Source of the DNA: a virus | Reading direction: 5' to 3' (one strand) | Length of the DNA stretch: 64,000 nt | IMG/VR virus record: IMGVR_UViG_3300032401_000006 | Coordinates: 1 to 64,000 of that record | In this document: one piece after another, positions 1 through 64,000 of the stretch | Layout of the letters: each line of letters starts with the position of its first letter | How positions within the stretch are numbered: the first letter of the stretch is position 1 | Position numbers and translations under genes: made by a program | Notes under the pieces: model-generated | The model's input: the letters and a program-made list of their open reading frames with translations, nothing else | Databases searched by the model: none | What the model was told of the DNA's origin: nothing

Positions 1-423
1 CTTCCGCCGTGCTTCCTCAGAGATCACTCTTCCCTTTTGAACCAAGGACAACTTCCTGCGAGTCTCCAAAGAAGGACTCTTTCCGAGATGAGACAAGGAC
101 AGCTTTCTGCGAGACACCTCATTGAGCTTTCCACCATCTCCACCAAAAGTCAGGTTGTACCCGAACTCAGAAAAATAGGTTTTCAACCGTTTGATCCAGT
201 GCCGCTCAGCATGATCAAGGTGATTCCCGCTTCTGATCACTTCCAATATCTCGACCTTGAACGATTCAGGCCTGTACTTGCGAACAGCACTATAAAAGTA
301 AGTTTGGTCACCTCGCTCGGCAGCATTACAATGCTCTTTCCAACGTTGTTCGAGGGACTTGGTTGTCTTTCCCACATAAGCTTTGTCATTGATAGTATTA
401 GTGACTTTATAGATGATATTCAT
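1..423 (-). CDS. GIY-YIG homing endonuclease with NUMOD3 repeats, C-terminus beyond window
   Basis: The frame opens at ATG 423 and runs off the window edge after 141 codons without a stop. Residues 3-20 show the GIY-YIG signature as IIYKVTN..KAYVGKT, followed by the R27/H31 region and a helix with Glu73 (HAERHWIKRL), the arrangement of phage enzymes such as I-TevI. From about residue 100 come NUMOD3-type DNA-binding repeats (LSLSHLGKSPS, then LSLVQKGRVIS). A GGAGGGGG site precedes the start. It lies 130 nt past the capsid gene stop, so it is free-standing or sits in an intron of the next gene. Family assignment is firm; whether it is active or mobile is inferred. Confidence 0.85.
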   Translation of the reverse strand, partial: MNIIYKVTNTINDKAYVGKTTKSLEQRWKEHCNAAERGDQTYFYSAVRKYRPESFKVEILEVIRSGNHLDHAERHWIKRLKTYFSEFGYNLTFGGDGGKLNEVSRRKLSLSHLGKSPSLETRRKLSLVQKGRVISEEARRK

Positions 424-453
424 TGAGCCCCCTCCAGCTCTGTCCTCAAAACA

Positions 454-523
454 GGAAGCGGAAAGTCAGTGAGGTTTTCCGACCTTGTTGCCCAACGGAG
501 CGACCATTGAGCTATCCGCTTCC
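454..523 (-). other. 70-nt cloverleaf-like inverted-repeat element
   Basis: A perfect 9-bp closing stem (GGAAGCGGA with TCCGCTTCC) encloses three short possible arms. It resembles a tRNA (GCGGATAGCTCAATGG recalls a tRNA D-arm) but has no proper T-arm or anticodon stem. It lies between the capsid stop and the GIY-YIG start. An alternative reading is a 19-codon frame from ATG 526 (MEADSSMVAPLGNKVGKPH), which could be a first exon, but no ribosome binding site precedes it. Confidence 0.4.
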
Positions 524-554
524 ATGATTATAAACTAAAGACGGTCAGGCTACT

Positions 555-627
555 CTATCCATTGAGGATATTGTAGATGACCCCAATGCCACCGGTAAAG
601 TAGCACTCTAGTACCTCATGAGCATAT
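555..627 (-). CDS. Major capsid protein exon 4
   Basis: 73 nt encoding the last residues: the base that completes Val, then YAHEVLECYFTGGIGVIYN and ILNG, stop TAG at 557-555. The pattern YEHG-VYAHEVL-CYF-GGIGVI across the exon 3/4 join matches the end of many phage capsid proteins. Confidence 0.75.
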
Positions 628-3600
628 CGTGATTTGTTGCCAATAGATCCATAAGATCTATGGGCGCGGTCATTTCTGCCGCGCTCTGCCCTTGATTTCG
701 GGGTAGACCAGACTTTACCTTCACCCTTACGCTGCTTTCAGCAGTGGGGTGCTCCGTTTCAAGTCGTTGCACCTTCCCCTTGCAGGGGCTTGGCTCAGTC
801 TTCGCGTCTCAGCGTTGACTGAATTTACGGAGTGTTTGCATCCCTGATTTCTCAAGGAGGGGGCAATTTCTTTTACCCCATGCTCATACTGTCTCTGCAC
901 CAGCGCCCACTCGTAGTCAGCGTATTCCTGAAGGGTCCGCACGACGAACACAGAATCGACGTCGGCCTTCGGATACGGCAACCGCTCGCACAGGGCGATA
1001 ATCATCCCGGGCGGGAGATACGGGTGGATCATGAAGGGGATGATGTCCGGGCTGCCTGGCGTCAGCGAGGACGTGAACTTGTTCAGGTCGATTTTGTTAC
1101 TCATAGGTCTAAGACTTTTTGAACCAAGGCTGATACGTTCTTCTTTACATCACACTCTTTCATCCGCACAACCTTGTAACCGGCTGCTCGATACGTCTTG
1201 TCCTTTAGCCTGTCTCTGGCTATCGCTGTAGCCGTGGAATGCCAATACTCCCCATCGACTTCAATAACCAGCTTTATCGATGGAATATAAATATCCGGGA
1301 AATAACCAGCAATGAACTGGTGTTTGCAAAACTTTATATGACGACTCTTCAATTCACTTTGGACTTTACGTTCCAATGATGATTCAGAGTGCCATTTAAG
1401 CATTCTCTGTTTATGGGCAGCTTCTGCTTGTTCTTTAGTGAGATTTGCCCACCATTGCTTGTGCCATTCAGAGTTTTTTCGTCTTGCATCTTCACCGTAC
1501 ACTATTCCGGTCAATGCTTTTCGTCGAGCTTCGATATGGCGTTTTGATTGTTTCTTACCACGCAATGCTCGGCTTACTGCTGCCCGCCATTCATCAGTAT
1601 GAACATAGCCGACCTTAGCTTCACAAAGATGCTTACGATGTTCCGGAGTAAATACTCTTCCTAACGCCGCAAGTCTCATCTTCTTCTTGGTCGCTCTTGA
1701 ATGGTGAAATCCCGGTTTCCTTGACATTCTTTTTCTTAACCTATGGATGTGGTCATTTCTGCCACATTCTGCCCTTCAATTAGGGTTAGTTCAGACTTTA
1801 CCTTCATCCTATGCTGCCAATGGCAATGCAGGATGCTCAGTTTCAAGTCGTTGCACCTTCCCCATTGATGGGGCTTGGCTCAGTCTTTGCATCGCAGCAT
1901 TAACTGAATTTACTGAGTGTTTGCATCCCTGATTTCTCAAGGAGGGGGCACCTGTCTTGCACCCCGTGACATAAAACCCGCCAGTGAGCGTCTTCTGATC
2001 CGCACCCATGTTCATCGCGATGCGGAAGCCGGCGCCGGTCCCCGTGGATCCGACGACCTTGGAGGTGATGTTGAGCGCTTCCTGAGCGTTCAAGAGAATG
2101 ACGGTCGGGCCGATCCTCTTGTTGTCCCAGAACCACTTCAACATCGCGTCGAGCTGGGTGATCCCGCACGCATTGTCAGCCGTGAGAGCAATTCCATCCA
2201 AGCTCTTCAGATAAGAACCGGAACCGGACATGAACGCCTGGGTGATGATCCCGGAGAAGTCGTTCGCGTCCTGCGAAAGATCTGTTCCCGGAGTGGTCAA
2301 CGCGGCGTAGGACTGACCCGTTGCGGTGAGAGCAGCAGAGGCGCCGCTGTCCCAGGAATTGGTGGTGACGACGTCCTGGAGATACCACGGACCTGCCGCG
2401 ATGCCGACATAGACCGCGTAGGCCACGGCACCGTTGACGCCAGTCCAGGTCGCCACGATCCGCTTGTTGGTGACGTTCGTGCTGTCGGCAGTGACGCCGG
2501 CAATACCCTTCCCGTTGGCGATCGGGATGGCCGTGGTGATGCCCGCGCTGCTCACCGTCCGGCCAAGATAGCCAAACAGGTTCAGCGGGACGATCTTCAC
2601 GGTGTTGGTGACGGCTGTAACTCCACCGGTCGCGGAGACGGCGAGGGTCGGCGCACAAGTGGTCGTGCCGTCCATCGCGATGCCTTCCGTCGAACTGGCG
2701 TTGCCGCCGAGCAGGAGTGCTTCCTCTCCGATCATCGTCGCCTGAAGCGTGGCGAGAGCGGACACGGCTCTGAGATCCTCAAAACCGCGACCCTGCCAAA
2801 AGGCTTCAAACTGAACGACGTCGTCCATGCCGATCGACTTGTAGGTAGCCGACTTGTCACCCGTGGTGTAGGTGATCGCGGTGTTCCTGGTTCCGAAGGC
2901 TACGGACGCCTTCAGGTTGGCGGTATTGATGCCCGTGATCGTCTTCCAGTGAGTCGCCGCCGAACCGATCGCACCCATCTTGCGGGCGAAACGATTGCGG
3001 AGCGGGGATAACCAAATTTGTTGCTCTGACTCCGGCGAGTCAGGGATGAGACATTTCTGCTCACCTCTTGCAGTCACCTGCAAGTTCAGACTATGTCTTA
3101 AGAAAGTTTTCTTTGACGACGATCGGCCCATAGTTTCAATGAAGCCTGACGATGGCGTTCTTTCACTTCTGGTCGATTGTGAACCCGGCAGCGCTGTTCT
3201 CGTACTTCTGGCCGATTGTGAACTTCTTTCATTCGAGCCCAATAAGCAATAAGTCCAGCACCGCGAATTTGTCCGTCTAAGATAACACCTTTGCTTCTGA
3301 GATATTCTCGAAGCTGTCGGCGTCCAACGCTGTGCATCTTGGCTACTATATTGACAGAGTGGAAACGCTTGTAATCCTTCATCATTTGCTTCCAGTCGAA
3401 TCTGGCTCGATATTTGACCCAGCGAGCTTTCATGATTTCGCTGAGTCCAATCATCTTGCATGTAACTCGACTTTTCTCGTAAGCCTGCTTCCACTTTTTG
3501 TTGGTCTTTATAGACATCCCCTTGTTCCAAGGCGCGTGACCCCACATAGGGTTGTTCGAACCTCGCTGGCTTTTGCAGATTACGGTTTGAACAGACGGAA

Positions 3601-4452
3601 CTTCTCCGGGAAGTTTGTCCATAAGTTCTTGAATCTTCTTTACACATAATAATGGAGTTCCCATTATCGATGCACCGCGAAGACGAAGAACTGTGAACCC
3701 AGCCTTCATCATATTTCTGTCTCGATTTTGATCCTTTCGTTTCGAGACAGCCAATCGATGAGTCCAACCATCTGCTTCTATCACCAACTTTTTGCCAGTA
3801 ACAAGGAAATCGACTACATATCTGTCCAGTAGCTTTTGTTGACACACAAAACTGATCCCAGCTTGTCTCATTACTTTCTGAAGAGCAATCTCTATCGGAG
3901 AGTACTGTGACTTGTGAGAACTGTTTGCAAGTTGCCTGATCGTGGCTTGTCGGTGGCGCTCCCTCGTTATTGGATTCTTGTGTGCTTTCCTCAAAGCAGC
4001 TAAATGATGAGGGGGTAGCGTTCCGTTGTACAACTTCTTTAGAGCTTTGCTGATATTGTCGCCACGTTTGTTGTTTCCCTTGCGCATTGACTTTCTCCTC
4101 CGCGTATAGTCGTTCGGGATTCTTGATGGCGGCTGCCACCAATCTTTCCACGGCGTTGTCTTTACAAATATAACCTATTCCTAGACAGAACAGGATATAA
4201 ATAAAGAGTTTCGTCGTAATAGCGGAGTTTAGACCCAGCATTTGATCCCCTTTTCTAGTTTACTGGGTATAAATGTTTCGAGGGTCCACTGAGATCGTAC
4301 CCAGTCAATCCCGAGCTGGTCGTCAACCCGGTCTTCATGATCTCCGGGGGCAACAGCGAAATGGGCTTGCCGAAAGCCTCTTTCGTGAGGTTCAGCACAG
4401 CCTGATACTGCTCCATCGTGCCGATGGATGAGGGTACTAAATTCTCGTTCAT
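555..4452 (-). CDS. Major capsid protein, four exons split by three group I introns
   Basis: HK97-fold shell subunit. Joining 4452-4262, 3012-1961, 1088-875 and 627-555 gives one open frame of 509 residues; the phases match exactly (exon ends at codon positions 2, 1 and 2). Exon 1 begins at ATG after GGAGG and ends KHLYP. Exon 2 carries the bulk of the fold (ATHWKTITGINT near its start, GGFYVTG at its end). Exon 3 gives YLNKFTSSL, HPYLPPGMIIAL, YPKADV and RQYEHG. Exon 4 gives VYAHEVLECYF and the terminal GGIGVIYNILNG. The splice points were placed by reading-frame continuity, capsid-like sequence across the joins and intron P1/P10 pairing. Unspliced, no single frame encodes the protein, so splicing is required. 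The prohead protease/scaffold gene lies directly upstream. Confidence 0.85.
628..874 (-). ncRNA. Group I intron 3 in capsid gene, no ORF
   Basis: 247 nt from after exon-end GGGGT (875) to a final G (628). P1 pairs exon GGGGU with internal guide GCCCC. The core contains GGTGCAACGACTTGAAAC and a P7-like AAAGTCTG. A hairpin GCGCGG..CCGCGC with loop CAGAAATGA follows, then a terminal hairpin ATAGATC..GATCTAT. It is closely similar to intron 2 over about 200 nt. P10 pairing to exon 4 is weak, so the 3' end rests mainly on reading frame. Confidence 0.75.
875..1088 (-). CDS. Major capsid protein exon 3
   Basis: 214 nt. The two bases AC complete a Tyr codon with the last T of exon 2, giving VTGYLNKFTSSL across the join. 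The exon ends at YEHG plus GT. A naive caller would start a separate gene at ATG 1104, but the stretch is plainly capsid C-terminal sequence and ATG 1104 lies in the intron. Confidence 0.75.
1089..1960 (-). ncRNA. Group I intron 2 in capsid gene, carries EDxHD endonuclease
   Basis: 872 nt. The core (about 1740-1960) comes first and the endonuclease gene fills the 3' part, ending 12 nt before the 3' splice site. The internal guide CAGGTGCCCC pairs with the joined exons GGGGU|ACCUG along all ten bases (one U.G at the splice site), which fixes both boundaries. Core motifs are GGTGCAACGACTTGAAAC and AAAGTCTG. Stems differ from intron 3 by paired changes (ATGTGG..CCACAT against GCGCGG..CCGCGC), supporting the fold. 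Confidence 0.85.
1101..1727 (-). CDS. Intron-encoded Vsr-fold (EDxHD) homing endonuclease
   Basis: 208 residues inside intron 2. The N-terminal half is Arg/Lys-rich with NUMOD-like DNA-binding segments (RRKALTGIVYGEDARRKNS). The C-terminal half is a Vsr/DUF559-type nuclease: FIAGYFPDIYIPSIKLVIEVDG, with the ExDGxxxH motif (E, D and H of IEVDGEYWH), a downstream Asp (ARDRLKD) and the strand YKVVRMKE. This matches the I-Bth0305I type, whose members often sit in phage introns. Its TGA (1103-1101) lies in the intron just before the 3' splice site. Expected role: cutting intron-less capsid alleles so that the intron spreads. Only a weak purine-rich site precedes the ATG. Confidence 0.8.
   Translation of the reverse strand: MSRKPGFHHSRATKKKMRLAALGRVFTPEHRKHLCEAKVGYVHTDEWRAAVSRALRGKKQSKRHIEARRKALTGIVYGEDARRKNSEWHKQWWANLTKEQAEAAHKQRMLKWHSESSLERKVQSELKSRHIKFCKHQFIAGYFPDIYIPSIKLVIEVDGEYWHSTATAIARDRLKDKTYRAAGYKVVRMKECDVKKNVSALVQKVLDL
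1961..3012 (-). CDS. Major capsid protein exon 2 (central domains)
   Basis: 1052 nt running from the base that completes the Val codon, then LSPLRNRFARKMG, to GGFYVTG plus one base. Reading past position 1961 enters intron 2 and yields a low-complexity nonsense tail. It contains the A-domain and spine-helix regions expected of an HK97-type shell protein. Confidence 0.8.
3013..4261 (-). ncRNA. Group I intron 1 in capsid gene, carries EDxHD endonuclease
   Basis: 1249 nt from after exon-end CCCAGT to a final G at 3013. P1 pairs exon CCCAGU with guide GCTGGG (six pairs, U.G at the splice site); P10 gives three pairs with GTT of exon 2. The 3' end holds a P7-like ATAGTCTGAACTTGCAGG, as in the phage T4 td intron, and the same CAGAAATG loop as introns 2 and 3. 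Unlike intron 2, the endonuclease gene lies between the 5' domain and P7. The exact subgroup was not determined. Confidence 0.8.
3098..4087 (-). CDS. Intron-encoded Vsr-fold (EDxHD) homing endonuclease, 329 aa
   Basis: Starts at ATG 4087 behind GCGGAGGAGAAAGTCA, a strong site inside the intron. Residues about 62-165 form the nuclease: LLDRYVVDFLVTGKKLVIEADG, with the E-x-D-G-x-x-x-H motif (IEADGWTHR), a following Asp (KDQNRD) and the strand FTVLRLRG. The flanks are basic and repetitive (RPEVREQRCRVHNRPEVKER), probably DNA-binding NUMOD-like units. It shares fold and motif with the enzyme of intron 2 but is longer and carries its catalytic domain near the N-terminus. The role in intron homing is inferred. 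Confidence 0.8.
   Translation of the reverse strand: MRKGNNKRGDNISKALKKLYNGTLPPHHLAALRKAHKNPITRERHRQATIRQLANSSHKSQYSPIEIALQKVMRQAGISFVCQQKLLDRYVVDFLVTGKKLVIEADGWTHRLAVSKRKDQNRDRNMMKAGFTVLRLRGASIMGTPLLCVKKIQELMDKLPGEVPSVQTVICKSQRGSNNPMWGHAPWNKGMSIKTNKKWKQAYEKSRVTCKMIGLSEIMKARWVKYRARFDWKQMMKDYKRFHSVNIVAKMHSVGRRQLREYLRSKGVILDGQIRGAGLIAYWARMKEVHNRPEVREQRCRVHNRPEVKERHRQASLKLWADRRQRKLS
4262..4452 (-). CDS. Major capsid protein exon 1
   Basis: 191 nt, 63 codons plus two bases (GT). The frame would otherwise stop four codons into intron 1 (PVN then TAG). Sequence runs from MNENLVPSSIG to GPSKHLYP, typical of the N-terminal arm of this capsid family. Confidence 0.8.
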
Positions 4453-4496
4453 AAATACAAATCCTCCAACCCTATGTTAGAGTCAGTGTGAGGTTA

Positions 4497-7400
4497 CTAT
4501 TGACGTTTCCTGATCATGCGGAGGGCCAGCTCACGTCCGAGCGCTTGCTTGGTCAGCGGATCCTGTGTTGAATCCACCAACTTCGTTAGCGTGATGATCT
4601 CGGAATCGATTCCGGGCTGTTCCCTTGCATCACCTTGAACCGTCGCTTGTCTTGGATCCACCGCTTTCACGATGGGCAATGCAGGTGCTTTCTCCACTAC
4701 AGCCAGGCGTTGGGCTTGTTCGTCGAGCCTCTTCGTGACGCCAGTCACGGCTTCGGTCACCTTTGCGATGTCACCTTCTTGCTTTGACGTAATCTCTGCA
4801 ACTTTGGTAACTCCGTTTGTGACTTCAGCTTTCAGATCGGTCGACACAGACTTGATCTCGTCCGTGACGATTGCTTCCAAACTTGCAAAATCTTCCTGGA
4901 TGCCTTCGACTTCTTTCGTGACCTTCTCGACCGAACCATCGACGGCCGTCTTCACAGCATCCTGAAAGTAAGAACTCGAGGCCAGCAACTTGTTCACGTC
5001 CACGCTGACCGCTTTCGTGATGTCCATCTGGCCGATTCGCTCGACGACCGCGGCGGTGATCTTCTCGATCACGGCGGCCTCGAACTTCTCTTCGGCAGGA
5101 ACGGGCTTGGGATTCTCAGGTACCTTACAATCCGCCCCGAGATCACAGGCGTGGTCGTGCATGGCCTGGATCTTTGCCTGATCAGCAGCATTGTTCCGGC
5201 GGCCTATCTTCTCCAGGTCTGTCCCTTCAACCTTCTTGGCCGTCTCTTCCTCCATCTTTTTCTTCTGTTCTGCGGTGAGGTTCGAGAAGTCCGGGGTCAG
5301 TTTCTTGGAGCCTTTCTCTTGATCATACCCGGTCAGGTTTATGTTGGTGGTAATTCCTTCTGCTTTCTCGACCTTCTCTTCAGCACCGTGAACCGTTCCA
5401 CCTTCCTCGGTCAGCTCCTCGGAGATTTCGACCAAGAACTCATCCCATGACTTCTGCATGAGATCTTTCTTCTCGGTGGCCGTGAGTGATTCCGACTGGA
5501 GGGCGTTCAGGAGGATGCGGGCGAGCGTGGAAGTCCACATGGGAAACAGGATGACCTCTTCGGTCTCTTCCCAAACCTCACCAAAGGACTTCGGGATGAA
5601 TCGGATCTCACCACCTTCGGACAAAGCCGGAGATGATTCGGTGGGCCAGGGCACATCCTCTCCCTGCTTGTTGATGGCGGAGAATTCCTTCTCGGTGAAC
5701 TTCCGGACGTCGGAGGATTCAGACTTCTCCTTCTTGTCTTCCTTCGCCTCCTCTTCCGGTTTCTCCTTCGCCTCCTCTTCCTTGCTGCCCTCTTCGCCAG
5801 GCTTCTTGCCCGTGGCTTCCGCCTCTTCCTTCTTTTTCTTCGCGTCGATCTTGTCCTGGATGAATGCCGGGAGAGCTTTCTCGACCTCGGCCACAGGTTC
5901 GATCTTCTCGACTAGCGGAGGTGCCGGAGCCAGCCCGACCTCGACGGCTTTCTTGAAAGCAGGGGTCATCTCAGGAGCCTCCAGGATCCCTACAGCCTCC
6001 GTGGTCACCAAGCCACCATCGGCCGACTTCACCAGATACACCGTTGCCTTGGCATTGGCTGGGTTGTCAACCAGTGAGGCCTCCGAGAACGTGTCGCAGA
6101 AGAGACGGTTTGCCTTGACAAGCTCGGCGCCCTTCTGAACTTCGCAAGGTTCACGACGATACCTGCCGTGGGGCACACCAATCGAAAAGCCCTTCAGCGT
6201 CCCATCCAGCAATTTCTCCCACGTCGACTGCGCCCCCTTCGAGATGTAGACGCCGATGTCGATCTTGCGTTGGGCGTCATTCGGCATGATCTCAACAGCA
6301 GATCCGACGGCCTTGGTCGTGTCATGCATCTCGCGGATGTTCTTCGGCCAGATCTCGACGGCCTTCTTGGCGGCGTCGTAGTCGACGATGTCACCCTGCT
6401 TGTCGAGGTCCTCCGTAGTCATGGTTCCATAAACCATTCGACGTTCCTGGTCAACCTTTGAGATGGGAAGGGTCAAGAACACCGATCCCTCCGTGGCTGC
6501 TTTTTCTACTTGCATTTCCTGACCCTCCTGGGTTGATTTGATAATTGCGTCCTTACCGATCTCCGTGTCTTCGTCCTTGCGGAGTTTGACACCGGTAACT
6601 CGAATTTTCATCTTTCCACCGAGATCATATTCAGTCTTGGTGTAGTCCTTGATCCCGTAGTCTTTCAAAAGCTTGTCCGTCTTATTCTGCCCCATATCGA
6701 AGTGCTTCTGGAGAAACGCGTCGAACGGATCATGCTTGATCGTCACCGCCAGTAAGTCACCCTCTTTGTCAATCTTGGTCACATGCCCAGCCAGGACACC
6801 GAGAGTGAACTTTGGCGTCATATAGTTCAACTCTTTCACGGAGGCTTTCAAGTCCCGCTTCAGCGCCGTACTCAGATTAGAACTGTCGATCTTCTTGCTC
6901 AGACCGTCACGGAGCTTATCGAACTTGGCAAAGTCCTTCTCCGCGGCAGCCTGCCCCATCTGAGTCAGGTGAAGCTCTCCGCCCTTGACGTAATGAAACA
7001 TCCCGGGCAGCTTCTCACTAGTGAACAACGACAGGTTATCAGATACTCTGGTCGAGGTACCAAGCAGATCTCCCTTGAAATCTATAGTCGTATCGTCATG
7101 TGTTTTGATTACGTTACAGATCTGATCGTACTTTGCTTTAGAGAATATCTTGCCCTCGTTCCACTGCGCCCGTTGCTCTTCTGCTATGGCTGCACTGAAA
7201 ATCTTATGATCACCCGATACCATGATGCCACGCAGGCCACCCTCTCTCACTAGCGGCGACGTATAGCCGATGTCATGATTGACCATTATGAATTGCTGAG
7301 CCAGCCGATCCTCTGCAGATACCTGCCCGTCAGACATCTTCACCATGATGTCATCAGCCCTGAGTGCATTACCAACCAGGTGCCTGATACCATGATCGGT

Positions 7401-8150
7401 GAACTGCTGGCGGTTAGATTCGACTTCTTGATATACCAGCTTCTGAACCGAGTCCTGCATCATGGCGTCTACGGATCCGGCATCCAAGTCCTTTAGTGAC
7501 GGATCACGCAATATGGTACCGACGCGATCGACATAGTCCCGGGCCCGAAACGTAGTATCTCCCGCCAGATATCCGGTATAGTTATGAAGCTGCTCGTTCG
7601 CGTTGAAGATAATCCTGCCCGCATTCTCTTCCGACATCTTTCCGACAACCGGCACGAGCTTGGCCCGATCTTCCGAGATGACTCTCAGATTCTTACTCAT
7701 ATTTGAGCGTATGTCGGAATACTTCGCCTGAGCCATCCTCATCTCAGGTGTGATTTCCTTCGCATCGGCCGGATAGTCCTTTATACTGATTCGTCCCCCA
7801 GTTTTTACAGACGGTGTCTTTTCTCCACCACCACTACCGCTATCTTCTGAACTAACAAACTGTCCGCCGTCAGAACTACCCTCCTCTGCACGTGGGTGCT
7901 CGGACTCATCCCACTTCTGAAGTTTTGACTCTTCGATAGCCTTAGTAATCTCCGCCTCGGACATCTTCAGTTTCTTTCCTACGACACCCCACGCCTGAGC
8001 AAACGCCTGCCCTTCACACTTCTTCGGATCTCCCCCCTTATCCGTACAGCGACTAAAAACAGAATTCCATATGGCACGCCACTGTCTCTGCTTTTTCGGG
8101 AGCAGCTGCTTGACCGGATCCGGCAGAGACTCGATCGTAGGGTACGGCAT
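4497..8150 (-). CDS. Prohead protease/scaffold polyprotein with ChaB and HD domains
   Basis: 1217 residues from ATG 8150 (TTAGGAGATTGGAA ahead); an upstream in-frame ATG at 8234 has no such site. In order: a ChaB-like domain (residues 1-58); the joint motif KWDESEHPRAEEG..GGQFVSS (79-101); an HD-type hydrolase (DHGIRH, VNHDIGY, DHKIF, KTHDD, RVSDN supply the metal ligands); then an XkdF-type capsid protease region (DQERRMVYGTMTTEDLDKQGD, MHDTTKAVGSAVEI, GTLKGFSIG). The tail is long, charged and coiled-coil-rich and resembles a scaffold. It lies just upstream of the capsid gene, as protease/scaffold genes do. The HD domain inside it is unusual; its substrate cannot be told. Confidence 0.75.
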   Translation of the reverse strand: MPYPTIESLPDPVKQLLPKKQRQWRAIWNSVFSRCTDKGGDPKKCEGQAFAQAWGVVGKKLKMSEAEITKAIEESKLQKWDESEHPRAEEGSSDGGQFVSSEDSGSGGGEKTPSVKTGGRISIKDYPADAKEITPEMRMAQAKYSDIRSNMSKNLRVISEDRAKLVPVVGKMSEENAGRIIFNANEQLHNYTGYLAGDTTFRARDYVDRVGTILRDPSLKDLDAGSVDAMMQDSVQKLVYQEVESNRQQFTDHGIRHLVGNALRADDIMVKMSDGQVSAEDRLAQQFIMVNHDIGYTSPLVREGGLRGIMVSGDHKIFSAAIAEEQRAQWNEGKIFSKAKYDQICNVIKTHDDTTIDFKGDLLGTSTRVSDNLSLFTSEKLPGMFHYVKGGELHLTQMGQAAAEKDFAKFDKLRDGLSKKIDSSNLSTALKRDLKASVKELNYMTPKFTLGVLAGHVTKIDKEGDLLAVTIKHDPFDAFLQKHFDMGQNKTDKLLKDYGIKDYTKTEYDLGGKMKIRVTGVKLRKDEDTEIGKDAIIKSTQEGQEMQVEKAATEGSVFLTLPISKVDQERRMVYGTMTTEDLDKQGDIVDYDAAKKAVEIWPKNIREMHDTTKAVGSAVEIMPNDAQRKIDIGVYISKGAQSTWEKLLDGTLKGFSIGVPHGRYRREPCEVQKGAELVKANRLFCDTFSEASLVDNPANAKATVYLVKSADGGLVTTEAVGILEAPEMTPAFKKAVEVGLAPAPPLVEKIEPVAEVEKALPAFIQDKIDAKKKKEEAEATGKKPGEEGSKEEEAKEKPEEEAKEDKKEKSESSDVRKFTEKEFSAINKQGEDVPWPTESSPALSEGGEIRFIPKSFGEVWEETEEVILFPMWTSTLARILLNALQSESLTATEKKDLMQKSWDEFLVEISEELTEEGGTVHGAEEKVEKAEGITTNINLTGYDQEKGSKKLTPDFSNLTAEQKKKMEEETAKKVEGTDLEKIGRRNNAADQAKIQAMHDHACDLGADCKVPENPKPVPAEEKFEAAVIEKITAAVVERIGQMDITKAVSVDVNKLLASSSYFQDAVKTAVDGSVEKVTKEVEGIQEDFASLEAIVTDEIKSVSTDLKAEVTNGVTKVAEITSKQEGDIAKVTEAVTGVTKRLDEQAQRLAVVEKAPALPIVKAVDPRQATVQGDAREQPGIDSEIITLTKLVDSTQDPLTKQALGRELALRMIRKRQ

Positions 8151-8285
8151 TTCCAATCTCCTAATTTTACGCTTAACTGACGGAGCCGGGTCGGAAAACC
8201 GATCCGAATAGTAGCACGTGGGGGTACGTCCCAAAAACGTCTACCGAGCTGTAAGGACGAGTTCCGAGCTGTTTTTGCACGTTTG

Positions 8286-8474
8286 CTAGTCTCGTCCGAC
8301 CCATTTGTCGTCTTTTATCAGCCCAGAACCGACTGCAAACCGGTAAACGGGCCGTTTCCGGAATGCGTCCAGATCTTTCACGGCCGCCAGGAATGCTTCC
8401 GATTTATAAGGCGGGAGATCCCACGTCATCTTCAGCCAGTCTTGGTTATCTGGCAGAGCATCTATGTTGATCAT
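8286..8474 (-). CDS. Small hypothetical head-region protein (62 aa)
   Basis: Starts at ATG 8474, sharing bases with the TGA of the preceding ADP-ribosyltransferase gene (TGATG), with GAAGG just before. The sequence MINIDALPDNQDWLKMTWDL and the rest are soluble with no motif I recognise. The 135-nt gap after it holds a duplicated ACAGCTCGG and no gene. Confidence 0.6.
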   Translation of the reverse strand: MINIDALPDNQDWLKMTWDLPPYKSEAFLAAVKDLDAFRKRPVYRFAVGSGLIKDDKWVGRD

Positions 8475-9703
8475 CAGTTTCCCTTCAACCGACGGACGAT
8501 GTACTTCGGATCCATACTCTCTGTATCGTCAAAAAAGTTCTCCTGGTTATATGAGAATACGGCGTGCATTTTAGTAACGCCTCCGAGTACGACTACCTCT
8601 GATTCGTTTACACAACCAAATCCGGTTCTCGGAGTGGCGATAATCTTACTGACCGGAATCTTGGCGGCAAGTATCATCGGGTACATATCGTCCTTACTGC
8701 CAACAAAATTAGCCGCCGTATTAACATTCGTAGAGAATGACGACATTGGTTGCATACGAAGCGTCAGCGTCTTGACAGCTACCCGCTCAGAATCTAGGGC
8801 ACTTCGCATCTCTGCCGTTACAGATTCTTGTGGTAGTCCAAGTCCACGAAATACGGTGACTTCAGTAACTCCGTTCTTCGCATAAAAGTCTTGCGTCTGG
8901 TTATACATCGTGCGAAGAAATACGCGTGCCCCTTTCATCTGAAGATCGGCTTCTGGCTTAACAACCCACTCTCCATACTGTTCACTAATATGCTCACCAG
9001 CGTGGTCTAGTGTAGCACCAGTAAGATTAAACTCCTTCTTAGCTGCAGCCTGAAGAACCATAGCCGTCGGATTATTATCCAGTGAAGTACTTGCCCATGA
9101 GTGAACAAGTTGTTCTTCTGGTGAAAGTGGTACTGGATAATCATCTGCGCGAAGTGTAAATACCTTCGTAAACGCATCATACGCAGCCCTGTCTTCTAGA
9201 CTGAGCTTCGATAGCCGATCCTGGAGATCCTTCTCAACCTGCTGCTTTAGCCATACTGCTCGGTCAGATGCTGGACTGCCGACGGCCATCTGACGGATAT
9301 AGTTATCATCCAGCTTCTTCCAATTATCTATATCACTTGAACTTGGGATATCACCCTCTCCAATAAATTCTCCAGATCCACTACTACTGGCAAAGCGGCC
9401 TCGCTCGTCATGCACGTCGTTGAACTTCTTTACAGGCTCTTCAGAAAACTCCAGCGGGTCGAAGCCGAGCATGGCAACCACTTCCGGTGGTGTCACGTCC
9501 AGCTCTTCGTCGTCATCGGGCTCATCGGCAAGAATAGCACGCCAATCTTCCGGCTCGTCAGCTCCGATAAACGTAGCTTGTGGGAAAGCTATGGCAGACT
9601 TCTCAACCTTCTCTTCACCCAGCTGCTTCCTAAGCCTGGCAAGGGTCGCCTCATCCACGGGCCTGCCAGATAGTGATACTACTGTAAAAGTATCAGCTGG
9701 CAT
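8474..9703 (-). CDS. Virion-region protein with C-terminal ADP-ribosyltransferase domain
   Basis: 409 residues from ATG 9703, 11 nt inside the end of the upstream gene; an in-frame ATG at 9772 lies deeper in that gene and is less likely. The N-terminal 90 residues are acidic. Then comes the joint motif KKFNDVHDERGRFASSSGSG (about 92-111), then a helical stretch, then a mono-ADP-ribosyltransferase fold of the R-S-E class: Arg286 in VTVFRG, Ser/Thr at 322-325 in SSFST, and the ExE pair 367/369 in VNESEVVV. The family transfers ADP-ribose from NAD+ to proteins. Delivery with the DNA, as for T4 Alt, is a plausible role but is inferred from position among head genes. Confidence 0.75.
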   Translation of the reverse strand: MPADTFTVVSLSGRPVDEATLARLRKQLGEEKVEKSAIAFPQATFIGADEPEDWRAILADEPDDDEELDVTPPEVVAMLGFDPLEFSEEPVKKFNDVHDERGRFASSSGSGEFIGEGDIPSSSDIDNWKKLDDNYIRQMAVGSPASDRAVWLKQQVEKDLQDRLSKLSLEDRAAYDAFTKVFTLRADDYPVPLSPEEQLVHSWASTSLDNNPTAMVLQAAAKKEFNLTGATLDHAGEHISEQYGEWVVKPEADLQMKGARVFLRTMYNQTQDFYAKNGVTEVTVFRGLGLPQESVTAEMRSALDSERVAVKTLTLRMQPMSSFSTNVNTAANFVGSKDDMYPMILAAKIPVSKIIATPRTGFGCVNESEVVVLGGVTKMHAVFSYNQENFFDDTESMDPKYIVRRLKGN

Positions 9704-12179
9704 CCCACGCACCCCATCTTCTAGTCTTTGACATCTGCTTATATACTTGCGCGACTGAGAATGACCGAGCATCCGTTATGGCATAATACTTGTAATACGC
9801 ACCCTTGTCATAAAACTTATTAAATACCGGATCAAAGACTACGTTATCCTTCTCAGCGAAACCGTGAAAGTAAACAGAATTCTCAAAATTGCCAATCTGA
9901 GGGTATAACGTAGCGTGAACCACTTTCCAGTCCGGGTTGTCGGTTACAAACTTTGCAGCCATCTCATAGCACAGCCCTCTACGTTCACCGTAATCATTCA
10001 CTACAATACCTTCAGGTGTGTCTACTTCCGTAGGCCCAGCAATAGCCGTAAAGATATCTACAGGGTTGCCATCCTCATTCAGATCGCGACGTAACACGTC
10101 TTCTGGCACGCCCTTCTCTATCCTGGCAGCGTCAGTCTCACAATATCTACCCTTATCCAGATATTTCGTACCCGGACCGTACTTGGTCGGGAATCGCATA
10201 TCTCTCTGATGCTTGGGCACCCCACTTCCGCCTCCGATAAACTTCCCGTCCTCTCCACGCGGGTGGTCTTCTTCGTTCCAGTCCTTCTCCAAATCAGTAT
10301 TCTCAAACTTGCCAATATGAGCACCTATGAGCCACTTCGAAAATACTACCGGGTGTATATAGGACTGAAGAGCTACAGTCGGTGTATTCCCCAGCTTGGC
10401 AGAGACCGCTTTCGCCACATCCTTTACGGCCAGCTTGTATGTCTTCTCGTCAGACGGAGCAGGCATCCTGGCAACCACCTCCTGAGCCGTACGTGTGCCG
10501 AGTAAGGTCCTAAAGTCCTTCGTCTGAAATCCACCATGATCCTGCACGTGCGTATAGTCGAGTACCTTCCCGGCTGTCGTGTTGAATATTCGTCCACTCG
10601 GGCCCGCAGCATCCCGCCTAGCCAAGAGATCCCTGGCTACCGCGCGGTCGTTTACCGGAATATCCAGCGCAACACCCTTCTTACCGACAAACACCAGCCG
10701 CACATTATTGGGACTGTCACCAACCACGTGCTTTCCCATAAGCGTCGTGGCCCCGTAGGCCTTTACCGCACCACCAGTATCGTTCTCACCTCCAGGACGA
10801 AGGCCGGTTCTCATAATTAAACGAAGTGCGCAGGCCTCTTCCTTATTACGACCGAACTGTATGTCCCGGTTGACGTCTGACGAGATTCGCCCTTCTTCCT
10901 TGTCGAGCTCCTCTATACGGGCAAACTTTGCCGTCGCCTGTTGCTCTTTCCAGGGCTTGCTATATATGGTTTGCTGACGGCCCTTGCTGTCATCTCCAAC
11001 AGCATGGATGTCATCATTGGGATCTTCACTATATCGTACGTTCTTCCAACCCGGAGGGATTCGTATGTGCTGAAAGTGCTCCGGCAGATCCTTTCCGCTC
11101 TTCTGCTTCCAGGTCTTGCTTTCCTTATCATAGATGGCATTCTGGCCACCACCTTCGGATACCCACCGGCCGCTCTCGTCCCGCTCCTGGTTCTCATCAA
11201 ACCTCTTCGCTAGAGCAGACTTCATCCGAACCGTGTATATGAACCACCGCTTCGGTCCCGGCCCGAGGTGCATACTGTATTCCGGCACCAACCCCTTCTT
11301 ACGCAGTATGGATACTGCGTGCTTCCACCCCTTTACGGGAGGGATGTCGGTGTGGTTCTCGGAATTAAAAATGATCTTCTTGCCAGTCTTCAAATCTCTG
11401 AGTGCCTGCTTAGCCTCGTCCGAGATCAGCTCGTCTTCTTCTCCGTGGCCACCACCATACGTATACTGGTTAATACCCTCCGGATTAGACTTCTCCAGCT
11501 TCTGAAGTATGGCAGTCTCAACCTTCTCTACCGCAGCTAGGAACTCATCGTCGTCCAAGTCATCCGGCCCGAAGTCACCGGGCATCGGAAGGAAGCTACG
11601 TACACAATTTGGGTGTGAGAGTGGATACTGCCGCGCCACTTCCAGACTGATGATCAAACCATCCACCGCAGCACAGTCCTCATCACCGTCACCGTCCGAT
11701 ACCATTACCGCTTGTAGACCCGCCTGAGCGTATCCCTCAACCTGCCCCCATTGAAGTGCGTAGCCAGTCTCGGTACGCGCGATCATCTTCGCACGCCAAT
11801 CTTCCATACCCGAGAACGTATCTTTTAGCCCTTCCGTAATTCCTTGCAGACCAGACTTATCCGCCAGCGCCTGGTTGAAGACCCCCAGCAGCCGCGTCCG
11901 GGTGGTGTTATCTATTCCATTCACCAGCTGCTTGGAGAAGTCATCCAGGTCTCGGACTATCTTCTCGCCCAGCCGTCGACTGCGGATGAAGTCCTCGGTG
12001 TTCACGTCACGGATGTCGAAGTTGTCCTCAGGCAAGATCGTACCTAGTGCAGCCGAGCCACCTGCAGCAACTACGTCACGCCAGAGGTCAGCTATCTGCG
12101 GCGCATACTTCTGGCTTATCTTATCCAAGTCGATGTCATTGATAATGGCATGGATCTCGTCTTGGGACAATTCAGACAT
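9693..12179 (-). CDS. MuF-type head protein fused to type IB topoisomerase and a C/H/D domain
   Basis: 828 residues in modules. (a) 1-200: MuF/SPP1 gp7-like minor head protein (MIARTETGYALQWGQ, GDEDCAAVDG, PLSHPNCVRSFLP). (b) 240-320: small alpha/beta unit. (c) joint motif KRFDENQERDESGRW (325-339). (d) 360-620: type IB topoisomerase, with candidate catalytic residues Arg461 (TGLRPGG), Lys500/501 (GKKG), Arg557 (KDFRT), Asn598 (LGNTP) and Tyr607 (QSYIHP). Spacings match the poxvirus enzyme (R-to-H/N 41, H/N-to-Y 9). (e) second joint motif DWNEEDHPRGEDGKFIGGGSG (633-653). (f) a domain with Cys737 (RGLCYEM), His772 (YFHGF) and Asp783 (VFDP), suggestive of a papain/transglutaminase-like fold but not assigned. 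Start ATG 12179 overlaps the portal stop by 8 nt. Confidence 0.8.
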   Translation of the reverse strand: MSELSQDEIHAIINDIDLDKISQKYAPQIADLWRDVVAAGGSAALGTILPEDNFDIRDVNTEDFIRSRRLGEKIVRDLDDFSKQLVNGIDNTTRTRLLGVFNQALADKSGLQGITEGLKDTFSGMEDWRAKMIARTETGYALQWGQVEGYAQAGLQAVMVSDGDGDEDCAAVDGLIISLEVARQYPLSHPNCVRSFLPMPGDFGPDDLDDDEFLAAVEKVETAILQKLEKSNPEGINQYTYGGGHGEEDELISDEAKQALRDLKTGKKIIFNSENHTDIPPVKGWKHAVSILRKKGLVPEYSMHLGPGPKRWFIYTVRMKSALAKRFDENQERDESGRWVSEGGGQNAIYDKESKTWKQKSGKDLPEHFQHIRIPPGWKNVRYSEDPNDDIHAVGDDSKGRQQTIYSKPWKEQQATAKFARIEELDKEEGRISSDVNRDIQFGRNKEEACALRLIMRTGLRPGGENDTGGAVKAYGATTLMGKHVVGDSPNNVRLVFVGKKGVALDIPVNDRAVARDLLARRDAAGPSGRIFNTTAGKVLDYTHVQDHGGFQTKDFRTLLGTRTAQEVVARMPAPSDEKTYKLAVKDVAKAVSAKLGNTPTVALQSYIHPVVFSKWLIGAHIGKFENTDLEKDWNEEDHPRGEDGKFIGGGSGVPKHQRDMRFPTKYGPGTKYLDKGRYCETDAARIEKGVPEDVLRRDLNEDGNPVDIFTAIAGPTEVDTPEGIVVNDYGERRGLCYEMAAKFVTDNPDWKVVHATLYPQIGNFENSVYFHGFAEKDNVVFDPVFNKFYDKGAYYKYYAITDARSFSVAQVYKQMSKTRRWGAWDAS

Positions 12180-14511
12180 TCGGCACCCTGGACTTGACCG
12201 TACTGATAACCACCTGAGCCTGCTCGGCGAACATGCGGGCGAAGATTTCCTTCATCCGCTCTTCAGACCGCTTACGTATAATTTCCAGCTTGGGATCTTT
12301 CTTGGGGTAGGTGACTTTTTTAATATCTTCACCCTTCTCGATAGCTTCCAACTGCTCCTGGATCTCCCGCGCCGTATCTAAAGGAATCTCTTTCGTCTCA
12401 AACTTGCGCAGCAGCTTTCCCTGCTTGATCCGGTTGCGGACAAACTTGCGCCACGTCTGAAGCTCAACGTCGCACTTATTTATGTCCACGCTATCACAAT
12501 CATATTCAACCTCGGAGAACAGCTCGTCTACCTTCGCCAGCTTCTCTTCTCCGGTATCACGGACGACACCAACTGCACGGTCATCCCAAAGCTCAACCAT
12601 GTCCCGGTCTTTTACGTTCGTTATCGGTAACGCTACGCCGATATGCTCCAGGCACCAGTCACGGATCAGTTTCTCTGTCTGCCAGTTCTGCGCCGAATCC
12701 GGGCTGCTGACTCTGGCCGTCAGGATGCGGACTTCCTTGCCCTCGCCAAGCCACTGCTGGACCCGCTCGACCATCTTCGGTACCGGATCACCTATGACCG
12801 ATTTGTCTTTCGTATGCTCGGCCAGCGTGCCATCCAGATCAACTCCGTACCAACCACCCTCGGTGCCGTCACCTTTTTCGACTTTTGTCTTTGCAGCCAA
12901 AGCCTTGGACTCGGGCTTCGTGGCCGGGGGGCCTGCCTTACCGCCGGCCACTGGCTTAACGACAGGTTTTAATTGCGGCGCGGCCTTGACACCTATTGCG
13001 GGTGGCACGACCGGTTTAGTACTAAGCGGCGTTTCGGGCAAGGTTGGATTTTGCATTGATGCGGTGGCTGCTGCGGTGGTCTCGGTCTGAGTATCCTGAT
13101 TCGGGTGCTTCTCGAAATAACTCTTGTACTGCTGTTGATAATCCTTCGCCTCGCCCTCGATCGGTATGAAGCCAGTCGGCGACATGATACCATTCGGGAT
13201 CCCGATGGGCTTCTTGCCGGCGTTCATCCGGGCCTCATCGATGGAAATGATGCCGCTCTTGACGAGCATGACATCCTTCTCGGCCTGTGCCTTCTCGTCC
13301 GTCGTCCGCTCTTCAGTGAATATAAACCTAAGCTGTGGCATGCCCTGAACGGTCTGAATTTCGTTCGTTATGATATCCTCGATGAAGTTCCAGAGTGGTT
13401 CTGTGGCTTCGTCTTCCGCCGTGTCGGCTGTCTCCGCCGTGGACCGGTTCATCTGTGACACGTACGGAGTGGGGCTGGTGTGAAAGATGGCACAACACCT
13501 ACGGACGATGAACTCGGATATCTTCGTGACCTTGATCGACATGTCACGCTCGATCATTCGCTCCAGCTTGAACCCGTCGGGCATGAAGTGAAGGCGGTTG
13601 CGAAGATTCGGATCACCCACGATCGAAGCATTGAACTTGTCCGTGAATTCCATGATCTGCGTCATCGACCATTCCTTCGGCAACGTGGCGAAACCAGCCG
13701 GTACATTTCCCTGTGTGAAGTAGTTCAAATCATAGATGTCCCGACGAAGAGCTATGTTTATGTTCAGCAGCAGCCACTCGACTTCAGACATGCCGTATGG
13801 ACTGTCGTTCGACGGATTCCGAACGCAGTACAAAATCTGATCCTGGGTGAAGCCCTCATAGACAACACCTTTTATGATCTGCTGAAACGCCGGGTAGGGT
13901 GGAGCGGGCGGGCGACCAGTGACGTCGATCAGCGGTTTGATCGTCCTCCCCGACAAGACCTCGTGCGCGGCAACACCTTTGCCATCCCGGGTCGGCCAGC
14001 GGGCGATCGTCGCCGCGTCGTATAGATACGAGTCTTCAAGAAACGCCGCGATCCAGATAGCGAACGAATCCCTGCCGTTCGGCTTCATCCAATATTTAGT
14101 CAACGCCTCCATCTTGTCCTGATACTTGTCGATCTTGTCGCGTTCTGCCTCGATCGGCACGATGGCCCATTCACGTCCTCTGATCTTGTTCTTCTTCGCC
14201 TCGATGCAATACCTGACCGGATCCCAAGCAGCCATCGCCTGAAGAACGTCGAAGCCCGTCAGTCCGGCCCGTGGCATGAACTGGATGTTGTACGACGATG
14301 GATAATCCCACTTGCGGGTGTTCGCCATGTCCCGCTCGTAAGGCGCCAACGGCTCACCCGGAGGCATGAAGCCCGTCGAGAAACCACCGAGGGCTTGCGC
14401 GGCCTGACCCGCCAAGGACTGACTGCGGGCGGTCAGATATGCTCCTGGATTCTTGGCGATCTCCGACATGTCCGTTCTACGAACCAGATTGGTGTTGATG
14501 CTGGCAGCCAT
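12172..14511 (-). CDS. Portal protein with C-terminal HAD-type phosphatase domain
   Basis: 779 residues. Residues 1-470 are a phage portal of the SPP1/HK97-like class (FQQIIKGVVYEGFTQDQILY, ALRRDIYDLNYFTQGNVPAGF, MNRSTAETADTAED), the dodecameric DNA channel at the head vertex. A Pro/Ala/Lys-rich linker (about 470-550) leads to a HAD-superfamily domain (553-652). It has the nucleophile motif DLDGT (Asp558/Asp560), a motif II Thr in ILTAR (598) and an acidic DD pair in LWDDRAVG. A charged helical tail follows. The start has no strong competing ATG; the stop overlaps the next gene. A phosphatase domain on a portal is odd, and its target is unknown. Confidence 0.85.
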   Translation of the reverse strand: MAASINTNLVRRTDMSEIAKNPGAYLTARSQSLAGQAAQALGGFSTGFMPPGEPLAPYERDMANTRKWDYPSSYNIQFMPRAGLTGFDVLQAMAAWDPVRYCIEAKKNKIRGREWAIVPIEAERDKIDKYQDKMEALTKYWMKPNGRDSFAIWIAAFLEDSYLYDAATIARWPTRDGKGVAAHEVLSGRTIKPLIDVTGRPPAPPYPAFQQIIKGVVYEGFTQDQILYCVRNPSNDSPYGMSEVEWLLLNINIALRRDIYDLNYFTQGNVPAGFATLPKEWSMTQIMEFTDKFNASIVGDPNLRNRLHFMPDGFKLERMIERDMSIKVTKISEFIVRRCCAIFHTSPTPYVSQMNRSTAETADTAEDEATEPLWNFIEDIITNEIQTVQGMPQLRFIFTEERTTDEKAQAEKDVMLVKSGIISIDEARMNAGKKPIGIPNGIMSPTGFIPIEGEAKDYQQQYKSYFEKHPNQDTQTETTAAATASMQNPTLPETPLSTKPVVPPAIGVKAAPQLKPVVKPVAGGKAGPPATKPESKALAAKTKVEKGDGTEGGWYGVDLDGTLAEHTKDKSVIGDPVPKMVERVQQWLGEGKEVRILTARVSSPDSAQNWQTEKLIRDWCLEHIGVALPITNVKDRDMVELWDDRAVGVVRDTGEEKLAKVDELFSEVEYDCDSVDINKCDVELQTWRKFVRNRIKQGKLLRKFETKEIPLDTAREIQEQLEAIEKGEDIKKVTYPKKDPKLEIIRKRSEERMKEIFARMFAEQAQVVISTVKSRVPNV

Positions 14512-14515
14512 CGGG

Positions 14516-14710
14516 TCAGTTCCTTCTCATCCAAAGCGATTTATAAATCCGCTCCATGCGTTTTATCTCCTCGACCGGTATCACCAAGATCAATCCATCC
14601 GTCTGACACCGGATGCGCAACATACCATCCGGGCGCTTCTGCTCATCAGTGATCGCCCAAGCCCAATCATGCTGTTGGACTACGGGTACTTTTTCAGATT
14701 CCATGATCAT
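14516..14710 (-). CDS. Small hypothetical protein (64 aa)
   Basis: ATG 14710 overlaps the TGA of the gene before it (ATGA), so translation is probably coupled; a second ATG at 14704 is also possible. The protein is MIMESEKVPVVQQHDWAWA followed by an RIRCQTDGLILVIPVEEIKR strand-helix unit. Compact and soluble; function not recognised. Confidence 0.6.
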   Translation of the reverse strand: MIMESEKVPVVQQHDWAWAITDEQKRPDGMLRIRCQTDGLILVIPVEEIKRMERIYKSLWMRRN

Positions 14711-14967
14711 TCTTGAATTACAGGTTCCCGTGGTGGTGTGAATTGATCCTGCGTGTCTTTGTACAGCTGTTTCAGCGATGCCTCGGCGACCTGCAAGGCC
14801 ATCCGCTTGTCGATGTTGTGGTGGCCAGCAAGGTGATTGTCTTCATAGATCTGCCGGACGTGATCAGCGCAAGTCTTGATGGTCCGTATCTCGACTTCAT
14901 GCCTGACGGCGCGGATCAGCCTGCGCTGCAGCGCGTCGGTCGTTATCCAAAGTCCGAAGAGTTTCAT
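14707..14967 (-). CDS. Small hypothetical helical protein (86 aa)
   Basis: Begins MKLFGLWITTDALQRRLIRA, only 4 nt after the stop of the 535-residue protein gene. It is rich in amphipathic helix (VRHEVEIRTIKTCADHVRQI, MALQVAEASLKQLYKDT) and ends Pro/Glu-rich. No family recognised. Position just before the portal gene suggests a small head or regulatory factor. Confidence 0.65.
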   Translation of the reverse strand: MKLFGLWITTDALQRRLIRAVRHEVEIRTIKTCADHVRQIYEDNHLAGHHNIDKRMALQVAEASLKQLYKDTQDQFTPPREPVIQE

Positions 14968-14971
14968 TTCG

Positions 14972-16579
14972 TTATTTCTTTGCCACCAGATAGATCGCTG
15001 TGTCCCGCGCCGAGCGATCGGTGGAGAACTCGTGGTGCTCCAACCTGGCGCCGAGCTTGTCCTTGTACTCGACGACGAAGCCCGTCGGAATCCGGTAGGT
15101 CTGAATCACGCCGTCGTTCTTGGTCTTGAACAGGCGGGGCTTTTCAGGTGAAGTGAAGACTTCTTCCGCGGGAGCGGTGTCGAGGATGTTCTTGTCCGTC
15201 AACTCCTGTGTAGTCACGATGACCTCACCCGTCTTGCCCGAGTTGCCCTGCGTGGAGAGGGCGGCTTCGGACATATCCGTCTCAGCTTTACCTTCGGGGA
15301 TCAGTGACGCTAAATCCGCAGTAGCAGGAATTACGTCAACACCAGGAGGGAGGTAGAAGTCATCCTTGTAGAGGTCGGAGGATTCAGATTTCTTTGTGGA
15401 TAGATACCATTGAAGACTCTTGTCACCCCCTTTTCCACTCGATACCGAAACCGTTCGAAGATATGAAGTACTGCTGCCAACGGCAGTTGAGTCTGGATTG
15501 GATGTTTTTATCTTAAAGTCATGATTCCAATTGCCTGTCTCTTTATCAACTGAAATTTGATGCATCCCACTAACGGTCTTACCACGATATTCCATTTGCC
15601 CCGGCTTGTCATAATAAGCCATATCCGGGCGAGCAGGAACACTGCGCTGCTTGTAGCCCGCCTCAGTCAAAGCTGGACCGCGTGCAGTATCACCTTCCTT
15701 TTTATCTCCATCACCAGAACTGCCTTCTCCTCCTCCCGATCCGCCCTGTTCGCCTGGCCTGCCTTCATGTCCGAAGTTTCCCGAGCCTGGCCCGCCCTTC
15801 ATGATCAGCCCCTTGAAGACGTTCGTCTCGGGAGCGAGTCTGATGCCGGTAAACATCGAGGAGTGATCGGAAGCCTGGACGGCCGGGGCGAGATCGTGAA
15901 ACGTCTGCGCCAGGGGAACAGCAGCGGGAAAGTCCCCGTGGGTCGCGCCGCACTGGGCCGAGGCTTCGGGCAGGGGCTGGTGGCCGGCAAACATCTGGTC
16001 GTGCTCGTGGAGGTCGGAGGATTCGGACTTATTTTTATTTTCAATACGACGATTGATAACTTCCCGAACGGCACCTTCCCTGTCCGGATATTTGACACCA
16101 GTGATAGGGTTGCCATTTGGACCGTGGGCAACCCAGCCCTTCGTTCCTTTATTCTTGTCCTCCTTGAAACGGGCATATCCAGCTTTCTCACCTCCCACCT
16201 TCACCATGCGGTTGTCTTCATGCCCTTTATCGTGGTGATCAGGGTGAAGTTCATGCTCTCGAATCGGAAATAGATGTGACCATTCTCCCGCTCCTCCACC
16301 GCCGGACCCGCTTCCGGACCCACCCTGCTCGCCTGGCCGCCCCTCATGCCCGAAGTTTCCAGACCCAGGGCCGCCCTTCGTCAAATCCTGCCTGGCCGCA
16401 ATCTCGCCCTCAAACTTCTGAGCCATCTCGGTATGGTGTTTGGCCAGGCGGGTCGAGCCCAGCGCCAGATACCTGTCCGCTCGCTGGCGGTGGAAGACCA
16501 GCTTCTCCTCGGCAGATCCCTCCTCGACGTCGACTTTGCCCTCGGGCTCCTCTTCCTGCTTCTTCAGTTCGGTCACCAT
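14972..16579 (-). CDS. Modular Gly-rich protein with two bracketed cassettes (535 aa)
   Basis: No overall function recognised. Two internal modules (residues about 69-190 and 262-402) each open with the phage joint motif GGPGSGNFGHEGRPGEQ and each close with KSESSDL. Their contents differ: module 1 is His-rich (HELHPDHHDKGHED) and ends in a small alpha/beta unit. Module 2 is a beta-rich stretch (YRGKTVSGMHQISVDKETGN). The flanks (1-65, 190-260, 403-535) look like one continuous acidic host protein, which ends in strands such as TYRIPTGFVVEYKDKLG. By eye the cassette DNA seems richer in A/T than the flanks. KSESSD also occurs in the protease/scaffold gene. Confidence 0.7.
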   Translation of the reverse strand: MVTELKKQEEEPEGKVDVEEGSAEEKLVFHRQRADRYLALGSTRLAKHHTEMAQKFEGEIAARQDLTKGGPGSGNFGHEGRPGEQGGSGSGSGGGGAGEWSHLFPIREHELHPDHHDKGHEDNRMVKVGGEKAGYARFKEDKNKGTKGWVAHGPNGNPITGVKYPDREGAVREVINRRIENKNKSESSDLHEHDQMFAGHQPLPEASAQCGATHGDFPAAVPLAQTFHDLAPAVQASDHSSMFTGIRLAPETNVFKGLIMKGGPGSGNFGHEGRPGEQGGSGGGEGSSGDGDKKEGDTARGPALTEAGYKQRSVPARPDMAYYDKPGQMEYRGKTVSGMHQISVDKETGNWNHDFKIKTSNPDSTAVGSSTSYLRTVSVSSGKGGDKSLQWYLSTKKSESSDLYKDDFYLPPGVDVIPATADLASLIPEGKAETDMSEAALSTQGNSGKTGEVIVTTQELTDKNILDTAPAEEVFTSPEKPRLFKTKNDGVIQTYRIPTGFVVEYKDKLGARLEHHEFSTDRSARDTAIYLVAKK

Positions 16580-16610
16580 GACGACTCCTTTCTCAATTCA
16601 GTGAGATCTT

Positions 16611-17171
16611 TCATCTTGTTTGCCTTGCCTCCAGGATTTCCTTCAGCCGAAGTCGTGCTTCCAAGAGCAGTTGACTCACCCAGCTGTTGCACACCCCCAA
16701 AACACGGGCGATCTCGTGCATGGGCATGTCGTCGAAATAATACATCGTGACGACCCTGCGCAGAAGCCGAGGCAAACGAGCGACGGCAGCGCGCAGATCT
16801 ATTTGCAGTTCGATCTGGTGAGCCGACGAGGCGACCGGGAGATCAACGGTGTGGTCCGAATCGTCGAGATGGATGAACGACGGGGATCGATCAATCCCAG
16901 CCCTGACTCGCTTTCGATGATTGCGTTCGAGCACGTCTGTCCTTCGAGCACCATCCAGGATGGATCCCGATACGCGACGGTTGGCGAAGGACGCGAACTT
17001 GGTCCCTCGCCGCGGATCAAACTTCACCAAAGCTTGCAACATCCCCACCATCCCGTCTTGCCGGATGTCGTCGAGTTCAACGTGAGACTTGCCGCGAACG
17101 TACATGCGGGAGACGATGGCGACCTCCCGCATCCCCTCCTCGATGCAATGCTCGCGTTGGGAATCAGTCAC
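16611..17171 (-). CDS. Sigma-70 family RNA polymerase sigma factor (FliA-like)
   Basis: 186 residues from GTG 17171, overlapping the previous stop by 8 nt. Region 2 is clear: ELDDIRQDGMVGMLQALVKF, then DPRRGTKFASFANRRVSGSI and LDGARRTDVLERNHRKR, the order seen in sigma28/FliA-type factors. Region 4 follows with a helix-turn-helix (MYYFDDMPMHEIARVLGVCN, then SWVSQLLLEARLRL). Such factors direct RNA polymerase to phage promoters. Placed just before the head genes, it may drive late transcription. Regions 1 and 3 are short or missing, as is usual in small alternative sigmas. Confidence 0.85.
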   Translation of the reverse strand: MTDSQREHCIEEGMREVAIVSRMYVRGKSHVELDDIRQDGMVGMLQALVKFDPRRGTKFASFANRRVSGSILDGARRTDVLERNHRKRVRAGIDRSPSFIHLDDSDHTVDLPVASSAHQIELQIDLRAAVARLPRLLRRVVTMYYFDDMPMHEIARVLGVCNSWVSQLLLEARLRLKEILEARQTR

Positions 17172-17616
17172 GTCGATGCTCCGTCATGTCCCGCGTCAGG
17201 TTGATCAACTCCTGCAGCAGGCACTTCACGTGGTGGGCGTCCCAATCCTTGAACGGCGTTCCTGGCTCCACGATCCTGGTCGTGTGCACGCCGCCGTCAG
17301 GCAACTCGTTCAACTCGATCGTGATCCGACGGTGTGCACATCCAGCAGAAGAATCTTCCACCGCCGTCGGTTGAGCACTGCAATCGACGGCGACGACATC
17401 CGCAGGTTCCCGCTCGGGCCAGTGCCAGGTCCCGACCGCGTCTCCAAAGCGAACGCCTGACTGGCTGTGATGACTGTGTATACTGCCATGATGATAAGGA
17501 AAAAATTCGACCAGCTCGATCTCTTCTTGATTGTCGTGGATGGCGGTCACTACCGCAGCCAGACAAACACCGCTCTCTCCTTTGAAATGCACGATCCTGC
17601 CGATGGTGGGTTTCAC
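17164..17616 (-). CDS. Hypothetical phage protein, GRIVHF/GTWHWPE family (150 aa)
   Basis: Starts at GTG 17616 after AGGAGGAAGAATC and overlaps the previous TGA (GTGA). The N-terminal half (MKPTIGRIVHF, CLAAVVTAIH, VGTWHWPER) matches a small beta-rich family common in phages, with no known function. The second half (RRITIELNELPDGGVHTTRI, DWDAHHVKCLLQELINL) looks like a strand pair plus helix and may be an added part. Confidence 0.65.
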   Translation of the reverse strand: MKPTIGRIVHFKGESGVCLAAVVTAIHDNQEEIELVEFFPYHHGSIHSHHSQSGVRFGDAVGTWHWPEREPADVVAVDCSAQPTAVEDSSAGCAHRRITIELNELPDGGVHTTRIVEPGTPFKDWDAHHVKCLLQELINLTRDMTEHRRD

Positions 17617-17855
17617 GATTCTTCCTCCTGCAAGCGTATCAGGTTGCCACGGGGACCGACCTTGTAGGTCCGGCCGGTCGGGAATTCTATCCTGTCTCCT
17701 GGCTTGGATTTGCGGGGCGTGCCAGAGATAGGGAGCATTGCCTTGAAGAGCTGCTCCGGCGACATCTGATCAACAGACTTCTCTGCTTTTTCGATTTCGT
17801 GAAGCTCCTTCAACAACAGGTTCTTGTCTTCGATCGATCTTCCGAGGCGGGTCAT
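17613..17855 (-). CDS. Small hypothetical protein (80 aa)
   Basis: ATG 17855 shares bases with the stop of the gene before (ATGA), indicating coupling. A charged helix (KNLLLKELHEIEKAEKSVDQ) is followed by a basic beta segment (KPGDRIEFPTGRTYKVGPRG). Not recognised. Confidence 0.65.
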   Translation of the reverse strand: MTRLGRSIEDKNLLLKELHEIEKAEKSVDQMSPEQLFKAMLPISGTPRKSKPGDRIEFPTGRTYKVGPRGNLIRLQEEES

Positions 17856-18310
17856 ACTGTTCCATCCTCCATCTGCTGCAAGAGTCCTTTGAGGGCACCC
17901 TGCATCCGTTCATAGTGATCTGCCGGCCACATGTGATATGGATTGTCAGGCTCGAAGAAAGTCTCAATCATCATTTGAGAAGGCCCCTGCTTGGTCAATG
18001 TCAGTGTGATTTGACACTGAGCATCACCGAAGACCGCCTTGTCGATGGGTGTGTTCGTATCTACTTCAGGGATCTTCACGCTGCCAGTGGGTGGATCCGT
18101 GCGCAGTGTGGCCCGCGCGCTGTTCTCTGTCTTGGGCGTGTCAGGATCGCAGACGTGAGGGTGCCACTCGGTATTCGGATAAATCGGACCATCGGGATAA
18201 TCGAATGCGTTTCCACCGTTCTCCAAGGCCATCTTGCAGATCATTCGCCCACACCGCTCACAGGCATGGGGCCCGTAGTAAATGATTCGTGAACTTCTGA
18301 ATGTCATCAT
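17852..18310 (-). CDS. Hypothetical protein with N-terminal CxxC (152 aa)
   Basis: Begins MMTFRSSRIIYYGPHACERC behind AAAAGGAGAAACTGAG. Residues 17-25 (CERCGRMIC) with HPHVC about 25 residues later make a likely zinc site. The C-terminal half is a strand-rich unit (AQCQITLTLTKQGPSQMMIE) plus a helix. First clear gene of the cluster that leads to the sigma factor. No family recognised. Confidence 0.65.
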   Translation of the reverse strand: MMTFRSSRIIYYGPHACERCGRMICKMALENGGNAFDYPDGPIYPNTEWHPHVCDPDTPKTENSARATLRTDPPTGSVKIPEVDTNTPIDKAVFGDAQCQITLTLTKQGPSQMMIETFFEPDNPYHMWPADHYERMQGALKGLLQQMEDGTV

Positions 18311-18355
18311 CTCAGTTTCTCCTTTTCCAGCGTAAGTAAAGAAATCAATTTCACT

Positions 18356-18563
18356 TCAATCCTCACCATCCGGCCCGAACGAAAACGAATCCGATGGGCT
18401 CATGCTCGGGCTGAACGAAAGTCCGTCCTCGTCGATGGGCGGGTCAACCTGCGTACTCACCGGAGAGATGGTGGTCGCGGCCTTCAAGCCAATCTTTACC
18501 CCCGACCGCGATACCTGCTACTGTTCCGATAAACCCATGTCTTCCTAACTTCATGTTCTTCAT
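18356..18563 (-). pseudogene. Small gene with apparent frameshift in a G run
   Basis: ATG 18563 follows a strong GAGGAG site and opens MKNMKLGRHGFIGTVAGIAVG, a likely membrane segment. Uninterrupted, the frame stops at 18444 after 39 residues. One base further on at the GGGGG run (about 18500), another frame continues as VKIGLKAATTISPVSTQVDP to an acidic end FGPDGED, stop 18358-18356. The joined 67-residue protein looks more natural. A sequencing error, a real mutation or a programmed +1 shift would each explain it. Confidence 0.5.
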
Positions 18564-19018
18564 ATCAGCTCCTCATATGATCTATTTCACCGTTTCACCG
18601 TCACGGCCGCTCACCGGAGAGCAAATCATGGAAGGTCAAAGTGCAAACCACAGAGAACGACTCAACAACAAAGAACAAAGCAACAACAAGATGTGCAAAG
18701 GTGTATACAGCAGCATCAAAGACGCAAAGCAGACTCACTCCGATGCATTTCATCAACTTCATCACGTGTGACAGAACCAAAGTCCGTTTGTCGCCCTCGA
18801 ACATCATGCTGCAGAGTCGAGACACGTGCTTCCCTGCACCGCGCCATATGTATGACAGAACGAGGGTTCATTTGACACCACCAAACCTTCGGACCCAAGG
18901 ACTGCTATACCGAATCGGTGGCTGGTTATAGGCAGCAGGGGGGTGAGGTGTCGCGTCACAGGTCACCAGACTCTGCCTGGTGGAGGTGTGTGTGCGACAG
19001 AACGGACTGTGGTCACAC

Positions 19019-19030
19019 ACTGTATACAGT
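19019..19030. promoter_or_regulatory. 12-bp palindrome ACTGTATACAGT
   Basis: Perfect two-fold symmetric site, typical of a dimeric repressor operator, about 30 nt downstream of the promoter-like sequence at 19058-19087 when read leftward. It is not a LexA box, whose half-sites lie further apart. Confidence 0.35.
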
Positions 19031-19057
19031 CCGTGGCTGACTGCAACGCGGGCGAGA

Positions 19058-19087
19058 CGTATAAACCCACGGACTATCTCCCAACAA
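19058..19087 (-). promoter_or_regulatory. Promoter-like TTGTTG-18-TATACG with GGGTT before -10
   Basis: Leftward -35 TTGTTG (19087-19082) and -10 TATACG (19063-19058), with CCGTGGGTT directly before the -10. The same GGGTTTATA context occurs at 23.24 kb and 63.77 kb, which suggests a shared promoter class. It would transcribe the head operon. Confidence 0.4.
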
Positions 19088-19119
19088 CCGCACCCAGGCG
19101 AGCCTCCAAGAGTTGTTGG
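19081..19119. repeat. Inverted repeat CCAACAAC / GTTGTTGG
   Basis: Perfect 8-bp arms separated by 23 nt, about 40 nt past the terminase stop. No U-run follows on either strand, so it is not a classical terminator. It overlaps the -35 element above. Confidence 0.4.
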
Positions 19120-19156
19120 GTGTATGACAGCCCCCTGAATACACGTGTTCTTCGTT

Positions 19157-20512
19157 TTAGGCACTGATTTGCTCCCTTGCCTGCTCTTTGCCCATGCGCT
19201 CAGCTCTCTGACTGTAGTAGTCCAGAAAGCCCGAGCACGCGTTCTCTATGAGCAGGTGCGTCGCCAAGTACACGAGTGCATCCATTCTGTTCGGAGATGG
19301 CTGCCCTGGCACCCACAGACACTGCTCGTCCTCCAGTTCGGGGAACGAGCCCACGTGGTGCATCTTGCCGTTCTCATAGAGTGCACTGACCGGATCTGCC
19401 CTGACTTGTTTGCCCCTGCTGGCATGCACCAGCGTGACTGGCACGTTGCCGTCGACTATGTGTATCGTGGTCTCGACCATCTCGCCGCCTTGATTGCTCT
19501 CCGCCACGATGAAGTCCGCCTTGTGTCGTTTGAAGACGTGCACGGCCTTGGTGGCCCAATCAAGCGGACTGCCCTGCATGGACGCGTCCTCCACCAAGTA
19601 CCCGTGATCGGCCGTCTTGCCACCGCACATGATGCCGGCCTCGTTTCCACCCGACGTGGTGGAAGGGTCTATGGCCACCGCCACGCGGTCGAACTCAGGC
19701 GGTGCGACGGGCAATCTGTATCTTTCTATTATGTCGCGTGTCCAGAGCGCTCCCGGTGCCTCGGTCACGTCTTCGGCGTCGAGCTCCATGCGCTTTGCTA
19801 TCGACGTCATGTCTTTGGATATCTCTTTGAGTGCTTCCGCACTGATGTAGCCATTTTCGCTCGACTTCCAGTGAAACGCCCTCCATCTGCTTTCTCGCCC
19901 TTCGGTCGACGCTCTGAGCTCTTCTTGTTTCGCAGCAGCAAACATCTTGGCAGCGTGTTGTGGGTCTCTCGCCTTGCTCGTGAACTTTCGTCTCGTCCAC
20001 AGACTGGGTGGAGTGTAGATGAAGACTGCATCACCGTTCGTGTCCAGGAGCATCGGAGCGCCCACCAACTCCCACGCGTCCTCGCACATCAACTGCCACT
20101 CGTCCAGTATGAGCAAGTCCGCGAAATCGCCCCTCAACGTGTCCGCGTTCCACGCAGTCTTCGCCCTGATGCGCTGCAGTGTTCCAGGGCGCTCTATCGT
20201 GTGCTCGGATTCGTTCTTCTTGAACACGCCCGCGTCTATCAGTGGCAGCAGTATCGACGTGACCCTGAACCAGAAGGCCTCGACTTGCTCTTGAGTGGGC
20301 GCCGCGTACAGAACTCTGTTGAACTTCGGCTGCAGGAAGCGCTTCACGGCTTTCTCCGACACACCTCTCGTCTTGCCGCCCCGTCTGCCTGCCCTGACCA
20401 CCGTTCGCTTGGCCGTGCAGTCTATGAAGAGCTTCTGTTGCGGGTTCAGCGCGCAATCACTGAGCTCCACCTTGTACTTGCGCTCTTGCTGCGTGTTGTA
20501 GCCTCTGCGCAC
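19157..20512 (-). CDS. terL: Terminase large subunit (packaging ATPase and nuclease)
   Basis: 451 residues from GTG 20512 (GAGGGAG 11 nt ahead). The N-terminal ATPase has Walker A RAGRRGGKT (about residues 40-48) and Walker B LLILDEWQ, with the coupling segment FIYTPPS. The C-terminal RNase H-like nuclease has VAIDPSTTSGGNEAGI, VAESNQGGEMV and MDALVYLATHLL, supplying its acidic metal ligands. It pumps DNA through the portal and cuts concatemers. The small-subunit-like gene lies 1.5 kb upstream with four small genes between, a looser arrangement than the usual adjacency. Confidence 0.92.
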   Translation of the reverse strand: MRRGYNTQQERKYKVELSDCALNPQQKLFIDCTAKRTVVRAGRRGGKTRGVSEKAVKRFLQPKFNRVLYAAPTQEQVEAFWFRVTSILLPLIDAGVFKKNESEHTIERPGTLQRIRAKTAWNADTLRGDFADLLILDEWQLMCEDAWELVGAPMLLDTNGDAVFIYTPPSLWTRRKFTSKARDPQHAAKMFAAAKQEELRASTEGRESRWRAFHWKSSENGYISAEALKEISKDMTSIAKRMELDAEDVTEAPGALWTRDIIERYRLPVAPPEFDRVAVAIDPSTTSGGNEAGIMCGGKTADHGYLVEDASMQGSPLDWATKAVHVFKRHKADFIVAESNQGGEMVETTIHIVDGNVPVTLVHASRGKQVRADPVSALYENGKMHHVGSFPELEDEQCLWVPGQPSPNRMDALVYLATHLLIENACSGFLDYYSQRAERMGKEQAREQISA

Positions 20513-20562
20513 CTTGTTCTGCTCTCCCTCTTTATGAGTGCTCTGCTTGGTTGAGTATATGA

Positions 20563-20775
20563 CTACGGTGTATGGATAGATGACGGCTTCTGCTGTGTGG
20601 ATGTGTGGCTGGTGTCGGGTGAAATACCTCTGTCTGACTTGAGTGTCTCTTTTGGTGTCTCTGATCGGCTGGTCATACGTATGGCGCGAATGATGTCAAC
20701 GTGACCGATGGCCCTGCCCAATGATTGAGGAGGCATTGGTGGTTGTAGGAGCGGCACCAAGCCCCACTCCACCAT
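20563..20775 (-). CDS. Small hypothetical protein (70 aa)
   Basis: ATG 20775 is preceded by AGAGAGGAGTGAGACAAG, a strong site, and opens MVEWGLVPLLQPPMPPQSLG. The second half is Ser/Thr/Lys-rich and polar. Its start makes sense only if the JAB-like gene upstream ends at 20782, in the alternative frame described there. No family recognised. Confidence 0.5.
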   Translation of the reverse strand: MVEWGLVPLLQPPMPPQSLGRAIGHVDIIRAIRMTSRSETPKETLKSDRGISPDTSHTSTQQKPSSIHTP

Positions 20776-21502
20776 CTTGTCTCACTCCTCTCTGGTGATC
20801 TTTGTTGCTTCGTCTACGATGATCGTTTCCCTCACTCTTCTTGAAATACGCGCTCTTGACCGCCGCCCTCACTGCCTTCTCGAACTCGGCTGGATGCTTG
20901 TCCACCGAATCTTTCATCGGACCTGAAAGATTGGCCGAGTACAGCAACTTGCCGGAGCGCCCCAAAGATTCCACCGTGGCGTGATCCACCATGTGCTCCA
21001 GATCATCCTGAAGGACCTTCCCGTCGTCTCTGTCCCTCAGCAGCGACTCCCTTGCGTTCTTGTACGCGCGGTCGTATTGCTCTCCCATCTGCTTGGCGTT
21101 GAACTTCCCGCCCCTCTCCGCCAGAAACGAGGCCCCGTGATGAGACACCGCCTCGATGGACTTGACCCCGGGGTGCTCCGCCAGATACCGCACGTCGCCA
21201 CCAGAGAGTGATCGGCCCGCCGGGTGGTTGTGGACCACGGACAATTGATTTGTGGGATCCTTCATCTTTGCTTCCACTTCTTGCGAGACGGTGGCTCCAA
21301 AGAAGTGGCCTTTTTGATCACCCACCACGCCACCATGCTGATCCAGCACGATCACGCGCTCGTTGCCTGTCTCTTTTCCGTGCGCAACAACCGTGCTTCT
21401 TGCACTCTCCACTCCCGCGGTGTACTGATTCCCGCGGAACTCGTGCCCCTCGACGTCGCCTTTGACTATGGCTGGCCAGGACGTTGGATTCCAGTTGTTC
21501 AT
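20696..21502 (-). CDS. JAB/JAMM-type metallopeptidase with phage joint motif; probable frameshift near its end
   Basis: Residues 14-30 hold the phage motif GDVEGHEFRGNQYTAG. A RadC/JAB-like domain follows: SVVHNHPAGRSLSGGD carries HxH, Ser and Asp of the JAMM zinc site, then VKSIEAVSHHGASFLAERGG. JAMM enzymes are zinc isopeptidases or peptidases; the spacing from HxH to Ser is one residue short of RadC but is seen in phage relatives. After AYFKK (about 20840) the frame turns into odd Arg/Gly sequence. One base over, it reads RVRETIIVDEATKITREE and stops at 20784-20782, just before the next gene's ribosome site. I favour a frameshift. Start ATG 21502 overlaps the previous stop. Confidence 0.65.
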   Translation of the reverse strand: MNNWNPTSWPAIVKGDVEGHEFRGNQYTAGVESARSTVVAHGKETGNERVIVLDQHGGVVGDQKGHFFGATVSQEVEAKMKDPTNQLSVVHNHPAGRSLSGGDVRYLAEHPGVKSIEAVSHHGASFLAERGGKFNAKQMGEQYDRAYKNARESLLRDRDDGKVLQDDLEHMVDHATVESLGRSGKLLYSANLSGPMKDSVDKHPAEFEKAVRAAVKSAYFKKSEGNDHRRRSNKDHQRGVRQDGGVGLGAAPTTTNASSIIGQGHRSR

Positions 21503-21768
21503 TCTGACAGGCCCTTCGGTGCGTCGCGTATTTGATAATCCTGTTTGTCGATGTCGATCACTCCCAAGGCCTTTTTCATTGCTGCTGTCTTGCCTGCACC
21601 GCGCCCGCTGGGTAAGATGATGTTGATCACGGTCCTGTTGGTGCGGTCAATTTTGCCGAGCAGCGCGTCGCCCATCCTCCTCGTCTCCATGATCGAGTCT
21701 GCGGTGGGCTCGGACCACACCCCGCAGATCCCCTCCTCGGTCAGGTCCGTCATGCGATCTCTGCTCAT
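21499..21768 (-). CDS. Small hypothetical protein with P-loop-like segment (89 aa)
   Basis: Starts at ATG 21768, two bases after the TAG of the zinc-protein gene, and ends overlapping the JAB-like gene start (ATGA). Contains INIILPSGRGAGKTAAMKK, which resembles a Walker A loop, but the protein is too short for a full NTPase. Function unknown. Confidence 0.6.
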   Translation of the reverse strand: MSRDRMTDLTEEGICGVWSEPTADSIMETRRMGDALLGKIDRTNRTVINIILPSGRGAGKTAAMKKALGVIDIDKQDYQIRDAPKGLSE

Positions 21769-21772
21769 GATC

Positions 21773-21997
21773 CTACGCGAACCCCCTCCTTATCGACCCT
21801 CCCACCACGCACACGACGGACAGCGTGGTGTGGTTGTGCGGTGGCTCGGCCAGACCCTCGTGGTAGGTCTCTTTGGACTCCTCGACGATCTTGAGGCACT
21901 CACGACAGTATCTGGCCGGCTGGTCCCGCCTGAAGCCGCGCATCTCCGCCACCCTGAAGTGCCCAGGCCTGCGGCACATCGAGCACCTCGGCGTCAA
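21773..21997 (-). CDS. Small zinc-ribbon protein (74 aa)
   Basis: Probable start TTG 21997, 6 nt after GGAGG and overlapping the previous TGA (TTGA). The frame is open further upstream, but that part lies antiphase in the small terminase gene. Two pairs CSMC and CREC, about 28 residues apart, form a zinc ribbon (CSMCRRPGHFRVAEM, RYCRECLKIVEE). The C-terminus has a short hydrophobic stretch (TTLSVVCVVGGSI). Confidence 0.55.
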   Translation of the reverse strand: MTPRCSMCRRPGHFRVAEMRGFRRDQPARYCRECLKIVEESKETYHEGLAEPPHNHTTLSVVCVVGGSIRRGFA

Positions 21998-22629
21998 TTC
22001 CCACCTCCCGTGTCCTTGTAGACGATGTTGATCTCGACCGGCCCGCCTGCTCCAGGCAGAAAGACGTTCTCTCTGAACTTCTCCGGTCTGTTGCCCTTCA
22101 GCAGGAATATGAGCAGCGTGTCCGAGAACTCCCGCGTGAAGCCGCACACCTTGCCTTGATGATACTGGGGCTTCATCGTGCCTTCGGTCGCCCTCCGCCA
22201 CGCCTCTTTTTCAAGATAGTCGCACGCTGCCTCTTTGGCATCGTTCTCGAAGATGGCCTTGAACTCGAGATCATTGATGGCCCAGCCACGCGCCGTGTTG
22301 CGGGTCACACCGGACATCTTGCACGCGAACGTCATGTTGCCCGTGCGTCCGTAGATGGCCAGGAAGGCACGCTTGCCCGGGTGCTTGATCTTGCCGAGCC
22401 AGGGAAACTCGACCTTCGGAGAGGTGTTGCCCTCGGCCTCCATCGCTTTGATCAAGACCTCGTTGATGCGGCGTTGTCGTTCGGCGTTCAGTGCGAAGGC
22501 TTCGTTCAGATCGAGGGGACCACCGTTCTTGCCACTGTCCTTTCCATTTCCATTGTGCCCGTTGCCGTTCTTGGGCACCGTGGCCACGGCGGTCTTCGGC
22601 TCGAGATCGAACGGGTACTTTTTTCTCAC
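21994..22629 (-). CDS. Terminase small subunit-like DNA-binding protein
   Basis: 211 residues from GTG 22629 (GTGA overlap). The N-terminus has a flexible Asn/Gly stretch (NGNGHNGNGKDSGKNGG). The core reads KRAFLAIYGRTGNMTFACKM, SGVTRNTARGWAINDLEFK, YLEKEAWRRATEGT and LLIFLLKGNRPEKFRE. This is the helix-turn-helix plus helical pattern of phage small terminases, which recognise the packaging site and regulate TerL. The C-terminus ends in a short beta tail. Confidence 0.7.
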   Translation of the reverse strand: MRKKYPFDLEPKTAVATVPKNGNGHNGNGKDSGKNGGPLDLNEAFALNAERQRRINEVLIKAMEAEGNTSPKVEFPWLGKIKHPGKRAFLAIYGRTGNMTFACKMSGVTRNTARGWAINDLEFKAIFENDAKEAACDYLEKEAWRRATEGTMKPQYHQGKVCGFTREFSDTLLIFLLKGNRPEKFRENVFLPGAGGPVEINIVYKDTGGGN

Positions 22630-23138
22630 CTGTATTTCCTCTTGGCGGTCAACTCTCTGACCAGCTTGTCACTGAGTCGGGGATCTACGTTTCTGTTGCG
22701 GGTTCCTTGCTGCGGAAGTGGTGTGTCGTCGTCTGGTTGATGCTGCTCTCGACACGTCTTGCAGGTGCACTTGCACTCGGCCGGGCCAGAGAGATCCGGC
22801 CCCAACACTAGCATTATGTTGCGACCCTCTTTGTCTATCAGCAACGCGTGTTGCTCGTAGTCATCGAATATCAAGAGGATGATGGGAAGCAACGTGGCTT
22901 TGTTGTCCATGAGGCATCCGGCGTGATTGAGAACCGGGAACACGAACTGTGGCACCCTGATCTCGCGCCCCGTGTCCCATATTTTCAATGGGTGACCCCA
23001 AAGCAGTTTGGTTTCTGATTTGATCTCGATCATAGCAAAAGCTGAGCACCTTCGATTTTTGAGAGTTTGAAAAGGTTTTCTCTCTTCCTCGTGATCGTCC
23101 TGTACTTCAGACAAAAAGCTGTCGATGCTTTTGTTCAT
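22626..23138 (-). CDS. Hypothetical protein with C-terminal Cys cluster (170 aa)
   Basis: ATG 23138 is taken as start; no clear ribosome site is seen and TTG 23141 is equally possible. The middle has hydrophobic strands (KATLLPIILLIFDDYEQHAL). CKCTCKTC near residue 126 is a likely metal site. A charged tail (LSDKLVRELTAKRKYR) follows. First gene after the promoter-like site at 23.24 kb. No family recognised. Confidence 0.6.
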   Translation of the reverse strand: MNKSIDSFLSEVQDDHEEERKPFQTLKNRRCSAFAMIEIKSETKLLWGHPLKIWDTGREIRVPQFVFPVLNHAGCLMDNKATLLPIILLIFDDYEQHALLIDKEGRNIMLVLGPDLSGPAECKCTCKTCREQHQPDDDTPLPQQGTRNRNVDPRLSDKLVRELTAKRKYR

Positions 23139-23238
23139 CAAAAGGAAGTCGTGTTGTTCGACGTGATCTCATCAGTATCTCATGCTTTCACCAGCCTTGT
23201 GCGACACAGTCTCGAACAAGTGCAAAAAGTCGGTAATA

Positions 23239-23268
23239 ACTATAAACCCTCGGTCGACTACAAGTAAA
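23239..23268 (-). promoter_or_regulatory. Promoter-like TTTACT-18-TATAGT ahead of terminase operon
   Basis: Leftward -35 TTTACT (23268-23263) and -10 TATAGT (23244-23239), with GAGGGTT directly before the -10, like the sites at 19.06 and 63.77 kb. It lies in the 145-nt gap before the terminase-side genes. Confidence 0.4.
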
Positions 23269-23286
23269 GCGCTTTTAATAATTCAA

Positions 23287-23505
23287 CTATTCACTTTTGA
23301 GCTTACCATTGTGAATTACGATGAATTCAGCCTCGGCATCGTCCGCCTTGCGGCGCAAACTTGCAGCCAACTCCCTGGCCTGATTCGGCGAGAAGATAAT
23401 GTGTCCATCTCCACTCTCGTCAACCAACATGGCTGGATGATTGAAAACAACTTCACCCTTTCCGTTGGTCCCTATTTCAACGTGCCCACCGATTCTGTCT
23501 GCCAT
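23287..23505 (-). CDS. Small hypothetical protein (72 aa)
   Basis: Start ATG 23505 chosen because GGAGAG stands just ahead; an in-frame ATG at 23535 overlaps the previous gene. Reads MADRIGGHVEIGTNGKGEVV, IIFSPNQARELAASLRRKAD and EAEFIVIHNGK: a beta unit, a helix and a strand, with no recognised family. Confidence 0.65.
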   Translation of the reverse strand: MADRIGGHVEIGTNGKGEVVFNHPAMLVDESGDGHIIFSPNQARELAASLRRKADDAEAEFIVIHNGKLKSE

Positions 23506-23512
23506 TTTATTA

Positions 23513-23863
23513 TCACTCTCCTGAACCTTTTCCACAATTCAAACAAGTCCAAGCTCCGCCCTCTTCATTCTTGCACATCTCTCCTCCGCAGCCAGCGCAG
23601 GATGGCGGATCAAGTTCTGGCTGCGAAGCATCGTATTCAGGCATGAACTTGCTGGGATCGGCGAACAGTCCAATCATTCTTTGAACATCCATCGGACTGA
23701 GACGGATCGCTTTTGACTTCCACTCCTCGATGACACTTTTGCGAGTCATCTTTTCGATCTGAACCCAACCATCATTGTGGATGATGACTCTGGCCACACA
23801 CTTTGGATTGTCTTGAATCGTCCGCATGGCAACAATGGCGTATGCATTATTTTCAGGCAACAT
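23513..23863 (-). CDS. Zinc-ribbon protein (116 aa)
   Basis: Starts at ATG 23863 behind AGGGGGGGAAATCT. The N-terminal 70 residues form an alpha/beta unit (AYAIVAMRTIQDNPKCVARV, RLSPMDVQRMIGLFADPSKF). The C-terminus is a clear zinc ribbon with CAGCGGEMC and CLNC. Possibly a transcription or nucleic-acid-binding factor; not assigned. Confidence 0.65.
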   Translation of the reverse strand: MLPENNAYAIVAMRTIQDNPKCVARVIIHNDGWVQIEKMTRKSVIEEWKSKAIRLSPMDVQRMIGLFADPSKFMPEYDASQPELDPPSCAGCGGEMCKNEEGGAWTCLNCGKGSGE

Positions 23864-23899
23864 AGATTTCCCCCCCTATAAAAATATCGCACTTGCTGT

Positions 23900-24283
23900 C
23901 TACAAGTCACAACAGACGGCGCTGCACCAAGCGGCTGCCACCACGCGGGCGAGTTCGTAGAAATCTGGATGCAGCGTGGACTCTCCGGCACCGACGATTC
24001 CTATTTTTCCATACGGAGACAGCTCGGCGATGATGTTCATGGTGACACGCCACGTCTCCATCGACACGAAGCGCCAATCATTCCTCTTGAAAAGCCGCAT
24101 ACCACAGAAGACACACGCGAGATTGCACCCGTGAACGGGCTCAAGCCACCACCACCATGAATTCACCTTGCCAAGTGGACGCTTGGGATTCTTGCCGAGA
24201 CTCTCAACCGCCGTTCTCATCTCTCCAACCAGCAGTTTGTCAGCCAAGAGGCACTTCTTTATCTCCAACAACTGCTCCACCAT
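23900..24283 (-). CDS. Radical SAM protein, truncated after the cluster-binding half
   Basis: 127 residues from ATG 24283 (GGAGAAGATATAA ahead). The [4Fe-4S]/SAM motif is intact: VHGCNLACVFC (CxxxCxxC), followed by a SAM-binding segment GIVGAGESTLHPDFYELARV. Full radical SAM barrels need roughly twice this length. Here the frame ends soon after (AAAWCSAVCCDL), with no continuation visible downstream in other frames. Either a broken gene or a minimal enzyme. Confidence 0.65.
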   Translation of the reverse strand: MVEQLLEIKKCLLADKLLVGEMRTAVESLGKNPKRPLGKVNSWWWWLEPVHGCNLACVFCGMRLFKRNDWRFVSMETWRVTMNIIAELSPYGKIGIVGAGESTLHPDFYELARVVAAAWCSAVCCDL

Positions 24284-24300
24284 TTATATCTTCTCCTCTA

Positions 24301-24912
24301 TCAACACGTCACCTGACTCACACCCTTGCGCTTGGTGACTCGAAACACCTTGTCTGCCTCGTCCATCAGATAATCTGAATGCGTGACGATTATCAACTGA
24401 AGCTCGAGTTTCTTGCTGATCTGTCGCAGCATCTCAGAAGCCTTAGGCACCAAGTCGGCTGATAGATTGACAAAAGGCTCGTCCAAGATTATCACACTCC
24501 TGGATCTCGGACGCTGCATCGACCACGATGCTATGCGGAGAGCAAACGAGGCAATGTTGACTGCACCACCACCAGACGCCGACATGGGGTCGATCTTGTT
24601 TCCATCGCGCTCAAACGTCAGGTCGCACTCCGTCTTGTTGCGTCTCTGCACGAACTCAACAGACAGTTTGTACGGTTCCCGGTATATCGCCTCCAAAGCC
24701 AGCGTGGTGATGTCAGAGATGTGGAAAGTGAGTTGTTGCTGCGTCGCCAAACCCACGGTGCGTATGACTTCGCGAGCCTCTTCGTGCTTGTGGAGGCTTT
24801 TCTTGTTTGCTTCTATGTCTCGTTTGGTGCGAGCAAGGTCATCTTCGATCTGACGGGCGCGCCCCTTTTGCTGCTCCAGATGATTGCGCAACGTCTCTAC
24901 AGTACACGGCAT
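24301..24912 (-). CDS. SbcC/gp46-like ATPase, C-terminal lobe
   Basis: 203 residues starting at ATG 24912 inside the previous gene, with GAGGAGCGCTACA ahead. After a coiled-coil N-terminus it carries the ABC-type C lobe: signature SASGGGAVNIASF, Walker B SVIILDEPFVNLS and the H-loop LIIVTHSDYLMDEA. It lacks Walker A, which sits in the separate gene at 26022-27200. The two must pair to make a working Rad50/SbcC ATPase. Confidence 0.8.
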   Translation of the reverse strand: MPCTVETLRNHLEQQKGRARQIEDDLARTKRDIEANKKSLHKHEEAREVIRTVGLATQQQLTFHISDITTLALEAIYREPYKLSVEFVQRRNKTECDLTFERDGNKIDPMSASGGGAVNIASFALRIASWSMQRPRSRSVIILDEPFVNLSADLVPKASEMLRQISKKLELQLIIVTHSDYLMDEADKVFRVTKRKGVSQVTC

Positions 24913-25138
24913 TGTAGCGCTCCTCTATGTCGGCCATCTTCTTGTCGATCTTCTTTTGAGTCCCGGCCGCGTCCTTGGCCAGCTCTTCCGCTTTGTCCTG
25001 AGCTTGAGCGACGGTCTTGCAGTCGTACTCGGTGCGGAGTGCGTCCATCATGTACTGCCGCTTTCCGTTCAGCTCCGACACCTTCGCCTTGGCTTTCTCG
25101 ATGTTTGCCTTTATGTCCAGCAACTCCCTCTCTGTCAT
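24839..25138 (-). CDS. Coiled-coil segment of a split SbcC (99 aa)
   Basis: ATG 25138 overlaps the SbcD stop (ATGA); the stretch open further upstream is antisense-like and ignored. Almost entirely heptad-type helix (LLDIKANIEKAKAKVSELNG, AQAQDKAEELAKDAAGTQKK). Placed between SbcD and the C lobe, it looks like part of the SbcC arm made as its own polypeptide. It overlaps the next gene by 74 nt. Confidence 0.6.
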   Translation of the reverse strand: MTERELLDIKANIEKAKAKVSELNGKRQYMMDALRTEYDCKTVAQAQDKAEELAKDAAGTQKKIDKKMADIEERYNAVYCRDVAQSSGAAKGARPSDRR

Positions 25139-26049
25139 ACAGACTCCTTGTCTATCGCCTTCCACACGATGTCCATCACGCCTTGCCTGACCCTGTTCTT
25201 CTTCGCCCACTCACGCAGGTTGTCCTCGAACGACAATCCAGCGTCGTGATCCTCCACCAACTTGGACACGAATGCGTCGATGCGGTGGTCGCGCTCCTCT
25301 TTCCTCTCCAAGTGTTCTCTGCTGATCACGTCGTCCATGATCGGCAAGTACACCGGCTCGGCAGTGTTCATATCCGCGTGCCACAGAAACACACACGGGT
25401 GGTGCCCGATCTGATCGGTGGTTGTGCGCATGAGACTTCCGGCGTTCACCAGCAACCGTCCCTTGTACTCCTCCACGAACGTCTGATGATTGTCACCGGT
25501 CACGATCAGATCAGCTTTGGGGTACATCTTCAACAACTCCAAAGCTGACAAATCTTCGCACCCGGGCCAAGGGCGAGTACCCGACCACGTCAGCGTGTGC
25601 CACACCATGATCTGACGACCACCACGCTCCAGGTAAGGACAAACGTACGGCTCCATGCCAAAGTGCCCACCTGACAACAACTCAATATGCTTTCCCACAG
25701 CAAGCACGTTGATGCCGCTCTTGTCCATCAGCTCCAAACTGTGCTGTGGCATGTCGTGCTGTCCAGCTACGGTATAAAATCTGGCCGGCAAATACTGAAT
25801 CGCCTTGCTGAGGAGATACGGAGACGGCTTCCAGTGATCGAACAGATCGCCGGCGTGGATCACAGGGCAGTCGTGCTTGATCTGGAGCTGCGCCACGAAC
25901 GACACCTTTTCCCACTGTGCTTTATCAAAGTCGTCCGTGCGACACACCGGGCGGTCATCCCGCAAATGCCAGTCATCAGTGAGAATCGCGTCGGCTTTTC
26001 TGAGCATGCTGTTGTTTCTTCTCATTGTGACTTCCCACACAGCGGACAA
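25135..26049 (-). CDS. SbcD/Mre11/gp47-like nuclease
   Basis: 304 residues. Calcineurin-like phosphoesterase motifs: ILTDDWHLRDDRP (D and H), PVIHAGDLFDHW (GDxxD), YTVAGQHDMPQ (GNHD-like, with Gln for Asn), MVWHTLTW and VTGDNHQ (GxxH-like). The tail is charged. With the SbcC pieces it forms a recombination nuclease that processes DNA ends and feeds homologous recombination. The start overlaps the end of the SbcC N-lobe gene; an ATG at residue 9 is an alternative. The first metal ligand region reads TDDWH where DxH is usual. Confidence 0.85.
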   Translation of the reverse strand: MSAVWEVTMRRNNSMLRKADAILTDDWHLRDDRPVCRTDDFDKAQWEKVSFVAQLQIKHDCPVIHAGDLFDHWKPSPYLLSKAIQYLPARFYTVAGQHDMPQHSLELMDKSGINVLAVGKHIELLSGGHFGMEPYVCPYLERGGRQIMVWHTLTWSGTRPWPGCEDLSALELLKMYPKADLIVTGDNHQTFVEEYKGRLLVNAGSLMRTTTDQIGHHPCVFLWHADMNTAEPVYLPIMDDVISREHLERKEERDHRIDAFVSKLVEDHDAGLSFEDNLREWAKKNRVRQGVMDIVWKAIDKESV

Positions 26050-27200
26050 ACAGCCATGTTGTCGTGGAATATCTTCTCAAACCTGTTTTGCATTTCCAAG
26101 GTCGCTTTCGACTGCCTGTTGTTATCGTCTACCTCGTCCAGGAGTGTTTTCAGAGCGCCGAGCCGTGTGTTACTATTCCTGCCTGACTCAACGAGCTGTA
26201 GAAGCGAGCCTACATCGAATTCCAAGTCCACCAACTTGTTCAGATCTTCAACTTGCTCATCCAGTCGATTGATCCTCAGTACCGAATCGCACAGAGCGGC
26301 CCACCTTGTTTCAGTTTCCTTGTGTTGCTTTATGGAGTCAAGCGTGCTGCTCACAGAATCAGAGAGATCGACCAACTTTTGCTGGCTGTCAATTACCGTC
26401 TCTGTTTCTTCCAGCGCGTTCAGGGTGTTGTTCAAGGATGCACACTTCGCTTTTACTTCATCACGCTGCTTCATCAAGTCGAAGGTGAGATCCACGGAAT
26501 CAGAAAGATCGAGCAATACTTGCTGATCGGCGATCTCTGCATCAACTGCTTTCAATTCATACAGAGCAGTGTCCAGACGTGACCAACTCACCATCAAAGC
26601 GACACGCTGCTTCTCCATGCCCTCGACAAGCGTGACGTCAGTCTCCATGTCCTTTAGATAGTCGTAGCCGCTGAGCTGCTTCTCCAGATCAACCGCACGC
26701 GCAGATCCAGACACGATGGATGCATCCAACTGACGTATCTGCTGCTGAATGTTTTTCAACCCCAAATCTATGGCGTCGAGGTGCGCGATGGAGTTGAAGT
26801 GCTGTGCCACGGCACCGGAGCTGTCGGTCAACAGGAATGGCTGGTCAAACTGAGATTGAAAATTGAGCTCGGACATGTTCAGGGTCTTGAACACCTCCTC
26901 CGGCACGTCGGTTCTTATTGCAGCCAGCGGTGTCTTGCCCACGATGTATCGGTCCGACTCATCCTTGACGCGCTCAACTTTGTCACCCTCTGCAGTCTCT
27001 ATCACCACAGCCGTCGGACCGCCCCACGTGCTCACGAACGCGTGTCCCTGAGGGCGATTCCATGTGAGCCACCGCAGCGCGCGGAGGATGGCTGTCTTCC
27101 CCACGTCGGAGGAACCCACGATGACGTTGATGCCGCGGCTGAACTCCAGCGTGGTGTCTTCGTGCGATTGAAAGTTACGAAGCGTGAGTTTATAAATCAC
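26022..27200 (-). CDS. SbcC/gp46-like ATPase, N-terminal lobe with zinc hook
   Basis: 392 residues from GTG 27200. The N lobe has MIYKLTLRNFQSHEDTTLEF and Walker A GSSDVGKTAILRAL, then long coiled coil. It ends at CPLCGKSQ, the Rad50 zinc-hook CxxC, exactly where the hairpin of a normal SbcC would turn back. The return coil and C lobe are encoded by the next two genes beyond SbcD. A 20-codon frame ending in the TGA that overlaps the GTG may serve as a leader. Confidence 0.85.
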   Translation of the reverse strand: MIYKLTLRNFQSHEDTTLEFSRGINVIVGSSDVGKTAILRALRWLTWNRPQGHAFVSTWGGPTAVVIETAEGDKVERVKDESDRYIVGKTPLAAIRTDVPEEVFKTLNMSELNFQSQFDQPFLLTDSSGAVAQHFNSIAHLDAIDLGLKNIQQQIRQLDASIVSGSARAVDLEKQLSGYDYLKDMETDVTLVEGMEKQRVALMVSWSRLDTALYELKAVDAEIADQQVLLDLSDSVDLTFDLMKQRDEVKAKCASLNNTLNALEETETVIDSQQKLVDLSDSVSSTLDSIKQHKETETRWAALCDSVLRINRLDEQVEDLNKLVDLEFDVGSLLQLVESGRNSNTRLGALKTLLDEVDDNNRQSKATLEMQNRFEKIFHDNMAVCPLCGKSQ

Positions 27201-27262
27201 TTTGTCTTCTCTTTTCTCTTAACTTCGTACACGATGAAGTGAGCACAATCCATCTGCATTAA

Positions 27263-27505
27263 TTATAGCCCGATGAGTTTCTTCACCAGCTCGTGTCCTG
27301 CATGACCCCACCATTTTAGGACTACAGCGCTCATTGCTTTCTTGCCGGACTTAATTACCTCGTTGTCAAACTTTGTGATGTCGAATCCGAGAGACAGCCC
27401 GAGTGGTGTTCGGACATCCCAAAAGTCACTCAACTCCCGACCAAATATGTCTCTGAACTGGAGTCTGCACTGCTTGAAGCGTTCACGTGCCACTATGATG
27501 TCCAT
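27263..27505 (-). CDS. Small hypothetical protein (80 aa)
   Basis: ATG 27505 opens MDIIVARERFKQCRLQFRDI; ends VLKWWGHAGHELVKKLIGL. Compact alpha/beta, basic. It sits between the zinc-ribbon gene and SbcC in one leftward run. No family recognised. Confidence 0.6.
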   Translation of the reverse strand: MDIIVARERFKQCRLQFRDIFGRELSDFWDVRTPLGLSLGFDITKFDNEVIKSGKKAMSAVVLKWWGHAGHELVKKLIGL

Positions 27506-27509
27506 TTAC

Positions 27510-27809
27510 CTACTCCTCCCAATTCACGCAACCATCTTCGGTGCACTGTCCACGCAAGTGCCCGCTGTAGGATGACACGAGATACACCAACACACCGTCT
27601 CTGCCAACTGTTCTGCAAATCGGACACGGAATCCTGCCCTTCCCGCCGTGACCCTTGCCGTACTTGCGTGCTTGAGAGTCCTTGAACGCGGCTGCATAGG
27701 CGACGATGAAGTCTGTGTCTGGTGCAGGCTTTGATTTGCTGGATGCCAAGAACGGCAATGGATATCGGTGTCTCACGACTACCTCATGTTTTTCACGACA
27801 GATTCCCAT
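27510..27809 (-). CDS. Small zinc-ribbon protein (99 aa)
   Basis: ATG 27809 lies 31 nt inside the resolvase gene with AAGGTGG close ahead; a later GTG is possible. The C-terminal half is a zinc ribbon (CPICRTVGRDGVLVYLVSS, then CTEDGCVNW) of the kind that binds DNA or RNA. Confidence 0.6.
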   Translation of the reverse strand: MGICREKHEVVVRHRYPLPFLASSKSKPAPDTDFIVAYAAAFKDSQARKYGKGHGGKGRIPCPICRTVGRDGVLVYLVSSYSGHLRGQCTEDGCVNWEE

Positions 27810-28375
27810 TCCACCTTCTTGAGTGACTCACGCTGAGCCTTGGTAGCCGTCTCTCTCTTGAGAAGCACCTGACCGATCTTCATTAGTCCGAAGGCATCGG
27901 CCAGATTGTCACTGTCGAGATTCATGTTCCACACTCGGTAGACTTCTTTCAGCATCAGGTTTTTCTTGATGTTTCCTTTTCCTGACACGAACTTCTTCAG
28001 CGTGGACGGAGGCACCTCCACGAACGGCACATCACGTGTAAACAAGTCCATGCGGACGATGCCGCCGATCTCTGCCCCGCAGATCACGTTGTTGCCCTGT
28101 CCACCAAATGCGTATCCTTCGATGATCACCACTGTGTCTGGAGCGGACGTGGCCTGACGAATGACACCACGTATCTTCGCCCACTTCTCGTGCCGCGGTG
28201 TGACACTCTTGAACGTGATCTCACGAAATAGGAATCCCGCTGTTATAGTGAACAAACACTTACCACCTTCAGATCCTTCGGACTGAAGAGCATCACTGCA
28301 GATGCCTGTACCGTTCAGGGACAGGTCGATCCCCACGATCGTGGTTTCCGTTGCTGATGACTTTTGCCTTCTCAT
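27779..28375 (-). CDS. RuvC-like Holliday junction resolvase
   Basis: 198 residues. RNase H-fold signature acidic positions are visible in TTIVGIDLSLNGTGIC, TVVIIEGYAFGGQGN and LDSDNLADAFGLMKIG. A Lys-rich segment (VSGKGNIKKNLMLKEVYR) fits DNA binding. It would resolve branched DNA before packaging. ATG 28375 overlaps the TGA of the gene before (ATGA). Confidence 0.85.
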   Translation of the reverse strand: MRRQKSSATETTIVGIDLSLNGTGICSDALQSEGSEGGKCLFTITAGFLFREITFKSVTPRHEKWAKIRGVIRQATSAPDTVVIIEGYAFGGQGNNVICGAEIGGIVRMDLFTRDVPFVEVPPSTLKKFVSGKGNIKKNLMLKEVYRVWNMNLDSDNLADAFGLMKIGQVLLKRETATKAQRESLKKVEWESVVKNMR

Positions 28376-28572
28376 GATTCCCTCGGTACGAATGGAATGG
28401 GTGTGAAAAGATCTTTACTCGGGCCATAATTCTCATCGATGTATCTCTGCGCCGCACGCTTCGTCGGAAATGCTCGAAAGAAGTCAATCACGAAACTGTC
28501 TTTGTTGGTACAAAGTCCGACTTGCCCAGCCAGACTGAAAAGTTGAACTGTGTATAGCTTGCGGCGGATCAG
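28372..28572 (-). CDS. Small hypothetical protein, start unclear because of an in-frame TGA
   Basis: The frame LIRRKLYTVQLFSLAGQVGL to IDENYGPSKDLFTPIPFVPR is protein-like and ends coupled to the resolvase start. The best start is ATG 28593, with AGAGG ahead and coupled to the previous stop. But a TGA at 28575-28573 follows six codons later (MRQTTV then TGA). Either initiation is at CTG 28572, or the stop is a mutation, an error or read through. Function unknown. Confidence 0.5.
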   Translation of the reverse strand: MIRRKLYTVQLFSLAGQVGLCTNKDSFVIDFFRAFPTKRAAQRYIDENYGPSKDLFTPIPFVPRES

Positions 28573-28589
28573 TCACACGGTAGTTTGCC

Positions 28590-28700
28590 TCATCGCACTG
28601 CCTCTCGAAAGTGGAAGGGGGCTTTGCCGCATTGGAATATCGTGACTGGAATGGACAACGAGGCTTGTTTTGGTATCGCGCCCTGCACGTTCCCCCCCAT
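28590..28700 (-). CDS. Very small hypothetical protein (36 aa)
   Basis: ATG 28700 follows GGGGGCAAAGGATC. Opens MGGNVQGAIPKQASLSIPVT and ends HFREAVR with a TGA overlapping the next ATG (ATGA). The start spacing and the stop-start coupling favour a real gene; no family. Confidence 0.4.
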   Translation of the reverse strand: MGGNVQGAIPKQASLSIPVTIFQCGKAPFHFREAVR

Positions 28701-28828
28701 GATCCTTTGCCCCCTATAAATTTTTTTGCCCGCCGTGGCCGTGGCCAGTGTACCGTGAATGTCCTTAGACCCCCACGGAATAAATCTACGTCAGTGGTGT
28801 ACCTCCACTGCACGGCGGGCAATCTCGT

Positions 28829-29887
28829 TCAATCTCGCTCCTTGATTTGTCGTTTCACCATAAACTTTTCCTCGACCTCGTGCCACAACTCGATCACCTC
28901 ATCGCGGAGTTTCTTGACCAGGCCGCTCTCGACCTCTTCGATCGCGTCGTCTAATGCTAGACTGAGTTTGTCATTGCCCACCACGTAGGTGCTGCTCTGC
29001 GTGACCGTCTTTACATACTGTAGATTGGCGCGGATGTCGTCGACGCCGTAGTCAAATATTATGACGACCGGTGCAGTGTGGTATGGTGCCCACACGCTGC
29101 TCTTGAAGACCTCCACCGTAACTTCGACTCCGTATGTTCGAGTGAACTCGGTGCCTCGGATCTTTTTCTTGCGCCGCAGCTTCTCAGGGTTCATGCAGCG
29201 AAGCCGCAAACTCGAATAGAAGGAGATGGCTTCGCCACCCGGGCTCTTGTACTTCAACCCGTATGGACCAGCATCCATGTTTTGTCTGACCTGATTCGAG
29301 GCCACCATCAGGAAATTCTTGTCCGTCAAGATGCGACACGTCTTGCGCAGCTCCTGACTGAATTCCTTGGCGCGGCGCATTCCCATCTTATCCTCGTCCT
29401 CCATCTCCATCTCAGTAGAGAGTGCAGCGAGTGAGTCAGCAAAGACGCCGTGAACGATTTTCTTGTTCGAGGACTTGGGCTCCCACTTTCGTATGGGACG
29501 AAACACGGACGGTATCGTGTCTGGTTTCTCGTACTCCATCTTGGACGTATTCAGACCCATCACCTGTCCGAACTCTTTGTTGAGCCTCGCCTCAGGGTCG
29601 AAAAACAGCACGCTGCCGCCCTGTCTCTGTACGTTTCCAGCTATCTCGCAGAGCATCACCGTCTTGCCAGACGAAGGCGGACCGAAGATCTCCACCAGGA
29701 TGCCACCCGGCAGCCCCCCACGTGAAAATCTACCACCGCTTATTGCTAGGTCAAGCAGCGTGCTACCAGTACTGATCACCATGTCATCACTGCCATCATA
29801 GACACGCTCCGGCTTGACTTCCTCACGGGTGTGCTCGCGCAGCTGCGTGCTCAACTTGTCTTCAGACTTGAACTGTCTTCTTGGCAT
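28829..29887 (-). CDS. RecA/UvsX-like recombinase
   Basis: 352 residues. RecA core: Walker A FGPPSSGKTVMLCEIA, Walker B-like VHGVFADSLAAL, a DNA-binding loop region (SNQVRQNMDAGPYGLKYKSP) and GGEAISFYSSLRLRC. The N-terminus is short and basic; the C-terminus is helical and charged. It would drive strand exchange with the SSB and SbcCD made nearby. It overlaps the upstream gene by 26 nt. Confidence 0.88.
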   Translation of the reverse strand: MPRRQFKSEDKLSTQLREHTREEVKPERVYDGSDDMVISTGSTLLDLAISGGRFSRGGLPGGILVEIFGPPSSGKTVMLCEIAGNVQRQGGSVLFFDPEARLNKEFGQVMGLNTSKMEYEKPDTIPSVFRPIRKWEPKSSNKKIVHGVFADSLAALSTEMEMEDEDKMGMRRAKEFSQELRKTCRILTDKNFLMVASNQVRQNMDAGPYGLKYKSPGGEAISFYSSLRLRCMNPEKLRRKKKIRGTEFTRTYGVEVTVEVFKSSVWAPYHTAPVVIIFDYGVDDIRANLQYVKTVTQSSTYVVGNDKLSLALDDAIEEVESGLVKKLRDEVIELWHEVEEKFMVKRQIKERD

Positions 29888-30227
29888 ATATTTTTTTCAT
29901 CCTGTTGATGATCTTACCAGCGTACGCGGGACCAATCGCTCTGTTGTGTAGCCACACCGCAGTGTCCTTGAGGTAGTGAGCAAACGTGAGCCGGTTCCTG
30001 CCGAACTGAATGACCTTCCACCAGTGCTCGACGCGCGCGCCAGCCACGTAGTTTACGAGCTCATCGGCAGATTGACGGTGTGTCACGTACTCATCGACTA
30101 ATCTGCGGATTGTCTTCGACCGCGTCGTGTCCTCGCTCAGCACCGCGAGACTGAATAATTCGGATGCCGAGCGGGAGACGTACCCCCCAACCAACACGTT
30201 CTCCCGCTCAAACATGCCCGTGCTCAT
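29862..30227 (-). CDS. Hypothetical helical protein (121 aa)
   Basis: ATG 30227 with GAGGG ahead. Mostly helical: SKTIRRLVDEYVTHRQSADE, then RVEHWWKVIQFGRNRLTFAH and a basic end. Lies between the SSB and recombinase genes and may be a recombination accessory protein, but no family is recognised. Confidence 0.65.
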   Translation of the reverse strand: MSTGMFERENVLVGGYVSRSASELFSLAVLSEDTTRSKTIRRLVDEYVTHRQSADELVNYVAGARVEHWWKVIQFGRNRLTFAHYLKDTAVWLHNRAIGPAYAGKIINRMKKIYAKKTVQV

Positions 30228-30237
30228 TTACAAACCC

Positions 30238-31575
30238 TCACTTTCCAGCTTTTCTGGCGGCCTTCTTGACGTCATAGCATGCTTCCCAGACCTTGCATGC
30301 GTCACACTCATCCTTCTTGTCGGTGTCGACGCCGAACTTGTGTCCACTCGGACACTCGTCCTTGCTCTTGCGCGTGGACTCTTTGCCAGACTTCTCGGTG
30401 GGCTTGTCGTCCTCGTCCTCTTCCTTCTCGGCCTTCTTGCCGGTACCGTGGCAAGGCGCACAAACGCGACCTTTGCTGTTCTCGCCACTTCCGTCGCATG
30501 CGACGCAAGCGTCATCGTCCTTTCGCGAAGACTTCTTGGGCGGCTCGTCCTCGTCGTCAGAGAGCTTTTTTGATTTGGCAGGGGGCTCATCCTCGTCATC
30601 ATTCTTTGTGGCCCGCTTGGATTTCACCGGTGGTTCATCCTCGTCATCATCGGCAGGCTTTTTGGTCTTCTTGGGCGGCTCGTCCTCGTCCTCTTCTTTC
30701 TTGACACGACGAGCGGGCTTGTCGTCCTCTTCCTCTTCCTTCTCATCGCGGCGAGAGCGTGATTCAGTCTTGCCACGTCGAGCCGGAGCAGCATCGGCAT
30801 CAAACGGCGGATCATCATCATCCACCTCATCAGCTTCCTTCCCGGCACCGTAGAACATCTGGCGGATCTTCTCGTACGGGTGAATGATCAAGATCTTGTC
30901 GAGATCCGGCACGCCCTCCAGGAACTTGTCGTCGTAGCCCTCCTTGCGTGGCTCAAAGTCAATCCTGGATGCATCGGCAAACTTGTTCTTGCCGAGCTGC
31001 TCTTCGCTGAAACGGATCGCAACCGTGAAGCCATCCTCCGACGGATCAAAGAACGCCCTGAACTCCGGCTTCTCGTCTGTCTCTTCTCTGAGTTTGTCCT
31101 GGAAGCACCTGCGGCTGATGTCGAAGAGATGAACTTCCTCCTCGTACTCCTTGTGACCGATCGGCACGACGGCGTAGAGATTTCTCTCGCTCGGCTTGAC
31201 GGCCTTCACCTCCTCGTCATCGAACTGCTTCCCTTGTTTGAGCAGCTTCGACCGGTACTCACACACGGGACACTTCTTCTCCACGCTGGTCGGGCAGACG
31301 ATGACGCTGTTGTTGACACCGATGTTGCGGTGCATCCTGTACGGTCTGCGGTACCAGACATCCCCTGGTGTAGCCACACCCTTCTCGTCGTTGCGGCAAG
31401 GGTGGTTTTCATCCGACACGACATAGGGCAAAAAGTCGAACTTCACCTTGTCACCGCCGGCCACCTTCAGCATAGTGATGTCGCGTGGAATAGCGAGGTG
31501 TCCACTGCTTCCCCTGCTCTTCTCGCGCTCGTTATCGGCGCCCACTCTGTCCTTGAAGCTCATCTTCGGTTTCAT
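30238..31575 (-). CDS. gp32-like single-stranded DNA-binding protein with acidic repeat tail
   Basis: 445 residues from ATG 31575 (AAGGAG 7 nt ahead; an upstream in-frame ATG lacks a site). Residues about 30-250 resemble T4-type gp32: KVKFDFLPYVV, HPCRNDEKGVAT, a zinc site CPVCEYRSKLLKQG and FRAFFDPSEDGFTVAIRFSE. The tail is extreme: four repeats of DEDEPP with Lys-rich spacers, then a DnaJ-like CVACDGSGENSKGRVCAPC and another Cys cluster (CPSGHKFGVDTDKKDECDAC). Acidic tails of SSBs recruit partner proteins; the added zinc-like modules are unusual. Confidence 0.75.
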   Translation of the reverse strand: MKPKMSFKDRVGADNEREKSRGSSGHLAIPRDITMLKVAGGDKVKFDFLPYVVSDENHPCRNDEKGVATPGDVWYRRPYRMHRNIGVNNSVIVCPTSVEKKCPVCEYRSKLLKQGKQFDDEEVKAVKPSERNLYAVVPIGHKEYEEEVHLFDISRRCFQDKLREETDEKPEFRAFFDPSEDGFTVAIRFSEEQLGKNKFADASRIDFEPRKEGYDDKFLEGVPDLDKILIIHPYEKIRQMFYGAGKEADEVDDDDPPFDADAAPARRGKTESRSRRDEKEEEEDDKPARRVKKEEDEDEPPKKTKKPADDDEDEPPVKSKRATKNDDEDEPPAKSKKLSDDEDEPPKKSSRKDDDACVACDGSGENSKGRVCAPCHGTGKKAEKEEDEDDKPTEKSGKESTRKSKDECPSGHKFGVDTDKKDECDACKVWEACYDVKKAARKAGK

Positions 31576-31608
31576 CCGTTGTCTCCTTTGCATCAAATGA
31601 AAAGTTGA

Positions 31609-32127
31609 TCAAGACCGACGACGCCGCACCGCTGCGGCCACCTCGGCATCATTGTTCTCTTGGCTTTTGTTCTTCTGCCACTCCTTCGTCAAGTCGCGCG
31701 GAACTCTGGGCCCGGCGAAGTACAGAAGTCCGTGGAGCTTGACCAGGTGCTCCAAGGCATCGCGGCGGTGGTCGAACGACTTTACCACTGCCCTGGCTAC
31801 GTTGAGCTCATAACGAGCTTCTATCAAAGCATCGTTCGCCTGCTTCCACTCCGGGACCAGCTTTATGGCCTGCTTGACTCTCTCCTCGCTGATCCGATCT
31901 ATCCCGTACGCCTCGGGTGTCTTCCGAATGATCGCGTCGAGATCCGCCACGCAAAGTTCCAGCTTCTCCTCGGCCTTGTCGTAGAGACGCTGCATCTGAG
32001 CCGCGTTGCGTCCATACTTCTGCATCAGATCAGGCTGCTTGAGCCAGCACACGTCCAGTGCGGACTCGTCGATGTTCACTTCATCCTTGTATCTCAACTT
32101 CTCGCTCTCCGGCTCGCTCGTCTTCAT
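31609..32127 (-). CDS. Hypothetical coiled-coil protein (172 aa)
   Basis: ATG 32127 behind GAGGTGAATC. Acidic start, then long helices (MQRLYDKAEEKLELCVADLD, NDALIEARYELNVARAVVKS) and a basic end (AAAVRRRRS). The order clamp loader, this gene, SSB suggests a replication or recombination mediator; no family is recognised. Confidence 0.65.
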   Translation of the reverse strand: MKTSEPESEKLRYKDEVNIDESALDVCWLKQPDLMQKYGRNAAQMQRLYDKAEEKLELCVADLDAIIRKTPEAYGIDRISEERVKQAIKLVPEWKQANDALIEARYELNVARAVVKSFDHRRDALEHLVKLHGLLYFAGPRVPRDLTKEWQKNKSQENNDAEVAAAVRRRRS

Positions 32128-32130
32128 GAT

Positions 32131-33054
32131 TCACCTCTTCGTGACACTGTAGCAATGAAAAACAAGACCTGCAGCCCCACATGAATACAGCGGGGCCATG
32201 AACTCCTCGATTATGATCGCAGCTACATCTCTCTTCGACTCATCGGAGCTGTTGAGAACAACAACTTGACAATATCCCAGAATGGCGTAGCGCACCTTCT
32301 CGGGGTCCTCGTCCTTCAGTCCACCAAGTACCGAGCTCACTTTCTTCCAGTGTGCCCGGTCGATCAGCACACGGCACAACTCGATGGTCTTGTTCTGCTG
32401 CTCGGCCGAGTGCTTGGCGACTTCCAATTGCTGCGCTTCGTCCACGGCGAGCACTTGATCCAGGATCTGTAGAGCGTTGCGAGGGTGGCCCATGCTGTCC
32501 ATCACGATCTGATCGTACACCGAGTCATCCAACTTCCGCTCCTCTGATTTCACCACACGCCTAAGCAGACGAAACATCTGCTTCTCATCCAACCGCTTGA
32601 CCTCGTACTGACTGCAGCGACTTAGAATCGTCGGCAACAGCTTCTGCGGATCAGTGGTGGCCAGGATGAAGTACACGTGTGCCGGAGAGTCTTCGAGTAT
32701 CTTCAAGAGCGCTGATTGGGCATCAGGTGTGGCACGGTGCACTTCGTCCAGCAACCACACCGTGCACTTGCTCTCCATGGGCTTGAACTGACTTCGCTGC
32801 CTGATCTCTCTTATATTGTCGATGCCGCGGAGGTCCGTGATGTCGATCTCGTTGAAGTCTCTGCCCTTGGAGTCCAGCACGCTGGCTGTGATCCTGCCTA
32901 GCGTGGTTTTCCCGCAGCCCGTCGGTCCGTGAAGCAGCATGGCATGCGGTCGGTCCTTCTTCTCCAGGTCGGCTTGCAGCGTGTTCACGGTCTGCTGGTT
33001 GCCAACCACGTCATCAAAAACTTGAGGGCGGTATCTGTGATAAAGCGACATCAT
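32131..33054 (-). CDS. DnaX-like sliding clamp loader subunit
   Basis: 307 residues of AAA+ clamp loader: YHRYRPQVFDDVVGNQQTVN, Walker A HGPTGCGKTTLG, Walker B VWLLDEVHRATPDAQ, the SRC motif PTILSRCSQYEVKRL and sensor 2 GHPRNALQILDQ. It loads the beta-like clamp encoded at 38.1-39.1 kb. Single loader gene, shorter than bacterial DnaX and lacking its C-terminal domains. Confidence 0.9.
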   Translation of the reverse strand: MMSLYHRYRPQVFDDVVGNQQTVNTLQADLEKKDRPHAMLLHGPTGCGKTTLGRITASVLDSKGRDFNEIDITDLRGIDNIREIRQRSQFKPMESKCTVWLLDEVHRATPDAQSALLKILEDSPAHVYFILATTDPQKLLPTILSRCSQYEVKRLDEKQMFRLLRRVVKSEERKLDDSVYDQIVMDSMGHPRNALQILDQVLAVDEAQQLEVAKHSAEQQNKTIELCRVLIDRAHWKKVSSVLGGLKDEDPEKVRYAILGYCQVVVLNSSDESKRDVAAIIIEEFMAPLYSCGAAGLVFHCYSVTKR

Positions 33055-33118
33055 GATCTCCAGTTCACTTTATTATTCTCAAGAGCGGTGTTGACTTTCA
33101 ACAAAAGTTCAACAATAA

Positions 33119-33337
33119 TCAATCGTCATCGTCATCTCGGAGACGTGGTGACCGATACGAAGACTTGTACTTGCTCTTCATCATGCGTCCGGCGGTCTTG
33201 TCTGACAGCCGCGTCATGTTCATCGGACGCCATCCATAAGCATTACCAATGTACGTCCACACATCACCATCCTCGTCCAACGCTGTGAGCAGTCCATCGT
33301 TGGCCACGAGCTGAACAAACTTGCTCTCTCGCTCCAT
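33119..33337 (-). CDS. Small hypothetical protein (72 aa)
   Basis: ATG 33337 behind AAGGAAGGAATCAC. A beta-rich start (FVQLVANDGLLTALDEDGDV, WTYIGNAYGWRPMN) is followed by a basic stretch and a final run of five Asp. No family recognised. Confidence 0.65.
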   Translation of the reverse strand: MERESKFVQLVANDGLLTALDEDGDVWTYIGNAYGWRPMNMTRLSDKTAGRMMKSKYKSSYRSPRLRDDDDD

Positions 33338-33363
33338 GTGATTCCTTCCTTTTCCGTCAAATA

Positions 33364-33543
33364 CTAGAACGGTGGATCGTCATCAGCAATACTCGGTTTC
33401 TCAATAAACTCTTTAACTCGGGCCAATGCAACTTTTAATTCATTTCGGAACTTACAGAATATTCTGATCCTGATGTCCCTGCTCTTGGCAATTAATGGGA
33501 GCTTGTCGCTCAGGTCTTCAGAAGTGTAGTCGTGGTCACCCAT
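33364..33543 (-). CDS. Small protein ending DDDPPF (59 aa)
   Basis: ATG 33543 lies 34 nt inside the nucleotidyltransferase-like gene. Reads MGDHDYTSEDLSDKLPLIAK, then RDIRIRIFCKFRNELKVALA and a C-terminus DDDPPF. That end resembles the acidic tip by which bacterial SSB proteins bind partners, so a role at replication complexes is possible. Inference only. Confidence 0.55.
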   Translation of the reverse strand: MGDHDYTSEDLSDKLPLIAKSRDIRIRIFCKFRNELKVALARVKEFIEKPSIADDDPPF

Positions 33544-33857
33544 ATCCAGAACTCTTCATCGGAGTGCATGATGAGAATATTGTAGACCTTTCCATTTTGA
33601 GTGTGAATATAGAAACTTCGCTTGTAATCAGGCTCCATGTCGATAGCAGCTCCAGAAGCACCAACGGCATACTCACTCAAATCATCTTCAGATATGAATT
33701 TGTGAGGCACAATCAAATCAATATCAGATGTGCCCTCGATGAAACCGCCCAGAACCTTAGAGCCGGTGATCACCGAATTCTTATAAATATCCCGAAACAG
33801 CTTCTCTGGTACTGCGGGTACTTCTTTCAACAATTGCAACATCTCTGGATCCAGCAT
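33510..33857 (-). CDS. Nucleotidyltransferase-fold protein (115 aa)
   Basis: Carries the minimal nucleotidyltransferase motif: VITGSKVLGGFIEGTSDIDL (GS..., then DxD) followed by an acidic strand region. Single small domain, as in MNT-type enzymes. No HEPN-type partner is evident next to it. It lies between the polymerase and small genes. Substrate unknown. Confidence 0.65.
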   Translation of the reverse strand: MLDPEMLQLLKEVPAVPEKLFRDIYKNSVITGSKVLGGFIEGTSDIDLIVPHKFISEDDLSEYAVGASGAAIDMEPDYKRSFYIHTQNGKVYNILIMHSDEEFWIWVTTTTLLKT

Positions 33858-33867
33858 TACACACCCC

Positions 33868-35313
33868 CTACGCTACCACTTTATATGCTTTCTTCTCACT
33901 CCAGGGACGGTCGACGTCACACAGCTCGATCTCCACGTCGAGCGGTACCGTGATCCAGCTCCACGCCTTCCGCAAATCTTTGCACATCACGCGACGGACA
34001 GTCTTCAGCACGTGATCTCTCTCATCCGGATGTATGTCGAGCACGATCGAGTCGTGGATTTGTCCCACCAAACGGCTTCGCCACTTCTCCTCTGTTTGTA
34101 TGGCATCCAAACGAATGAATGCCCACAAGAGACAATGAAACGCCGCCCCCTGAACAGGCAGGTTGATGACCTCATTCTTGCGCATCACGCCGGAGCACCT
34201 GAAGCCAGTCAATAGATCGAAATATCCCTTCTTCTGATACTGTGACCACCACCTGTCCTTCCAAGCCTGGTACACCTTGAAGCGGCGGTTCCAGAAGTCA
34301 TCTTCGACCTGCCGCACGTGCTCCTCAAACACCTCGTACGAGTCGATCGGGATCTCCTCCTTTATTCTCCTCCCGCTGCTGGTCGTGCGTTCGACCTCGA
34401 TCGTCTGCTTCATCAAGTGATCCGATATCGTGCCCTGTGGCATGGAAATTCCTTGCCCGGATTTCCACTTACCCTTCGGAAGCTTGCACCAGCCACAGGC
34501 CATGTTCTCGGCGCAGTGGATGAAATAGTCGCCGTAAAACTCCGGAAACACGAAACCATTCTTGGAGGCCTGCCTCAGAACGTAGTGCTCAGGTGTTTTC
34601 TTGTTGAAGTCCTTCACCTTGAAGATCTGCTTGGCCATGTCACCGTGCATGTCCGTCGTGGGATCCTCGATGTACTTCCTTAGATTGGGATCTTGACAAT
34701 AACAACAAGCACCCCGCACTTCAATGGAACCGTAATCAGCCTGGCCTATCTGGTGTCCCGGTCTTGGAAATATGGCGTCCCGAATTATGCGCATCGCCGC
34801 TTCATCGCGAGCTGGAAAGTTGTGGTAATTCGGTCGGTCTGATGAGCTCCTGTATGACTTCGCAGTGTGAAGGTTAAAGAACGAGTGAACATATCCCTCG
34901 ACCTGCTCACGCATGAGCGACTCAAGATACGTGTCCTTCAGCTTTCCAAACTGTCGTATCTGGATCAGACCCGCGAGTTCGGGGATGTCAAGTTGCACCA
35001 GCGTCTCTTCATCCACTGACCCCTTGCCAGATGTCGTGAAGTTGATCGGTTCGATCTTCCGCACGTCATAGAGCAGGTGCGCCAACTGAGCGTTGGCGTG
35101 GATGTTTGTCTTGAGTCCGTAGACGTGTTGCCAGTGCTGATAGAATTTTGTCTGTCGGAAGTCCTCTTCGAGCAGTTCTATCTTGTGACCCAGTTGCTTG
35201 TACTTGCGCCCGCAGTACACCAAGTCGATCCGTATCCCGCATTGCTCTGCACGTGAGAACGCCAGTATGCCATCGTGAAAAAGTCTGTATGCGTCCGCCC
35301 GCGTCAGCGCCAT
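33868..35313 (-). CDS. Family A DNA polymerase, polymerase domain only
   Basis: 481 residues covering palm, fingers and thumb but no exonuclease domain. Motif A is QADYGSIEVR. The O-helix is RQASKNGFVFPEFYG (Arg, Lys, aromatic and Tyr-Gly in place). Motif C is VGQIHDSIVLDI. An insert with Cys pairs (CAENMACGWCKLPKG) follows the O-helix and may bind zinc. The matching 3'-5' exonuclease is encoded separately at 35.5-36.7 kb. Replicative polymerase of the phage. Confidence 0.9.
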   Translation of the reverse strand: MALTRADAYRLFHDGILAFSRAEQCGIRIDLVYCGRKYKQLGHKIELLEEDFRQTKFYQHWQHVYGLKTNIHANAQLAHLLYDVRKIEPINFTTSGKGSVDEETLVQLDIPELAGLIQIRQFGKLKDTYLESLMREQVEGYVHSFFNLHTAKSYRSSSDRPNYHNFPARDEAAMRIIRDAIFPRPGHQIGQADYGSIEVRGACCYCQDPNLRKYIEDPTTDMHGDMAKQIFKVKDFNKKTPEHYVLRQASKNGFVFPEFYGDYFIHCAENMACGWCKLPKGKWKSGQGISMPQGTISDHLMKQTIEVERTTSSGRRIKEEIPIDSYEVFEEHVRQVEDDFWNRRFKVYQAWKDRWWSQYQKKGYFDLLTGFRCSGVMRKNEVINLPVQGAAFHCLLWAFIRLDAIQTEEKWRSRLVGQIHDSIVLDIHPDERDHVLKTVRRVMCKDLRKAWSWITVPLDVEIELCDVDRPWSEKKAYKVVA

Positions 35314-35369
35314 GGCGTGCTCTTATTTGTTCTGCGAACCACACTGTTTTCAATTTTGACCATCTCCAT

Positions 35370-35513
35370 CTACTCCAGATTCTTCATGACAGAATCAAAT
35401 TCTAAATGTTCTGAATGTGAATACGGATCTGAACAGCACGAATGATACAATGATTCGGTTTGTATTCTACGACCATAAGCTGGAATCTTTTCCAATACAG
35501 TGGCTGATCTCAT
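35370..35513 (-). CDS. Small hypothetical protein (47 aa)
   Basis: ATG 35513 follows AAGGAG by 8 nt and overlaps the TGA of the exonuclease gene (ATGA). Opens MRSATVLEKIPAYGRRIQTE and contains an adjacent Cys pair. It sits between the two halves of the polymerase. Function unknown. A further 21-codon frame runs from its stop to the polymerase start. Confidence 0.5.
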   Translation of the reverse strand: MRSATVLEKIPAYGRRIQTESLYHSCCSDPYSHSEHLEFDSVMKNLE

Positions 35514-36715
35514 ATTCTCATCTCCTTCATCTGAGCCATCGCCAAGCGGTACTCCAGCAGGCTGTCTATTCCACAGTAGATCAGCAACTTTCTGCGCCCT
35601 GCCTCGGTCTTGATCAAGTCTGTGATACGGTTCACCGCGTTGCCGTTCTTGTTGTCGGTGGCTTTCAGAAACGGTGAAACCTCATCGTCATAGCCCAACA
35701 CGCCGAACCGCACAAACGACTGAAACTTCAATCCACAGATGCCTGGGCGGTTGTCGAGGACGTGACTCGCCAGCATCGTGTCCCAAATCCAGTTATTTGG
35801 TCGATAGCCCAAAATATTGAACGACCACGTGTCCTCGAACTTGATGTTGGACGCGATCTTTCCCCGCTTTGACTTGAGCATCCGCCGCACCTTGGCCAGC
35901 CCGATAGAGTCTCCAGGCAGCATAAAGGCGAACGTCTTCGCGCCGTCGCTGACCGACATGCACGGTATGAAGTGTTTTGTTGTATCATGCGGTTTCAATC
36001 CGGTAGTCTCGTAGTCGAATGCGATGGGATCACCAAGCGCCTCCAGCCTGTTCAAATCCGTGATGATCTCGATCTGCGTGGATTCATCTTTGAACTTGGA
36101 GAATGGTTTATCAACCATAGACAGAGCAGCCTTGAGATCCGACTTCCATATGGTGGCTATCTCTGGCTGCTTGCTGCTTCGCTCTATGTAGCTCGGGTGA
36201 AACGTCGTGCAGATCCAGCACCCGAACTCCCTGTCTGGAATCGTCCACCCACGCCACTTGCTGACCGTGCCGATGTCCTTAGTCCACCGAGCACCTATGA
36301 GGCTGGTCACGGCGCAGCCTCCGAGCAAGATCACCACCTTGGGTTTGTACCCTTTGATGGCGTTGAAGACCAGTGGACGGCAATAGCTGATTTCCTTGTC
36401 AGTGGGTGCACGATTGTTGCCCTCCGAGTTCGTGGGGCGGCAGTTGATGGAGTTGATGCTTGCGCAGTCTTCGAACAGATCTACCCCGAGCTTGGCAAGG
36501 GCATCTTCGAGCACGTGCCCCATCCGTCCCTGCCATTGCTTGCCATTTTCATCCTCGGTGGCTCCTGGCGCCTCCCCGACGAACAGGATCTCTTTTTCAA
36601 ATCGGCCGTGTGGCTTCATGCGCGGACTCTTCACACCCTCACACAGTCTACACTTGGAGCACTGCGGCGACGTGCTCACCGCGCCAGTCTTGATGTCACC
36701 GAAAAAGCCACCCAT
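35510..36715 (-). CDS. Uracil-DNA glycosylase fused to 3'-5' proofreading exonuclease
   Basis: 401 residues in two parts. Residues 1-200 are a family 4/5-type uracil-DNA glycosylase: VGEAPGATEDENGKQWQGR, HPSYIE, and four Cys (two in CSKCRLC, one each in NCRP and YCRP) placed as for the [4Fe-4S] cluster. Residues about 225-401 are a DnaQ-like exonuclease: Exo I PIAFDYETTGL (DxE), Exo II SNIKFED, Exo III YCGIDSLLEYRL. This is the proofreading half of a family A polymerase whose polymerase domain is the neighbouring gene. The fusion could let the replisome sense or remove uracil during copying (inference). Confidence 0.85.
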   Translation of the reverse strand: MGGFFGDIKTGAVSTSPQCSKCRLCEGVKSPRMKPHGRFEKEILFVGEAPGATEDENGKQWQGRMGHVLEDALAKLGVDLFEDCASINSINCRPTNSEGNNRAPTDKEISYCRPLVFNAIKGYKPKVVILLGGCAVTSLIGARWTKDIGTVSKWRGWTIPDREFGCWICTTFHPSYIERSSKQPEIATIWKSDLKAALSMVDKPFSKFKDESTQIEIITDLNRLEALGDPIAFDYETTGLKPHDTTKHFIPCMSVSDGAKTFAFMLPGDSIGLAKVRRMLKSKRGKIASNIKFEDTWSFNILGYRPNNWIWDTMLASHVLDNRPGICGLKFQSFVRFGVLGYDDEVSPFLKATDNKNGNAVNRITDLIKTEAGRRKLLIYCGIDSLLEYRLAMAQMKEMRI

Positions 36716-36716
36716 T

Positions 36717-36890
36717 TCACTTCCTCATCCTGTGCAGCTTCGTCTCGTCTTCACAAAACTGTGCGATGTCTCTCAAGCACACCTTCTCAAACACTGTCTC
36801 AGTCTCGGGAAAGAACGCATATCCTCTCCACCTGCCCCACCACTTGACTTCGCCCAGCTTTCTATGACTTTCACCCAGGGTGAGGACAGA
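36717..36890 (-). CDS. Small W/R-rich phage protein, start not identifiable (up to 57 aa)
   Basis: The frame bounded by TAG 36893 and TGA 36717 reads KLGEVKWWGRWRGYAFFPET and VFEKVCLRDIAQFCEDETKL, a pattern I know from small phage proteins. No ATG/GTG/TTG starts it. An ATG at 36910 in the next frame (MHRQRYSLSSPWVKV) would serve if one base were shifted, so a frameshift or an unusual start is likely. Confidence 0.5.
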   Translation of the reverse strand, partial: SVLTLGESHRKLGEVKWWGRWRGYAFFPETETVFEKVCLRDIAQFCEDETKLHRMRK

Positions 36891-36910
36891 CTATATCTTT
36901 GTCTGTGCAT

Positions 36911-37795
36911 CTAAACATCTCTCAGCATCATTCCGTAATCATTCACCCCGGACTGCGGTACCACACCCGATTTAAGAACCAATCTGTTATACCTGAATCT
37001 TCGATAATTGACCTCGTGATGCCATCTATGAAACTTCCAAGTGAGGCGGGCAACATCTGGATGCATCTCGGTCAATATCACCGATTTGGGCATCGTGCCT
37101 TCCTGAGAGTAGAACACCTCGTCACATCCACCCTTGACTGTTTGAGTGGACATTTTGTACTGCAGCAAAACATTGAACTGTACCGTGCACCATTTGTAAT
37201 CTTTGCCAGGCACGTTGCTCTTCAAGGCCTGCAACGACAGATCCGTGTCCTCGTTGTAGCGGCCTCGCCATCGGAATGGAATATCGTTTCTAATCAGGTT
37301 GCACGAGTAGATCCGCGTGTTCAACGTAAAAGCCGGGAGTGCGTGAAAGTTCGAGATGAACATGTAATACTGCGGTCCCGAGATCGCCACGTTCTCATAC
37401 CGATCAACGAAGTCCTCGCAGGCCCGAAACATCGAGCCCGTGTCGACTGGAATCCTCAATCCACGATTGAAGCGGTAGAATCTACGGATGTTGTCGTCCA
37501 TCACCCAGTGGCTCTTCGCCCCGATCGAGATCGAGTGATCCCAAGCGAAATTCCGCGCTGCACCCGGACCCTTGCTCTTGCTGTCACCCAGGTCGTCACA
37601 GGTGTCATACTCATCCTGATATCGTGGATCCAATACAAGCACCTTCTTTTTCGAGATCACATCGGTGTACTGCTTGTATTGCTGCTGCTCGACCACGATG
37701 CGATATGGCACCCCCATCATCTCCAGTGCCTTGCTTGTCATCCGTGTGTCCCACCTGCTCTTCGACACGATGTAGATCGGATATCGCGGATTCAT
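36911..37795 (-). CDS. TET-associated-type glycosyltransferase (GT-A fold)
   Basis: 294 residues from ATG 37795, two bases after the previous stop. Motifs in order: YPIYIVSKSRWDTRMTSKAL, GVPYRIVVE, GAARNFAWDHSIS, the DxD-like HWVMDDNIRRFYRFN, ACEDFVDRYENVAISG, LNTRIYSCNLIRNDIPFRWR, GRYNEDTDLSLQ and a TVKGGCDE segment. I match these to glycosyltransferases found beside TET/JBP oxygenases in phages, which sugar-modify hydroxymethylated DNA bases. No TET gene is in this window, so the acceptor base is unknown. Confidence 0.75.
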   Translation of the reverse strand: MNPRYPIYIVSKSRWDTRMTSKALEMMGVPYRIVVEQQQYKQYTDVISKKKVLVLDPRYQDEYDTCDDLGDSKSKGPGAARNFAWDHSISIGAKSHWVMDDNIRRFYRFNRGLRIPVDTGSMFRACEDFVDRYENVAISGPQYYMFISNFHALPAFTLNTRIYSCNLIRNDIPFRWRGRYNEDTDLSLQALKSNVPGKDYKWCTVQFNVLLQYKMSTQTVKGGCDEVFYSQEGTMPKSVILTEMHPDVARLTWKFHRWHHEVNYRRFRYNRLVLKSGVVPQSGVNDYGMMLRDV

Positions 37796-37796
37796 G

Positions 37797-38117
37797 TCAC
37801 TCTTCCCCTTCAGCATCCACGTAGTGCTTGGTGGTGTCGGTTTGACAGTGCAACCCGCGCTCTGGATACCAGATGCTCCGTGTCGACTTTGTCAGGTTTT
37901 GTTTTATCCGCGCGGCGAAGTCTTTTAGGTCCTCCTCCGACCGAAAGTGAACCACGATGGAGGTGAAGACACTCTGCACCCCCTGAACATACTCAGGCAT
38001 CCCTTTCCAGTGCTCTTCCCAAACCGTCTCCGGATAGAGCAGCGGCCTTGGCTTTGGTCCCTCCTGCTTCTTCACTTTCAACTCTTGTTCCTGCTTCTTC
38101 GGTGTAGACTTGCGCAT
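37797..38117 (-). CDS. Hypothetical protein, WEEHWKGMPEY domain (106 aa)
   Basis: Start ATG 38117 with GGAGGAG 7 nt ahead. The N-terminus is Lys/Gln-rich. The core VWEEHWKGMPEYVQ, FTSIVVHFRSEEDLKDFAAR and TRSIWYPE is a small domain common in phages near DNA-modification genes, of unknown function. Its stop lies directly before the glycosyltransferase start, so the two are co-translated. Confidence 0.65.
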   Translation of the reverse strand: MRKSTPKKQEQELKVKKQEGPKPRPLLYPETVWEEHWKGMPEYVQGVQSVFTSIVVHFRSEEDLKDFAARIKQNLTKSTRSIWYPERGLHCQTDTTKHYVDAEGEE

Positions 38118-38121
38118 ACGC

Positions 38122-39126
38122 CTACTCCTCCACCAAGGCAACCACGTGCTGCCAACTGTCACCAGTGAACTTGAGACAATTCTCACCCACCGTGCAGGCC
38201 AGCGTCTGTTCCAGGATGAACTTCAGCAGTGATGGATTGATGACGAACTTCACGTGCTTTCCGTCATACGCCATCCGCTTGTCCTCCTCGAACCACGCCG
38301 TCTCGATCTCGACGCGGAGCTTGATCACCTTGTCTTTTATGGTGATGGTTGCACGCTGCTCCAGCTTGGGCATTCCAACACAGAACACGACGGCCCGCTC
38401 CAAGACCTCCAGCACGGATACCGGAAACTCGACGTCTGTTCCAGACACCTTCAAGAGCTTGTCAAGCAGTGGAAACTTCTCGGAGAACACACGGCACCCT
38501 ATCACGGTGCCAGCAGTAGTCTTGAAGTGAATCCAGCTGTTGCCCTCCGCGATCTTCTCGATCTCGCACCCGACTATCACCTCTGCCGCGGCGGACGGCA
38601 GCAGAAACGTCTTAACACCAAACGGCTCGGACTCGTAGATACTGATCCGGTAGTTGTCTGACGACTCCAGCCTACCATCTTCTCTGACGTTTATACACGT
38701 GAGCTCCGGTCGGGCCATGCTCGAAGCACACGTCATCATGGTGAACTCCAGCGCCTCCTTGAAAGTCTTTGGCAATGGCTTCCACTTGCCGTGGTCGGAT
38801 ACCTCATCAGAGAGAGGCTTGACGTCTTCCTGCAGCGTGAACCCAGCTTCCACCTTGTCTGACGAGAGGCGCACTTCATTACCATTCACCGACAGCTCAA
38901 CATCGTCACCGGACAGGCGCGCGATCAGGCCGTGAAACTCCTCCGCCTGTATGGATCCGGACAATTCAAGACCAACGACCGGGTGTCTCAGAAACAATGA
39001 GTCGTTGTACGCCATCACGAATCCCGGCTCGAACATGAACACCCGGTCGTCGCTCATGTTCTTACTGGTCGACCTCAACCCTGGTTTTATGATCTCCAGG
39101 GCCTTCAGCACATCTGCACGCTTCAT
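38122..39126 (-). CDS. Beta-type sliding clamp (DnaN-like)
   Basis: 334 residues. Clamp-like beta pattern: VLKALEIIKPGL, FVMAYNDSLFLRHPV, DVELSVNGNEVRLSSDKVEA, LESSDNYRISIY, FPVSVLEVLERA and a C-terminal strand-helix (VKFVINPSLLKFILEQTLAC, then GDSWQHVVALVEE). Sequence is far from bacterial DnaN, but the clamp loader gene in the same run supports the call. It tethers the polymerase to DNA. Confidence 0.75.
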   Translation of the reverse strand: MKRADVLKALEIIKPGLRSTSKNMSDDRVFMFEPGFVMAYNDSLFLRHPVVGLELSGSIQAEEFHGLIARLSGDDVELSVNGNEVRLSSDKVEAGFTLQEDVKPLSDEVSDHGKWKPLPKTFKEALEFTMMTCASSMARPELTCINVREDGRLESSDNYRISIYESEPFGVKTFLLPSAAAEVIVGCEIEKIAEGNSWIHFKTTAGTVIGCRVFSEKFPLLDKLLKVSGTDVEFPVSVLEVLERAVVFCVGMPKLEQRATITIKDKVIKLRVEIETAWFEEDKRMAYDGKHVKFVINPSLLKFILEQTLACTVGENCLKFTGDSWQHVVALVEE

Positions 39127-39161
39127 ATCCGCCTCGAAAGTAGTGTTGAATAATCACGAGA

Positions 39162-39240
39162 GGGCTGGCTGACCCCTTCGCCTTCTATGAGGAGCTATCA
39201 GTCACGGTGCTTTCCACCGACTGCCGTTCACAACCAGCCC
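39162..39240 (-). other. Structured intergenic element before the clamp gene
   Basis: Arms GGGCTGG (39162-39168) and CCAGCCC (39234-39240) enclose a strong hairpin: CAGTC/GACTG and GGTG/CACC with a 2-nt bulge (39199-39223). It occupies the gap between the Lys-rich protein gene and the clamp gene. No U-run. Confidence 0.45.
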
Positions 39241-39249
39241 ATGCTGAAA

Positions 39250-39876
39250 CTACTTCTTCAACTCGATGAACTTGTGACTCACGTCCCACCAGATGTCCTG
39301 GTGTGTCACGCCGGCAGCCAAAGCATCGCCCACGGACATCCCCGACTTGTAGAGCTCGAATCTCGCATGCGATGCCGCCCCGACTTTCTTGGGATTGGTC
39401 TTGACGAGAAGTCGGATCTTCAAACCGTCGGTCTTGCGAGCCCTGGGCGTCGAGGGACTCTTGGTCTTCGGGTGATCTTTGTTCGCGGATTTTGCATCCG
39501 CCGCGGGTGCAGCAGGCTCGTCGAACTTGATACAGCTCAGCTTCTTCAGCACGACGTTCGTGGCATCGCTGAACACATCATCCGGCACGATCTCCTTGGC
39601 CTCCTTGATGATGTTGGCCCGGAGCTTGTCGTCCGGCTGGGTGGTGTCGATGACCGGATCCAGATCCATGAGCTCGTTCATCTCGTCGGCGGCCTTGATC
39701 ATCTCCTTGCGGCTGGGGCCTTCTGGGGCAGCAGTGGTCTTGGCAGCTGCCTTTTTGGCTGCGGGTTTTACTGCGGTTGGTTTCTTCTCTTCTTTCTTGG
39801 GCGCAACGGACTTCTCCTCCGTTTTCTTTGCGTCCTTCTTTGCGTCCTTCTTTGCGTCCTTCTCCTTCGGTGCCAT
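39250..39876 (-). CDS. Lys/Ala-rich protein with H1-like tail (208 aa)
   Basis: ATG 39876 preceded by AAAAGGAG. The first 70 residues are Lys/Ala/Pro-rich (three DAKK repeats, AVKPAAKKAAAK), like histone H1 tails. The remainder is helical (EMIKAADEMNELMDLDPVID, IIKEAKEIVPDDVF) and ends in a compact alpha/beta segment (LKIRLLVKTNPKKVG, HKFIELKK). Possibly a DNA-binding or nucleoid-like protein. An upstream in-frame ATG at 39930 lacks a ribosome site. Confidence 0.6.
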   Translation of the reverse strand: MAPKEKDAKKDAKKDAKKTEEKSVAPKKEEKKPTAVKPAAKKAAAKTTAAPEGPSRKEMIKAADEMNELMDLDPVIDTTQPDDKLRANIIKEAKEIVPDDVFSDATNVVLKKLSCIKFDEPAAPAADAKSANKDHPKTKSPSTPRARKTDGLKIRLLVKTNPKKVGAASHARFELYKSGMSVGDALAAGVTHQDIWWDVSHKFIELKK

Positions 39877-39935
39877 GTTGTCACTCCTTTTCTGTTCAGG
39901 TTGGATAATGCACGATTCAATCCTAATCAACCATA

Positions 39936-41507
39936 TTATACTGAGTCATCTGATGATTTGGAAAAATAATTTTTCGAGTATGACCCAAGCAGCGGTCTTC
40001 CCATCTGCAGACGCTGAAGTACATACGTCACGTGCTTTCTGTCGAAATCACCCTCCCTGACGACAATCTCGTTCACCCGCATGATTCCGATGCGTTTTTC
40101 ATCGGAAGTTTGATTCAATCCGTACATTGCCGTCACGTGGGCGAATTTTGTCTTCGTCTCGCTGAAGTTTTTCATGCCAAGCAAGTGCTCGCTGTAACTG
40201 TCCGCGTCGGTCTGCGTGGCCGTAACCACCAAACACCTCCGCTGCTGACTCAGGGCGCGGAGCCGCTGCCACTTGTAGTTCTCCTTGTGTCTGAAGTCCA
40301 TGCGAGAGACGTCGGGGTCGTGTGCCAGGATGTCCGCGTAGTCGATCACCACGACGTCGGGCACGAAACCCTCCTGCCGCTCCCACGTGGCGAGCAAGCT
40401 TTTGATCTCGGCCACCGTCAGAGTCTCGTTCGGGTACGTGGCAAGTTTGAACGACTTCGGGAACTTGCCCTTGAACTTGTGTATTGCTCTCCTGGCATCG
40501 TGCTTGGTGAGCGGGGCAACTGCCTTGCGTTCCGTGAGCCACACCATCGGGCGCCTGGACGGGCACGAGTTGTTCTTGCAGTACCGGTAGTCAGGGTTCC
40601 GCGTGAACGCTTCGAGCAGCTCCGCGTGTGTTTTATCCATGCCATCGTCATCAAAGACCTTAAAACCGGGTGCCTCGTCGCAGCAAGCATTGCCGGTCTG
40701 GTTGATCTCACAGTCCACGACCGGCACGTACATCTTGGTGCAGTACTTCGGATCGTTGCTTCGCTGAGCCAGGTAGATGCAGATGCGCATGACCTGCTGA
40801 CGCTCGCTCATGTCGCCAGCCTGAAACATGGCAACATTGCAGTCGGTCATGAGTGCCCGCATGGCGATCTCCAAAAGCATGAAGCTCTTGCCACGCTTCT
40901 CGGGACCCATCAGTGCGACGAAACCCTCCCTGACAAACTGACTGTCCCACATATAGCCGAGCGCGCGGCCGAAGGTCATCAAGGGTTGAGCCGTGTCACT
41001 GAACGCCCGCTCCACCGCCTCGGAGGTGAACGGGTTCACCACGTTGTTCAAGTCTGAGGGAATCTGAGAGAACTGAGTCGCCAACTGCTCCGCTTCAACC
41101 ACGCTGCCCGAGTCCAGCTCGCCCTCGATCTGCTCGCAGTGAAGTCTCAACCGACGCTCTGCGAAATACTTGCGGGATTCATCCAGAAGATAGTCAACGT
41201 TGAACTTCTCTCGATCGTAGTCCTCACTCAAGCTGGCGAGAACTTCTTCCACGCTTGCCGCCTTGTCCTTGTCCATGCCTGCCGCGAGATGCTGCATGTA
41301 GATGCCTTCGATATCCTTACCCGGTGCCCGGCTGTACTTCTCCCAGTAGTCAAGCACCCACCCGACGACCGTGCGTGCCGTCGCCGACTCTAAGTACTCG
41401 GGCTTGAAGATCGAGATCACTCCGCGCACGTAGTCGGTCGACACCACAAACCCGATCGCTATCCTCCGCTCCACCCAGTGTTCGTCTTCCAGATCATCTT
41501 GCTCCAC
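39936..41507 (-). CDS. DnaB-like replicative helicase (SF4)
   Basis: 523 residues from GTG 41507. The N-terminal helical domain resembles DnaB-N. The RecA-like motor has Walker A ALMGPEKRGKSFMLLEIA, Walker B VVVIDYADIL and later motor motifs (LVVTATQTDADS). A 100-residue insert with Cys pairs (CEINQTGNACC, CKNNSCPSRR) follows Walker A and is probably a zinc module, not usual in DnaB. With the loader and primase nearby it forms the primosome. Confidence 0.88.
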   Translation of the reverse strand: MEQDDLEDEHWVERRIAIGFVVSTDYVRGVISIFKPEYLESATARTVVGWVLDYWEKYSRAPGKDIEGIYMQHLAAGMDKDKAASVEEVLASLSEDYDREKFNVDYLLDESRKYFAERRLRLHCEQIEGELDSGSVVEAEQLATQFSQIPSDLNNVVNPFTSEAVERAFSDTAQPLMTFGRALGYMWDSQFVREGFVALMGPEKRGKSFMLLEIAMRALMTDCNVAMFQAGDMSERQQVMRICIYLAQRSNDPKYCTKMYVPVVDCEINQTGNACCDEAPGFKVFDDDGMDKTHAELLEAFTRNPDYRYCKNNSCPSRRPMVWLTERKAVAPLTKHDARRAIHKFKGKFPKSFKLATYPNETLTVAEIKSLLATWERQEGFVPDVVVIDYADILAHDPDVSRMDFRHKENYKWQRLRALSQQRRCLVVTATQTDADSYSEHLLGMKNFSETKTKFAHVTAMYGLNQTSDEKRIGIMRVNEIVVREGDFDRKHVTYVLQRLQMGRPLLGSYSKNYFSKSSDDSV

Positions 41508-41595
41508 GGTTACCTCTCAGCAATGAATTATCGCAGGATCGTTTGCCTTCGTCTTTACAGTTGATTCGAGTAGTTTCCCACGGCTTGATACCCAT
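41494..41595 (-). CDS. Very small hypothetical protein (33 aa)
   Basis: ATG 41595 with AAGGTG 6 nt ahead; stop overlaps the first codons of the helicase gene. Reads MGIKPWETTRINCKDEGKRS and then CDNSLLRGNRGAR. Two Cys, basic. Real gene or leader peptide; uncertain. Confidence 0.4.
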   Translation of the reverse strand: MGIKPWETTRINCKDEGKRSCDNSLLRGNRGAR

Positions 41596-41614
41596 AAAAT
41601 CACCTTCGGCCCGC

Positions 41615-42103
41615 CTAGACGAGTTGGCCGACGTTTTGACCGGCTTTCAAACCCGGAAACAGCTCAGACAGGAACTTTCGGGCTGTTTCCACGTTATTGA
41701 AGTCGTTCCACCATCTGTTGATCCCGGACGGGTGTGGCACGACGTACATCGTGGTGTGGTTGCAAAAGTCCACACGCTCGAAATACCGTGTCCTGATCCC
41801 GAACGCCCTGGCCACGTTGTAACCTGCCAGCAGAAATATAGTTCGCCGACGATTCATCAGCTGACACGCCCTCAGGTTAGCCCATCCAAGGTCGAACGCA
41901 TCACCCTTCCCACACTTCCCACTGAACCGCTCCAGTAGATTCACGGTCTCGACTCTGTTCAGAAACTCCACCCTGGTGACACCGAGCAGCTTGGGAAACC
42001 TCTCACCGCTCAAGCCCGGACCGTCGAACGCCCTGGCGCCCGGCTTGGCGCTGCGCCCCGGACCCTGACCAACCAGCAGCACTCCCATCGTGGTGATCTT
42101 CAC
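41615..42103 (-). CDS. Uracil-DNA glycosylase superfamily protein (162 aa)
   Basis: Start GTG 42103, overlapping the helicase-loader TGA (GTGA). Shows the UDG fold pattern: LLVGQGPGRSAKPGARAFDG, a central strand TIFLLAGYNVARAFG and the C-terminal motif VVPHPSGINRWWND. The first motif lacks the catalytic Asp/Asn of classic UDG, so the substrate may differ. A second UDG-type domain is fused to the exonuclease at 35.5 kb. Confidence 0.7.
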   Translation of the reverse strand: MKITTMGVLLVGQGPGRSAKPGARAFDGPGLSGERFPKLLGVTRVEFLNRVETVNLLERFSGKCGKGDAFDLGWANLRACQLMNRRRTIFLLAGYNVARAFGIRTRYFERVDFCNHTTMYVVPHPSGINRWWNDFNNVETARKFLSELFPGLKAGQNVGQLV

Positions 42104-42735
42104 AGTGTCACCCGCATGTCCTTGTAGTCGAACAGTCGCACCTCGCACATCTGGCAGATGCGCGACGAGATCCGATTGTCTCCCAACTTCGCGGCCAGCT
42201 GATCGAGATCGATATTCGACGTAAAGATGGTAGACTTAAGGCGCCCATAGCGTTGTGAGACGATCGAGTTTAGGATATTGTACGACCAATCAGTCGTGCG
42301 CTCCACGCCCAAGTCGTCCATCACCAGCAGATCCGCAGAGCAGTATTTTTGAATGATCTCACCTTCGGTACCTTCCAAACCACCCCGCCCATTGTACGTG
42401 TACTTGATCGAGTCAAGCAGATCCGGGAGCGCCATGAAAAATTTCTGTCCCCCAATTTTTGCCACGTCAAAACTGGCCATCAGCAGGGCCGCCGCATACA
42501 GCGTCTTGCCCGAGCCGGTCGGACCGCAAAAATACAGACCCCGGCCCTTGAGGGGCTCGTGGATGATGTCCAGATCTGCCTTTATTGCTTCTTCCGGGTG
42601 GTGAATCTTCCTCAGGTCGGCACGTATGCGCGCCGAGAGCGAGTGCCAAGCAACCTGACGACTTCGACAAAACCTGCACTCATCCTCTCCCATGAGGTCC
42701 CTACCACAACCGCACTTGCTTTCATGCGTCGGCAT
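42100..42735 (-). CDS. DnaC/IstB-like helicase loader ATPase
   Basis: 211 residues. An N-terminal zinc-binding segment (CGCGRDL, CRFC) precedes an AAA+ domain: Walker A FCGPTGSGKTLYAAAL, Walker B LLVMDDLGVERT, sensor 1 STIFTSNIDL and the arginine-finger region ISSRICQMCE. It loads the DnaB-like helicase. ATG 42735 follows AGAAAGGAGCAAGTC. Confidence 0.88.
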   Translation of the reverse strand: MPTHESKCGCGRDLMGEDECRFCRSRQVAWHSLSARIRADLRKIHHPEEAIKADLDIIHEPLKGRGLYFCGPTGSGKTLYAAALLMASFDVAKIGGQKFFMALPDLLDSIKYTYNGRGGLEGTEGEIIQKYCSADLLVMDDLGVERTTDWSYNILNSIVSQRYGRLKSTIFTSNIDLDQLAAKLGDNRISSRICQMCEVRLFDYKDMRVTL

Positions 42736-42748
42736 GACTTGCTCCTTT

Positions 42749-43705
42749 CTAGGAATAGAAATTTGGATTCAACTCGGTGTTGCTCTTGCCAGCGGGATAT
42801 ATCGGGTTCGCCACCTTGGGCACCTGACTGCGGTTGGACGTAGGGAGTGGGTGGTGACCGTTGCCATTTCCATTGCTGTTGACTGACTCAGGGAACACAT
42901 CCGTCCAGCCGCGCCGTATGGACGTATCTATTGACTTCAGAATGACGTCGAGCGGGTGCTTGCTCCAATCATTGGCAAACCGATGGCAGGCAATTTCAGT
43001 CAGGGGCTTTGCTTTCTTCAGCTTGGTCAACTCTGCGCGGTGCTGTATGAATGCCTTGATTATTTTGTGAAGTGAGTGCTCCTTCTGCCAGGCTTCAGGG
43101 AGTCCTTCGAAGATCAATTCAAGCGGTGTGGCTGGATCAGGTGCGGTCTTTGTTTTTAAAGAATTTGAATTATTAGCACTTAAAGAATTTATACTAAGAG
43201 CACTTAAAGAATTTGGGTGCTCGTTTTCAACAGTGTCCGGTTGTCTACCCTGTAGAAAATCGTCAGGGTAGGTTCCTCCGTTATTTTTGTTGCAGTTACC
43301 GTCCTTCTGCCTGATTTTATTCACCGCATCCCTGCCCCACACAAAACTGACGTGCACGTACCACCCTGCCGCGAATTTGTTGTTCGTGGTCCTGCGCATC
43401 ACATCCTTGATCAGCCCCATGGATTTGAGCTTGCTCTTCGTCCGGCGAATGCGTGCCTCGGACCACTTCAAGCCGACGGCGGCGAAGTTTGTCGTTGCCC
43501 GTGGCGAGTTCGTCTTCTGCCACTTCGAGGTGTAATAGTAGAAAGTGTAGAGCGCGATCAAGTCGGACGGGTGCTCGTCTTCGAGGAACAAATCGAGCAG
43601 TGATTTCGACAGGACTATGGGCTCCTGTTCGACGTCGTATTGTTGCAGCGGTTCCGATTCTGATTCTAATTGAGGCAAGGGTGATTCAGGCAGTTTTCTT
43701 CTCAT
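42749..43705 (-). CDS. Replication initiator-like winged-helix protein
   Basis: 318 residues. Residues 30-130 form a winged-helix DNA-binding domain (DLIALYTFYYYTSKWQ, WSEARIRRTKSKLKSMGLIK). A Ser/Asn-rich linker and a helical C-terminal domain (EIACHRFANDWSKHPLDVIL) follow, as in phage DnaD/O-type initiators. It is immediately upstream of the helicase loader. ATG 43705 follows GGAGATCACTGCG. Origin recognition is inferred. Confidence 0.7.
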   Translation of the reverse strand: MRRKLPESPLPQLESESEPLQQYDVEQEPIVLSKSLLDLFLEDEHPSDLIALYTFYYYTSKWQKTNSPRATTNFAAVGLKWSEARIRRTKSKLKSMGLIKDVMRRTTNNKFAAGWYVHVSFVWGRDAVNKIRQKDGNCNKNNGGTYPDDFLQGRQPDTVENEHPNSLSALSINSLSANNSNSLKTKTAPDPATPLELIFEGLPEAWQKEHSLHKIIKAFIQHRAELTKLKKAKPLTEIACHRFANDWSKHPLDVILKSIDTSIRRGWTDVFPESVNSNGNGNGHHPLPTSNRSQVPKVANPIYPAGKSNTELNPNFYS

Positions 43706-43922
43706 CGCAGTGATCTCCAGCGTGGGTGGAAAATAAAATTGGTTTGGAGGTGCATATAGTGGCTCCTAGACATAAGGGGCGGGGCGGTGTCTAGTTCCGC
43801 CCCTCCCGAGCACATTGAGTCAACCTGGCCGGGCTGACCATTCGGTGAGGTCAAAGCATGGGATCTTTGACCTCTTCGAACAGCTATTATACACAGAAAA
43901 AAGCAAAGTGGTAGATTATTTT
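43706..43922 (-). other. Intergenic region with two perfect hairpins, possible origin
   Basis: Holds hairpin GGGGCGG/CCGCCCC (43781-43803, 9-nt loop), hairpin GAGGTCAAAG/CTTTGACCTC (43847-43874, 8-nt loop) and an A/T-rich stretch (about 43905-43935). No gene. Lying at the head of the initiator-loader-helicase run, it is a candidate replication origin or promoter-operator region. Confidence 0.4.
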
Positions 43923-44189
43923 TTATATTTTTTGTTTGCCCAGCTGTATCTTCTCCGTGGCGGCGTGAAGTTCATCTTCCATCCTGGGGTCCAGCCAATA
44001 CGTAGACTTGGCGAACAGCCCGGCGTCCTGCATCCTGATGATGAGATGCTTCATGGTGGTTGAGAAGTGCGCTTGCTTGTAGTCTCGGTTGTTCACGTGC
44101 CAGTCATACCAAAACTCACGGTGCTTCAGCAACCAAGTTACTCGCTGGTCGAACGTCGACAATTTACTGCGGCTGTTTGTTCTTGACAT
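43923..44189 (-). CDS. Hypothetical protein (88 aa)
   Basis: Start ATG 44189 (GGGAG ahead) rather than 44231. Basic and aromatic: FDQRVTWLLKHREFWYDWHV, HLIIRMQDAGLFAKSTYWLD. Overlaps the SLOG-type gene stop by 26 nt. No family recognised. Confidence 0.6.
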   Translation of the reverse strand: MSRTNSRSKLSTFDQRVTWLLKHREFWYDWHVNNRDYKQAHFSTTMKHLIIRMQDAGLFAKSTYWLDPRMEDELHAATEKIQLGKQKI

Positions 44190-44571
44190 TTTGTTTCTCC
44201 CATCGCTTGATGATTTCATATGGTATGCCATAAGTTATCGCCTTCTGCACGGTGTCGATCGAGCCGTGCGACTTGAATATGTCTTCGTGAAAGCACAGAA
44301 CCAGATCTGGATCCATGTCAAGCATCTTGCTGTTGCGTATCGGACCCGCCATCCTGCCGTGTTTCTCCCACTCTGCGTGCACCACAACGACGGCGAAGCC
44401 CAGGGACTCGGCGATCTTTCCTCCAAGCTGATCCGCCCCTTTGCAGTTGCCGTGAATCACGGTTGACCCGGCTGGAAGTTGTCTGAGCCTCAGCCGTATC
44501 GGTCGGGGGTCAAACCAATCTCGACTACCACAGACCACCACACGAAGAGGTTTGTCACTATTCATGATCAT
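44164..44571 (-). CDS. DUF2493/SLOG-family nucleotide-binding protein
   Basis: 135 residues of the YspA-like SLOG family: LRVVVCGSRDWFD, TVIHGNCKGADQLGGKIAES, VHAEWEKHGRMAGPIRN and DLVLCFHEDI. The fold binds nucleotides or their derivatives, related to DprA and LOG proteins, and is frequent in phages near replication genes. It follows the primase gene with a 4-nt overlap. Role unknown. Confidence 0.8.
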   Translation of the reverse strand: MIMNSDKPLRVVVCGSRDWFDPRPIRLRLRQLPAGSTVIHGNCKGADQLGGKIAESLGFAVVVVHAEWEKHGRMAGPIRNSKMLDMDPDLVLCFHEDIFKSHGSIDTVQKAITYGIPYEIIKRWEKQNVKNKQPQ

Positions 44572-45476
44572 GATGTGAGCTCCTTCACCAAATGATCAGC
44601 GGCGCGCTGCCGCATGTCTCCAGGATCACCGGCTATCCTGTAGACGTCCGCCACCACTTTCCTGGCGCACAGGTCAGCCGCCAGCTGTCTGGCTTGTTTC
44701 TGAGCTGGCTTCTCGTTGTCAAATATCACGAACACGCGTTTGAAATGTTTTGCGATCTCCCGCACCTGCGTCTCTGTGTACTTCGTACCAAACGTGGCAC
44801 ACGCTCTGGGACCGAGCCGCCACACGTCCGTGATCCCCTCGACTATTATGCCAGTCTCACGCCACTCGTCCTGAAGTCCGTAGAGGATTTTTTTGTGAAA
44901 GACCACCTCCCGCTCCTTCGGGCAGGTGATGTAACGGAGCTGATGTTGTCCTGTCACGTCGCGTGCCTGAAAGCTCACCTCCGCGCCGTTCCAGAATATC
45001 GGAGCGATCACCCTGAACTTGAAGTTCAGCCCGTCCAGCAGCGCCACCGGCCCCGTGCCGAGCAGCCTCCACGTGCGCTCAAGCTCGTCGGGATCGAACC
45101 GGCGTGATTCCAGGTAGCGGCGGTGAATCCCAGTCATCGGACCGGTGCTGCTCGGGTGCTTGAATTTCTTTGTTCCGATGCGCACGGGTTCTTCCGTGCC
45201 GTCCTCTGCCCTCCGCGGTGCACCACCGTACTGCTTGACGACCGCCCAAGCCTCGTCTTTGGAAATTCGGAGCAGCCCTGCCACGGTGTCTGCGGTCGAG
45301 TGCCCGCCGCAACGCCAGCAGTTGACTTCACCGTTCGGGCCAAAACCCAAATGATTGCTTGTGTCGTTGCAGAAGCAACACTTGAGTCCGATCCACCCAG
45401 GCTTGATGTTCTTGCCAGTCGTGCTGAACTCAATCCCGTTGTTCTGGCACAGTTTGACTATGTCGAACATACCCAC
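44568..45476 (-). CDS. DnaG-type primase with zinc finger and Toprim domain
   Basis: 302 residues. The N-terminal zinc finger pairs CCFC with CWRC (residues about 33-57). The Toprim catalytic core has GIIVEGITDVWRLG (Glu) and VFVIFDNEKPAQ (DxD-like). Short compared with DnaG and lacks the helicase-binding end. The start is GTG 45476 or ATG 45470. It makes RNA primers for the helicase-polymerase complex. Confidence 0.85.
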   Translation of the reverse strand: MGMFDIVKLCQNNGIEFSTTGKNIKPGWIGLKCCFCNDTSNHLGFGPNGEVNCWRCGGHSTADTVAGLLRISKDEAWAVVKQYGGAPRRAEDGTEEPVRIGTKKFKHPSSTGPMTGIHRRYLESRRFDPDELERTWRLLGTGPVALLDGLNFKFRVIAPIFWNGAEVSFQARDVTGQHQLRYITCPKEREVVFHKKILYGLQDEWRETGIIVEGITDVWRLGPRACATFGTKYTETQVREIAKHFKRVFVIFDNEKPAQKQARQLAADLCARKVVADVYRIAGDPGDMRQRAADHLVKELTS

Positions 45477-45705
45477 CGAATCCCTTCTTCTGCTCGTGCG
45501 ACATTTTTTTGATCTGGATCTCTAGCTTGAGCGCTTGAGAGTGTGTCATGCGGTCGGACTGCCAATAGATGTAGCTCGGTCTGTGGCTGCGGGTGTACTT
45601 GCTTGCCGTGCCACGCAGGTGTTCACAGAATCTGCGTACGACGTCGAGCGCTATTCCCGTGTAAAAGCGCCCGTCGACGCACTTCAAGATGTAAACTTTC
45701 CACAT
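45430..45705 (-). CDS. GIY-YIG nuclease of YhbQ/UPF0213 type (91 aa)
   Basis: ATG 45705 behind GAGGAGGATGAC. Reads MWKVYILKCVDGRFYTGIAL (GIY-YIG as VYI..YTG), an Arg pair in DVVRRFCEHL, the family phrase SKYTRSHRPSYIYW and a Glu in ALKLEIQIKK. Single-domain enzyme related to UvrC-type nucleases. A paralogue lies at 50831-51064. Confidence 0.8.
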   Translation of the reverse strand: MWKVYILKCVDGRFYTGIALDVVRRFCEHLRGTASKYTRSHRPSYIYWQSDRMTHSQALKLEIQIKKMSHEQKKGFGGYVRHSQTVPEQRD

Positions 45706-45715
45706 GTCATCCTCC

Positions 45716-46195
45716 TCAACAGGCTCTGAGTGCCTCTCGGATCTGCCCGACGCTGGACTTGATGTCTCGCCATTTCCAACCCATGTCACGCAGGTGCTTG
45801 GACAGATCACCCAGCTCGATGCCGTCGAAGCGGTTTGGGTCGTCAAGAATCATCTGACACACTGCTCTCGGCTTTGGAGGCAGCGTGTCGATCTGACTCC
45901 TGAACTCTACGTCGTGTTCAGTGCTGCTCCAGTATGGAATCTGCACGCTTGGCTCGACGCGGCTGCGCGTGGCTTTGATCTCACGCTGCGCGAAACTCTC
46001 CATCTTGCGGTACGCGACCACGCACACGAACGTGGACACCTTGGCCTTCCCGGCATCATAGCCGGGCATGGCCTTGACCATCGCCAGACTGCCCTCCGAA
46101 AACAGATCCTGCTCTGGAACACCGGTGCGGTTGTGGCATCTGTTCGCCAACCAGTGCAGCATTGTCAAATAATCAATCATCGTCTTGTGTCTCAT
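45716..46195 (-). CDS. Sigma-70 region 2-like protein (159 aa)
   Basis: Reads PEQDLFSEGSLAMVKAMPGY, DAGKAKVSTFVCVVAYRKME, SFAQREIKATRSRV: the core- and -10-binding pattern of sigma region 2. A C-terminal helix-turn-helix-like part (GDLSKHLRDMGWKWRDIKSS) may serve as region 4. The second sigma-like factor in the window, in the early/middle region. AAAGGAG precedes the ATG. Confidence 0.7.
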   Translation of the reverse strand: MRHKTMIDYLTMLHWLANRCHNRTGVPEQDLFSEGSLAMVKAMPGYDAGKAKVSTFVCVVAYRKMESFAQREIKATRSRVEPSVQIPYWSSTEHDVEFRSQIDTLPPKPRAVCQMILDDPNRFDGIELGDLSKHLRDMGWKWRDIKSSVGQIREALRAC

Positions 46196-46222
46196 CGTGT
46201 TGCGCTCCTTTTGTTTTCATCG

Positions 46223-46429
46223 TTAAGATAATGGATCAAAGCCAGTCTTGGCTTTTTCCAACATTTGGATGTAGCGATCGCGTATTGCTCTGAGACCGCG
46301 ACCATTTTCTCCGTACGGATTGTCTTTCACGTCCTGCTCTGCATCTTTGAGATAGTGCTCCCAAATTCTTATTTCTCGCTTTTGCTCCGGGGGAGACAGC
46401 CGGTGCATAGGTAATGAGAGCCGTTTCAT
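46223..46429 (-). CDS. Small hypothetical protein (68 aa)
   Basis: ATG 46429 overlaps the radical SAM stop (ATGA). Charged helical protein (MKRLSLPMHRLSPPEQKREI, AIRDRYIQMLEKAKTGFDP). No family recognised. Confidence 0.55.
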   Translation of the reverse strand: MKRLSLPMHRLSPPEQKREIRIWEHYLKDAEQDVKDNPYGENGRGLRAIRDRYIQMLEKAKTGFDPLS

Positions 46430-46944
46430 ACAGATCTCGTCCACAAATTGTTCAGTTTGAGCAGCACTTCACCCCGCGGCAGTGGGCAATCTTTTATCCA
46501 TTCGACCAACTTGACTGCGAACTGCATCGGTATGAGAATGAATTTCGGTTCTCTGAACGCCTCCCCAAATATGTTCAACCGCAGTGACCCTTTGTATCGT
46601 TGCAGCCATTTTCTGCTTGCGTCTTCCCGAGTCCATGCTGCAAACGCTCTGGCATCCTCTGCAGTGTGCAGCGTCAACGTCATGCCGTCTGTCTCATCGG
46701 CGATTTGGATGAAGTCCGTCACCATCGCGGTGTAGACGAATATCTTGGCGGTCGAACGCCAGCGCAGCCAATGGACCAAGTCAATCACCCGATCTGGAAA
46801 CAGCAATGGCTCACCACCAGTGATCATGATCTCTTCGTATTTACAATGCGTGATCGGTCGGGGTGGTTCATATTTCCAACCCTTGTTGCAGCAACCCATG
46901 CAGTTCTTTTCACACTCATATGTGACTATCAACCGCGCTCGCAT
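46426..46944 (-). CDS. Small radical SAM protein (172 aa)
   Basis: N-terminal VTYECEKNCMGCCNKGW gives CxxxCxxC for the [4Fe-4S] cluster; IMITGGEPLLFPDRVIDL is the GGEP SAM-binding motif. The remaining strands (AKIFVYTA, MTLTLHTAED, RLNIFGE) complete a partial barrel like that of activases and QueE-type enzymes. Substrate unknown. It is intact, unlike the fragment at 23.9 kb. Confidence 0.75.
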   Translation of the reverse strand: MRARLIVTYECEKNCMGCCNKGWKYEPPRPITHCKYEEIMITGGEPLLFPDRVIDLVHWLRWRSTAKIFVYTAMVTDFIQIADETDGMTLTLHTAEDARAFAAWTREDASRKWLQRYKGSLRLNIFGEAFREPKFILIPMQFAVKLVEWIKDCPLPRGEVLLKLNNLWTRSV

Positions 46945-46946
46945 AT

Positions 46947-47696
46947 CTACTCCTTCTCGCTCTTGATGTGGTAAACAACGGCGGTGGCGTTGTCAGACTT
47001 GGCCGGCCGGTTTACCAACAACTCGCTTGCCTCTTTTCCAGCGTCGAGCTGTTCGATGACCCACCCCAAAGCCAGCGGCAGGCTTTGCCAAGGTTGCGTC
47101 GCGTCGATCAGTCCGTCGGTACACACGAGCGCCCAGCTGTCTTTGTCGAGCGGGACGGAGGCCATGAATGGTTCGTAACTTATGAAGCCTGCCCACGTGT
47201 CTCCGATCGCCCGCGTGAGCTGAATTCCATGCTCTCCGCCCTCGGAGTACATATATCCGCCGACATATCGTTCACCGCGTGTCTCTGCAGCCACGCGCTC
47301 CGCCAGGTTGGATCGGGCGTTGTGAATCTCGGATACGAACAACTTCCCGCCGCGGCCTTTGATCAGCACCGGGGAATCACCAATCGTTCCAACCAAGGCC
47401 GTTTTGGACTGTGCAACCACGATCGACAGCGTGGAACCACTATCATCTATGATATCGTGAGATAGGTCACAGATTAGTTTCCTAAGTGATTGGAGAGTGG
47501 TCGATTTCTTGATCTCATTTACTGATTTAAAAACACGATCTCTGATACCGATTGCCACTTGTTTTCCGCCGTGGCCGTGTCCATCCATCACGGCAAGGAC
47601 TTGCTGATACCCGTGGCTGAAGATGATGAATTCGTCTTGCTGTTCGTAGCGTCCACCGATGACTGAATCTCCGGTGATGGAATATTCTGTCTTCAT
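46947..47696 (-). CDS. PP2C-family serine/threonine phosphatase
   Basis: 249 residues with every PP2C metal-site motif: QQDEF, VLAVMDGHGHGG, GSTLSIVVAQ, VGTIGDSPVLI, QLTRAIGDTWAG, WALVCTDGLID and KSDNATAVVY. Soluble, with no other domain. AAAGGAG stands ahead of the ATG. The family removes phosphate from Ser/Thr of proteins. In a phage it might reset host kinase signalling or a kinase-based defence (inference). Rare in phage genomes to my knowledge. Confidence 0.88.
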   Translation of the reverse strand: MKTEYSITGDSVIGGRYEQQDEFIIFSHGYQQVLAVMDGHGHGGKQVAIGIRDRVFKSVNEIKKSTTLQSLRKLICDLSHDIIDDSGSTLSIVVAQSKTALVGTIGDSPVLIKGRGGKLFVSEIHNARSNLAERVAAETRGERYVGGYMYSEGGEHGIQLTRAIGDTWAGFISYEPFMASVPLDKDSWALVCTDGLIDATQPWQSLPLALGWVIEQLDAGKEASELLVNRPAKSDNATAVVYHIKSEKE

Positions 47697-47716
47697 TTTG
47701 TTGCACTCCTTTTTGG

Positions 47717-49246
47717 TTAGATTTCTTTGATTGTCACCACCTGCTTCAACTTCTTGCAGTGTCCGACGCGACTCGCAGAGTGCCGCTCCAGCCAGTCATG
47801 TGACTCGTCGTAGAAATCAATGTACGTAAGGTGACTCTTCCCCTCACTGATGCGCAGTCCGCGACCGAACATCTGCGTGAAGGTGATCACCGACTGACCA
47901 CCGGCCAGGCTGATCAGCGCATCCACGGCCGGGATGTCCACGCCCTCGCCAAAGAGTTTTCTGGTCACGATCAGGATGTCGAGTCTCTTCTCCTTTGCCA
48001 ACTGCTTGATCTCGGAAACGTACCGAAGCTGATCCAACCCTGACAGGAAATAAATCCTGGTTGCAGGCGCGGTCTTTCGCAGTAGATCAACCATCGTCTG
48101 CCCGTGTTCTATCAACTCCACAAACATCAGCACCAGCTTGCCCGTGCCCGCCTGCTCCAGCGCGAGTCGACACCCCAACTGATTCCTCTTCTCACACTCC
48201 ACGATCCCTGTCCTGTAAACCTCCAGCCACGAATAGCCCGGGTCGAGCAGCCGGCGTCGGTCATACTTGTAGAAAGTCACTTCGGACTCGGATATGTACC
48301 CCTCGTCCTGGAGCTCGCTCATGGGGATGTTGACGATCAGTGGTCCGGTGGCCCCTATCAAGAGCATTCCGCGCTTGCGCAGCACCGGCGTGGCAGACAG
48401 TCCGAATCGGATCCACGCGTTTCTGAATTGCCTGGCCGCGACGTACCACCCGACACGCTTGCCACTGGCCACGTGGTGGCACTCGTCACACATCAGCACC
48501 TTGTAGTCATCGAACGGTGTGGTTTGCTTCTTCTCGATCAGCTTGACGAGTGTCTGAACCATGCAGATGGTGATCTTTCGCCACTTCTTCTCGCCTGCAC
48601 CCACGACTCCCACGTCACCCGGGAAGATCTTTTCGAAGACTTCCAGCGTCTGCTTGAGTAGCGTGCTCGTGTGGACGATGTAGACCGCTGGCTGATCAAA
48701 GGCCTTGAGAGCGGCCGCTGCGATCAGCGTCTTGCCGCCCGCTGTTGGTACTTTTATGACGCCTCGCTTGTGGCGGAGCATCGCCAGTACACACTTCTGC
48801 TGATATGGTCTGAGCTCCACGCCAGGTATTTCATACGAATGAAGATCCACCGATTCTCTGCGCTTGTTCACCGCGTGTGTGAGTCTGTGCAGATTCAGAA
48901 GACTCTGAACGGTTGACAGCAGGCCGGTCGGGAACACCTCTTTTTTGGTCGAGAACAGATGAACCCATCCGTCCCAGCGGCCGCTTCTGTAGTGCGGCTC
49001 ATACCGGTATCCGGTCGGGTGGTACGACAGCAGTCTGTCCAGCTCGGCGATCGGGTATGGACCGGCGATCTTCGAGTCGATCGTGCCGACCGTGATAACT
49101 GTCTTTTTTGGCACTTTGATCGTTCCTTTCGAGACAAATTTCGAGTGGGTGGTTGTGGGTGCTTGAAATCGCCTGAAAACACGTGGAGGATCGTCGTGGC
49201 TGAGTTTTTGGATAGTGGAGTATAGAGACCTACGTACTTCATCCAA
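47717..49246 (-). CDS. Superfamily 2 DNA helicase (UvsW/XPB-like)
   Basis: 509 residues from TTG 49246 (GAGGAG 7 nt ahead). Motifs: LRPYQQKCVLAMLRHKRG, Walker A VPTAGGKTLIA, Walker B MCDECHHV, SATP in FGLSATPVLRK, then motifs V and VI (FGEGVDIPAVDALISLAGG, FGRGLRISEG). The N-terminal 130 residues carry a UvsW-like substrate-binding domain (YRYEPHYRSGRWDGWVHLF). Probable role in recombination-dependent replication or R-loop removal. Confidence 0.88.
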   Translation of the reverse strand: MDEVRRSLYSTIQKLSHDDPPRVFRRFQAPTTTHSKFVSKGTIKVPKKTVITVGTIDSKIAGPYPIAELDRLLSYHPTGYRYEPHYRSGRWDGWVHLFSTKKEVFPTGLLSTVQSLLNLHRLTHAVNKRRESVDLHSYEIPGVELRPYQQKCVLAMLRHKRGVIKVPTAGGKTLIAAAALKAFDQPAVYIVHTSTLLKQTLEVFEKIFPGDVGVVGAGEKKWRKITICMVQTLVKLIEKKQTTPFDDYKVLMCDECHHVASGKRVGWYVAARQFRNAWIRFGLSATPVLRKRGMLLIGATGPLIVNIPMSELQDEGYISESEVTFYKYDRRRLLDPGYSWLEVYRTGIVECEKRNQLGCRLALEQAGTGKLVLMFVELIEHGQTMVDLLRKTAPATRIYFLSGLDQLRYVSEIKQLAKEKRLDILIVTRKLFGEGVDIPAVDALISLAGGQSVITFTQMFGRGLRISEGKSHLTYIDFYDESHDWLERHSASRVGHCKKLKQVVTIKEI

Positions 49247-49271
49247 AACTACGCTCCTCGACGATCCTCCG

Positions 49272-50315
49272 CTAATTTTCTCTCTCTTTTTCGGACAGTA
49301 CTTTCTTGATGTTCACTTCGACTGCCTTCGGCAGGCACGACAGGTCATTCATGTGATGGAGATATGCTTGGATGAGGATGTTCGCGTACTCTGGTGGATT
49401 CTTCACGGCACTCTTTTCACTGCTGAGCAGTCTCTGGAAAAACTCCGCCGTCCAGCCCAGCCACAGATCATCACTCTGCGCGTCGGCCAGCTTCTTCCAC
49501 TGCTCTCGCATCATCGTGCGCCCCTGGATGCCCATGAAGAGCTGACCGAGCATGACGGAGTCGTTCCAGCACACAACGCGGTGATTCGGTATCAATCCAC
49601 GCGTGATGTATCGAAGTGGAAGAACGGTGTTGAAGTAGGTGTTCTCTCCGTCAGACTGCCAGATATCATAGAACGCGTGGTCGAATTCTCCCTTGCGGAC
49701 GCTGTGCTGAATGAAGTCGAACAGATCGGCGTGAACTACACTGACCGGTAGAGGCAGGTGCGGAGCCACCAAGTTGATCACGTCCTGACTTTTCTCCACC
49801 ACGGTGATCTGTTTTACGTCTGGATTGTTGCAGAGTATATCGTATACGACTCCGAGTCCAAGACCACCGATCAAGATATTGCCCCGGAAGCCACGCACGG
49901 CTTGCTCCATCTGAAATTGCTCGATCGGTAAATCCGACATCAACGTCCCATGTTCATAGATGAGCTTGTGCCAGTGCCCGGCTTTTGGAAATCGCACGGC
50001 CTTGCCGCGTGGTGCGCCGAAGGTCGATCCACGCGGCGTGGTCAAGTCGAACGACGCGCCGGCCGCGTAGTGCTCGTGGATGACTTCATGGGTGCCCGAT
50101 TTCCCCTCGGGGATGTTGAGCAGATTGTAAAACTTTTTCCACGTGTTGTTGGTTTTCATTTCTCGCTCCTCTTGGTTGGCTGCTCGTTCGATCCGACCGC
50201 AAGTCGTGTGTACCTGGTTGCCGCGAGCCATGAAGATCACCCTCTCGCCCTTGGCAAACGAGTTGCCGCACAGTCTGCAGTGTCCAGAAAACCTGGCTGT
50301 CATCGTGGATGGCAT
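49272..50315 (-). CDS. Zinc-finger plus SAM-methyltransferase-like protein (347 aa)
   Basis: ATG 50315 with AAAAGGAG ahead. N-terminus is a small zinc finger (HCRLCGNSFAKGE, HTTCGRIE). From about residue 110 a Rossmann domain follows: NILIGGLGLGVVYDIL, ITVVEKSQDVINLV, VVHADLFDF and DHAFYDIW, the layout of class I methyltransferases/spermidine synthases. A second ATG (residue 53) has its own GAGGAG site, so a shorter product lacking the finger may also be made. Substrate unknown. Confidence 0.7.
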   Translation of the reverse strand: MPSTMTARFSGHCRLCGNSFAKGERVIFMARGNQVHTTCGRIERAANQEEREMKTNNTWKKFYNLLNIPEGKSGTHEVIHEHYAAGASFDLTTPRGSTFGAPRGKAVRFPKAGHWHKLIYEHGTLMSDLPIEQFQMEQAVRGFRGNILIGGLGLGVVYDILCNNPDVKQITVVEKSQDVINLVAPHLPLPVSVVHADLFDFIQHSVRKGEFDHAFYDIWQSDGENTYFNTVLPLRYITRGLIPNHRVVCWNDSVMLGQLFMGIQGRTMMREQWKKLADAQSDDLWLGWTAEFFQRLLSSEKSAVKNPPEYANILIQAYLHHMNDLSCLPKAVEVNIKKVLSEKEREN

Positions 50316-50316
50316 C

Positions 50317-50478
50317 TTATCGCTCCTTTTCAGTGCAGTGAATGTATTTCCTCCAGATCCGGCGCTGATTCCAGTAATAGAACCAGCACTCGATTGACCA
50401 AACAATCTTGGCCAGGACGATCACCACCAAGATGCCCGCACTGAAGATCAGAATAACGAACGTTGCATAACTAGACAT
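50317..50478 (-). CDS. Small membrane protein (53 aa)
   Basis: ATG 50478 behind GGAGGTGAAGTG, overlapping the previous TGA. One transmembrane helix (ATFVILIFSAGILVVIVLAK) followed by aromatic and basic residues (WFYYWNQRRIWRKYIH). Probably in the inner membrane, N-terminus out. Function unknown. Confidence 0.65.
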   Translation of the reverse strand: MSSYATFVILIFSAGILVVIVLAKIVWSIECWFYYWNQRRIWRKYIHCTEKER

Positions 50479-50834
50479 CACTTCACCTCCGTCCAGAGTT
50501 TTGCGAGCCCGATGGCTGTGAACTTTTCGTGTGTTTTGAGCACGGTGGACATGTCGACCTGAACTCCCAATTGCGCGGTGGACAAAGCAGCACTGAATCT
50601 GCTGATGTTTCCCATCTCCCACTTCAAACGTGCAAACTCTTCCGAGTCTTCACCGAAGTGGAGCATGACGGCTCCGACCGCGGCACCGAACTGGTCATCT
50701 TCATCCGTGCAGACCCAATGCCCCTTCGTGATGGACATCGCTTTGCGGAGGAGTTTCTCGATCGATCCTTTCATGTCCTCTATCGCCAGCACGGCTTCCG
50801 TGAGTGCGATGTTGAATGTCGTTGGATTATTCAT
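50478..50834 (-). CDS. Hypothetical protein (118 aa)
   Basis: ATG 50834 after AAGGAGCGA. Helical (ALTEAVLAIEDMKGSIEKLL, AVGAVMLHFGEDSEEFARLK). It overlaps the next gene by one base and is coupled to the GIY-YIG gene before it. No family recognised. Confidence 0.65.
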   Translation of the reverse strand: MNNPTTFNIALTEAVLAIEDMKGSIEKLLRKAMSITKGHWVCTDEDDQFGAAVGAVMLHFGEDSEEFARLKWEMGNISRFSAALSTAQLGVQVDMSTVLKTHEKFTAIGLAKLWTEVK

Positions 50835-51064
50835 TTCATTCGCTCCTTTTTATTGTGTGAGAGTTGTTTGATCCGGCACTCCATCCGGAGGGCTTCCGAA
50901 TGGGTCATTGGTTCTGAGAGATGATAAATGCAGGCCGGGCGGTGGCTCCTGGTGTACTTGCTCGCCCGGCCTGACAGGTGCTGCCGCCACCTCCTTTCTA
51001 TGTCTGTGGTGATTCCGGTGTAGAACGACCCGTCCTGGCACTTCAGGATGTAGACTCGCCACAT
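50831..51064 (-). CDS. GIY-YIG nuclease of YhbQ/UPF0213 type (77 aa)
   Basis: ATG 51064 after GAAGGAGTGAGG. Reads MWRVYILKCQDGSFYTGITT, DIERRWRQHLSGR, SKYTRSHRPACIYH and ALRMECRIKQL; a complete small GIY-YIG fold. Clear paralogue of the gene at 45430-45705. They share the phrase ASKYTRSHRP, so one probably arose by duplication. Confidence 0.8.
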   Translation of the reverse strand: MWRVYILKCQDGSFYTGITTDIERRWRQHLSGRASKYTRSHRPACIYHLSEPMTHSEALRMECRIKQLSHNKKERMK

Positions 51065-51066
51065 CC

Positions 51067-51471
51067 TCACTCCTTCCTGGCCACGACCGAAAAGCCACCG
51101 TAGTACCCGTTGTGCTCAACATGAGTGACCATTGTAAATACACCCTTGCTAGTCGTGATCTTCAAAAACTGAGTTTGATGTTCTTCTGAACTTGGAATAT
51201 CAGGTCCGTCTTGTACCCTGATGTCTTGTAGAAATGTCCCGACATAATATGGGAGATCGTCGTCAGTGGACATCCAGCGGGATTCACAGCACGACTGGCC
51301 GGCGTCAAGAATTCCCATCTTATATCCGTCCGCAAAGACGAAGTGCAAGACGAAATCCTCACCCAAGAATAGGGCGGCGATTTCCTTGCCCATTCCATTT
51401 CTCAAAGCCTCAATGGATTCTTCATTTCCACCGAGCATATTTATCATCACACCTAAACCAAGCTGAGGCAT
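51067..51471 (-). CDS. Phage protein of the CCESRWM type (DUF7448-like, 134 aa)
   Basis: ATG 51471 behind AAAAGGAGATGAT, directly after a structured intergenic element. Contains SCCESRWMSTDDDLPYYVGT and EEHQTQFLKITTSKGVFTMV, typical of a small phage family of unknown role. Beta-rich and soluble. Its stop overlaps the ribosome site of the GIY-YIG gene. Confidence 0.65.
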   Translation of the reverse strand: MPQLGLGVMINMLGGNEESIEALRNGMGKEIAALFLGEDFVLHFVFADGYKMGILDAGQSCCESRWMSTDDDLPYYVGTFLQDIRVQDGPDIPSSEEHQTQFLKITTSKGVFTMVTHVEHNGYYGGFSVVARKE

Positions 51472-51487
51472 ATCATCTCCTTTTCTT

Positions 51488-51621
51488 TTGGCACAGGCCG
51501 GGCACATGTCCAGGCTTCACCAGTACCCTCCCACATGGGCAGCTAATCAACAGCGCAAGCGAATATGGCAGGCACCGAATAACAGCCGGGTTCTCAGGCT
51601 GATCTAACCAGCCTGTGCCAA
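51488..51621 (-). other. Structured intergenic element closed by an 11-bp stem
   Basis: Perfect arms TTGGCACAGGC (51488-51498 on the plus strand) and GCCTGTGCCAA (51611-51621) close a 112-nt interior with further pairing (AGCCTG, GGTGCC and GTGCC segments). It ends 17 nt before the ATG of the next gene and so includes nothing coding. No U-run. Confidence 0.5.
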
Positions 51622-51629
51622 GATTAAAC

Positions 51630-51711
51630 TGGGGTAGGGGTCCCGGCGGACATTATCTTGACTCTGGCTCACCCTGTTTAGTCCCTGCGGCGGTCACCCC
51701 GCACGGCCCCA
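51630..51711 (-). other. Second structured element, nested G/C arms
   Basis: TGGGG (51630-51634) pairs with CCCCA (51707-51711), and inside it GGGGT (51637-51641) pairs with ACCCC (51696-51700). It lies directly after the vWA gene stop; no coding frame. Confidence 0.4.
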
Positions 51712-51717
51712 ACTATT

Positions 51718-53136
51718 TTAGATATTGAAAACCGCACTGAAAGCAGCTCCCTCATTCTCGTCCAGCTGGTCGAGTAACATGGTAACGCTATCGGAAAATT
51801 TCTCAGCGTCCTTTTTCATTGTCTCGCACCCGCCGATCATGATGGTGTAGACGTTCACCTCCTTCTCCTTTCGGACGGTGTTGTACTTCTTCAGGTACTC
51901 GGCGGAGCAACAGCAGTCGCCGTCTGTGATGAAGATGACGTCGGCCTTCTTAAACTCCGTGACTTCGAGCAATTCAATTGCCCGGGTCAGCGGGGCCTCA
52001 AACGACGTGCCCCCACCTGTCCCGGCCGACAACATCGACATGAGATCTTCCGCCTTGTGCTCTCCTTTCAAAATGGTGATCTCGCGGATGCAAACGGTGT
52101 TAAAGAGTACCATAACGAAGTCCCGCTTCTGTTTGCGGGCAATCGAGTAGAGTGCCAAAGCACAAGCCTTCGACCAGGTATCAGGTGCTCCAGTCATCGA
52201 ACTCGAACAGTCAATCTCCACGATAACCGGCCCCTGGGCTTTTGGTTCCTTACTCGACATTTCATATTGCACAAGTTCCTGTTGCGAAAGCCGCTTCAGG
52301 AAAAGTGTATGAAGGGATTTCCGCTTCGAAACGAAATAAGCAAACTCCGATGGGACAACCGACGTCAAGTCATCCCCTTGCTCTATGCCAGTAATCTCGG
52401 TGCGGAAGTAATTGATCTTCTGACGCTGCTTCTTTTGGGCAATGTTTGTCATCCGTCCGGCAAGACGGATGATTTCTTTCAGCTGCGGATTATGCTTCAA
52501 TGCCGAAGCGACCCTAAGCTTGTCATCCGCTGAACCTGCTTCTATTGAGGAGCCCGATCGCCCCCAGCCTAACGCGGCCATGCCAAGTTCTGAATCCGCG
52601 GCATCGCCTTCGGCCTCAGCACAGGCCCGTCGGACTGCCCCGCGGATGTCATCGGCATACTCTTCGATTTGAGTGTTTAAGGCTTGTTCGGCCTTTTCCA
52701 ACTGTTTGAATAGGTCAGGCACGTCAGCCGGATCACCATCCCCGTTCAAAGCCGCATCCAATTGCTGGGCGATCTGTTCCGCTTTTTCCTGCTCCTCTTT
52801 CACCTCTTCGGGCAAGTTCGTCCAGCACTGCTTGACAGCTCCGAGAGCCCCGATGGAATTCTCTTTGTCCCCTTTGGTATAGTTCCGAAGCTGTTCAAAT
52901 TCCTTCAGCTGCATTATTTCCGAGATGACCCGAGCATTCAATTTCCGCTCCGCCGGAATGTCCGGCTTGATCTCGGGTGCATATTTGATGAAGCTCGAGT
53001 ACCCATCGAGGAGGAGATCAGCCATAGCGGCCGACTTATTCCCGGCCTCCAACTGTCGGACCAGCCCCGACCTATCTTTCATCGAGACATAGGATTCAAC
53101 ATCCATTGAATCCGCGTTCGTCACTAGGTTTGGCAT
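51718..53136 (-). CDS. von Willebrand A (ViaA/CoxE-like) protein, partner of MoxR ATPase
   Basis: 472 residues. The N-terminal 300 are helical and charged. The C-terminal vWA domain has the metal site (MIDAS) complete: VIVEIDCSSSMTGAPD (DxSxS), GTGGGTSFEAPL (Thr) and VIFITDGDCCC (Asp). Such proteins are substrates or adaptors of MoxR/RavA AAA+ ATPases, and a MoxR-type gene lies directly upstream. GAAGGAGTGTT precedes the ATG. Confidence 0.85.
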   Translation of the reverse strand: MPNLVTNADSMDVESYVSMKDRSGLVRQLEAGNKSAAMADLLLDGYSSFIKYAPEIKPDIPAERKLNARVISEIMQLKEFEQLRNYTKGDKENSIGALGAVKQCWTNLPEEVKEEQEKAEQIAQQLDAALNGDGDPADVPDLFKQLEKAEQALNTQIEEYADDIRGAVRRACAEAEGDAADSELGMAALGWGRSGSSIEAGSADDKLRVASALKHNPQLKEIIRLAGRMTNIAQKKQRQKINYFRTEITGIEQGDDLTSVVPSEFAYFVSKRKSLHTLFLKRLSQQELVQYEMSSKEPKAQGPVIVEIDCSSSMTGAPDTWSKACALALYSIARKQKRDFVMVLFNTVCIREITILKGEHKAEDLMSMLSAGTGGGTSFEAPLTRAIELLEVTEFKKADVIFITDGDCCCSAEYLKKYNTVRKEKEVNVYTIMIGGCETMKKDAEKFSDSVTMLLDQLDENEGAAFSAVFNI

Positions 53137-53180
53137 AACACTCCTTCCATTTCTGTATTTCCCGTGATTTCCTGGGCGGC

Positions 53181-53236
53181 GAGCAGGCCGAAAAACTCTT
53201 CGGGAAGCCCCTTCCCGTCAATTTTCTGGCCTGCTC
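53181..53236 (-). other. Long intergenic hairpin before the vWA gene
   Basis: Perfect 9-bp outer stem GAGCAGGCC (53181-53189) / GGCCTGCTC (53228-53236), then GAAAA/TTTTC and GGGAAG/CTTCCC inner stems. It lies in the 156-nt gap between the MoxR and vWA genes. No U-run follows on the transcribed strand. Confidence 0.55.
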
Positions 53237-53292
53237 TCATATAATGACCTCAGTTTTTGGCAAAAACACTGCACAAAGCAGATTTGACCGGT

Positions 53293-54456
53293 TTACGAGT
53301 CCATCCCACAGCAACGGGCCATAATGGTCCGATTCTTCGCCTTGACTTCGGTAATGATCTCATCTCGACGAGCTGATCGCATGAGGGAGTTCAGTTTGGC
53401 AATGATCTCCTTCATCTTCTTGTTGGCCTCGATGCCGGCGGCTTCCTGGTTCTGCGCCTTCATGGCATTCGAGTAGATTTCAACTGCCTGATCGAACAAT
53501 TCCAACGCCACCTTCAAGTCCGGGTTGGAGAACGAAAGGATGACCTTCTTCACTTCACGCTTCTGTTCCGGGCGATCCCAGAAGATCGCGATCAGCTGCT
53601 CGGTGTCCTCACGCTCGACTTTGGAAGATCCACGGAGCCACGCACTGGCGCGGAGCACCTTGTTCGCCGCCCGCCACCGCCTGTCCGAGAACGTCATGCC
53701 GACCTGGCCGAAAGATGCTCTCAGCTCGGCCAGGATGTCCGGCACGTCATTCATGTCTATCTGCTTCACTTCGGCCTGCGCCTCGGCGAGCTCGGTCAGC
53801 GTGATCTGATTCCGCAGCGGCTGGTCGTCGTCCATTCCGACGAGCTTTTTGAAGTTGGCCTCGTCCTGGATGTACCCGACTTCATAGCGGAGCAGGAACC
53901 TGTCATACAGGGCATCCAGCGATGCATCCTCGGGCAGCTCGTTCGATGCCGAAAAGCAAGTCTGTAATGGAATACTTTCAACCACACCATCCTGCACGAA
54001 CTCGTGCTCGTTCAGAGCCTTCAGCAAGGCGTTCAAGATGGCCGAGCAGCTCTTCCAGATCTCGTCCAAGAAAGCGATCGTTGCCGTGGGCAACCGGTTG
54101 GTAGTGTTGAAGACGTACCGGTCCTGATCCAAGAGAGACAGACGCAACGCCCCGAATATCTCCTCCAGCTTCGTGCCCTTCGTCATGAGGTACTCAAAGT
54201 AACCAGCACCGGTGATCGCAGCGCAGACCAGTTTGGTCAAATACGACTTGGCCGTTCCGGGCAAGCCAAGCAAGAAGATGTTCAACCGGCACAACAGGGC
54301 AATGAAAACACCCTTGATGACCTCATCACGCTCCAGGACCCTGTCTTTCAGTTCAATCTGGAGGGCTTGAAATTTCATCCGCAACTGGTGGGATGCAGGA
54401 ACTGGCACTTCATCTTTTACTGCTCGCAACTTCTTGTTCTTTTCGTTGAAGTTCAT
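53293..54456 (-). CDS. MoxR/RavA-type AAA+ ATPase
   Basis: 387 residues. Walker A FLLGLPGTAKSYLTKL (64-71), the MoxR-type loop LMTKGTKLEEIFGALRL, Walker B ATIAFLDEIWKSCSAIL, sensor 1 TCFSASNELPED and an Arg-finger region (LYDRFLLRYEVGY). The C-terminal helical part contains the lid. RavA-like ATPases remodel partner proteins together with vWA proteins, and that partner is the next gene. AAAAGGAGCGAAC precedes the ATG. Confidence 0.88.
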   Translation of the reverse strand: MNFNEKNKKLRAVKDEVPVPASHQLRMKFQALQIELKDRVLERDEVIKGVFIALLCRLNIFLLGLPGTAKSYLTKLVCAAITGAGYFEYLMTKGTKLEEIFGALRLSLLDQDRYVFNTTNRLPTATIAFLDEIWKSCSAILNALLKALNEHEFVQDGVVESIPLQTCFSASNELPEDASLDALYDRFLLRYEVGYIQDEANFKKLVGMDDDQPLRNQITLTELAEAQAEVKQIDMNDVPDILAELRASFGQVGMTFSDRRWRAANKVLRASAWLRGSSKVEREDTEQLIAIFWDRPEQKREVKKVILSFSNPDLKVALELFDQAVEIYSNAMKAQNQEAAGIEANKKMKEIIAKLNSLMRSARRDEIITEVKAKNRTIMARCCGMDS

Positions 54457-54503
54457 GTTCGCTCCTTTTGGTTAATAAAATGATCTGAAAGCTAACAATC
54501 CCA

Positions 54504-54523
54504 GGCCCGATGAAAACTGGGCC
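54504..54523 (-). other. Short hairpin GGCCC/GGGCC before the MoxR gene
   Basis: 5-bp stem with 10-nt loop, flanked by CTGA/TCAG that could extend it, in the 84-nt gap ahead of the ATPase gene. Same layout as the elements at 54.9 and 56.1 kb. Confidence 0.35.
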
Positions 54524-54540
54524 AAGGTTGAAAACTCAGT

Positions 54541-54864
54541 CTAGCCGTGACCGTAATATCGATTGATATAATTTTGAAGCGCCTGACCGGTCAGCCCGCC
54601 GCTTTCGATCCGGCAATGTTCGTAGAGACTGATCGGGGCTTCCCGTTCAATATTGAGACCCCCTGTCCTAGAAACTCTGGCGCGTAGGGCATCACCGATC
54701 AACTGGGTTTCCTTGTGAACTTCTACGCACTTCCCACATGTTGCACCGGCACTGGTATGTCCGGTGATCTCCGGGGCCCAAGTGTAAGAAGCATTGTGTT
54801 TTTGAATCTGCCCGCAGATCTGACAGATCCAGGTGTCGTTTCCATCTTCATCAAAATGTGGCAT
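54541..54864 (-). CDS. Zinc-ribbon protein (107 aa)
   Basis: Two Cys pairs: CQICGQIQ and CGKCVEVH, about 27 residues apart. The C-terminal half is helical (LYEHCRIESGG, GQALQNYINRYYG). Encoded between the 360-residue protein and the MoxR ATPase in the early operon, so possibly part of the same functional set. AAAAAGGAGCGACT precedes the ATG. Confidence 0.65.
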   Translation of the reverse strand: MPHFDEDGNDTWICQICGQIQKHNASYTWAPEITGHTSAGATCGKCVEVHKETQLIGDALRARVSRTGGLNIEREAPISLYEHCRIESGGLTGQALQNYINRYYGHG

Positions 54865-54888
54865 AGTCGCTCCTTTTTGGTTAAAAGT

Positions 54889-54953
54889 TCGTTACTTCAG
54901 TCAGGGGGCCGAACTGATCTGCTCGGCCCGCCTCAGAAGCTTGCGAACTAGTT
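54889..54953 (-). repeat. Conserved hairpin repeat, copy A
   Basis: Covers the stop codon end of the 360-residue gene. Shares AACTAGTTCGCAAGCTTCTG and AGGCGG with copy B, then a hairpin GGGCCGA/TCGGCCC (54908-54931). The outer GTTCG/CGAAC arms are identical to copy B. Confidence 0.6.
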
Positions 54954-56030
54954 GACCAACTTGACCTGTTTGACTGTCACCGTGGTGATCTTCCCGGTCT
55001 TGTCGAAGAGTACCTTCACGTTGTCGCCACCGTCGTTGGAAACGTAACCAACCACGACACCGAGCTCGCCGTATGTTTCCTTCATCTTCCCGGAGTACTG
55101 GATGCGGGACTGATAGGGAAAGTCCTTCGCCTGCTTGTAGCTTTCCAGCTCGCCGGTGAGGGCTTTCAGCACCTCGCCGCTCAAGCCCTGGAGTTTGGAG
55201 GTGAGTCCCTCGATGTCTGCGGCCAGCAGATCCCGGTACATCTCCGTTTTGTTGCGGAGCAGCTTGAAGCGCTCGATGCGTGTCTGAAGTACGTCGGTGC
55301 GGATGTCTTTCTTGGACGTCTGCTCCTTCACGTCTTCCGCTGCCAGCTCCAAGTCACGCTCCAGCTCGGTCTTGATCACCTCGTACATCGTCGCTTTGGC
55401 GGCTTCGACGTCCGGCACCGGGACGCTGTAGAATTTGCACCCGGCCGCCTGGATGTAAGACTTCAACGCGTCATGCGCTTCCTGCTCGCGGACGAAGTAA
55501 ATGCCGCCTGTGTCGCGCATCGTAACCGCGCCGACCGAGTTCAGGTACCGGAGAGCGATCTTGCGAATCATGTCCTCGGTGTAGAGGTTGCGGTACTTGT
55601 CGAACAGTTTGATGATCTCGTCTTTCTTGTGCGCCATCCTGACGTCCAGCGTGCCCTTCACGGTGTCAAAGACGATGATGTTCTCTTTGACCAGGTCGAG
55701 GTCGATGTTCTTGCGGTCGGTCTCTTCCCTGGCCAAGATGTAGGCGATCACGCCGGCGTCGTTACGGATCTGGCGAATGAGTCCCTCGCGCTCCACGGCT
55801 TCAAGGGCGGTGCGGAGTGCCCGACGCTTCGACGGCTCGGGCGGCATGAACTGCGCGCCGATCGTCTTGGTGAGTAGGTCGAGCAGCTGCTTGCCGTTGA
55901 GCTCGATCCCCATGTGAATCGTCCACCAAACGGCAAAACCGAGGAACGGAAGCTTGGACTGAATAGTTCCGGCTGCGATCTTCTGAGCCTTGGCAGATGC
56001 CTCGGCTTTCGTGCCTTTTGCTTTTGTCAT
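54948..56030 (-). CDS. Early-operon protein of unknown function (360 aa), possible DUF6744-like
   Basis: Starts MTKAKGTKAEASAKAQKIAA; then PFLGFAVWWTIHMGIELNGK and a winged-helix-like stretch (RRALRTALEAVEREGLIRQI), a central alpha/beta part and long coiled coil (VLQTRIERFKLLRNKTEMYR). It ends in an SH3-like beta barrel (LGVVVGYVSNDGGDNVKVLF). It precedes the zinc protein, MoxR and vWA genes in one transcript, so it may act with them. The link to DUF6744 is from memory and unsure. Confidence 0.65.
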   Translation of the reverse strand: MTKAKGTKAEASAKAQKIAAGTIQSKLPFLGFAVWWTIHMGIELNGKQLLDLLTKTIGAQFMPPEPSKRRALRTALEAVEREGLIRQIRNDAGVIAYILAREETDRKNIDLDLVKENIIVFDTVKGTLDVRMAHKKDEIIKLFDKYRNLYTEDMIRKIALRYLNSVGAVTMRDTGGIYFVREQEAHDALKSYIQAAGCKFYSVPVPDVEAAKATMYEVIKTELERDLELAAEDVKEQTSKKDIRTDVLQTRIERFKLLRNKTEMYRDLLAADIEGLTSKLQGLSGEVLKALTGELESYKQAKDFPYQSRIQYSGKMKETYGELGVVVGYVSNDGGDNVKVLFDKTGKITTVTVKQVKLVN

Positions 56031-56059
56031 GACACTGCGCTCCTTTTGATTTAAGTTGG

Positions 56060-56120
56060 GTTCGTCACTTCAGTTAGGGGCTCGAAGCTGCCCTCGAGCC
56101 GCCTCAGAAGCTTGCGAACT
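56060..56120 (-). repeat. Conserved hairpin repeat, copy B
   Basis: Same flanks as copy A, but the hairpin reads GGCTCGA/TCGAGCC (56079-56100). Both strands of the stem changed together, keeping all pairs. It lies across the stop of the 62-residue gene and before the ribosome site of the next gene. Confidence 0.6.
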
Positions 56121-56307
56121 AGTTGCCCGCGCGCCGCGAGATGATGCCGGCCGCGTCGTGGAGGTTCTTGGCGATCAGGTCGGCTCGGAAGTTCATCACC
56201 TCCTCCTCGGACCCTTCGAAGTAGATTGCCATCAGGGTCAGCAGATCCTGCACCTGCTGAGCGTCGAGCAGCTTGATGCGCTCCATTAAAGTTATGACTT
56301 CGTCCAT
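56119..56307 (-). CDS. Small helical protein (62 aa), first gene of early operon
   Basis: ATG 56307 behind AAAAGGAGCGGACAAA. Two helices: TLMERIKLLDAQQVQDLLTL and EEEVMNFRADLIAKNLHDAA. First gene after the strong leftward promoter and a 560-nt leader. Function unknown. Confidence 0.65.
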   Translation of the reverse strand: MDEVITLMERIKLLDAQQVQDLLTLMAIYFEGSEEEVMNFRADLIAKNLHDAAGIISRRAGN

Positions 56308-56870
56308 TTTGTCCGCTCCTTTTCAGTGGTTGAAAAACCCAATCCTCAGCTGCACCATATAAGAAGATATGAAATGCGTCTGAGGATCGGGTCGAGCTTT
56401 CGCTCAGACCCAACCACCTGTTATCTAAAGTTGTCTCGATTTCGTCGGATGGTTTCGAGTCCGTCTCGTCCAGTTTTTGCCGCGCACGTTTGTGGCGTGC
56501 GTCAGGATCTCAGGATTGCCACGTTGGCCGCGCTCGCTTCAAATCCCCGTGGTGACAGATCTGATCGTCCGCTGCTGCCTGGTTGGCAACCCGTTAGTCC
56601 TTGCTGGATATTCCGGTCGTCGTTCATCGGGTACAGGGTACGCCCCCGCCCCTTCGCTGCGTGCCCGTTAGCATTGATCTCAGGATCACTGCGTCCGCCT
56701 GTTTCACGGCCTGTCGCCTACTCTGAGCTTTTGGATCCGGGTGTCCGGTCGGGATGTTCTGGTCTCTGCCCACTCCTGCCCGCTTCATCCCCAGCGGCTG
56801 TGGGTTTCGGTTGGGCTGCCGGCCTTTATCGGTTGCTCTTCCCCGACCCGCCCGCTGTCAAAGATCTGAT
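56308..56870 (-). other. 560-nt untranslated leader of the early leftward operon
   Basis: No coding frame with a ribosome site on the transcribed strand; a 189-codon plus-strand frame here has neither start signal nor protein-like sequence. Short repeats occur: ATCTCAGGAT twice, CCCGTTAG twice and GATCTGAT twice. G/C-rich and able to pair, so possibly a regulatory or noncoding RNA. Confidence 0.4.
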
Positions 56871-56878
56871 GCAAGAAA

Positions 56879-56907
56879 ATAATACTCCACTATAAAAGTA
56901 GTGTAAA
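56879..56907 (-). promoter_or_regulatory. Strong sigma70-type promoter TTTACA-17-TATTAT (leftward)
   Basis: -35 TTTACA at 56907-56902, 17-nt spacer, -10 TATTAT at 56884-56879. Nearly consensus; start expected near 56870. Drives the early operon beginning at 56307. Confidence 0.7.
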
Positions 56908-56960
56908 GCTAATTTTAGAGTATTTTCGTGTCCATATCTGCTATCAATCCAATCAGTTAC

Positions 56961-56981
56961 AGCTATACTGGGCAAATAGCT
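56961..56981. promoter_or_regulatory. Inverted repeat AGCTAT-N9-ATAGCT
   Basis: Perfect 6-bp half-sites in the divergent promoter region; operator-like. Confidence 0.35.
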
Positions 56982-57000
56982 GAATATTTTTCTGGACAGG

Positions 57001-57019
57001 ATCACTGTTTTTCAGTGAT
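57001..57019. promoter_or_regulatory. Inverted repeat ATCACTG-TTTTT-CAGTGAT
   Basis: Perfect 7-bp arms around a T5 centre, about 40 nt upstream of the rightward -35. Operator or hairpin; ends in TTTTA, so weak termination is also possible. Confidence 0.4.
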
Positions 57020-57055
57020 TTTATGGTGGAGCGGTGTGAAAAGAAAAACATCTTT

Positions 57056-57086
57056 TTGTCCAACGACCGGCGCCACGTGGTAGAAT
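57056..57086 (+). promoter_or_regulatory. Rightward promoter TTGTCC-19-TAGAAT
   Basis: -35 at 57056-57061 and -10 at 57081-57086, spacer 19 nt, a little long. Placed 33 nt ahead of the first rightward gene. Confidence 0.5.
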
Positions 57087-57118
57087 AAGTCAGACGAACA
57101 TGTTTTCAAGGAGCGACC

Positions 57119-57379
57119 ATGAGAACTAAGTATCCACGATCGTCCGTGCAGAGCATCGAGAAAAATCTGCCGCCGGATCCGAAACAGGTCCGCGCATTCC
57201 TGACGTCATTCCGCTTTGATTACATCGAGCGATACCAAGTCATTCTATCCGACCGAGAACAGAATCACCTACGCCACCTGCGCATCAAGTTCGATGATGA
57301 TGGCAAGCTGTCTCAAAAAGATTTCATGCAGTTGGACGAGTACGCATTCGAGCGTCCGGAAAAAGGAGCAAAACGATAG
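57119..57379 (+). CDS. Hypothetical protein (86 aa), first rightward gene
   Basis: ATG 57119 after CAAGGAGCGACC. Contains a helical start (SVQSIEKNLPPDPKQVRAFL) and basic, charged sequence (RHLRIKFDDDGKLSQKDFMQ). Directly downstream of the rightward promoter. No family recognised. Confidence 0.65.
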   Translation: MRTKYPRSSVQSIEKNLPPDPKQVRAFLTSFRFDYIERYQVILSDREQNHLRHLRIKFDDDGKLSQKDFMQLDEYAFERPEKGAKR

Positions 57380-57393
57380 GACGAATTTGGATG

Positions 57394-57460
57394 GGCACGA
57401 GCTGGTTGGATGTGCCTGTTCCAAGGGTGGTGGGTTTGGTCGCTCCTTCCCACCACTCTT
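57394..57460 (+). other. Structured intergenic element with 12-bp stem
   Basis: GGCAC/GTGCC (57394-57416) is followed by AAGGGTGGTGGG (57423-57434) pairing with CCCACCACTCTT (57449-57460), one G.U. It sits between the first two rightward genes, 23 nt before the second ATG. Confidence 0.5.
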
Positions 57461-57483
57461 CAAAAATATATCAAGAGGACGAG

Positions 57484-57819
57484 ATGAACAAAGTCGAGAT
57501 CGGCAACACGAAGAAAGCAGCGATGGAAGCCCGGAGCATTTCTATCCGTGATTTGAGTTTACCGGTGTTCAAGGAAGTCATTCAACCCGTCATAGTTCAG
57601 CTGCGTCGAGTGTCGTCAGACCCGAACACGGCTGTCTCTACTGTCCTCAAAAGATTGGGCCGTCAAGACCAGGATGAAATCCAAATGCTTCTGGCCGCTG
57701 CAGGTGAAATCCATCACATGCAAGAGCAGGACGACAAACGCCTCCTGGCGATGAAGCAAGCAGGTGCCGAAGAGAAATATCCTGCCAAGAGAGGCCGCCG
57801 TGAAACAAACCTGGCGTAA
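57484..57819 (+). CDS. Hypothetical helical protein (111 aa)
   Basis: ATG 57484 follows AAGAGGACGAG; an in-frame ATG at 57391 lies before the hairpin element and is rejected. Reads ISIRDLSLPVFKEVIQPVIV and DEIQMLLAAAGEIHHMQEQD; basic at the end. No family recognised. Confidence 0.6.
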   Translation: MNKVEIGNTKKAAMEARSISIRDLSLPVFKEVIQPVIVQLRRVSSDPNTAVSTVLKRLGRQDQDEIQMLLAAAGEIHHMQEQDDKRLLAMKQAGAEEKYPAKRGRRETNLA

Positions 57820-57961
57820 GAGCGCACTGCAGTATCACACACAGCGATTCAATCTGTGGTATCACAAACATTCTGGTTGGGTGGTGTTCTTGATCGTTTA
57901 CTTCGTGGTGCTGGTTACATTTTTAGTTACGTGGAAATCGATGCATGGAGCATGGAAATAA
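57800..57961 (+). CDS. Small membrane protein (53 aa)
   Basis: GTG 57800 after AGAGGCCGCC, overlapping the previous gene. Basic N-terminus (VKQTWRKSALQYHTQRFNLW) and one transmembrane helix (VVFLIVYFVVLVTFLVTW). Together with the next gene it could form part of a lysis cassette, since an endolysin lies 3 kb downstream; unproven. Confidence 0.6.
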   Translation: MKQTWRKSALQYHTQRFNLWYHKHSGWVVFLIVYFVVLVTFLVTWKSMHGAWK

Positions 57962-58083
57962 TGGAACGCGTGATTGCAGTCATTGGTTATTTGTTGGTCG
58001 TCGCCGGGTTGATCGCTGTGTACGTGCATGACGTTTGGAGAATCAAAAGAAGGAGACAAAATGGCAATTCGAGGTTACATTGA
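57961..58083 (+). CDS. Small membrane protein (40 aa)
   Basis: ATG 57961 overlaps the previous TAA. One transmembrane helix (RVIAVIGYLLVVAGLIAVYV) and a basic tail (WRIKRRRQNGNSRLH). Ends inside the next gene's start region. Holin-like size, but topology alone does not prove it. Confidence 0.55.
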   Translation: MERVIAVIGYLLVVAGLIAVYVHDVWRIKRRRQNGNSRLH

Positions 58084-59089
58084 ACGAGCAGGCAGTATCC
58101 TTACATTCCGTGACAACCACGGACCAATCAATGCAAGATCTATCTGTTCGTTTGTGCAGTGGCAACATGAATCCGGAATCGTCAACGGAAACGATTTCAC
58201 GCCAGAAATCGTTGACATCAAGAATGGTGGTCTCGATCCAGACGGTCGTTGTCCTCCGCTGGCCACCGGAGCAATCTGCGGATTTACTCCCCAATGTGAT
58301 GATGGGGAGAATGATGATACTAAACCTAACTTTGTTGGTGGGTGGGTGTTGCAATTTGAGCACCCAGGTTACGATCCTTATTGTGTCCAATTTGCTTATG
58401 TTCCCGTCAACGAATTTTTCGGCGGAGCGAACACAGACAAAGGGGAGGGGCTCGGTTATTCAATCTGCTACCGAGTTGATGAGTTCGGCAATGTCCAGGC
58501 TGATATTGCCGTGAGATGTGGGCGTCCTGGAGGGATAAAGGATTCTATCCACAATCCTCACATGGTTGAAGTTACCGGGATGCCTTCGCTATTTGACTTC
58601 GATTTTCTCATGGGGAGGTACGTCGGACCTGGGGGCATCAGCATACTCAAGCTGCCTTCTGAGTTTTTCTTTCCGGATTGGCGAGCAGGTAAGTCCGCAA
58701 TCTTGATGCAAGATCGACTTCCGAAGGAACACCCTTTCAACACACCATATAGACTTGATCCAAACACATGGATGTACACGATGGCACGAGATGTTGAACT
58801 GTTAAGTCCAATCATCGGAGTCTCCCGCCGTAGTGATGGTGCAGGTATTTTGATGGTTCACGGAAATCTGTCTGTGGAGTCACAACCGGTGATTTACAAC
58901 ATCTGGAGCGACAGCCAGGGTGTAGTTCCGATCTTGTCATCGTGGGCATGTGACAAGTTCGATGACCGTTCAACCACGATCTATCGACTTTACTGGTTCC
59001 CATTCACCGCGCAGACGCGGGCACAGCAATTTGAACGGGCAATTGCATTGTGCAATTACGAGAATCCAATCAGCGTGCAGAACTGGTGA
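58061..59089 (+). CDS. Hypothetical protein (342 aa)
   Basis: ATG 58061 after AGAAGGAGACAAA; the in-frame ATG at 58028 has no site. Beta-rich, with many aromatic and Cys residues (RCPPLATGAICGFTPQCDDG, YSICYRVDEFGNVQADIAVR, TIYRLYWFPFTAQTRAQQFE). No signal peptide or known motif. The largest gene of the rightward cluster and one I cannot place. Confidence 0.7.
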   Translation: MAIRGYIERAGSILTFRDNHGPINARSICSFVQWQHESGIVNGNDFTPEIVDIKNGGLDPDGRCPPLATGAICGFTPQCDDGENDDTKPNFVGGWVLQFEHPGYDPYCVQFAYVPVNEFFGGANTDKGEGLGYSICYRVDEFGNVQADIAVRCGRPGGIKDSIHNPHMVEVTGMPSLFDFDFLMGRYVGPGGISILKLPSEFFFPDWRAGKSAILMQDRLPKEHPFNTPYRLDPNTWMYTMARDVELLSPIIGVSRRSDGAGILMVHGNLSVESQPVIYNIWSDSQGVVPILSSWACDKFDDRSTTIYRLYWFPFTAQTRAQQFERAIALCNYENPISVQNW

Positions 59090-59096
59090 GGTTAGT

Positions 59097-59426
59097 ATGA
59101 CTGACAATAAAGAAGCAGTAACAACCATTGGCAAATTCTATGAACCTCCGACCGTTCTGGAAATCCGAAAGTCGGACAACTCAATTTTGGTCAGTATTGG
59201 ACCTAACGGAGTTCTCACATACGGGCCAGACTACACACCGGACGCAGCAGCAGTAGTATTCTGGGAGGCACTTGCTGAAATGGGTATTGGAATTGCAAGT
59301 GCCCGAATTGCAGAGTTGAAATCAGCTTTGCGGAAGTATGGGCGTCATGCGGAAGACTGTATCAAGACGGCACGTCCATTAGGTAGGTGGTCTTGCGAAT
59401 GTGGCCTTGATGATGCATTCAAATGA
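59097..59426 (+). CDS. Small protein with C-terminal zinc motif (109 aa)
   Basis: ATG 59097 after GAGGTTAGT. The end reads LRKYGRHAEDCIKTARPLGR and WSCECGLDDAF, a His/Cys cluster seen in many small phage proteins. The N-terminal half has a short strand pair (LEIRKSDNSILVSIGPNGVL) and an alanine-rich helix. Role unknown. Confidence 0.65.
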   Translation: MTDNKEAVTTIGKFYEPPTVLEIRKSDNSILVSIGPNGVLTYGPDYTPDAAAVVFWEALAEMGIGIASARIAELKSALRKYGRHAEDCIKTARPLGRWSCECGLDDAFK

Positions 59427-59429
59427 GAA

Positions 59430-59498
59430 TGCCCTCACTCGGCATGGTAGTGAACCGACCTTTGCAAGGGTCATGCTTCAAGCCAGCCAGGGAGGGCA
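59430..59498 (+). other. Cloverleaf-like intergenic element 1
   Basis: Closing stem TGCCCTC/GAGGGCA (59430-59436 / 59492-59498) around arms CACT..AGTG and GACCT..GGGTC. Resembles a tRNA in outline (GGCATGGTAGTG) but lacks a standard T-arm. Confidence 0.45.
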
Positions 59499-59501
59499 GA
59501 A

Positions 59502-59565
59502 GCGGGTTGCTGCTACGGACTGGGCATAGACGTACAGCCTGTACAAAGTGGGACCAGCAGCCCGC
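59502..59565 (+). other. Cloverleaf-like intergenic element 2
   Basis: Closing stem GCGGGTTGCTG/CAGCAGCCCGC (11 bp, one U.G) encloses hairpin GTACA-GCC-TGTAC and CTA..TAG. Ends 15 nt before the next ATG, directly ahead of its GGAGGAG site. Confidence 0.5.
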
Positions 59566-59580
59566 GGATGGAGGAGTGAG

Positions 59581-59886
59581 ATGTCTGAAATCAAAACATT
59601 AACGTTTGTGACTGAGGGAAGAGTCGGATTACCCAAAGGACTTCCAAATCAAACCCTCCACATATCCACTCCACAGATGGATGTTGGCATAGTAGTCAAG
59701 GACGGGGCTTGTTCGCAGAACGCCAAAGCAGACTGTAGGCACTGTTGGCACGGAACCGGAGTAATGCTCGCAAGTAATCCACCGAAAGTCGAAGAGATTT
59801 GTTGTTGGTGCGGAGAGAAGCGATATTTGTTTAGTCGCGTTCTGGTTCTGGATGGAAAGCACGGGGAATTCGCCCCATTTAGGTAG
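59581..59886 (+). CDS. Small Cys-rich protein (101 aa)
   Basis: ATG 59581 after GGAGGAGTGAG. Cys/His positions CRHCWHGTG and ICCWCGEKRY form a probable zinc site. The N-terminal half is beta-rich. No family recognised. Confidence 0.65.
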   Translation: MSEIKTLTFVTEGRVGLPKGLPNQTLHISTPQMDVGIVVKDGACSQNAKADCRHCWHGTGVMLASNPPKVEEICCWCGEKRYLFSRVLVLDGKHGEFAPFR

Positions 59887-59904
59887 CCCGCGAAGGGAGG
59901 AGAG

Positions 59905-60099
59905 ATGGAGAAACCAGAACTTAAACCGTGCCCATTTTGTGGTAAAGATGCCTATTACAGTTGGGCTGTAAACGGCCTACTCATGGTCACTATTGGATGT
60001 GTCTACTGTGGCGTGCACGTTAAGGCCGCGAGGGATGGATATGGGGATGACGCCAAACTGAGTAGGGACATAGTAACTGTTTGGAATGCGCGAGTGTAA
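59905..60099 (+). CDS. Lar-like restriction alleviation family protein (64 aa)
   Basis: Reads LKPCPFCGKDAYYSWA, GCVYCGVHVKAA and a final VTVWNARV. The paired CPFC/CVYC and terminal WN.R are the Lar family pattern. Prophage Lar modulates type I restriction, but most family members are untested. GGGAGGAGAG precedes the ATG. Confidence 0.75.
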   Translation: MEKPELKPCPFCGKDAYYSWAVNGLLMVTIGCVYCGVHVKAARDGYGDDAKLSRDIVTVWNARV

Positions 60100-60139
60100 C
60101 CTTGCCTGAGGCAAGCGCCGTGCGGCGTGACGAAAGAAA

Positions 60140-60191
60140 GGCCGGTAGACGTTGCCGGAACGAGCCTATTAGCGGCTATCACGCCCCGGCC
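60140..60191 (+). other. Cloverleaf-like intergenic element 3
   Basis: Closing stem GGCCGG/CCGGCC (60140-60145 / 60186-60191) around CGTT-GCCGG-AACG and AGCC-TATTAGC-GGCT. Two tight hairpins precede it (TTGCCTGAGGCAA, CGCCGTGCGGCG). Ends 19 nt before the next ATG. Confidence 0.5.
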
Positions 60192-60210
60192 ACAGCGAAA
60201 GAGGCCTAAA

Positions 60211-60417
60211 ATGTACGAGACTTATATTCAAATCGTTCCACTTGTTCCTCAGGGCACTAACAGTACAATGTTCACCGCATGCTGTCACGTAGCCATATGC
60301 GACCGTGAAACTAAGTGTCCGCGATGCCGAAAGAAGGTAATCGGAGCAGATTGTGTAAGCGATTTTGCGCGCCGTGAACTTCGATGGAAGAATGCAACAC
60401 GTTATTGGAAGCGATGA
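60211..60417 (+). CDS. Small zinc-ribbon protein (68 aa)
   Basis: ATG 60211 after AGAGGCCTAAA; the open stretch upstream lies in the structured element. Cys pairs in ACCHVAICDRETKCPRCRKK suggest a zinc site. The C-terminus is basic. Family unknown but similar to small phage zinc proteins. Confidence 0.6.
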   Translation: MYETYIQIVPLVPQGTNSTMFTACCHVAICDRETKCPRCRKKVIGADCVSDFARRELRWKNATRYWKR

Positions 60418-60436
60418 GGACCACGGCGAACTTTAT

Positions 60437-60511
60437 GGGCTGGCTGCATACCCGTTCGAATCGGGCGTGCCGCAAGCACGAGATAGTTTGGCGACCCTAT
60501 ACAGCCAGCCC
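60437..60511 (+). other. Cloverleaf-like intergenic element 4
   Basis: Perfect 10-bp closing stem GGGCTGGCTG/CAGCCAGCCC encloses three arms: CCCG-TTCGAAT-CGGG (identical in form to a tRNA T-arm), CGTGC-CGCAA-GCACG, and ATAG..CTAT. The best-formed element of the set; ends 15 nt before the next ATG and abuts its AAGGAG site. Confidence 0.6.
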
Positions 60512-60526
60512 TCCAAGGAGATTGAG

Positions 60527-60961
60527 ATGAGCGAATTAACAGACATCCTACATGTGAGCGGCAATCCGCTTTGTTGGGAAGCGGCAAAGTGCATAGAAGC
60601 CCTTGAGGATGAACTCCAGGAGGCAAATCGTCAGACGCTTGAGGAGTCCACTACTGCGGATGATCTGCGAACAGCGGTGGGGTCGGCATACGAGGCAGCC
60701 ATTCAGCAGCGTGACGCATCATATCAGGCTGAGGCCAAGCTGCGAAAGGAGAACACCCACCTGTCCGAAGAGCTTGGAACATATACGAGCTTCGGCTGGA
60801 AGCATCAATACAAAAAATCTCAGGAGCGGTTGGAGGAGGCCATCCCATGGGTGGTCGATTACAGCGAAGGTAGGGCAATGATCGCACCGGACAGAACGCG
60901 AGTAACCGAGTGGATTGCCAAGGTGCGTTCGTATCGTTCCACAAAGGAGCCTCATGACTGA
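60527..60961 (+). CDS. Hypothetical coiled-coil protein (144 aa)
   Basis: ATG 60527 after CAAGGAGATTGAG. Helical with heptads (EAAKCIEALEDELQEANRQT, YQAEAKLRKENTHLSEELGT) and a C-terminal helix (RVTEWIAKVRSYRSTKE). Shares the ending style WLAKVRS/WIAKVRS with the next gene. Function unknown. Confidence 0.65.
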   Translation: MSELTDILHVSGNPLCWEAAKCIEALEDELQEANRQTLEESTTADDLRTAVGSAYEAAIQQRDASYQAEAKLRKENTHLSEELGTYTSFGWKHQYKKSQERLEEAIPWVVDYSEGRAMIAPDRTRVTEWIAKVRSYRSTKEPHD

Positions 60962-61157
60962 GATCAAAGTATCCGAGATCCGCGAACGGTTGGAATATCT
61001 ACGCCTTCATCCTAATCATCGTGCCAACTTCGGCATGAATGCGGAGGGGGACATCGCCAACCTGCTGGAGTTGGTGGAGGAGGCTGACTTTATTATTGGG
61101 TGCGATAAGCCGGATAATTTGATGAAGCAGAACTGGCTCGCCAAGGTGCGCTCATGA
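60954..61157 (+). CDS. Hypothetical protein (67 aa)
   Basis: ATG 60954 with AAAGGAG ahead, overlapping the previous gene by 8 nt. Helical (VSEIRERLEYLRLHPNHRAN, DIANLLELVEEADFIIGCDK) ending NWLAKVRS like its neighbour. Unknown. Confidence 0.6.
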   Translation: MTEIKVSEIRERLEYLRLHPNHRANFGMNAEGDIANLLELVEEADFIIGCDKPDNLMKQNWLAKVRS

Positions 61158-61179
61158 CCCTTAACTGAAAGGAAACAAT

Positions 61180-61836
61180 ATGCAAATATACAAAAACGGG
61201 GAGCTTGTGAAAATCAGAATCAAATATATCATGTCGTTCATTTTCATGGTTGCTGTGATTGGTGGCCTTCTGTTTGTAGGCCACAAAGCAACTCAATCGC
61301 CCGCATCAAAACCCCTTTCAGGAGCGGCGATTGAAATCACTCACATTCAAACTCAGCTTGATGCTCTCTCCCAACAAATAGCCCTAGCCAATGAATTTGG
61401 CTTCACTCCATCTATCGTTGACAAGGTGCAGAAGCTGTCCCAAGTCTATGTCAACACCGATCCGAAGTGGCGGCTGATCCGGACCCCCGAGAACCTGACG
61501 TACATCATCTTGAGTTTGATAAAAGCGGAATCCGACGGCGTCGTGGATGCGAAGGGAGATGGTGGCAAGGCAACCGGTCTGACACAAATGTGGATGGCCA
61601 CGGCGCGCCGGTACGATCCCAAAGTCACCGAGAAGGATCTAAAGAATCCCGACAAGCATTTAGACATAGCGTTTGCCCACTTCAATTTTCTGCTTGAGAA
61701 ATACAAAGGCAACATGGCCTTGGCCCTCTATGCCTGGAACCGGGGCGAGGGCAAGGTCGATCTGTTGATCAACATTGGGCAGCGTGTAGACAATGGCTAT
61801 GGTGCCCGTGTTTATCAAGCGACTACAAAGGAGTGA
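61180..61836 (+). CDS. Membrane-anchored lytic transglycosylase (SLT-type endolysin)
   Basis: 218 residues. N-terminal transmembrane anchor or SAR signal (YIMSFIFMVAVIGGLLFVGH). The C-terminal SLT domain has LSLIKAESDGVVDAKG (catalytic Glu in KAES), GKATGLTQMWMATARRY, HLDIAFAHFNFLLEKY and LALYAWNRGEGKVD. It cuts peptidoglycan glycan strands for lysis or entry. Followed by a small two-helix membrane protein. Confidence 0.85.
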   Translation: MQIYKNGELVKIRIKYIMSFIFMVAVIGGLLFVGHKATQSPASKPLSGAAIEITHIQTQLDALSQQIALANEFGFTPSIVDKVQKLSQVYVNTDPKWRLIRTPENLTYIILSLIKAESDGVVDAKGDGGKATGLTQMWMATARRYDPKVTEKDLKNPDKHLDIAFAHFNFLLEKYKGNMALALYAWNRGEGKVDLLINIGQRVDNGYGARVYQATTKE

Positions 61837-61839
61837 GAG

Positions 61840-62022
61840 ATGGACTTAGAAACAAGACTGGTGCTTTTTGTTATTTACGTCATCACTACAATCGCGGTAG
61901 GCGTATATGTTGCAGTCCAGAAGGGAAGAAGTCCAAGTGAAGGATTAACTCTAGGCCTGTTCTTTGGTCCAATTGGTTGGATCTTGGTAGGTCTTCTGCC
62001 AGAAAAGAAGAGGAAGTCATAA
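61840..62022 (+). CDS. Small two-helix membrane protein (60 aa), holin-like
   Basis: ATG 61840 after AAGGAGTGAG, 4 nt past the endolysin stop. Helices LVLFVIYVITTIAVGVYVAV and LTLGLFFGPIGWILVGLL, short basic ends. Placement after the endolysin suggests a holin, but the second helix also resembles common small bacterial membrane proteins. Confidence 0.6.
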   Translation: MDLETRLVLFVIYVITTIAVGVYVAVQKGRSPSEGLTLGLFFGPIGWILVGLLPEKKRKS

Positions 62023-62023
62023 A

Positions 62024-62338
62024 ATGAAAGTAGACAATCCAACACCTGAAGTCATTGAGCTGGCCCGAGAACAGCAGCGTCTCCAGCACGCGCTCCAGAC
62101 TGGCATCGCGATGAAGATGTCCATGATGCTGACGCGAGAGACTCAGGAGAAGCATTTGAGAGTCGGGGTCGACACCTGTCTGTGTTCTCATGCCGGCCTC
62201 TGTGCGCTTCTGATTGAGCGAGGTATGATAACACATGAGGAGCTTTTGCAGATGGAGAATGAATATCTCAAGCGGGATGTCACCAGGGCAGAATCAGAGC
62301 TTTCGAATGTGTTGGGCAGATCGGTGACATTGGTTTGA
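62024..62338 (+). CDS. Hypothetical protein (104 aa)
   Basis: ATG 62024, two bases past the previous stop. Mostly helical (VIELAREQQRLQHALQTGIA, ALLIERGMITHEELLQMENE), like small phage proteins that carry a CLCSHAGLCALL-type segment. No known function. Confidence 0.6.
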   Translation: MKVDNPTPEVIELAREQQRLQHALQTGIAMKMSMMLTRETQEKHLRVGVDTCLCSHAGLCALLIERGMITHEELLQMENEYLKRDVTRAESELSNVLGRSVTLV

Positions 62339-62344
62339 GCGATC

Positions 62345-62426
62345 TTGCCCGCCGTGCGGTCAATTTGTTTGCCAGCTAGACGGCGCCGCGACCGCGGCTT
62401 TATGAAGCAAGTTGCATGGCGGGCAA
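62345..62426 (+). other. Cloverleaf-like intergenic element 5
   Basis: 13-bp closing stem TTGCCCGCCGTGC/GCATGGCGGGCAA (one G.U) around GCCGC-GACC-GCGGC and GCC..GGC arms. Ends 19 nt before the next ATG, next to its AGGAG site. Confidence 0.55.
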
Positions 62427-62445
62427 TGCAAAACAGGAGTAAGAT

Positions 62446-62670
62446 ATGGCTAAAACTGCAGAACAATACACTCAATTCATCAAGGCACTGTTTGAGTTGT
62501 GTGACAAGCACGAAATCGGAATACAGCCCGTGTGCGAGACTGAAGGAATTCTCGGTGAGCTACTACTATACGACCCACTCGATCTGAAAAGTACGAGGTG
62601 GGATATCCCCACGGAACCTTTTCTCACTGAAATAAGCGATCATGGGATTGTGTATTTGAGTAGAAGATAA
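62446..62670 (+). CDS. Small hypothetical protein (74 aa)
   Basis: ATG 62446 after CAGGAGTAAGAT. Helix-strand layout (YTQFIKALFELCDKHEIGIQ, ILGELLLYDPLDLKS). Unknown. Confidence 0.65.
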   Translation: MAKTAEQYTQFIKALFELCDKHEIGIQPVCETEGILGELLLYDPLDLKSTRWDIPTEPFLTEISDHGIVYLSRR

Positions 62671-62679
62671 GGAGCAATC

Positions 62680-62943
62680 ATGCCAGCAAGAATGCGACAT
62701 CCAAAACTACCTGGTCAGAAATCCCGTAGAGTGATCCGACAAGAGGCAAAATACAAATGGGAGCAACGTGCCGTGGCGGCCTTTGGTCCCAGCGCCGTTC
62801 TTTATTGTGATCGAGCCGGCACGAAAATCGTGGGATTGTCGAAAGATGGCGGTCCGGATCACATCATCGTCTTGGCAAAGGGTGAGTCCTACGGAGAAGC
62901 ACTACAGCTGGCAGTAGAGACAAAAGCGGAGTTCATGATATGA
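62680..62943 (+). CDS. Small basic hypothetical protein (87 aa)
   Basis: ATG 62680 after AAGGAGCAATC. Arg/Lys-rich N-terminus (HPKLPGQKSRRVIRQEAKYK), then an alpha/beta part (HIIVLAKGESYGEALQLAVE). The last codons overlap the next gene. Unknown. Confidence 0.65.
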   Translation: MPARMRHPKLPGQKSRRVIRQEAKYKWEQRAVAAFGPSAVLYCDRAGTKIVGLSKDGGPDHIIVLAKGESYGEALQLAVETKAEFMI

Positions 62944-63281
62944 CACCCAGCTGGTCATGCAAAATCCCGGACAAGTATAAAAAGCAAGTTCGCAGCTTTT
63001 TCACGGACCTGCAAGAGAGGATTAAATATCGTCGATTTCTCCGCAGCCTCAAAAGCGTACCGGTCAGAGGTGTCAAAGTCTTGACTTGGGATGAATGGGG
63101 AAAAGGTGAATATGTCTGGACCGACAACCCAGTTTGGATCTTGGCCGATATCTGCCGCAGAGCAGGCCAGCCGCTTGACACAACATGTGAGGGTATACGA
63201 TCGATCTACCGGGCAGCGATGGCATGTGAAGAGCTGGTCTGCAACATATCTATCACTGACAGAAAGATAGAGAAATATTGA
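62940..63281 (+). CDS. Hypothetical protein (113 aa)
   Basis: ATG 62940 overlaps the previous TGA (ATGA). Basic start (KYKKQVRSFFTDLQERIKYR), a Trp-rich centre (LTWDEWGKGEYVWTDNPVWI) and a helical end. Unknown. Confidence 0.6.
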   Translation: MTPSWSCKIPDKYKKQVRSFFTDLQERIKYRRFLRSLKSVPVRGVKVLTWDEWGKGEYVWTDNPVWILADICRRAGQPLDTTCEGIRSIYRAAMACEELVCNISITDRKIEKY

Positions 63282-63436
63282 ATTTCACTGTCGTGGTGCA
63301 AATCAATAGGCATCAGTTGGCAAGACAATTACTCGTAACCGCTCTGATCGCGTTCATGACCGCAGCCATTCCAATCACAATCATATTTGGCACGGTGAAA
63401 TTGAGTCAGCTGTTCTACGACTGGTTCATCTGGTAG
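63278..63436 (+). CDS. Small membrane protein (52 aa)
   Basis: Probable start TTG 63278 overlapping the previous TGA (TTGA); a GTG seven codons in is the alternative. One long hydrophobic segment (LLVTALIAFMTAAIPITIIF) with an aromatic end (LFYDWFIW). Candidate holin or spanin-type helper; unproven. Confidence 0.55.
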   Translation: MNFTVVVQINRHQLARQLLVTALIAFMTAAIPITIIFGTVKLSQLFYDWFIW

Positions 63437-63442
63437 GTGTAT

Positions 63443-63643
63443 ATGCCGATCAAAGAGAACAAACCCGGAACAAGATTGTTTCAGATCAAGGCGCCACACT
63501 TCACGGCGGGCATCATACTGGAAGATGGAAAGACGATCAAGACTGCGCCGATAATCAGATACATGAAAGGGTGGTCGGTGCCGGAAGTCCTCCACTACTG
63601 CAGAAAGAACGCTTGGACTTGCATTGAAGTTGAAATGGAATGA
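63443..63643 (+). CDS. Small phage protein, GIILEDGKTIKTAPIIRYM type (66 aa)
   Basis: ATG 63443 after GGTAGGTGTAT; GTG 63437 is less likely. The phrase FTAGIILEDGKTIKTAPIIR and YMKGW with a later YC match a small beta-rich family common in phages, function unknown. Last gene of the rightward operon. Confidence 0.65.
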   Translation: MPIKENKPGTRLFQIKAPHFTAGIILEDGKTIKTAPIIRYMKGWSVPEVLHYCRKNAWTCIEVEME

Positions 63644-63752
63644 GCAACACCACCTGAACTGAATAATTCAGTGAATTAACAGCAAAATCCGCAAAACGGT
63701 AAAAGCCACTCGAATACAGCTCCAATAACTCTCGGAGGATCGCTTGGGGGCG

Positions 63753-63783
63753 TTGTTTTTAGAGAAGTTCGTGGGTTTATACC
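63753..63783 (+). promoter_or_regulatory. Promoter-like TTGTTT-19-TATACC with CGTGGGTT before -10
   Basis: The stretch CGTGGGTTTATAC is identical to that at 19.06 kb on the other strand. It points toward the terminator about 75 nt away, so it could make only a short RNA. Confidence 0.35.
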
Positions 63784-63856
63784 TCTTTATACTCAAAAAC
63801 GGAGGCAGAGCTGCGTGGAGCAGATAAACAGAAAAGCGGTATTGAAATAAAAAAAT

Positions 63857-63890
63857 GGCCCGGTGGGATGATGTTTTTACCCACCGGGCC
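63857..63890 (-). terminator. Rho-independent terminator for leftward transcription
   Basis: Perfect 11-bp G/C-rich stem GGCCCGGTGGG/CCCACCGGGCC with a 12-nt loop. On the minus strand it is followed by ATTTTTTTAT. It lies 20 nt after the stop of the leftward gene at the window edge. No U-run on the plus strand. Confidence 0.85.
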
Positions 63891-63909
63891 TGATGTAGGG
63901 TCGGATGTA

Positions 63910-64000
63910 CTACGGTTGGTTGTTCAAGCTCCGAGTCCGCATGCGAGTTGTCCACCGCGGGCCCACGCTATCGCCTGTCGCATATTTGTACTTGTGAAGA
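63910..64000 (-). CDS. C-terminal end of a leftward gene cut by the window
   Basis: 29 codons then TAG (63912-63910): the frame reads HKYKYATGDSVGPRWTTRMR and TRSLNNQP. The terminator directly downstream supports a real gene ending here. Another frame (to a TGA about 20 nt upstream of this TAG) is possible but less protein-like. Function not readable from this fragment. Confidence 0.45.
   Translation of the reverse strand, partial: LHKYKYATGDSVGPRWTTRMRTRSLNNQP

Follow-up and report, generated by a model that had tools for sequence, protein, structure and literature searches.

Three group I introns in the predicted major capsid gene of an uncultured tailed phage

The question raised by this locus is whether the broken reading frames at the start of the window (the whole stretch of DNA analysed, 64,000 nt, which covers positions 1-64000 of a record of 68,847 bp from an uncultured virus) are the parts of one capsid gene that is restored by RNA splicing. 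We regard it as nearly certain that they come from an uncultured tailed phage and make up its major capsid gene, with the coding sequence broken by three group I introns. The three introns are supported by agreeing lines of evidence: protein homology, RNA structure with compensatory changes, covariance-model matches and the placement of the nuclease genes. Capsid genes with several introns are a test of the intron load that is tolerable in an essential, highly expressed gene. Because the capsid protein is needed in hundreds of copies per virion, none of the three splicing events can afford to be inefficient.

Joined reading frame and exons

Joining the four exons (Table 1) gave a coding sequence of 1530 nt, i.e. 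509 codons and a stop, and thus the single capsid frame of 509 residues that the original prediction had assembled from the same four segments. The predicted 24 residues of exon 4 were also recovered, provided that the residue split by the junction is included. Misreading of the locus by gene callers had been anticipated as well, and in ORF calling the exon 2 frame stayed open through intron 1 to give an 810-codon ORF, the remaining exons appearing as fragments. Since gene callers misread split genes, capsid genes of uncultured phages may go missing.

Table 1. Positions of the exons, introns and neighbouring reading frames in the window.
Feature	Position	Strand	Description
GIY-YIG homing endonuclease ORF	1-423	minus	directly downstream of the capsid gene; phrog_314 E 7e-34
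Capsid exon 4	555-627	minus	24 residues including the split one, and stop
Group I intron 3	628-874	minus	247 nt; without ORF
Capsid exon 3	875-1088	minus	214 nt
Group I intron 2	1089-1960	minus	872 nt; endonuclease gene in P9.2; P1-P9.2 identified
Intron 2 ORF	1101-1727	minus	208 aa; NUMOD3 and DUF559/Vsr-like; Pfam E 6.3e-11
Capsid exon 2	1961-3012	minus	1052 nt
Group I intron 1	3013-4261	minus	1249 nt; endonuclease gene in P8
Intron 1 ORF	3098-4087	minus	329 aa; DUF559 nuclease domain; PF04480 E 7.6e-14; PDB 3hrl E 1.6e-4
Capsid exon 1	4262-4452	minus	63 codons and 2 nt; start ATG at 4452
Upstream ORF	4497-8234	minus	1245 codons; head maturation protease domain, residues 580-743; phrog_9427 E 5e-32

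The same intron arrangement was found at 99.9-100% identity in IMG/VR contigs of other samples (L001-L003, spanning all three introns or most of them; L004 covers intron 1), and this recurrence argues against an assembly error. A search of the 68,847-bp record with the capsid protein matched these exons alone and gave no second capsid gene.

Intronless homologues and exon junctions

Among the phage isolates, tblastn identified the capsid homologue as one uninterrupted gene in the Brevundimonas phages Polewnik and Strzyga. The Polewnik protein was 36.5% identical to the joined capsid over residues 58-506 (tblastn) and 41% identical in a global alignment, and compared with it the restored frame showed no stop and no frameshift. 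The IMG/VR homologue set was queried with the Polewnik protein and consisted of the best 80 of 402 stretches encoding a relative, a selection that biases it toward uninterrupted genes. Alignment to intronless capsids, which had been suggested as a check together with the original prediction, showed the joined protein to be continuous with the 80 uninterrupted homologues and with Polewnik. The homologues aligned through the junctions (79 of the 80 being scorable at junction 1), and intron-like sequence was absent there both from them and from Polewnik.

In 79 and 84 aligned stretches, respectively, junctions 1 and 3 showed no gap up to 8 residues away, and at junction 2 the first gap was located 8 residues downstream, where the loop of the homologues is shorter. 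The multiple alignment of 28 homologues was gap-free within 4 residues of every junction, the homologue residues being LYPV/LTPLRN, VAT/YLNRF and YEYGV/YADEV (slashes mark the junctions). The insertion sites are situated in conserved parts of the protein: the mean identity of the three 10-residue segments was 0.675, a value reached by a fraction of 0.00063 of 100,000 random triples. The scan of bacterial genomes did not detect relatives of exon 2, and for 17.5 kb of the window no close DNA match was found among phage isolates.

Intron structure and splice sites

That the three interruptions are group I introns, each with a P1 pairing ending in U.G, is supported by several features. P1 comprised 7 bp in intron 1 (ACCCAGU/GCUGGGU) and 5 bp in introns 2 and 3 (GGGGU/GCCCC), in all cases with the U.G end. 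All three introns had a terminal G at the 3' end, with AACAAA in common just before it, and the helices of the catalytic core (P3, P4, P6/P6a, P7 and P8) were found in each. Covariance-model matches below the cut-off and covariation, both described below, agreed with these features.

When every U within 40 nt of the proposed sites was scanned, the longest P1 was the proposed one in introns 1 and 3. For intron 2 there was an alternative 6-bp P1 located 12 nt upstream of the proposed site; the proposed site is preferred because no other joins the homologous frame gap-free. The P10 of intron 2 was as earlier described, with CAGGU against ACCUG. P10 was almost absent from intron 3, and in intron 1 it was limited to an offset AUCCCC/GGGGAU match.

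The helices of the three introns were located by string matching, and some of them, such as P9.2 of intron 1, were picked after the sequence had been seen. Intron 1 included P3 (CUCCGC/GCGGAG), P6a, P7 (GACUAU/AUAGUC), P9, P9.1 and P9.2. For a few short strings, such as those of P4, P5, P8a and P9 of intron 2, the first match was at an unrelated earlier position, and the column-based counts apply instead. The fold z was -4.7 for intron 3 and -5.9 for the core of intron 1, from which the ORF had been cut out for folding.

The Rfam scan at the gathering score listed nothing. In the E-value scan RF00028 (gathering score 50) matched intron 2 at 1769-1970 (45.6 bits, E 3e-9), intron 3 at 690-884 (39.2 bits, E 2.5e-7) and the 3' half of intron 1 at 3067-3151 (22.9 bits, E 0.019); the gathering score is a detection threshold rather than a structural feature, and the core of intron 1 is split by about 980 nt. 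Model R1 likewise matched the 3' half of intron 1 (E 6e-8). The 5' half alone was matched by neither Rfam nor R1, and its predicted structure rests on helices found by eye and on the minimum-energy fold of the ORF-less core. Positions 4500-64000 included no further group I matches.

Covariation and the relationship of introns 2 and 3

Introns 2 and 3 were about 84% identical over 211 nt, with the same guide GCCCC. In their alignment, for which the ORF had been cut out of intron 2 (A3), the 239 aligned columns included 42 mismatches, and seven pairs had changed on both sides and were still paired. With random placement the mean number of such compensatory double changes was 0.65, and seven were reached in 0 of 20,000 simulations.

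The closest nucleotide relative outside this virus (80% over 128 nt) was an intron at 5423-5672 (minus) of IMG/VR contig 3300025325_000480 (L120), situated in a gene that was read by eye as a capsid of another family and whose exon 1 had no match in PHROGs. In the alignment of all three introns 12 pairs had changed on both sides, the shuffled mean being 4.2 and the value of 12 being reached by 0 of 500 shuffles, and when the partner was slid by 1-3 columns at most 3 pairs were left. The three-intron count is lowered by the misaligned P1 of L120. P7 showed a compensatory change between L120 and introns 2 and 3.

Judged from these comparisons of sequence, introns 2 and 3 are sister copies. Intron 3 is the nuclease-less sister of intron 2 at a second GGGGU of the same gene; the joined coding sequence includes three GGGGT sites, two of which are occupied by these introns. 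The origin of intron 3 may have been guide-directed reverse splicing or acquisition from the same intron pool. Both are likelier than homing by the intron 2 nuclease because the flanking DNA is unlike, 7 of the 20 bases downstream of the two sites matching. Intron 3 as a deletion product of intron 2 was rejected on account of the different site and the compensatory divergence. Among phage isolates no useful relatives of introns 2 and 3 were found; a single core match of 37 nt was located next to the thymidylate synthase gene of a Vibrio phage.

Intron-encoded endonucleases

Both intron ORFs showed homology to DUF559/Vsr-like (EDxHD-type) nuclease domains, and both are situated in the loop of a peripheral helix. 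The gene in intron 1 is closed by P8 (AGAAAGU at 4096-4090 with ACUUUCU at 3107-3101) and that in intron 2 by P9.2 (CAUAGGU at 1745-1739 with ACCUAUG at 1108-1102), the strands being about 980 and 630 nt apart, respectively, and the 3' strand consisting in both of the last codons of the ORF. In intron 1 the Shine-Dalgarno-like GGAGGAG of the ORF overlaps the 3' strand of P3, so that folding of the ribozyme and translation of the ORF may be mutually exclusive.

Residues 117-198 of the intron 2 protein matched PDB 3r3p, 'Mobile intron protein' (E 1.2e-5), which we take to be I-Bth0305I; the alignment is limited to the catalytic domain, and the protein of the present intron is a predicted nuclease. 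No relatives of the intron 1 nuclease were found among phage isolates. The likeliest role of the two nucleases is homing, in which capsid alleles lacking the intron would be cut in co-infecting phages and the intron copied into these alleles.

Splicing model and alternative readings

According to the proposed model, each intron in the transcript would fold its P1-P9.2 helices and bind guanosine at P7. Cleavage 3' of the U in the U.G pair would lead to joining of the exons and release of the intron, and three such events would produce one mRNA for the 509-residue capsid.

Splicing may not be uniform, and if exon 3 were skipped in a sizeable share of the transcripts, a 420-residue capsid variant with an end reading YVTGYMLMRY would be formed. 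Such skipping could follow from the near-identical cores of introns 2 and 3, both of which pair with GGGGU, and it has precedents, as introns and exon skipping have been described in Bastillevirinae with Twort orf142 and a gene of phage SIOphi as reported cases of skipping (PMC11878797). We nevertheless consider a sizeable share improbable: the homologues retain the about 70 residues of exon 3 and the skipped product is frameshifted, so the skipped form is expected at most as a side product.

The introns could also be real and their host protein some other abundant virion protein rather than the major capsid protein. The protein's own PHROG, phrog_13692, is without assigned function, none of the Pfam families match it, and 'Major tail protein' is the name of one of its better matches in the viral library. 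The search of PDB sequences with the capsid profile gave nothing convincing, and the structure model, made of the homologue L019, was poor (mean pLDDT 56), with no PDB match at E <= 0.001. Its best structural matches in PDB, weak as they were, were nevertheless nearly all phage capsids (SU10 E 4.5e-3, HK97); the HK97 fold is only suggestive because this low-confidence model is of a homologue. Furthermore, major head or capsid protein is the annotation of its homologues in Arthrobacter phages Sonali and Mufasa8 and in Alicyclobacillus phage MMB025. The gene directly follows the maturation-protease ORF, and its Polewnik counterpart immediately precedes the head-tail connector. Another virion protein is therefore very unlikely, and by homology and gene order, with which the weak structural matches agree, the protein is predicted to be the major capsid protein.

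Least probable of all is a reading without RNA splicing, in which endonuclease genes have entered the DNA and the capsid gene is either a pseudogene, decayed or disrupted, or misassembled: the capsid frame is indeed broken at three points, but each break is removed to the nucleotide by a group I-structured element, the intron RNAs are under selection as seen from the compensatory changes, and this reading was rejected on these grounds together with the intact restored frame, the recurrence in other samples and the lack of a second capsid gene in the record.

Known split capsid genes

Capsid genes in pieces have been described before, and many other virus coat genes contain related introns. The mycobacteriophage LittleE has a capsid-gene intron whose splicing in infected cells was demonstrated by RT-PCR and protein sequencing (PMC3706429). 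As in the present case, a group I-like intron interrupts the major capsid gene, carries an endonuclease ORF, follows a U and ends in G; in contrast to it, there is one intron, the ORF is LAGLIDADG-like and on the opposite strand, and the phage is unrelated. In the crAss-like Zeta-group phage OLRF01000054 the capsid gene is in five fragments (PMC7886860). This is likewise a case of several group I introns in one major capsid gene from metagenomes, but with four intervening segments and in a gut crAss-like phage, the comparison being confined to the number of fragments. Twort orf142 reportedly has three group I introns as well; it too codes for a structural protein of the virion, but is a tail (tail tube) gene. 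With the five fragments of OLRF01000054, the LittleE intron, and the four-intron gene and further candidates (L131, L160) described below, calling a three-intron capsid gene unusual was too strong.

Related cores in other capsid genes

A new finding here is four introns in one capsid gene, that of IMG/VR contig L101. Its capsid fragments correspond in order to residues 1-24, 25-56, 57-121 and 122-220 of the L150 protein, and they are separated or followed by four matches of model R1. Two further contigs, L131 with four and L160 with six R1 matches within about 2.2 kb, are candidates for capsid genes with as many introns as L101 or more; some of the flanking ORFs match the phrog_1357 capsid. 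L194 has three R1 matches, with capsid exons.

The P6/P7 core pattern of introns 2 and 3 was found in at least 120 stretches. The ORF just upstream was classified for 111 cores, cluster members being assigned from one scanned representative each, and it was a major-head-protein exon in 41 of these, including L120 (by eye). For two other core patterns, among the 25 families listed for each, the corresponding numbers were 0 of 12 and 1 of 33 (Fisher p = 0.008 and p = 5e-5, respectively, against 41 of 111). If loci with a scaffold protein as the upstream ORF were included, the difference was 46/111 versus 6/33 (Fisher p = 0.02). A capsid-family fragment was located within 3.5 kb of 46 of the 106 dereplicated cores, a count that covers the introns 2 and 3 core type only and uses capsid fragments drawn from the same set.

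That this core type is commoner in capsid genes than the two other types is a lead, not proof, because the sampling of contigs was non-random and the controls were limited to the 25 families listed. A recent survey raised the question why phage introns favour genes of nucleotide and DNA metabolism (PMC11878797), and the capsid-rich sample of cores points, for one intron type, in the opposite direction. It is possible, although somewhat doubtful, that the lineage to which introns 2 and 3 belong has become a specialist of major capsid genes in unrelated phage families, multiplying within these genes by guide-directed reverse splicing, and that three to six introns per capsid gene are therefore a recurrent condition among uncultured phages.

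Neighbouring elements

Residues 554-624 in the C-terminal part of the portal protein (12172-14511, minus) matched phosphoheptose isomerase and polynucleotide kinase families, and the head gene cluster included an 828-codon ORF (9693-12179, minus) in which Pfam recognised the catalytic domain of a topoisomerase IB (E 1.6e-20). Immediately downstream of the capsid stop, at 446-523 (minus), there is a structured element for which neither ARAGORN nor Rfam gave a name; its fold (z = -3.9) is three-way and tRNA-like, with GGAAGCGGA closing it. The GIY-YIG ORF downstream is cut by the contig end and continues in L001 (8613 onward), where a long serine-proline-rich repeat ORF (SPSVSPS...) is present at 9756-11675, downstream of the capsid gene.

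What the first reader, a model, noticed from the sequence alone, without database searches (positions are those of the whole stretch)
7821..21460. Recurrent joint motifs before unrelated enzyme domains in virion genes
Short Gly/Ser/Arg motifs stand just before each added domain. They are HPRAEEG..GGQFVSS before the HD domain, HDERGRFASS before the ADP-ribosyltransferase, ERDESGRW before the topoisomerase and HPRGEDGKF before the Cys/His/Asp domain. GGPGSGNFGHEGRPGEQ opens two cassettes, and GHEFRGNQYT precedes the JAB-like peptidase. The same kind of tag on at least five enzymes in one head/packaging region suggests a shared system for attaching cargo to virion proteins, perhaps for loading or injecting effectors. 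Related motifs exist in phage MuF-type and polyvalent proteins, but a general delivery role is my inference.
Basis: partly seen in the sequence, partly recalled or inferred. Interest (0 to 1): 0.8.

Follow-up and report, generated by a model that had tools for sequence, protein, structure and literature searches.

The report
Phage effector delivery tags
Many phages put one of three short, strongly conserved peptide tags in front of dozens of unrelated enzyme and toxin-like domains made with their head proteins, most likely marking cargo that is loaded into the virus head and injected into the bacterium; the pattern is solid, the mechanism is inferred.

Summary
The motifs belong to three peptide families: A (GGPGSGNFGHxGRPGxVGGS), B (KGDxxGHxFxGNQYT) and C (WDExxHPRxExGxF). 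In the window, A (twice), B and two C copies are far above chance; the C copies before the ADP-ribosyltransferase and the topoisomerase are degenerate. In IMG/VR phage contigs I found 851 tags in 580 proteins, and none with reversed sequences. Tags almost always precede a domain of their own, cluster on the strand of the head genes, and reach 22 per contig. Within a genome, copies use synonymous codons almost independently while the domains behind them are unrelated, so selection acts on the peptide. The same effector family can carry A, B or C. Recognised domains after tags are typical injected effectors; recognised partners before them are head proteins (portals of four families, MuF, maturation protease, DarA) or other effectors. 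Tags also open stand-alone genes 2-10 residues from the start, so "attachment to virion proteins" is too narrow. Best reading: a portable tag for head-loaded, co-injected cargo. Loading versus cleavage by the maturation protease is unresolved. Open-access full-text searches for tag strings found nothing; motif-level novelty is likely, not proven.

The parts
7848..7913 (-). type C tag WDESEHPRAEEGSSDGGQFVSS between a ChaB-like N terminus and an HD-like domain
   Evidence: C profile E=4e-6; ChaB-like N terminus by NCBIfam 0.017
6795..7787 (-). HD-like domain in the maturation-protease polyprotein (approximate limits)
   Evidence: 31% identical relative after an A tag in L111 with conserved DHGxxH, HDxGY, THDxT, RVxDNL; L111 Pfam HD E=0.09
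6177..6464 (-). S78_2/XkdF-type head maturation protease domain
   Evidence: Pfam PF14550 4.8e-5, PHROG head maturation protease 5.4e-32
9383..9424 (-). degenerate type C tag FNDVHDERGRFASS before the ADP-ribosyltransferase
   Evidence: C profile E=0.033: marginal by sequence, right place
8567..8905 (-). ADP-ribosyltransferase-like domain (DRAT-like)
   Evidence: PF07357 2.2e-4; relatives follow an A tag in L017 and a B tag in L199
11604..11876 (-). MuF (SPP1 gp7-like) minor head domain
   Evidence: PHROG head families 2e-14 to 2e-11; PF04233 0.0039; TIGR01641 0.0012
11154..11201 (-). degenerate type C tag FDENQERDESGRWVSE before TopoIB
   Evidence: C profile E=0.19: marginal; TopoIB relatives in L264 and L338 follow clear C tags
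10368..11072 (-). topoisomerase IB domain
   Evidence: PF01028 1.6e-20 and PF21338 1.1e-4
10227..10280 (-). type C tag WNEEDHPRGEDGKFIGGG
   Evidence: C profile E=9e-10; low model confidence (pLDDT about 40 or less) in this stretch
9696..10217 (-). Cys/His/Asp domain, papain/transglutaminase-like at best
   Evidence: relatives after A tags (L060, L052) and a B tag (L192); invariant C, H, H; weak Foldseek hits to papain-like folds
16316..16375 (-). type A tag GGPGSGNFGHEGRPGEQGGS, first cassette
   Evidence: A profile E=1.9e-10; pattern match
15737..15796 (-). type A tag GGPGSGNFGHEGRPGEQGGS, second cassette
   Evidence: A profile E=2.5e-12; pattern match
14972..16579 (-). stand-alone double-cassette protein, domains unknown
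   Evidence: no Pfam, PHROG or NCBIfam match
21413..21463 (-). type B tag KGDVEGHEFRGNQYTAG, 13 residues from the N terminus
   Evidence: B profile E=3.7e-13
20876..21412 (-). JAB-like (HNHP) domain of the B-tagged stand-alone protein
   Evidence: HNHP motif; tblastn 3e-6 to a Rhodovulum phage minor head protein and 7e-5 to phage PBC5 DarB-like protein
12172..14511 (-). portal protein with an untagged HAD-like insert near its C terminus
   Evidence: PF04860 1.7e-17; PHROG portal 9.3e-48 and kinase/isomerase-type families at 554-624

Best explanation
The motifs are short, portable cargo tags (three interchangeable sequence types) that mark the N-terminal side of effector domains destined for the inside of the phage head and co-injection with the DNA. 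Shown here: sharply bounded conserved peptides followed by a Gly/Ser linker; selection on the peptide rather than on the DNA; one tag before each domain, at the N terminus of stand-alone genes or just after portal, MuF, protease, DarA or another effector; clustering with head genes; and a typical effector repertoire behind them. Inferred: that tagged proteins are in virions and are injected; and, as the most likely role of the peptide, that it is recognised during head assembly and draws or keeps the cargo in the prohead interior. In fused polyproteins the flexible tag region would also be the natural place for the maturation protease to release each effector.
For: Conservation falls to background beyond about 7 residues upstream and 6 downstream. 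Copies in one genome share codons at close to the chance rate (A 0.40 vs 0.35, B 0.540 vs 0.537, C 0.57 vs 0.46) while downstream domains are only 7% identical position by position. Placement is before domain-sized segments. 121 of 123 tags lie on the head-gene strand, median 5.8 kb from a head gene against 15 kb at random. The same domain cluster carries different tag types in 20 of 24 clusters of 3 or more, all three types in 12. Hybrid A/B tags exist. Effector-type Pfam families follow tags, and portal, MuF, protease, DarA, Acb1, Nudix or InPase precede them. The cultured Pseudomonas phage Orimi01 encodes portal-C tag-Alt-like ADP-ribosyltransferase. T4 shows that a roughly 10-residue peptide can load and deliver foreign proteins (PMC9026906).
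Against: No virion proteomics or injection data were available. No receptor was found, and the tags occur with at least four portal families and two maturation-protease families, which is awkward for one specific receptor. Effectors already fused to portal or MuF should not need a loading signal. About 80% of the domains after tags have no recognised family, so 'effector' is extrapolated for them. Sampling was by motif, so the collection is not an unbiased census, and the tag profiles were built partly from it.
Confidence: 0.5

Rival explanations
1. The tags are processing sites: the head maturation protease cuts at or beside them, freeing each effector from portal, MuF, protease or polyprotein so that it can be ejected.
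For: Tags stand at junctions with proteins that stay in the virion, and up to 10 lie in one 2650-aa ORF. Maturation proteases are recognised in 24 of 47 records by only two Pfam families, and tag type A or B goes with DUF2213 or S78_2 (Fisher p=0.003, not corrected for relatedness). The only modelled tag stretch has low confidence. P1 and T4 cut internal-protein propeptides (PMC12810830; PMC9026906).
Against: Tags can lie 2-10 residues from the earliest possible start (17 ORFs), where cutting frees almost nothing. Dissimilar peptides occur in one phage. DUF2213 proteases occur with A tags and with C tags. About 20 conserved residues is long for a cleavage site (general knowledge).
Confidence: 0.25
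2. The tags are only flexible linkers or cassette-boundary relics, kept because they tolerate domain swaps or help recombination, without a recognised function.
For: They are Gly/Ser-rich at the downstream side, sit at junctions, and domains shuffle widely behind them.
Against: Codons have diverged almost to the chance level while residues such as GHxFxGNQY are kept, which neither a DNA-level recombination site nor an unselected linker explains. Tags also open single-domain genes.
Confidence: 0.1
3. The tags act at ejection or after entry: an unstructured leader that threads the cargo through the portal and tail, or a peptide read by a host factor.
For: They are always on the N-terminal side of the domain, occur across unrelated head types, and the modelled one has low confidence.
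Against: A mere leader would not need such exact residues. No direct evidence was obtained.
Confidence: 0.15

Closest known systems
T4 capsid targeting sequences (CTS) of internal proteins
   Same: a short peptide on the N-terminal side of varied head cargo, in a phage whose head also carries an ADP-ribosyltransferase; proposed loading role (PMC9026906)
   Different: these tags also occur internally and repeatedly; about 20 conserved residues in three types; found with HI1409, Mu-like, lambda-like and PF04860 portals; removal by the protease not shown
Polyvalent proteins and MuF/portal/protease-fused effectors (Iyer et al. 2017, 2022)
   Same: same host proteins (MuF, portal, serine protease) and same effector types (ARTs, Nudix, zeta toxin, PBECR, InPase, LPD domains); the delivery idea is theirs (PMC5512222, PMC9503650)
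   Different: the passages retrieved from those papers name no junction peptide; many tagged proteins here are stand-alone and most domains are unknown
MuF polymorphic toxins of temperate phages (Jamet et al. 2017)
   Same: variable C-terminal toxin after MuF
   Different: the paper's text contains neither 'linker' nor 'motif'; here the variable domain follows many head proteins or none
P1 Dar antirestriction system
   Same: internal head proteins co-ejected with DNA, loaded through DarA and Hdf (PMC12810830); a B-like tag lies in a DarA-like protein of Xanthomonas phage Rb1
   Different: no tag described for P1; DarA was recognised in only 2 of 95 segments before tags

Membership tests
T4 CTS-type capsid targeting sequence | located at the N terminus of the cargo | tested here: inconclusive
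   285 tags within 60 aa of the first Met, 438 further in
T4 CTS-type capsid targeting sequence | needed for incorporation into the head | not testable with these tools
   needs virion assays
T4 CTS-type capsid targeting sequence | removed by the prohead protease | not testable with these tools
   protease genes are present in many tagged phages, cleavage unknown
Phage polyvalent / head-fused effector proteins | fusion to virion proteins (MuF, portal, maturation protease) | tested here: met
Phage polyvalent / head-fused effector proteins | effector-type domains encoded in the late head region | tested here: met
   about 80% of domains after tags unassigned
Phage polyvalent / head-fused effector proteins | packaged and injected | not testable with these tools
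   no proteomics
Prohead protease cleavage site | one recognisable site sequence for one protease | tested here: not met
   A and C, or A, B and C, coexist in one contig; DUF2213 occurs with A and with C tags
Prohead protease cleavage site | cleavage observed | not testable with these tools
   needs N-terminomics

The most novel reading that the evidence does not exclude
Three different peptides form one exchangeable address code for phage-head cargo that works across unrelated head lineages, so that the tags alone identify hundreds of mostly unknown injected effector families.
Probability: 0.4. Interest if true: 0.9.

Novelty: new variant of a known kind. Interest (0 to 1): 0.74.

Why it matters
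If the tag marks injected cargo, a simple profile finds candidate first-contact effectors (anti-defence, host takeover) in phage genomes, most of them in no known family, and gives a short peptide to test as a loading signal for phage heads. It would also give phages without T4-type heads a counterpart to the T4 targeting sequence.

Tried and rejected
A conserved amphipathic helix upstream of type A, suggested by a few examples, was not supported by column statistics. Recent cassette duplication and a DNA recombination site were rejected by the codon test. Profile-profile alignment found no significant similarity between A, B and C, although A/B hybrids exist. The first genome contigs pattern had a frame error and was corrected. 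tblastn with A-type tags against cultured phages found nothing useful, possibly because low-complexity filtering hides the tag. Blast clustering of whole contigs for a shared receptor was confounded by the tags themselves and gave no candidate. E. coli genomes and plasmids gave no match to the C-type queries. Segment clustering was repeated after trimming and masking linkers because the first run chained unrelated proteins. The model of the Cys/His/Asp domain was too weak to name its fold.

Full report
What is in the window. The window is part of an IMG/VR virus record of 68,847 bases. Its head region is read from the minus strand: terminase large subunit (19157-20512), a double-cassette protein (14972-16579), portal (12172-14511), MuF with TopoIB and a Cys/His/Asp domain (9693-12179), an ADP-ribosyltransferase-like protein (8474-9772) and a maturation-protease polyprotein (4497-8234), with a JAB-like protein at 20696-21502. 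The motifs of the finding are all present. Profiles made from related phages score A at 2.5e-12 and 1.9e-10, B at 3.7e-13, and C at 9e-10, 4e-6, 0.033 and 0.19; reversed sequences give nothing below about 2. The two degenerate C copies (before the ART and before TopoIB) are accepted on position, not on score.

The tags are a widespread class. All 213 A and 214 B matches counted lie in an open frame, 98-99% in frames of 100 or more codons; reversed motifs gave none. With profiles, 12,810 non-redundant ORFs in the fetched DNA hold 851 tags in 580 ORFs and none in the reversed ORFs. These loci were mostly fetched by the motifs, so the number is not a prevalence. Some contigs carry 13 tagged ORFs or 22 tags, and one ORF of 2650 aa has 10.

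Selection is on the peptide. Conservation is confined to about -7 to +6 around the core, then drops to background; a Gly/Ser linker follows. Copies within one genome use the same codon about as often as random draws from that genome's codon usage for B (0.540 vs 0.537), slightly more for A (0.40 vs 0.35) and more for C (0.57 vs 0.46, few pairs), whereas the domains behind them are 7% identical position by position. The search patterns allowed all synonymous codons, so they do not bias this test. The copies are old or independent and the amino acids are kept.

Placement. Only 1.5% of tags lie within 60 aa of a C terminus (14% at random), and only 2.6% of gaps between tags are under 90 aa (36% at random). 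Tags stand before domain-sized units. Many are N-terminal, in 17 ORFs within 10 residues of the earliest possible start. In nine loci the tag begins 10-38 aa after the MuF C-terminal HPxCRC-like motif. In 33 records with a recognised head gene, 121 of 123 tags share its strand and lie nearer to it than random points (median 5.8 vs 15 kb).

What the tags join. Of 225 segments after tags, Pfam recognises ADP-ribosyltransferases (9, plus one ART-PolyVal), zeta toxins (6), PI3/PI4-kinase-like (3), PBECR nucleases (3), Nudix, TopoIB, SAM lyase, CdiA C-terminal, RelA/SpoT, polyvalent LPD domains and a few head proteins; roughly four in five segments match nothing. Of 95 segments before an internal tag, recognised ones are portals of four Pfam families, MuF, DUF2213 and S78_2 proteases, DarA_N and ChaB, or effectors such as Acb1, Nudix, 2H phosphoesterase and InPase. 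The families listed include no tail, terminase or major capsid family, but only the top 25 are printed.

The types are interchangeable. After trimming and masking, 386 segments form 274 clusters; 20 of the 24 clusters with three or more members carry at least two tag types and 12 carry all three. The window's own domains follow other tags elsewhere: ART after A and B, Cys/His/Asp after A and B, HD after A. Eleven A/B hybrids (KGGPGSGxxxGHxFxGNQYT) exist.

Cultured examples. Pseudomonas phage Orimi01 has portal-C tag-Alt-like ART; Xanthomonas phage PhiXhv-5 and a Helicobacter pametensis prophage have a C tag near the portal C terminus. Xanthomonas phage Rb1 has a B-like tag in a DarA-like internal head protein. 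A B pattern found nothing in 84,980 prokaryote genomes; C occurs in IMG/VR records that, by their numbers, look like isolate genomes (inference).

Mechanism. The delivery reading (tagged proteins go into the head and are injected) follows from gene context, partners and repertoire, as argued for MuF and polyvalent proteins before (PMC5512222, PMC9503650). The peptide's own role is open. Loading explains stand-alone tagged genes; cleavage by the maturation protease explains tags after portal and MuF. N-terminal tags and the coexistence of dissimilar tags with one protease family speak against cleavage alone; the lack of a common receptor and the tags on already-fused effectors speak against loading alone. 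I give loading the edge. The A/DUF2213 and B/S78_2 association (p=0.003) is not corrected for relatedness.

Novelty. Full-text searches of an open-access library for tag strings returned no paper; subscription papers and most preprints were not searched. Effector fusion to head proteins is known; the recurrent junction peptide appears not to be.

Noticed in passing
G025 (record of L060), 32382-33689: The terminase large subunit match reads through three in-frame TGA codons, suggesting a phage that reads TGA as a residue.
   Followed up: no
L138, L183, L184, L192, L416, L421 and others: Stand-alone B-tagged genes share a leader such as MSGFTTNELLYPLTKGD before the tag, often with differing codons, possibly a second element of the signal.
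   Followed up: partly
window 12640-12852 (-): A HAD-like domain sits in the portal C-terminal region without a clear tag; only KVEKGDGTEGG precedes it.
   Followed up: partly
window 16611-17171 (-): A sigma-70-type factor gene lies among the head genes.
   Followed up: no
segments upstream of tags (alignment A7): Two of 95 match the anti-CBASS protein Acb1 (best 5.7e-39) and one an intein splicing domain.
   Followed up: no
L357-L360: IMG/VR contigs with portal 96-100% identical to the window's, so this phage or close kin recurs in several samples.
   Followed up: no
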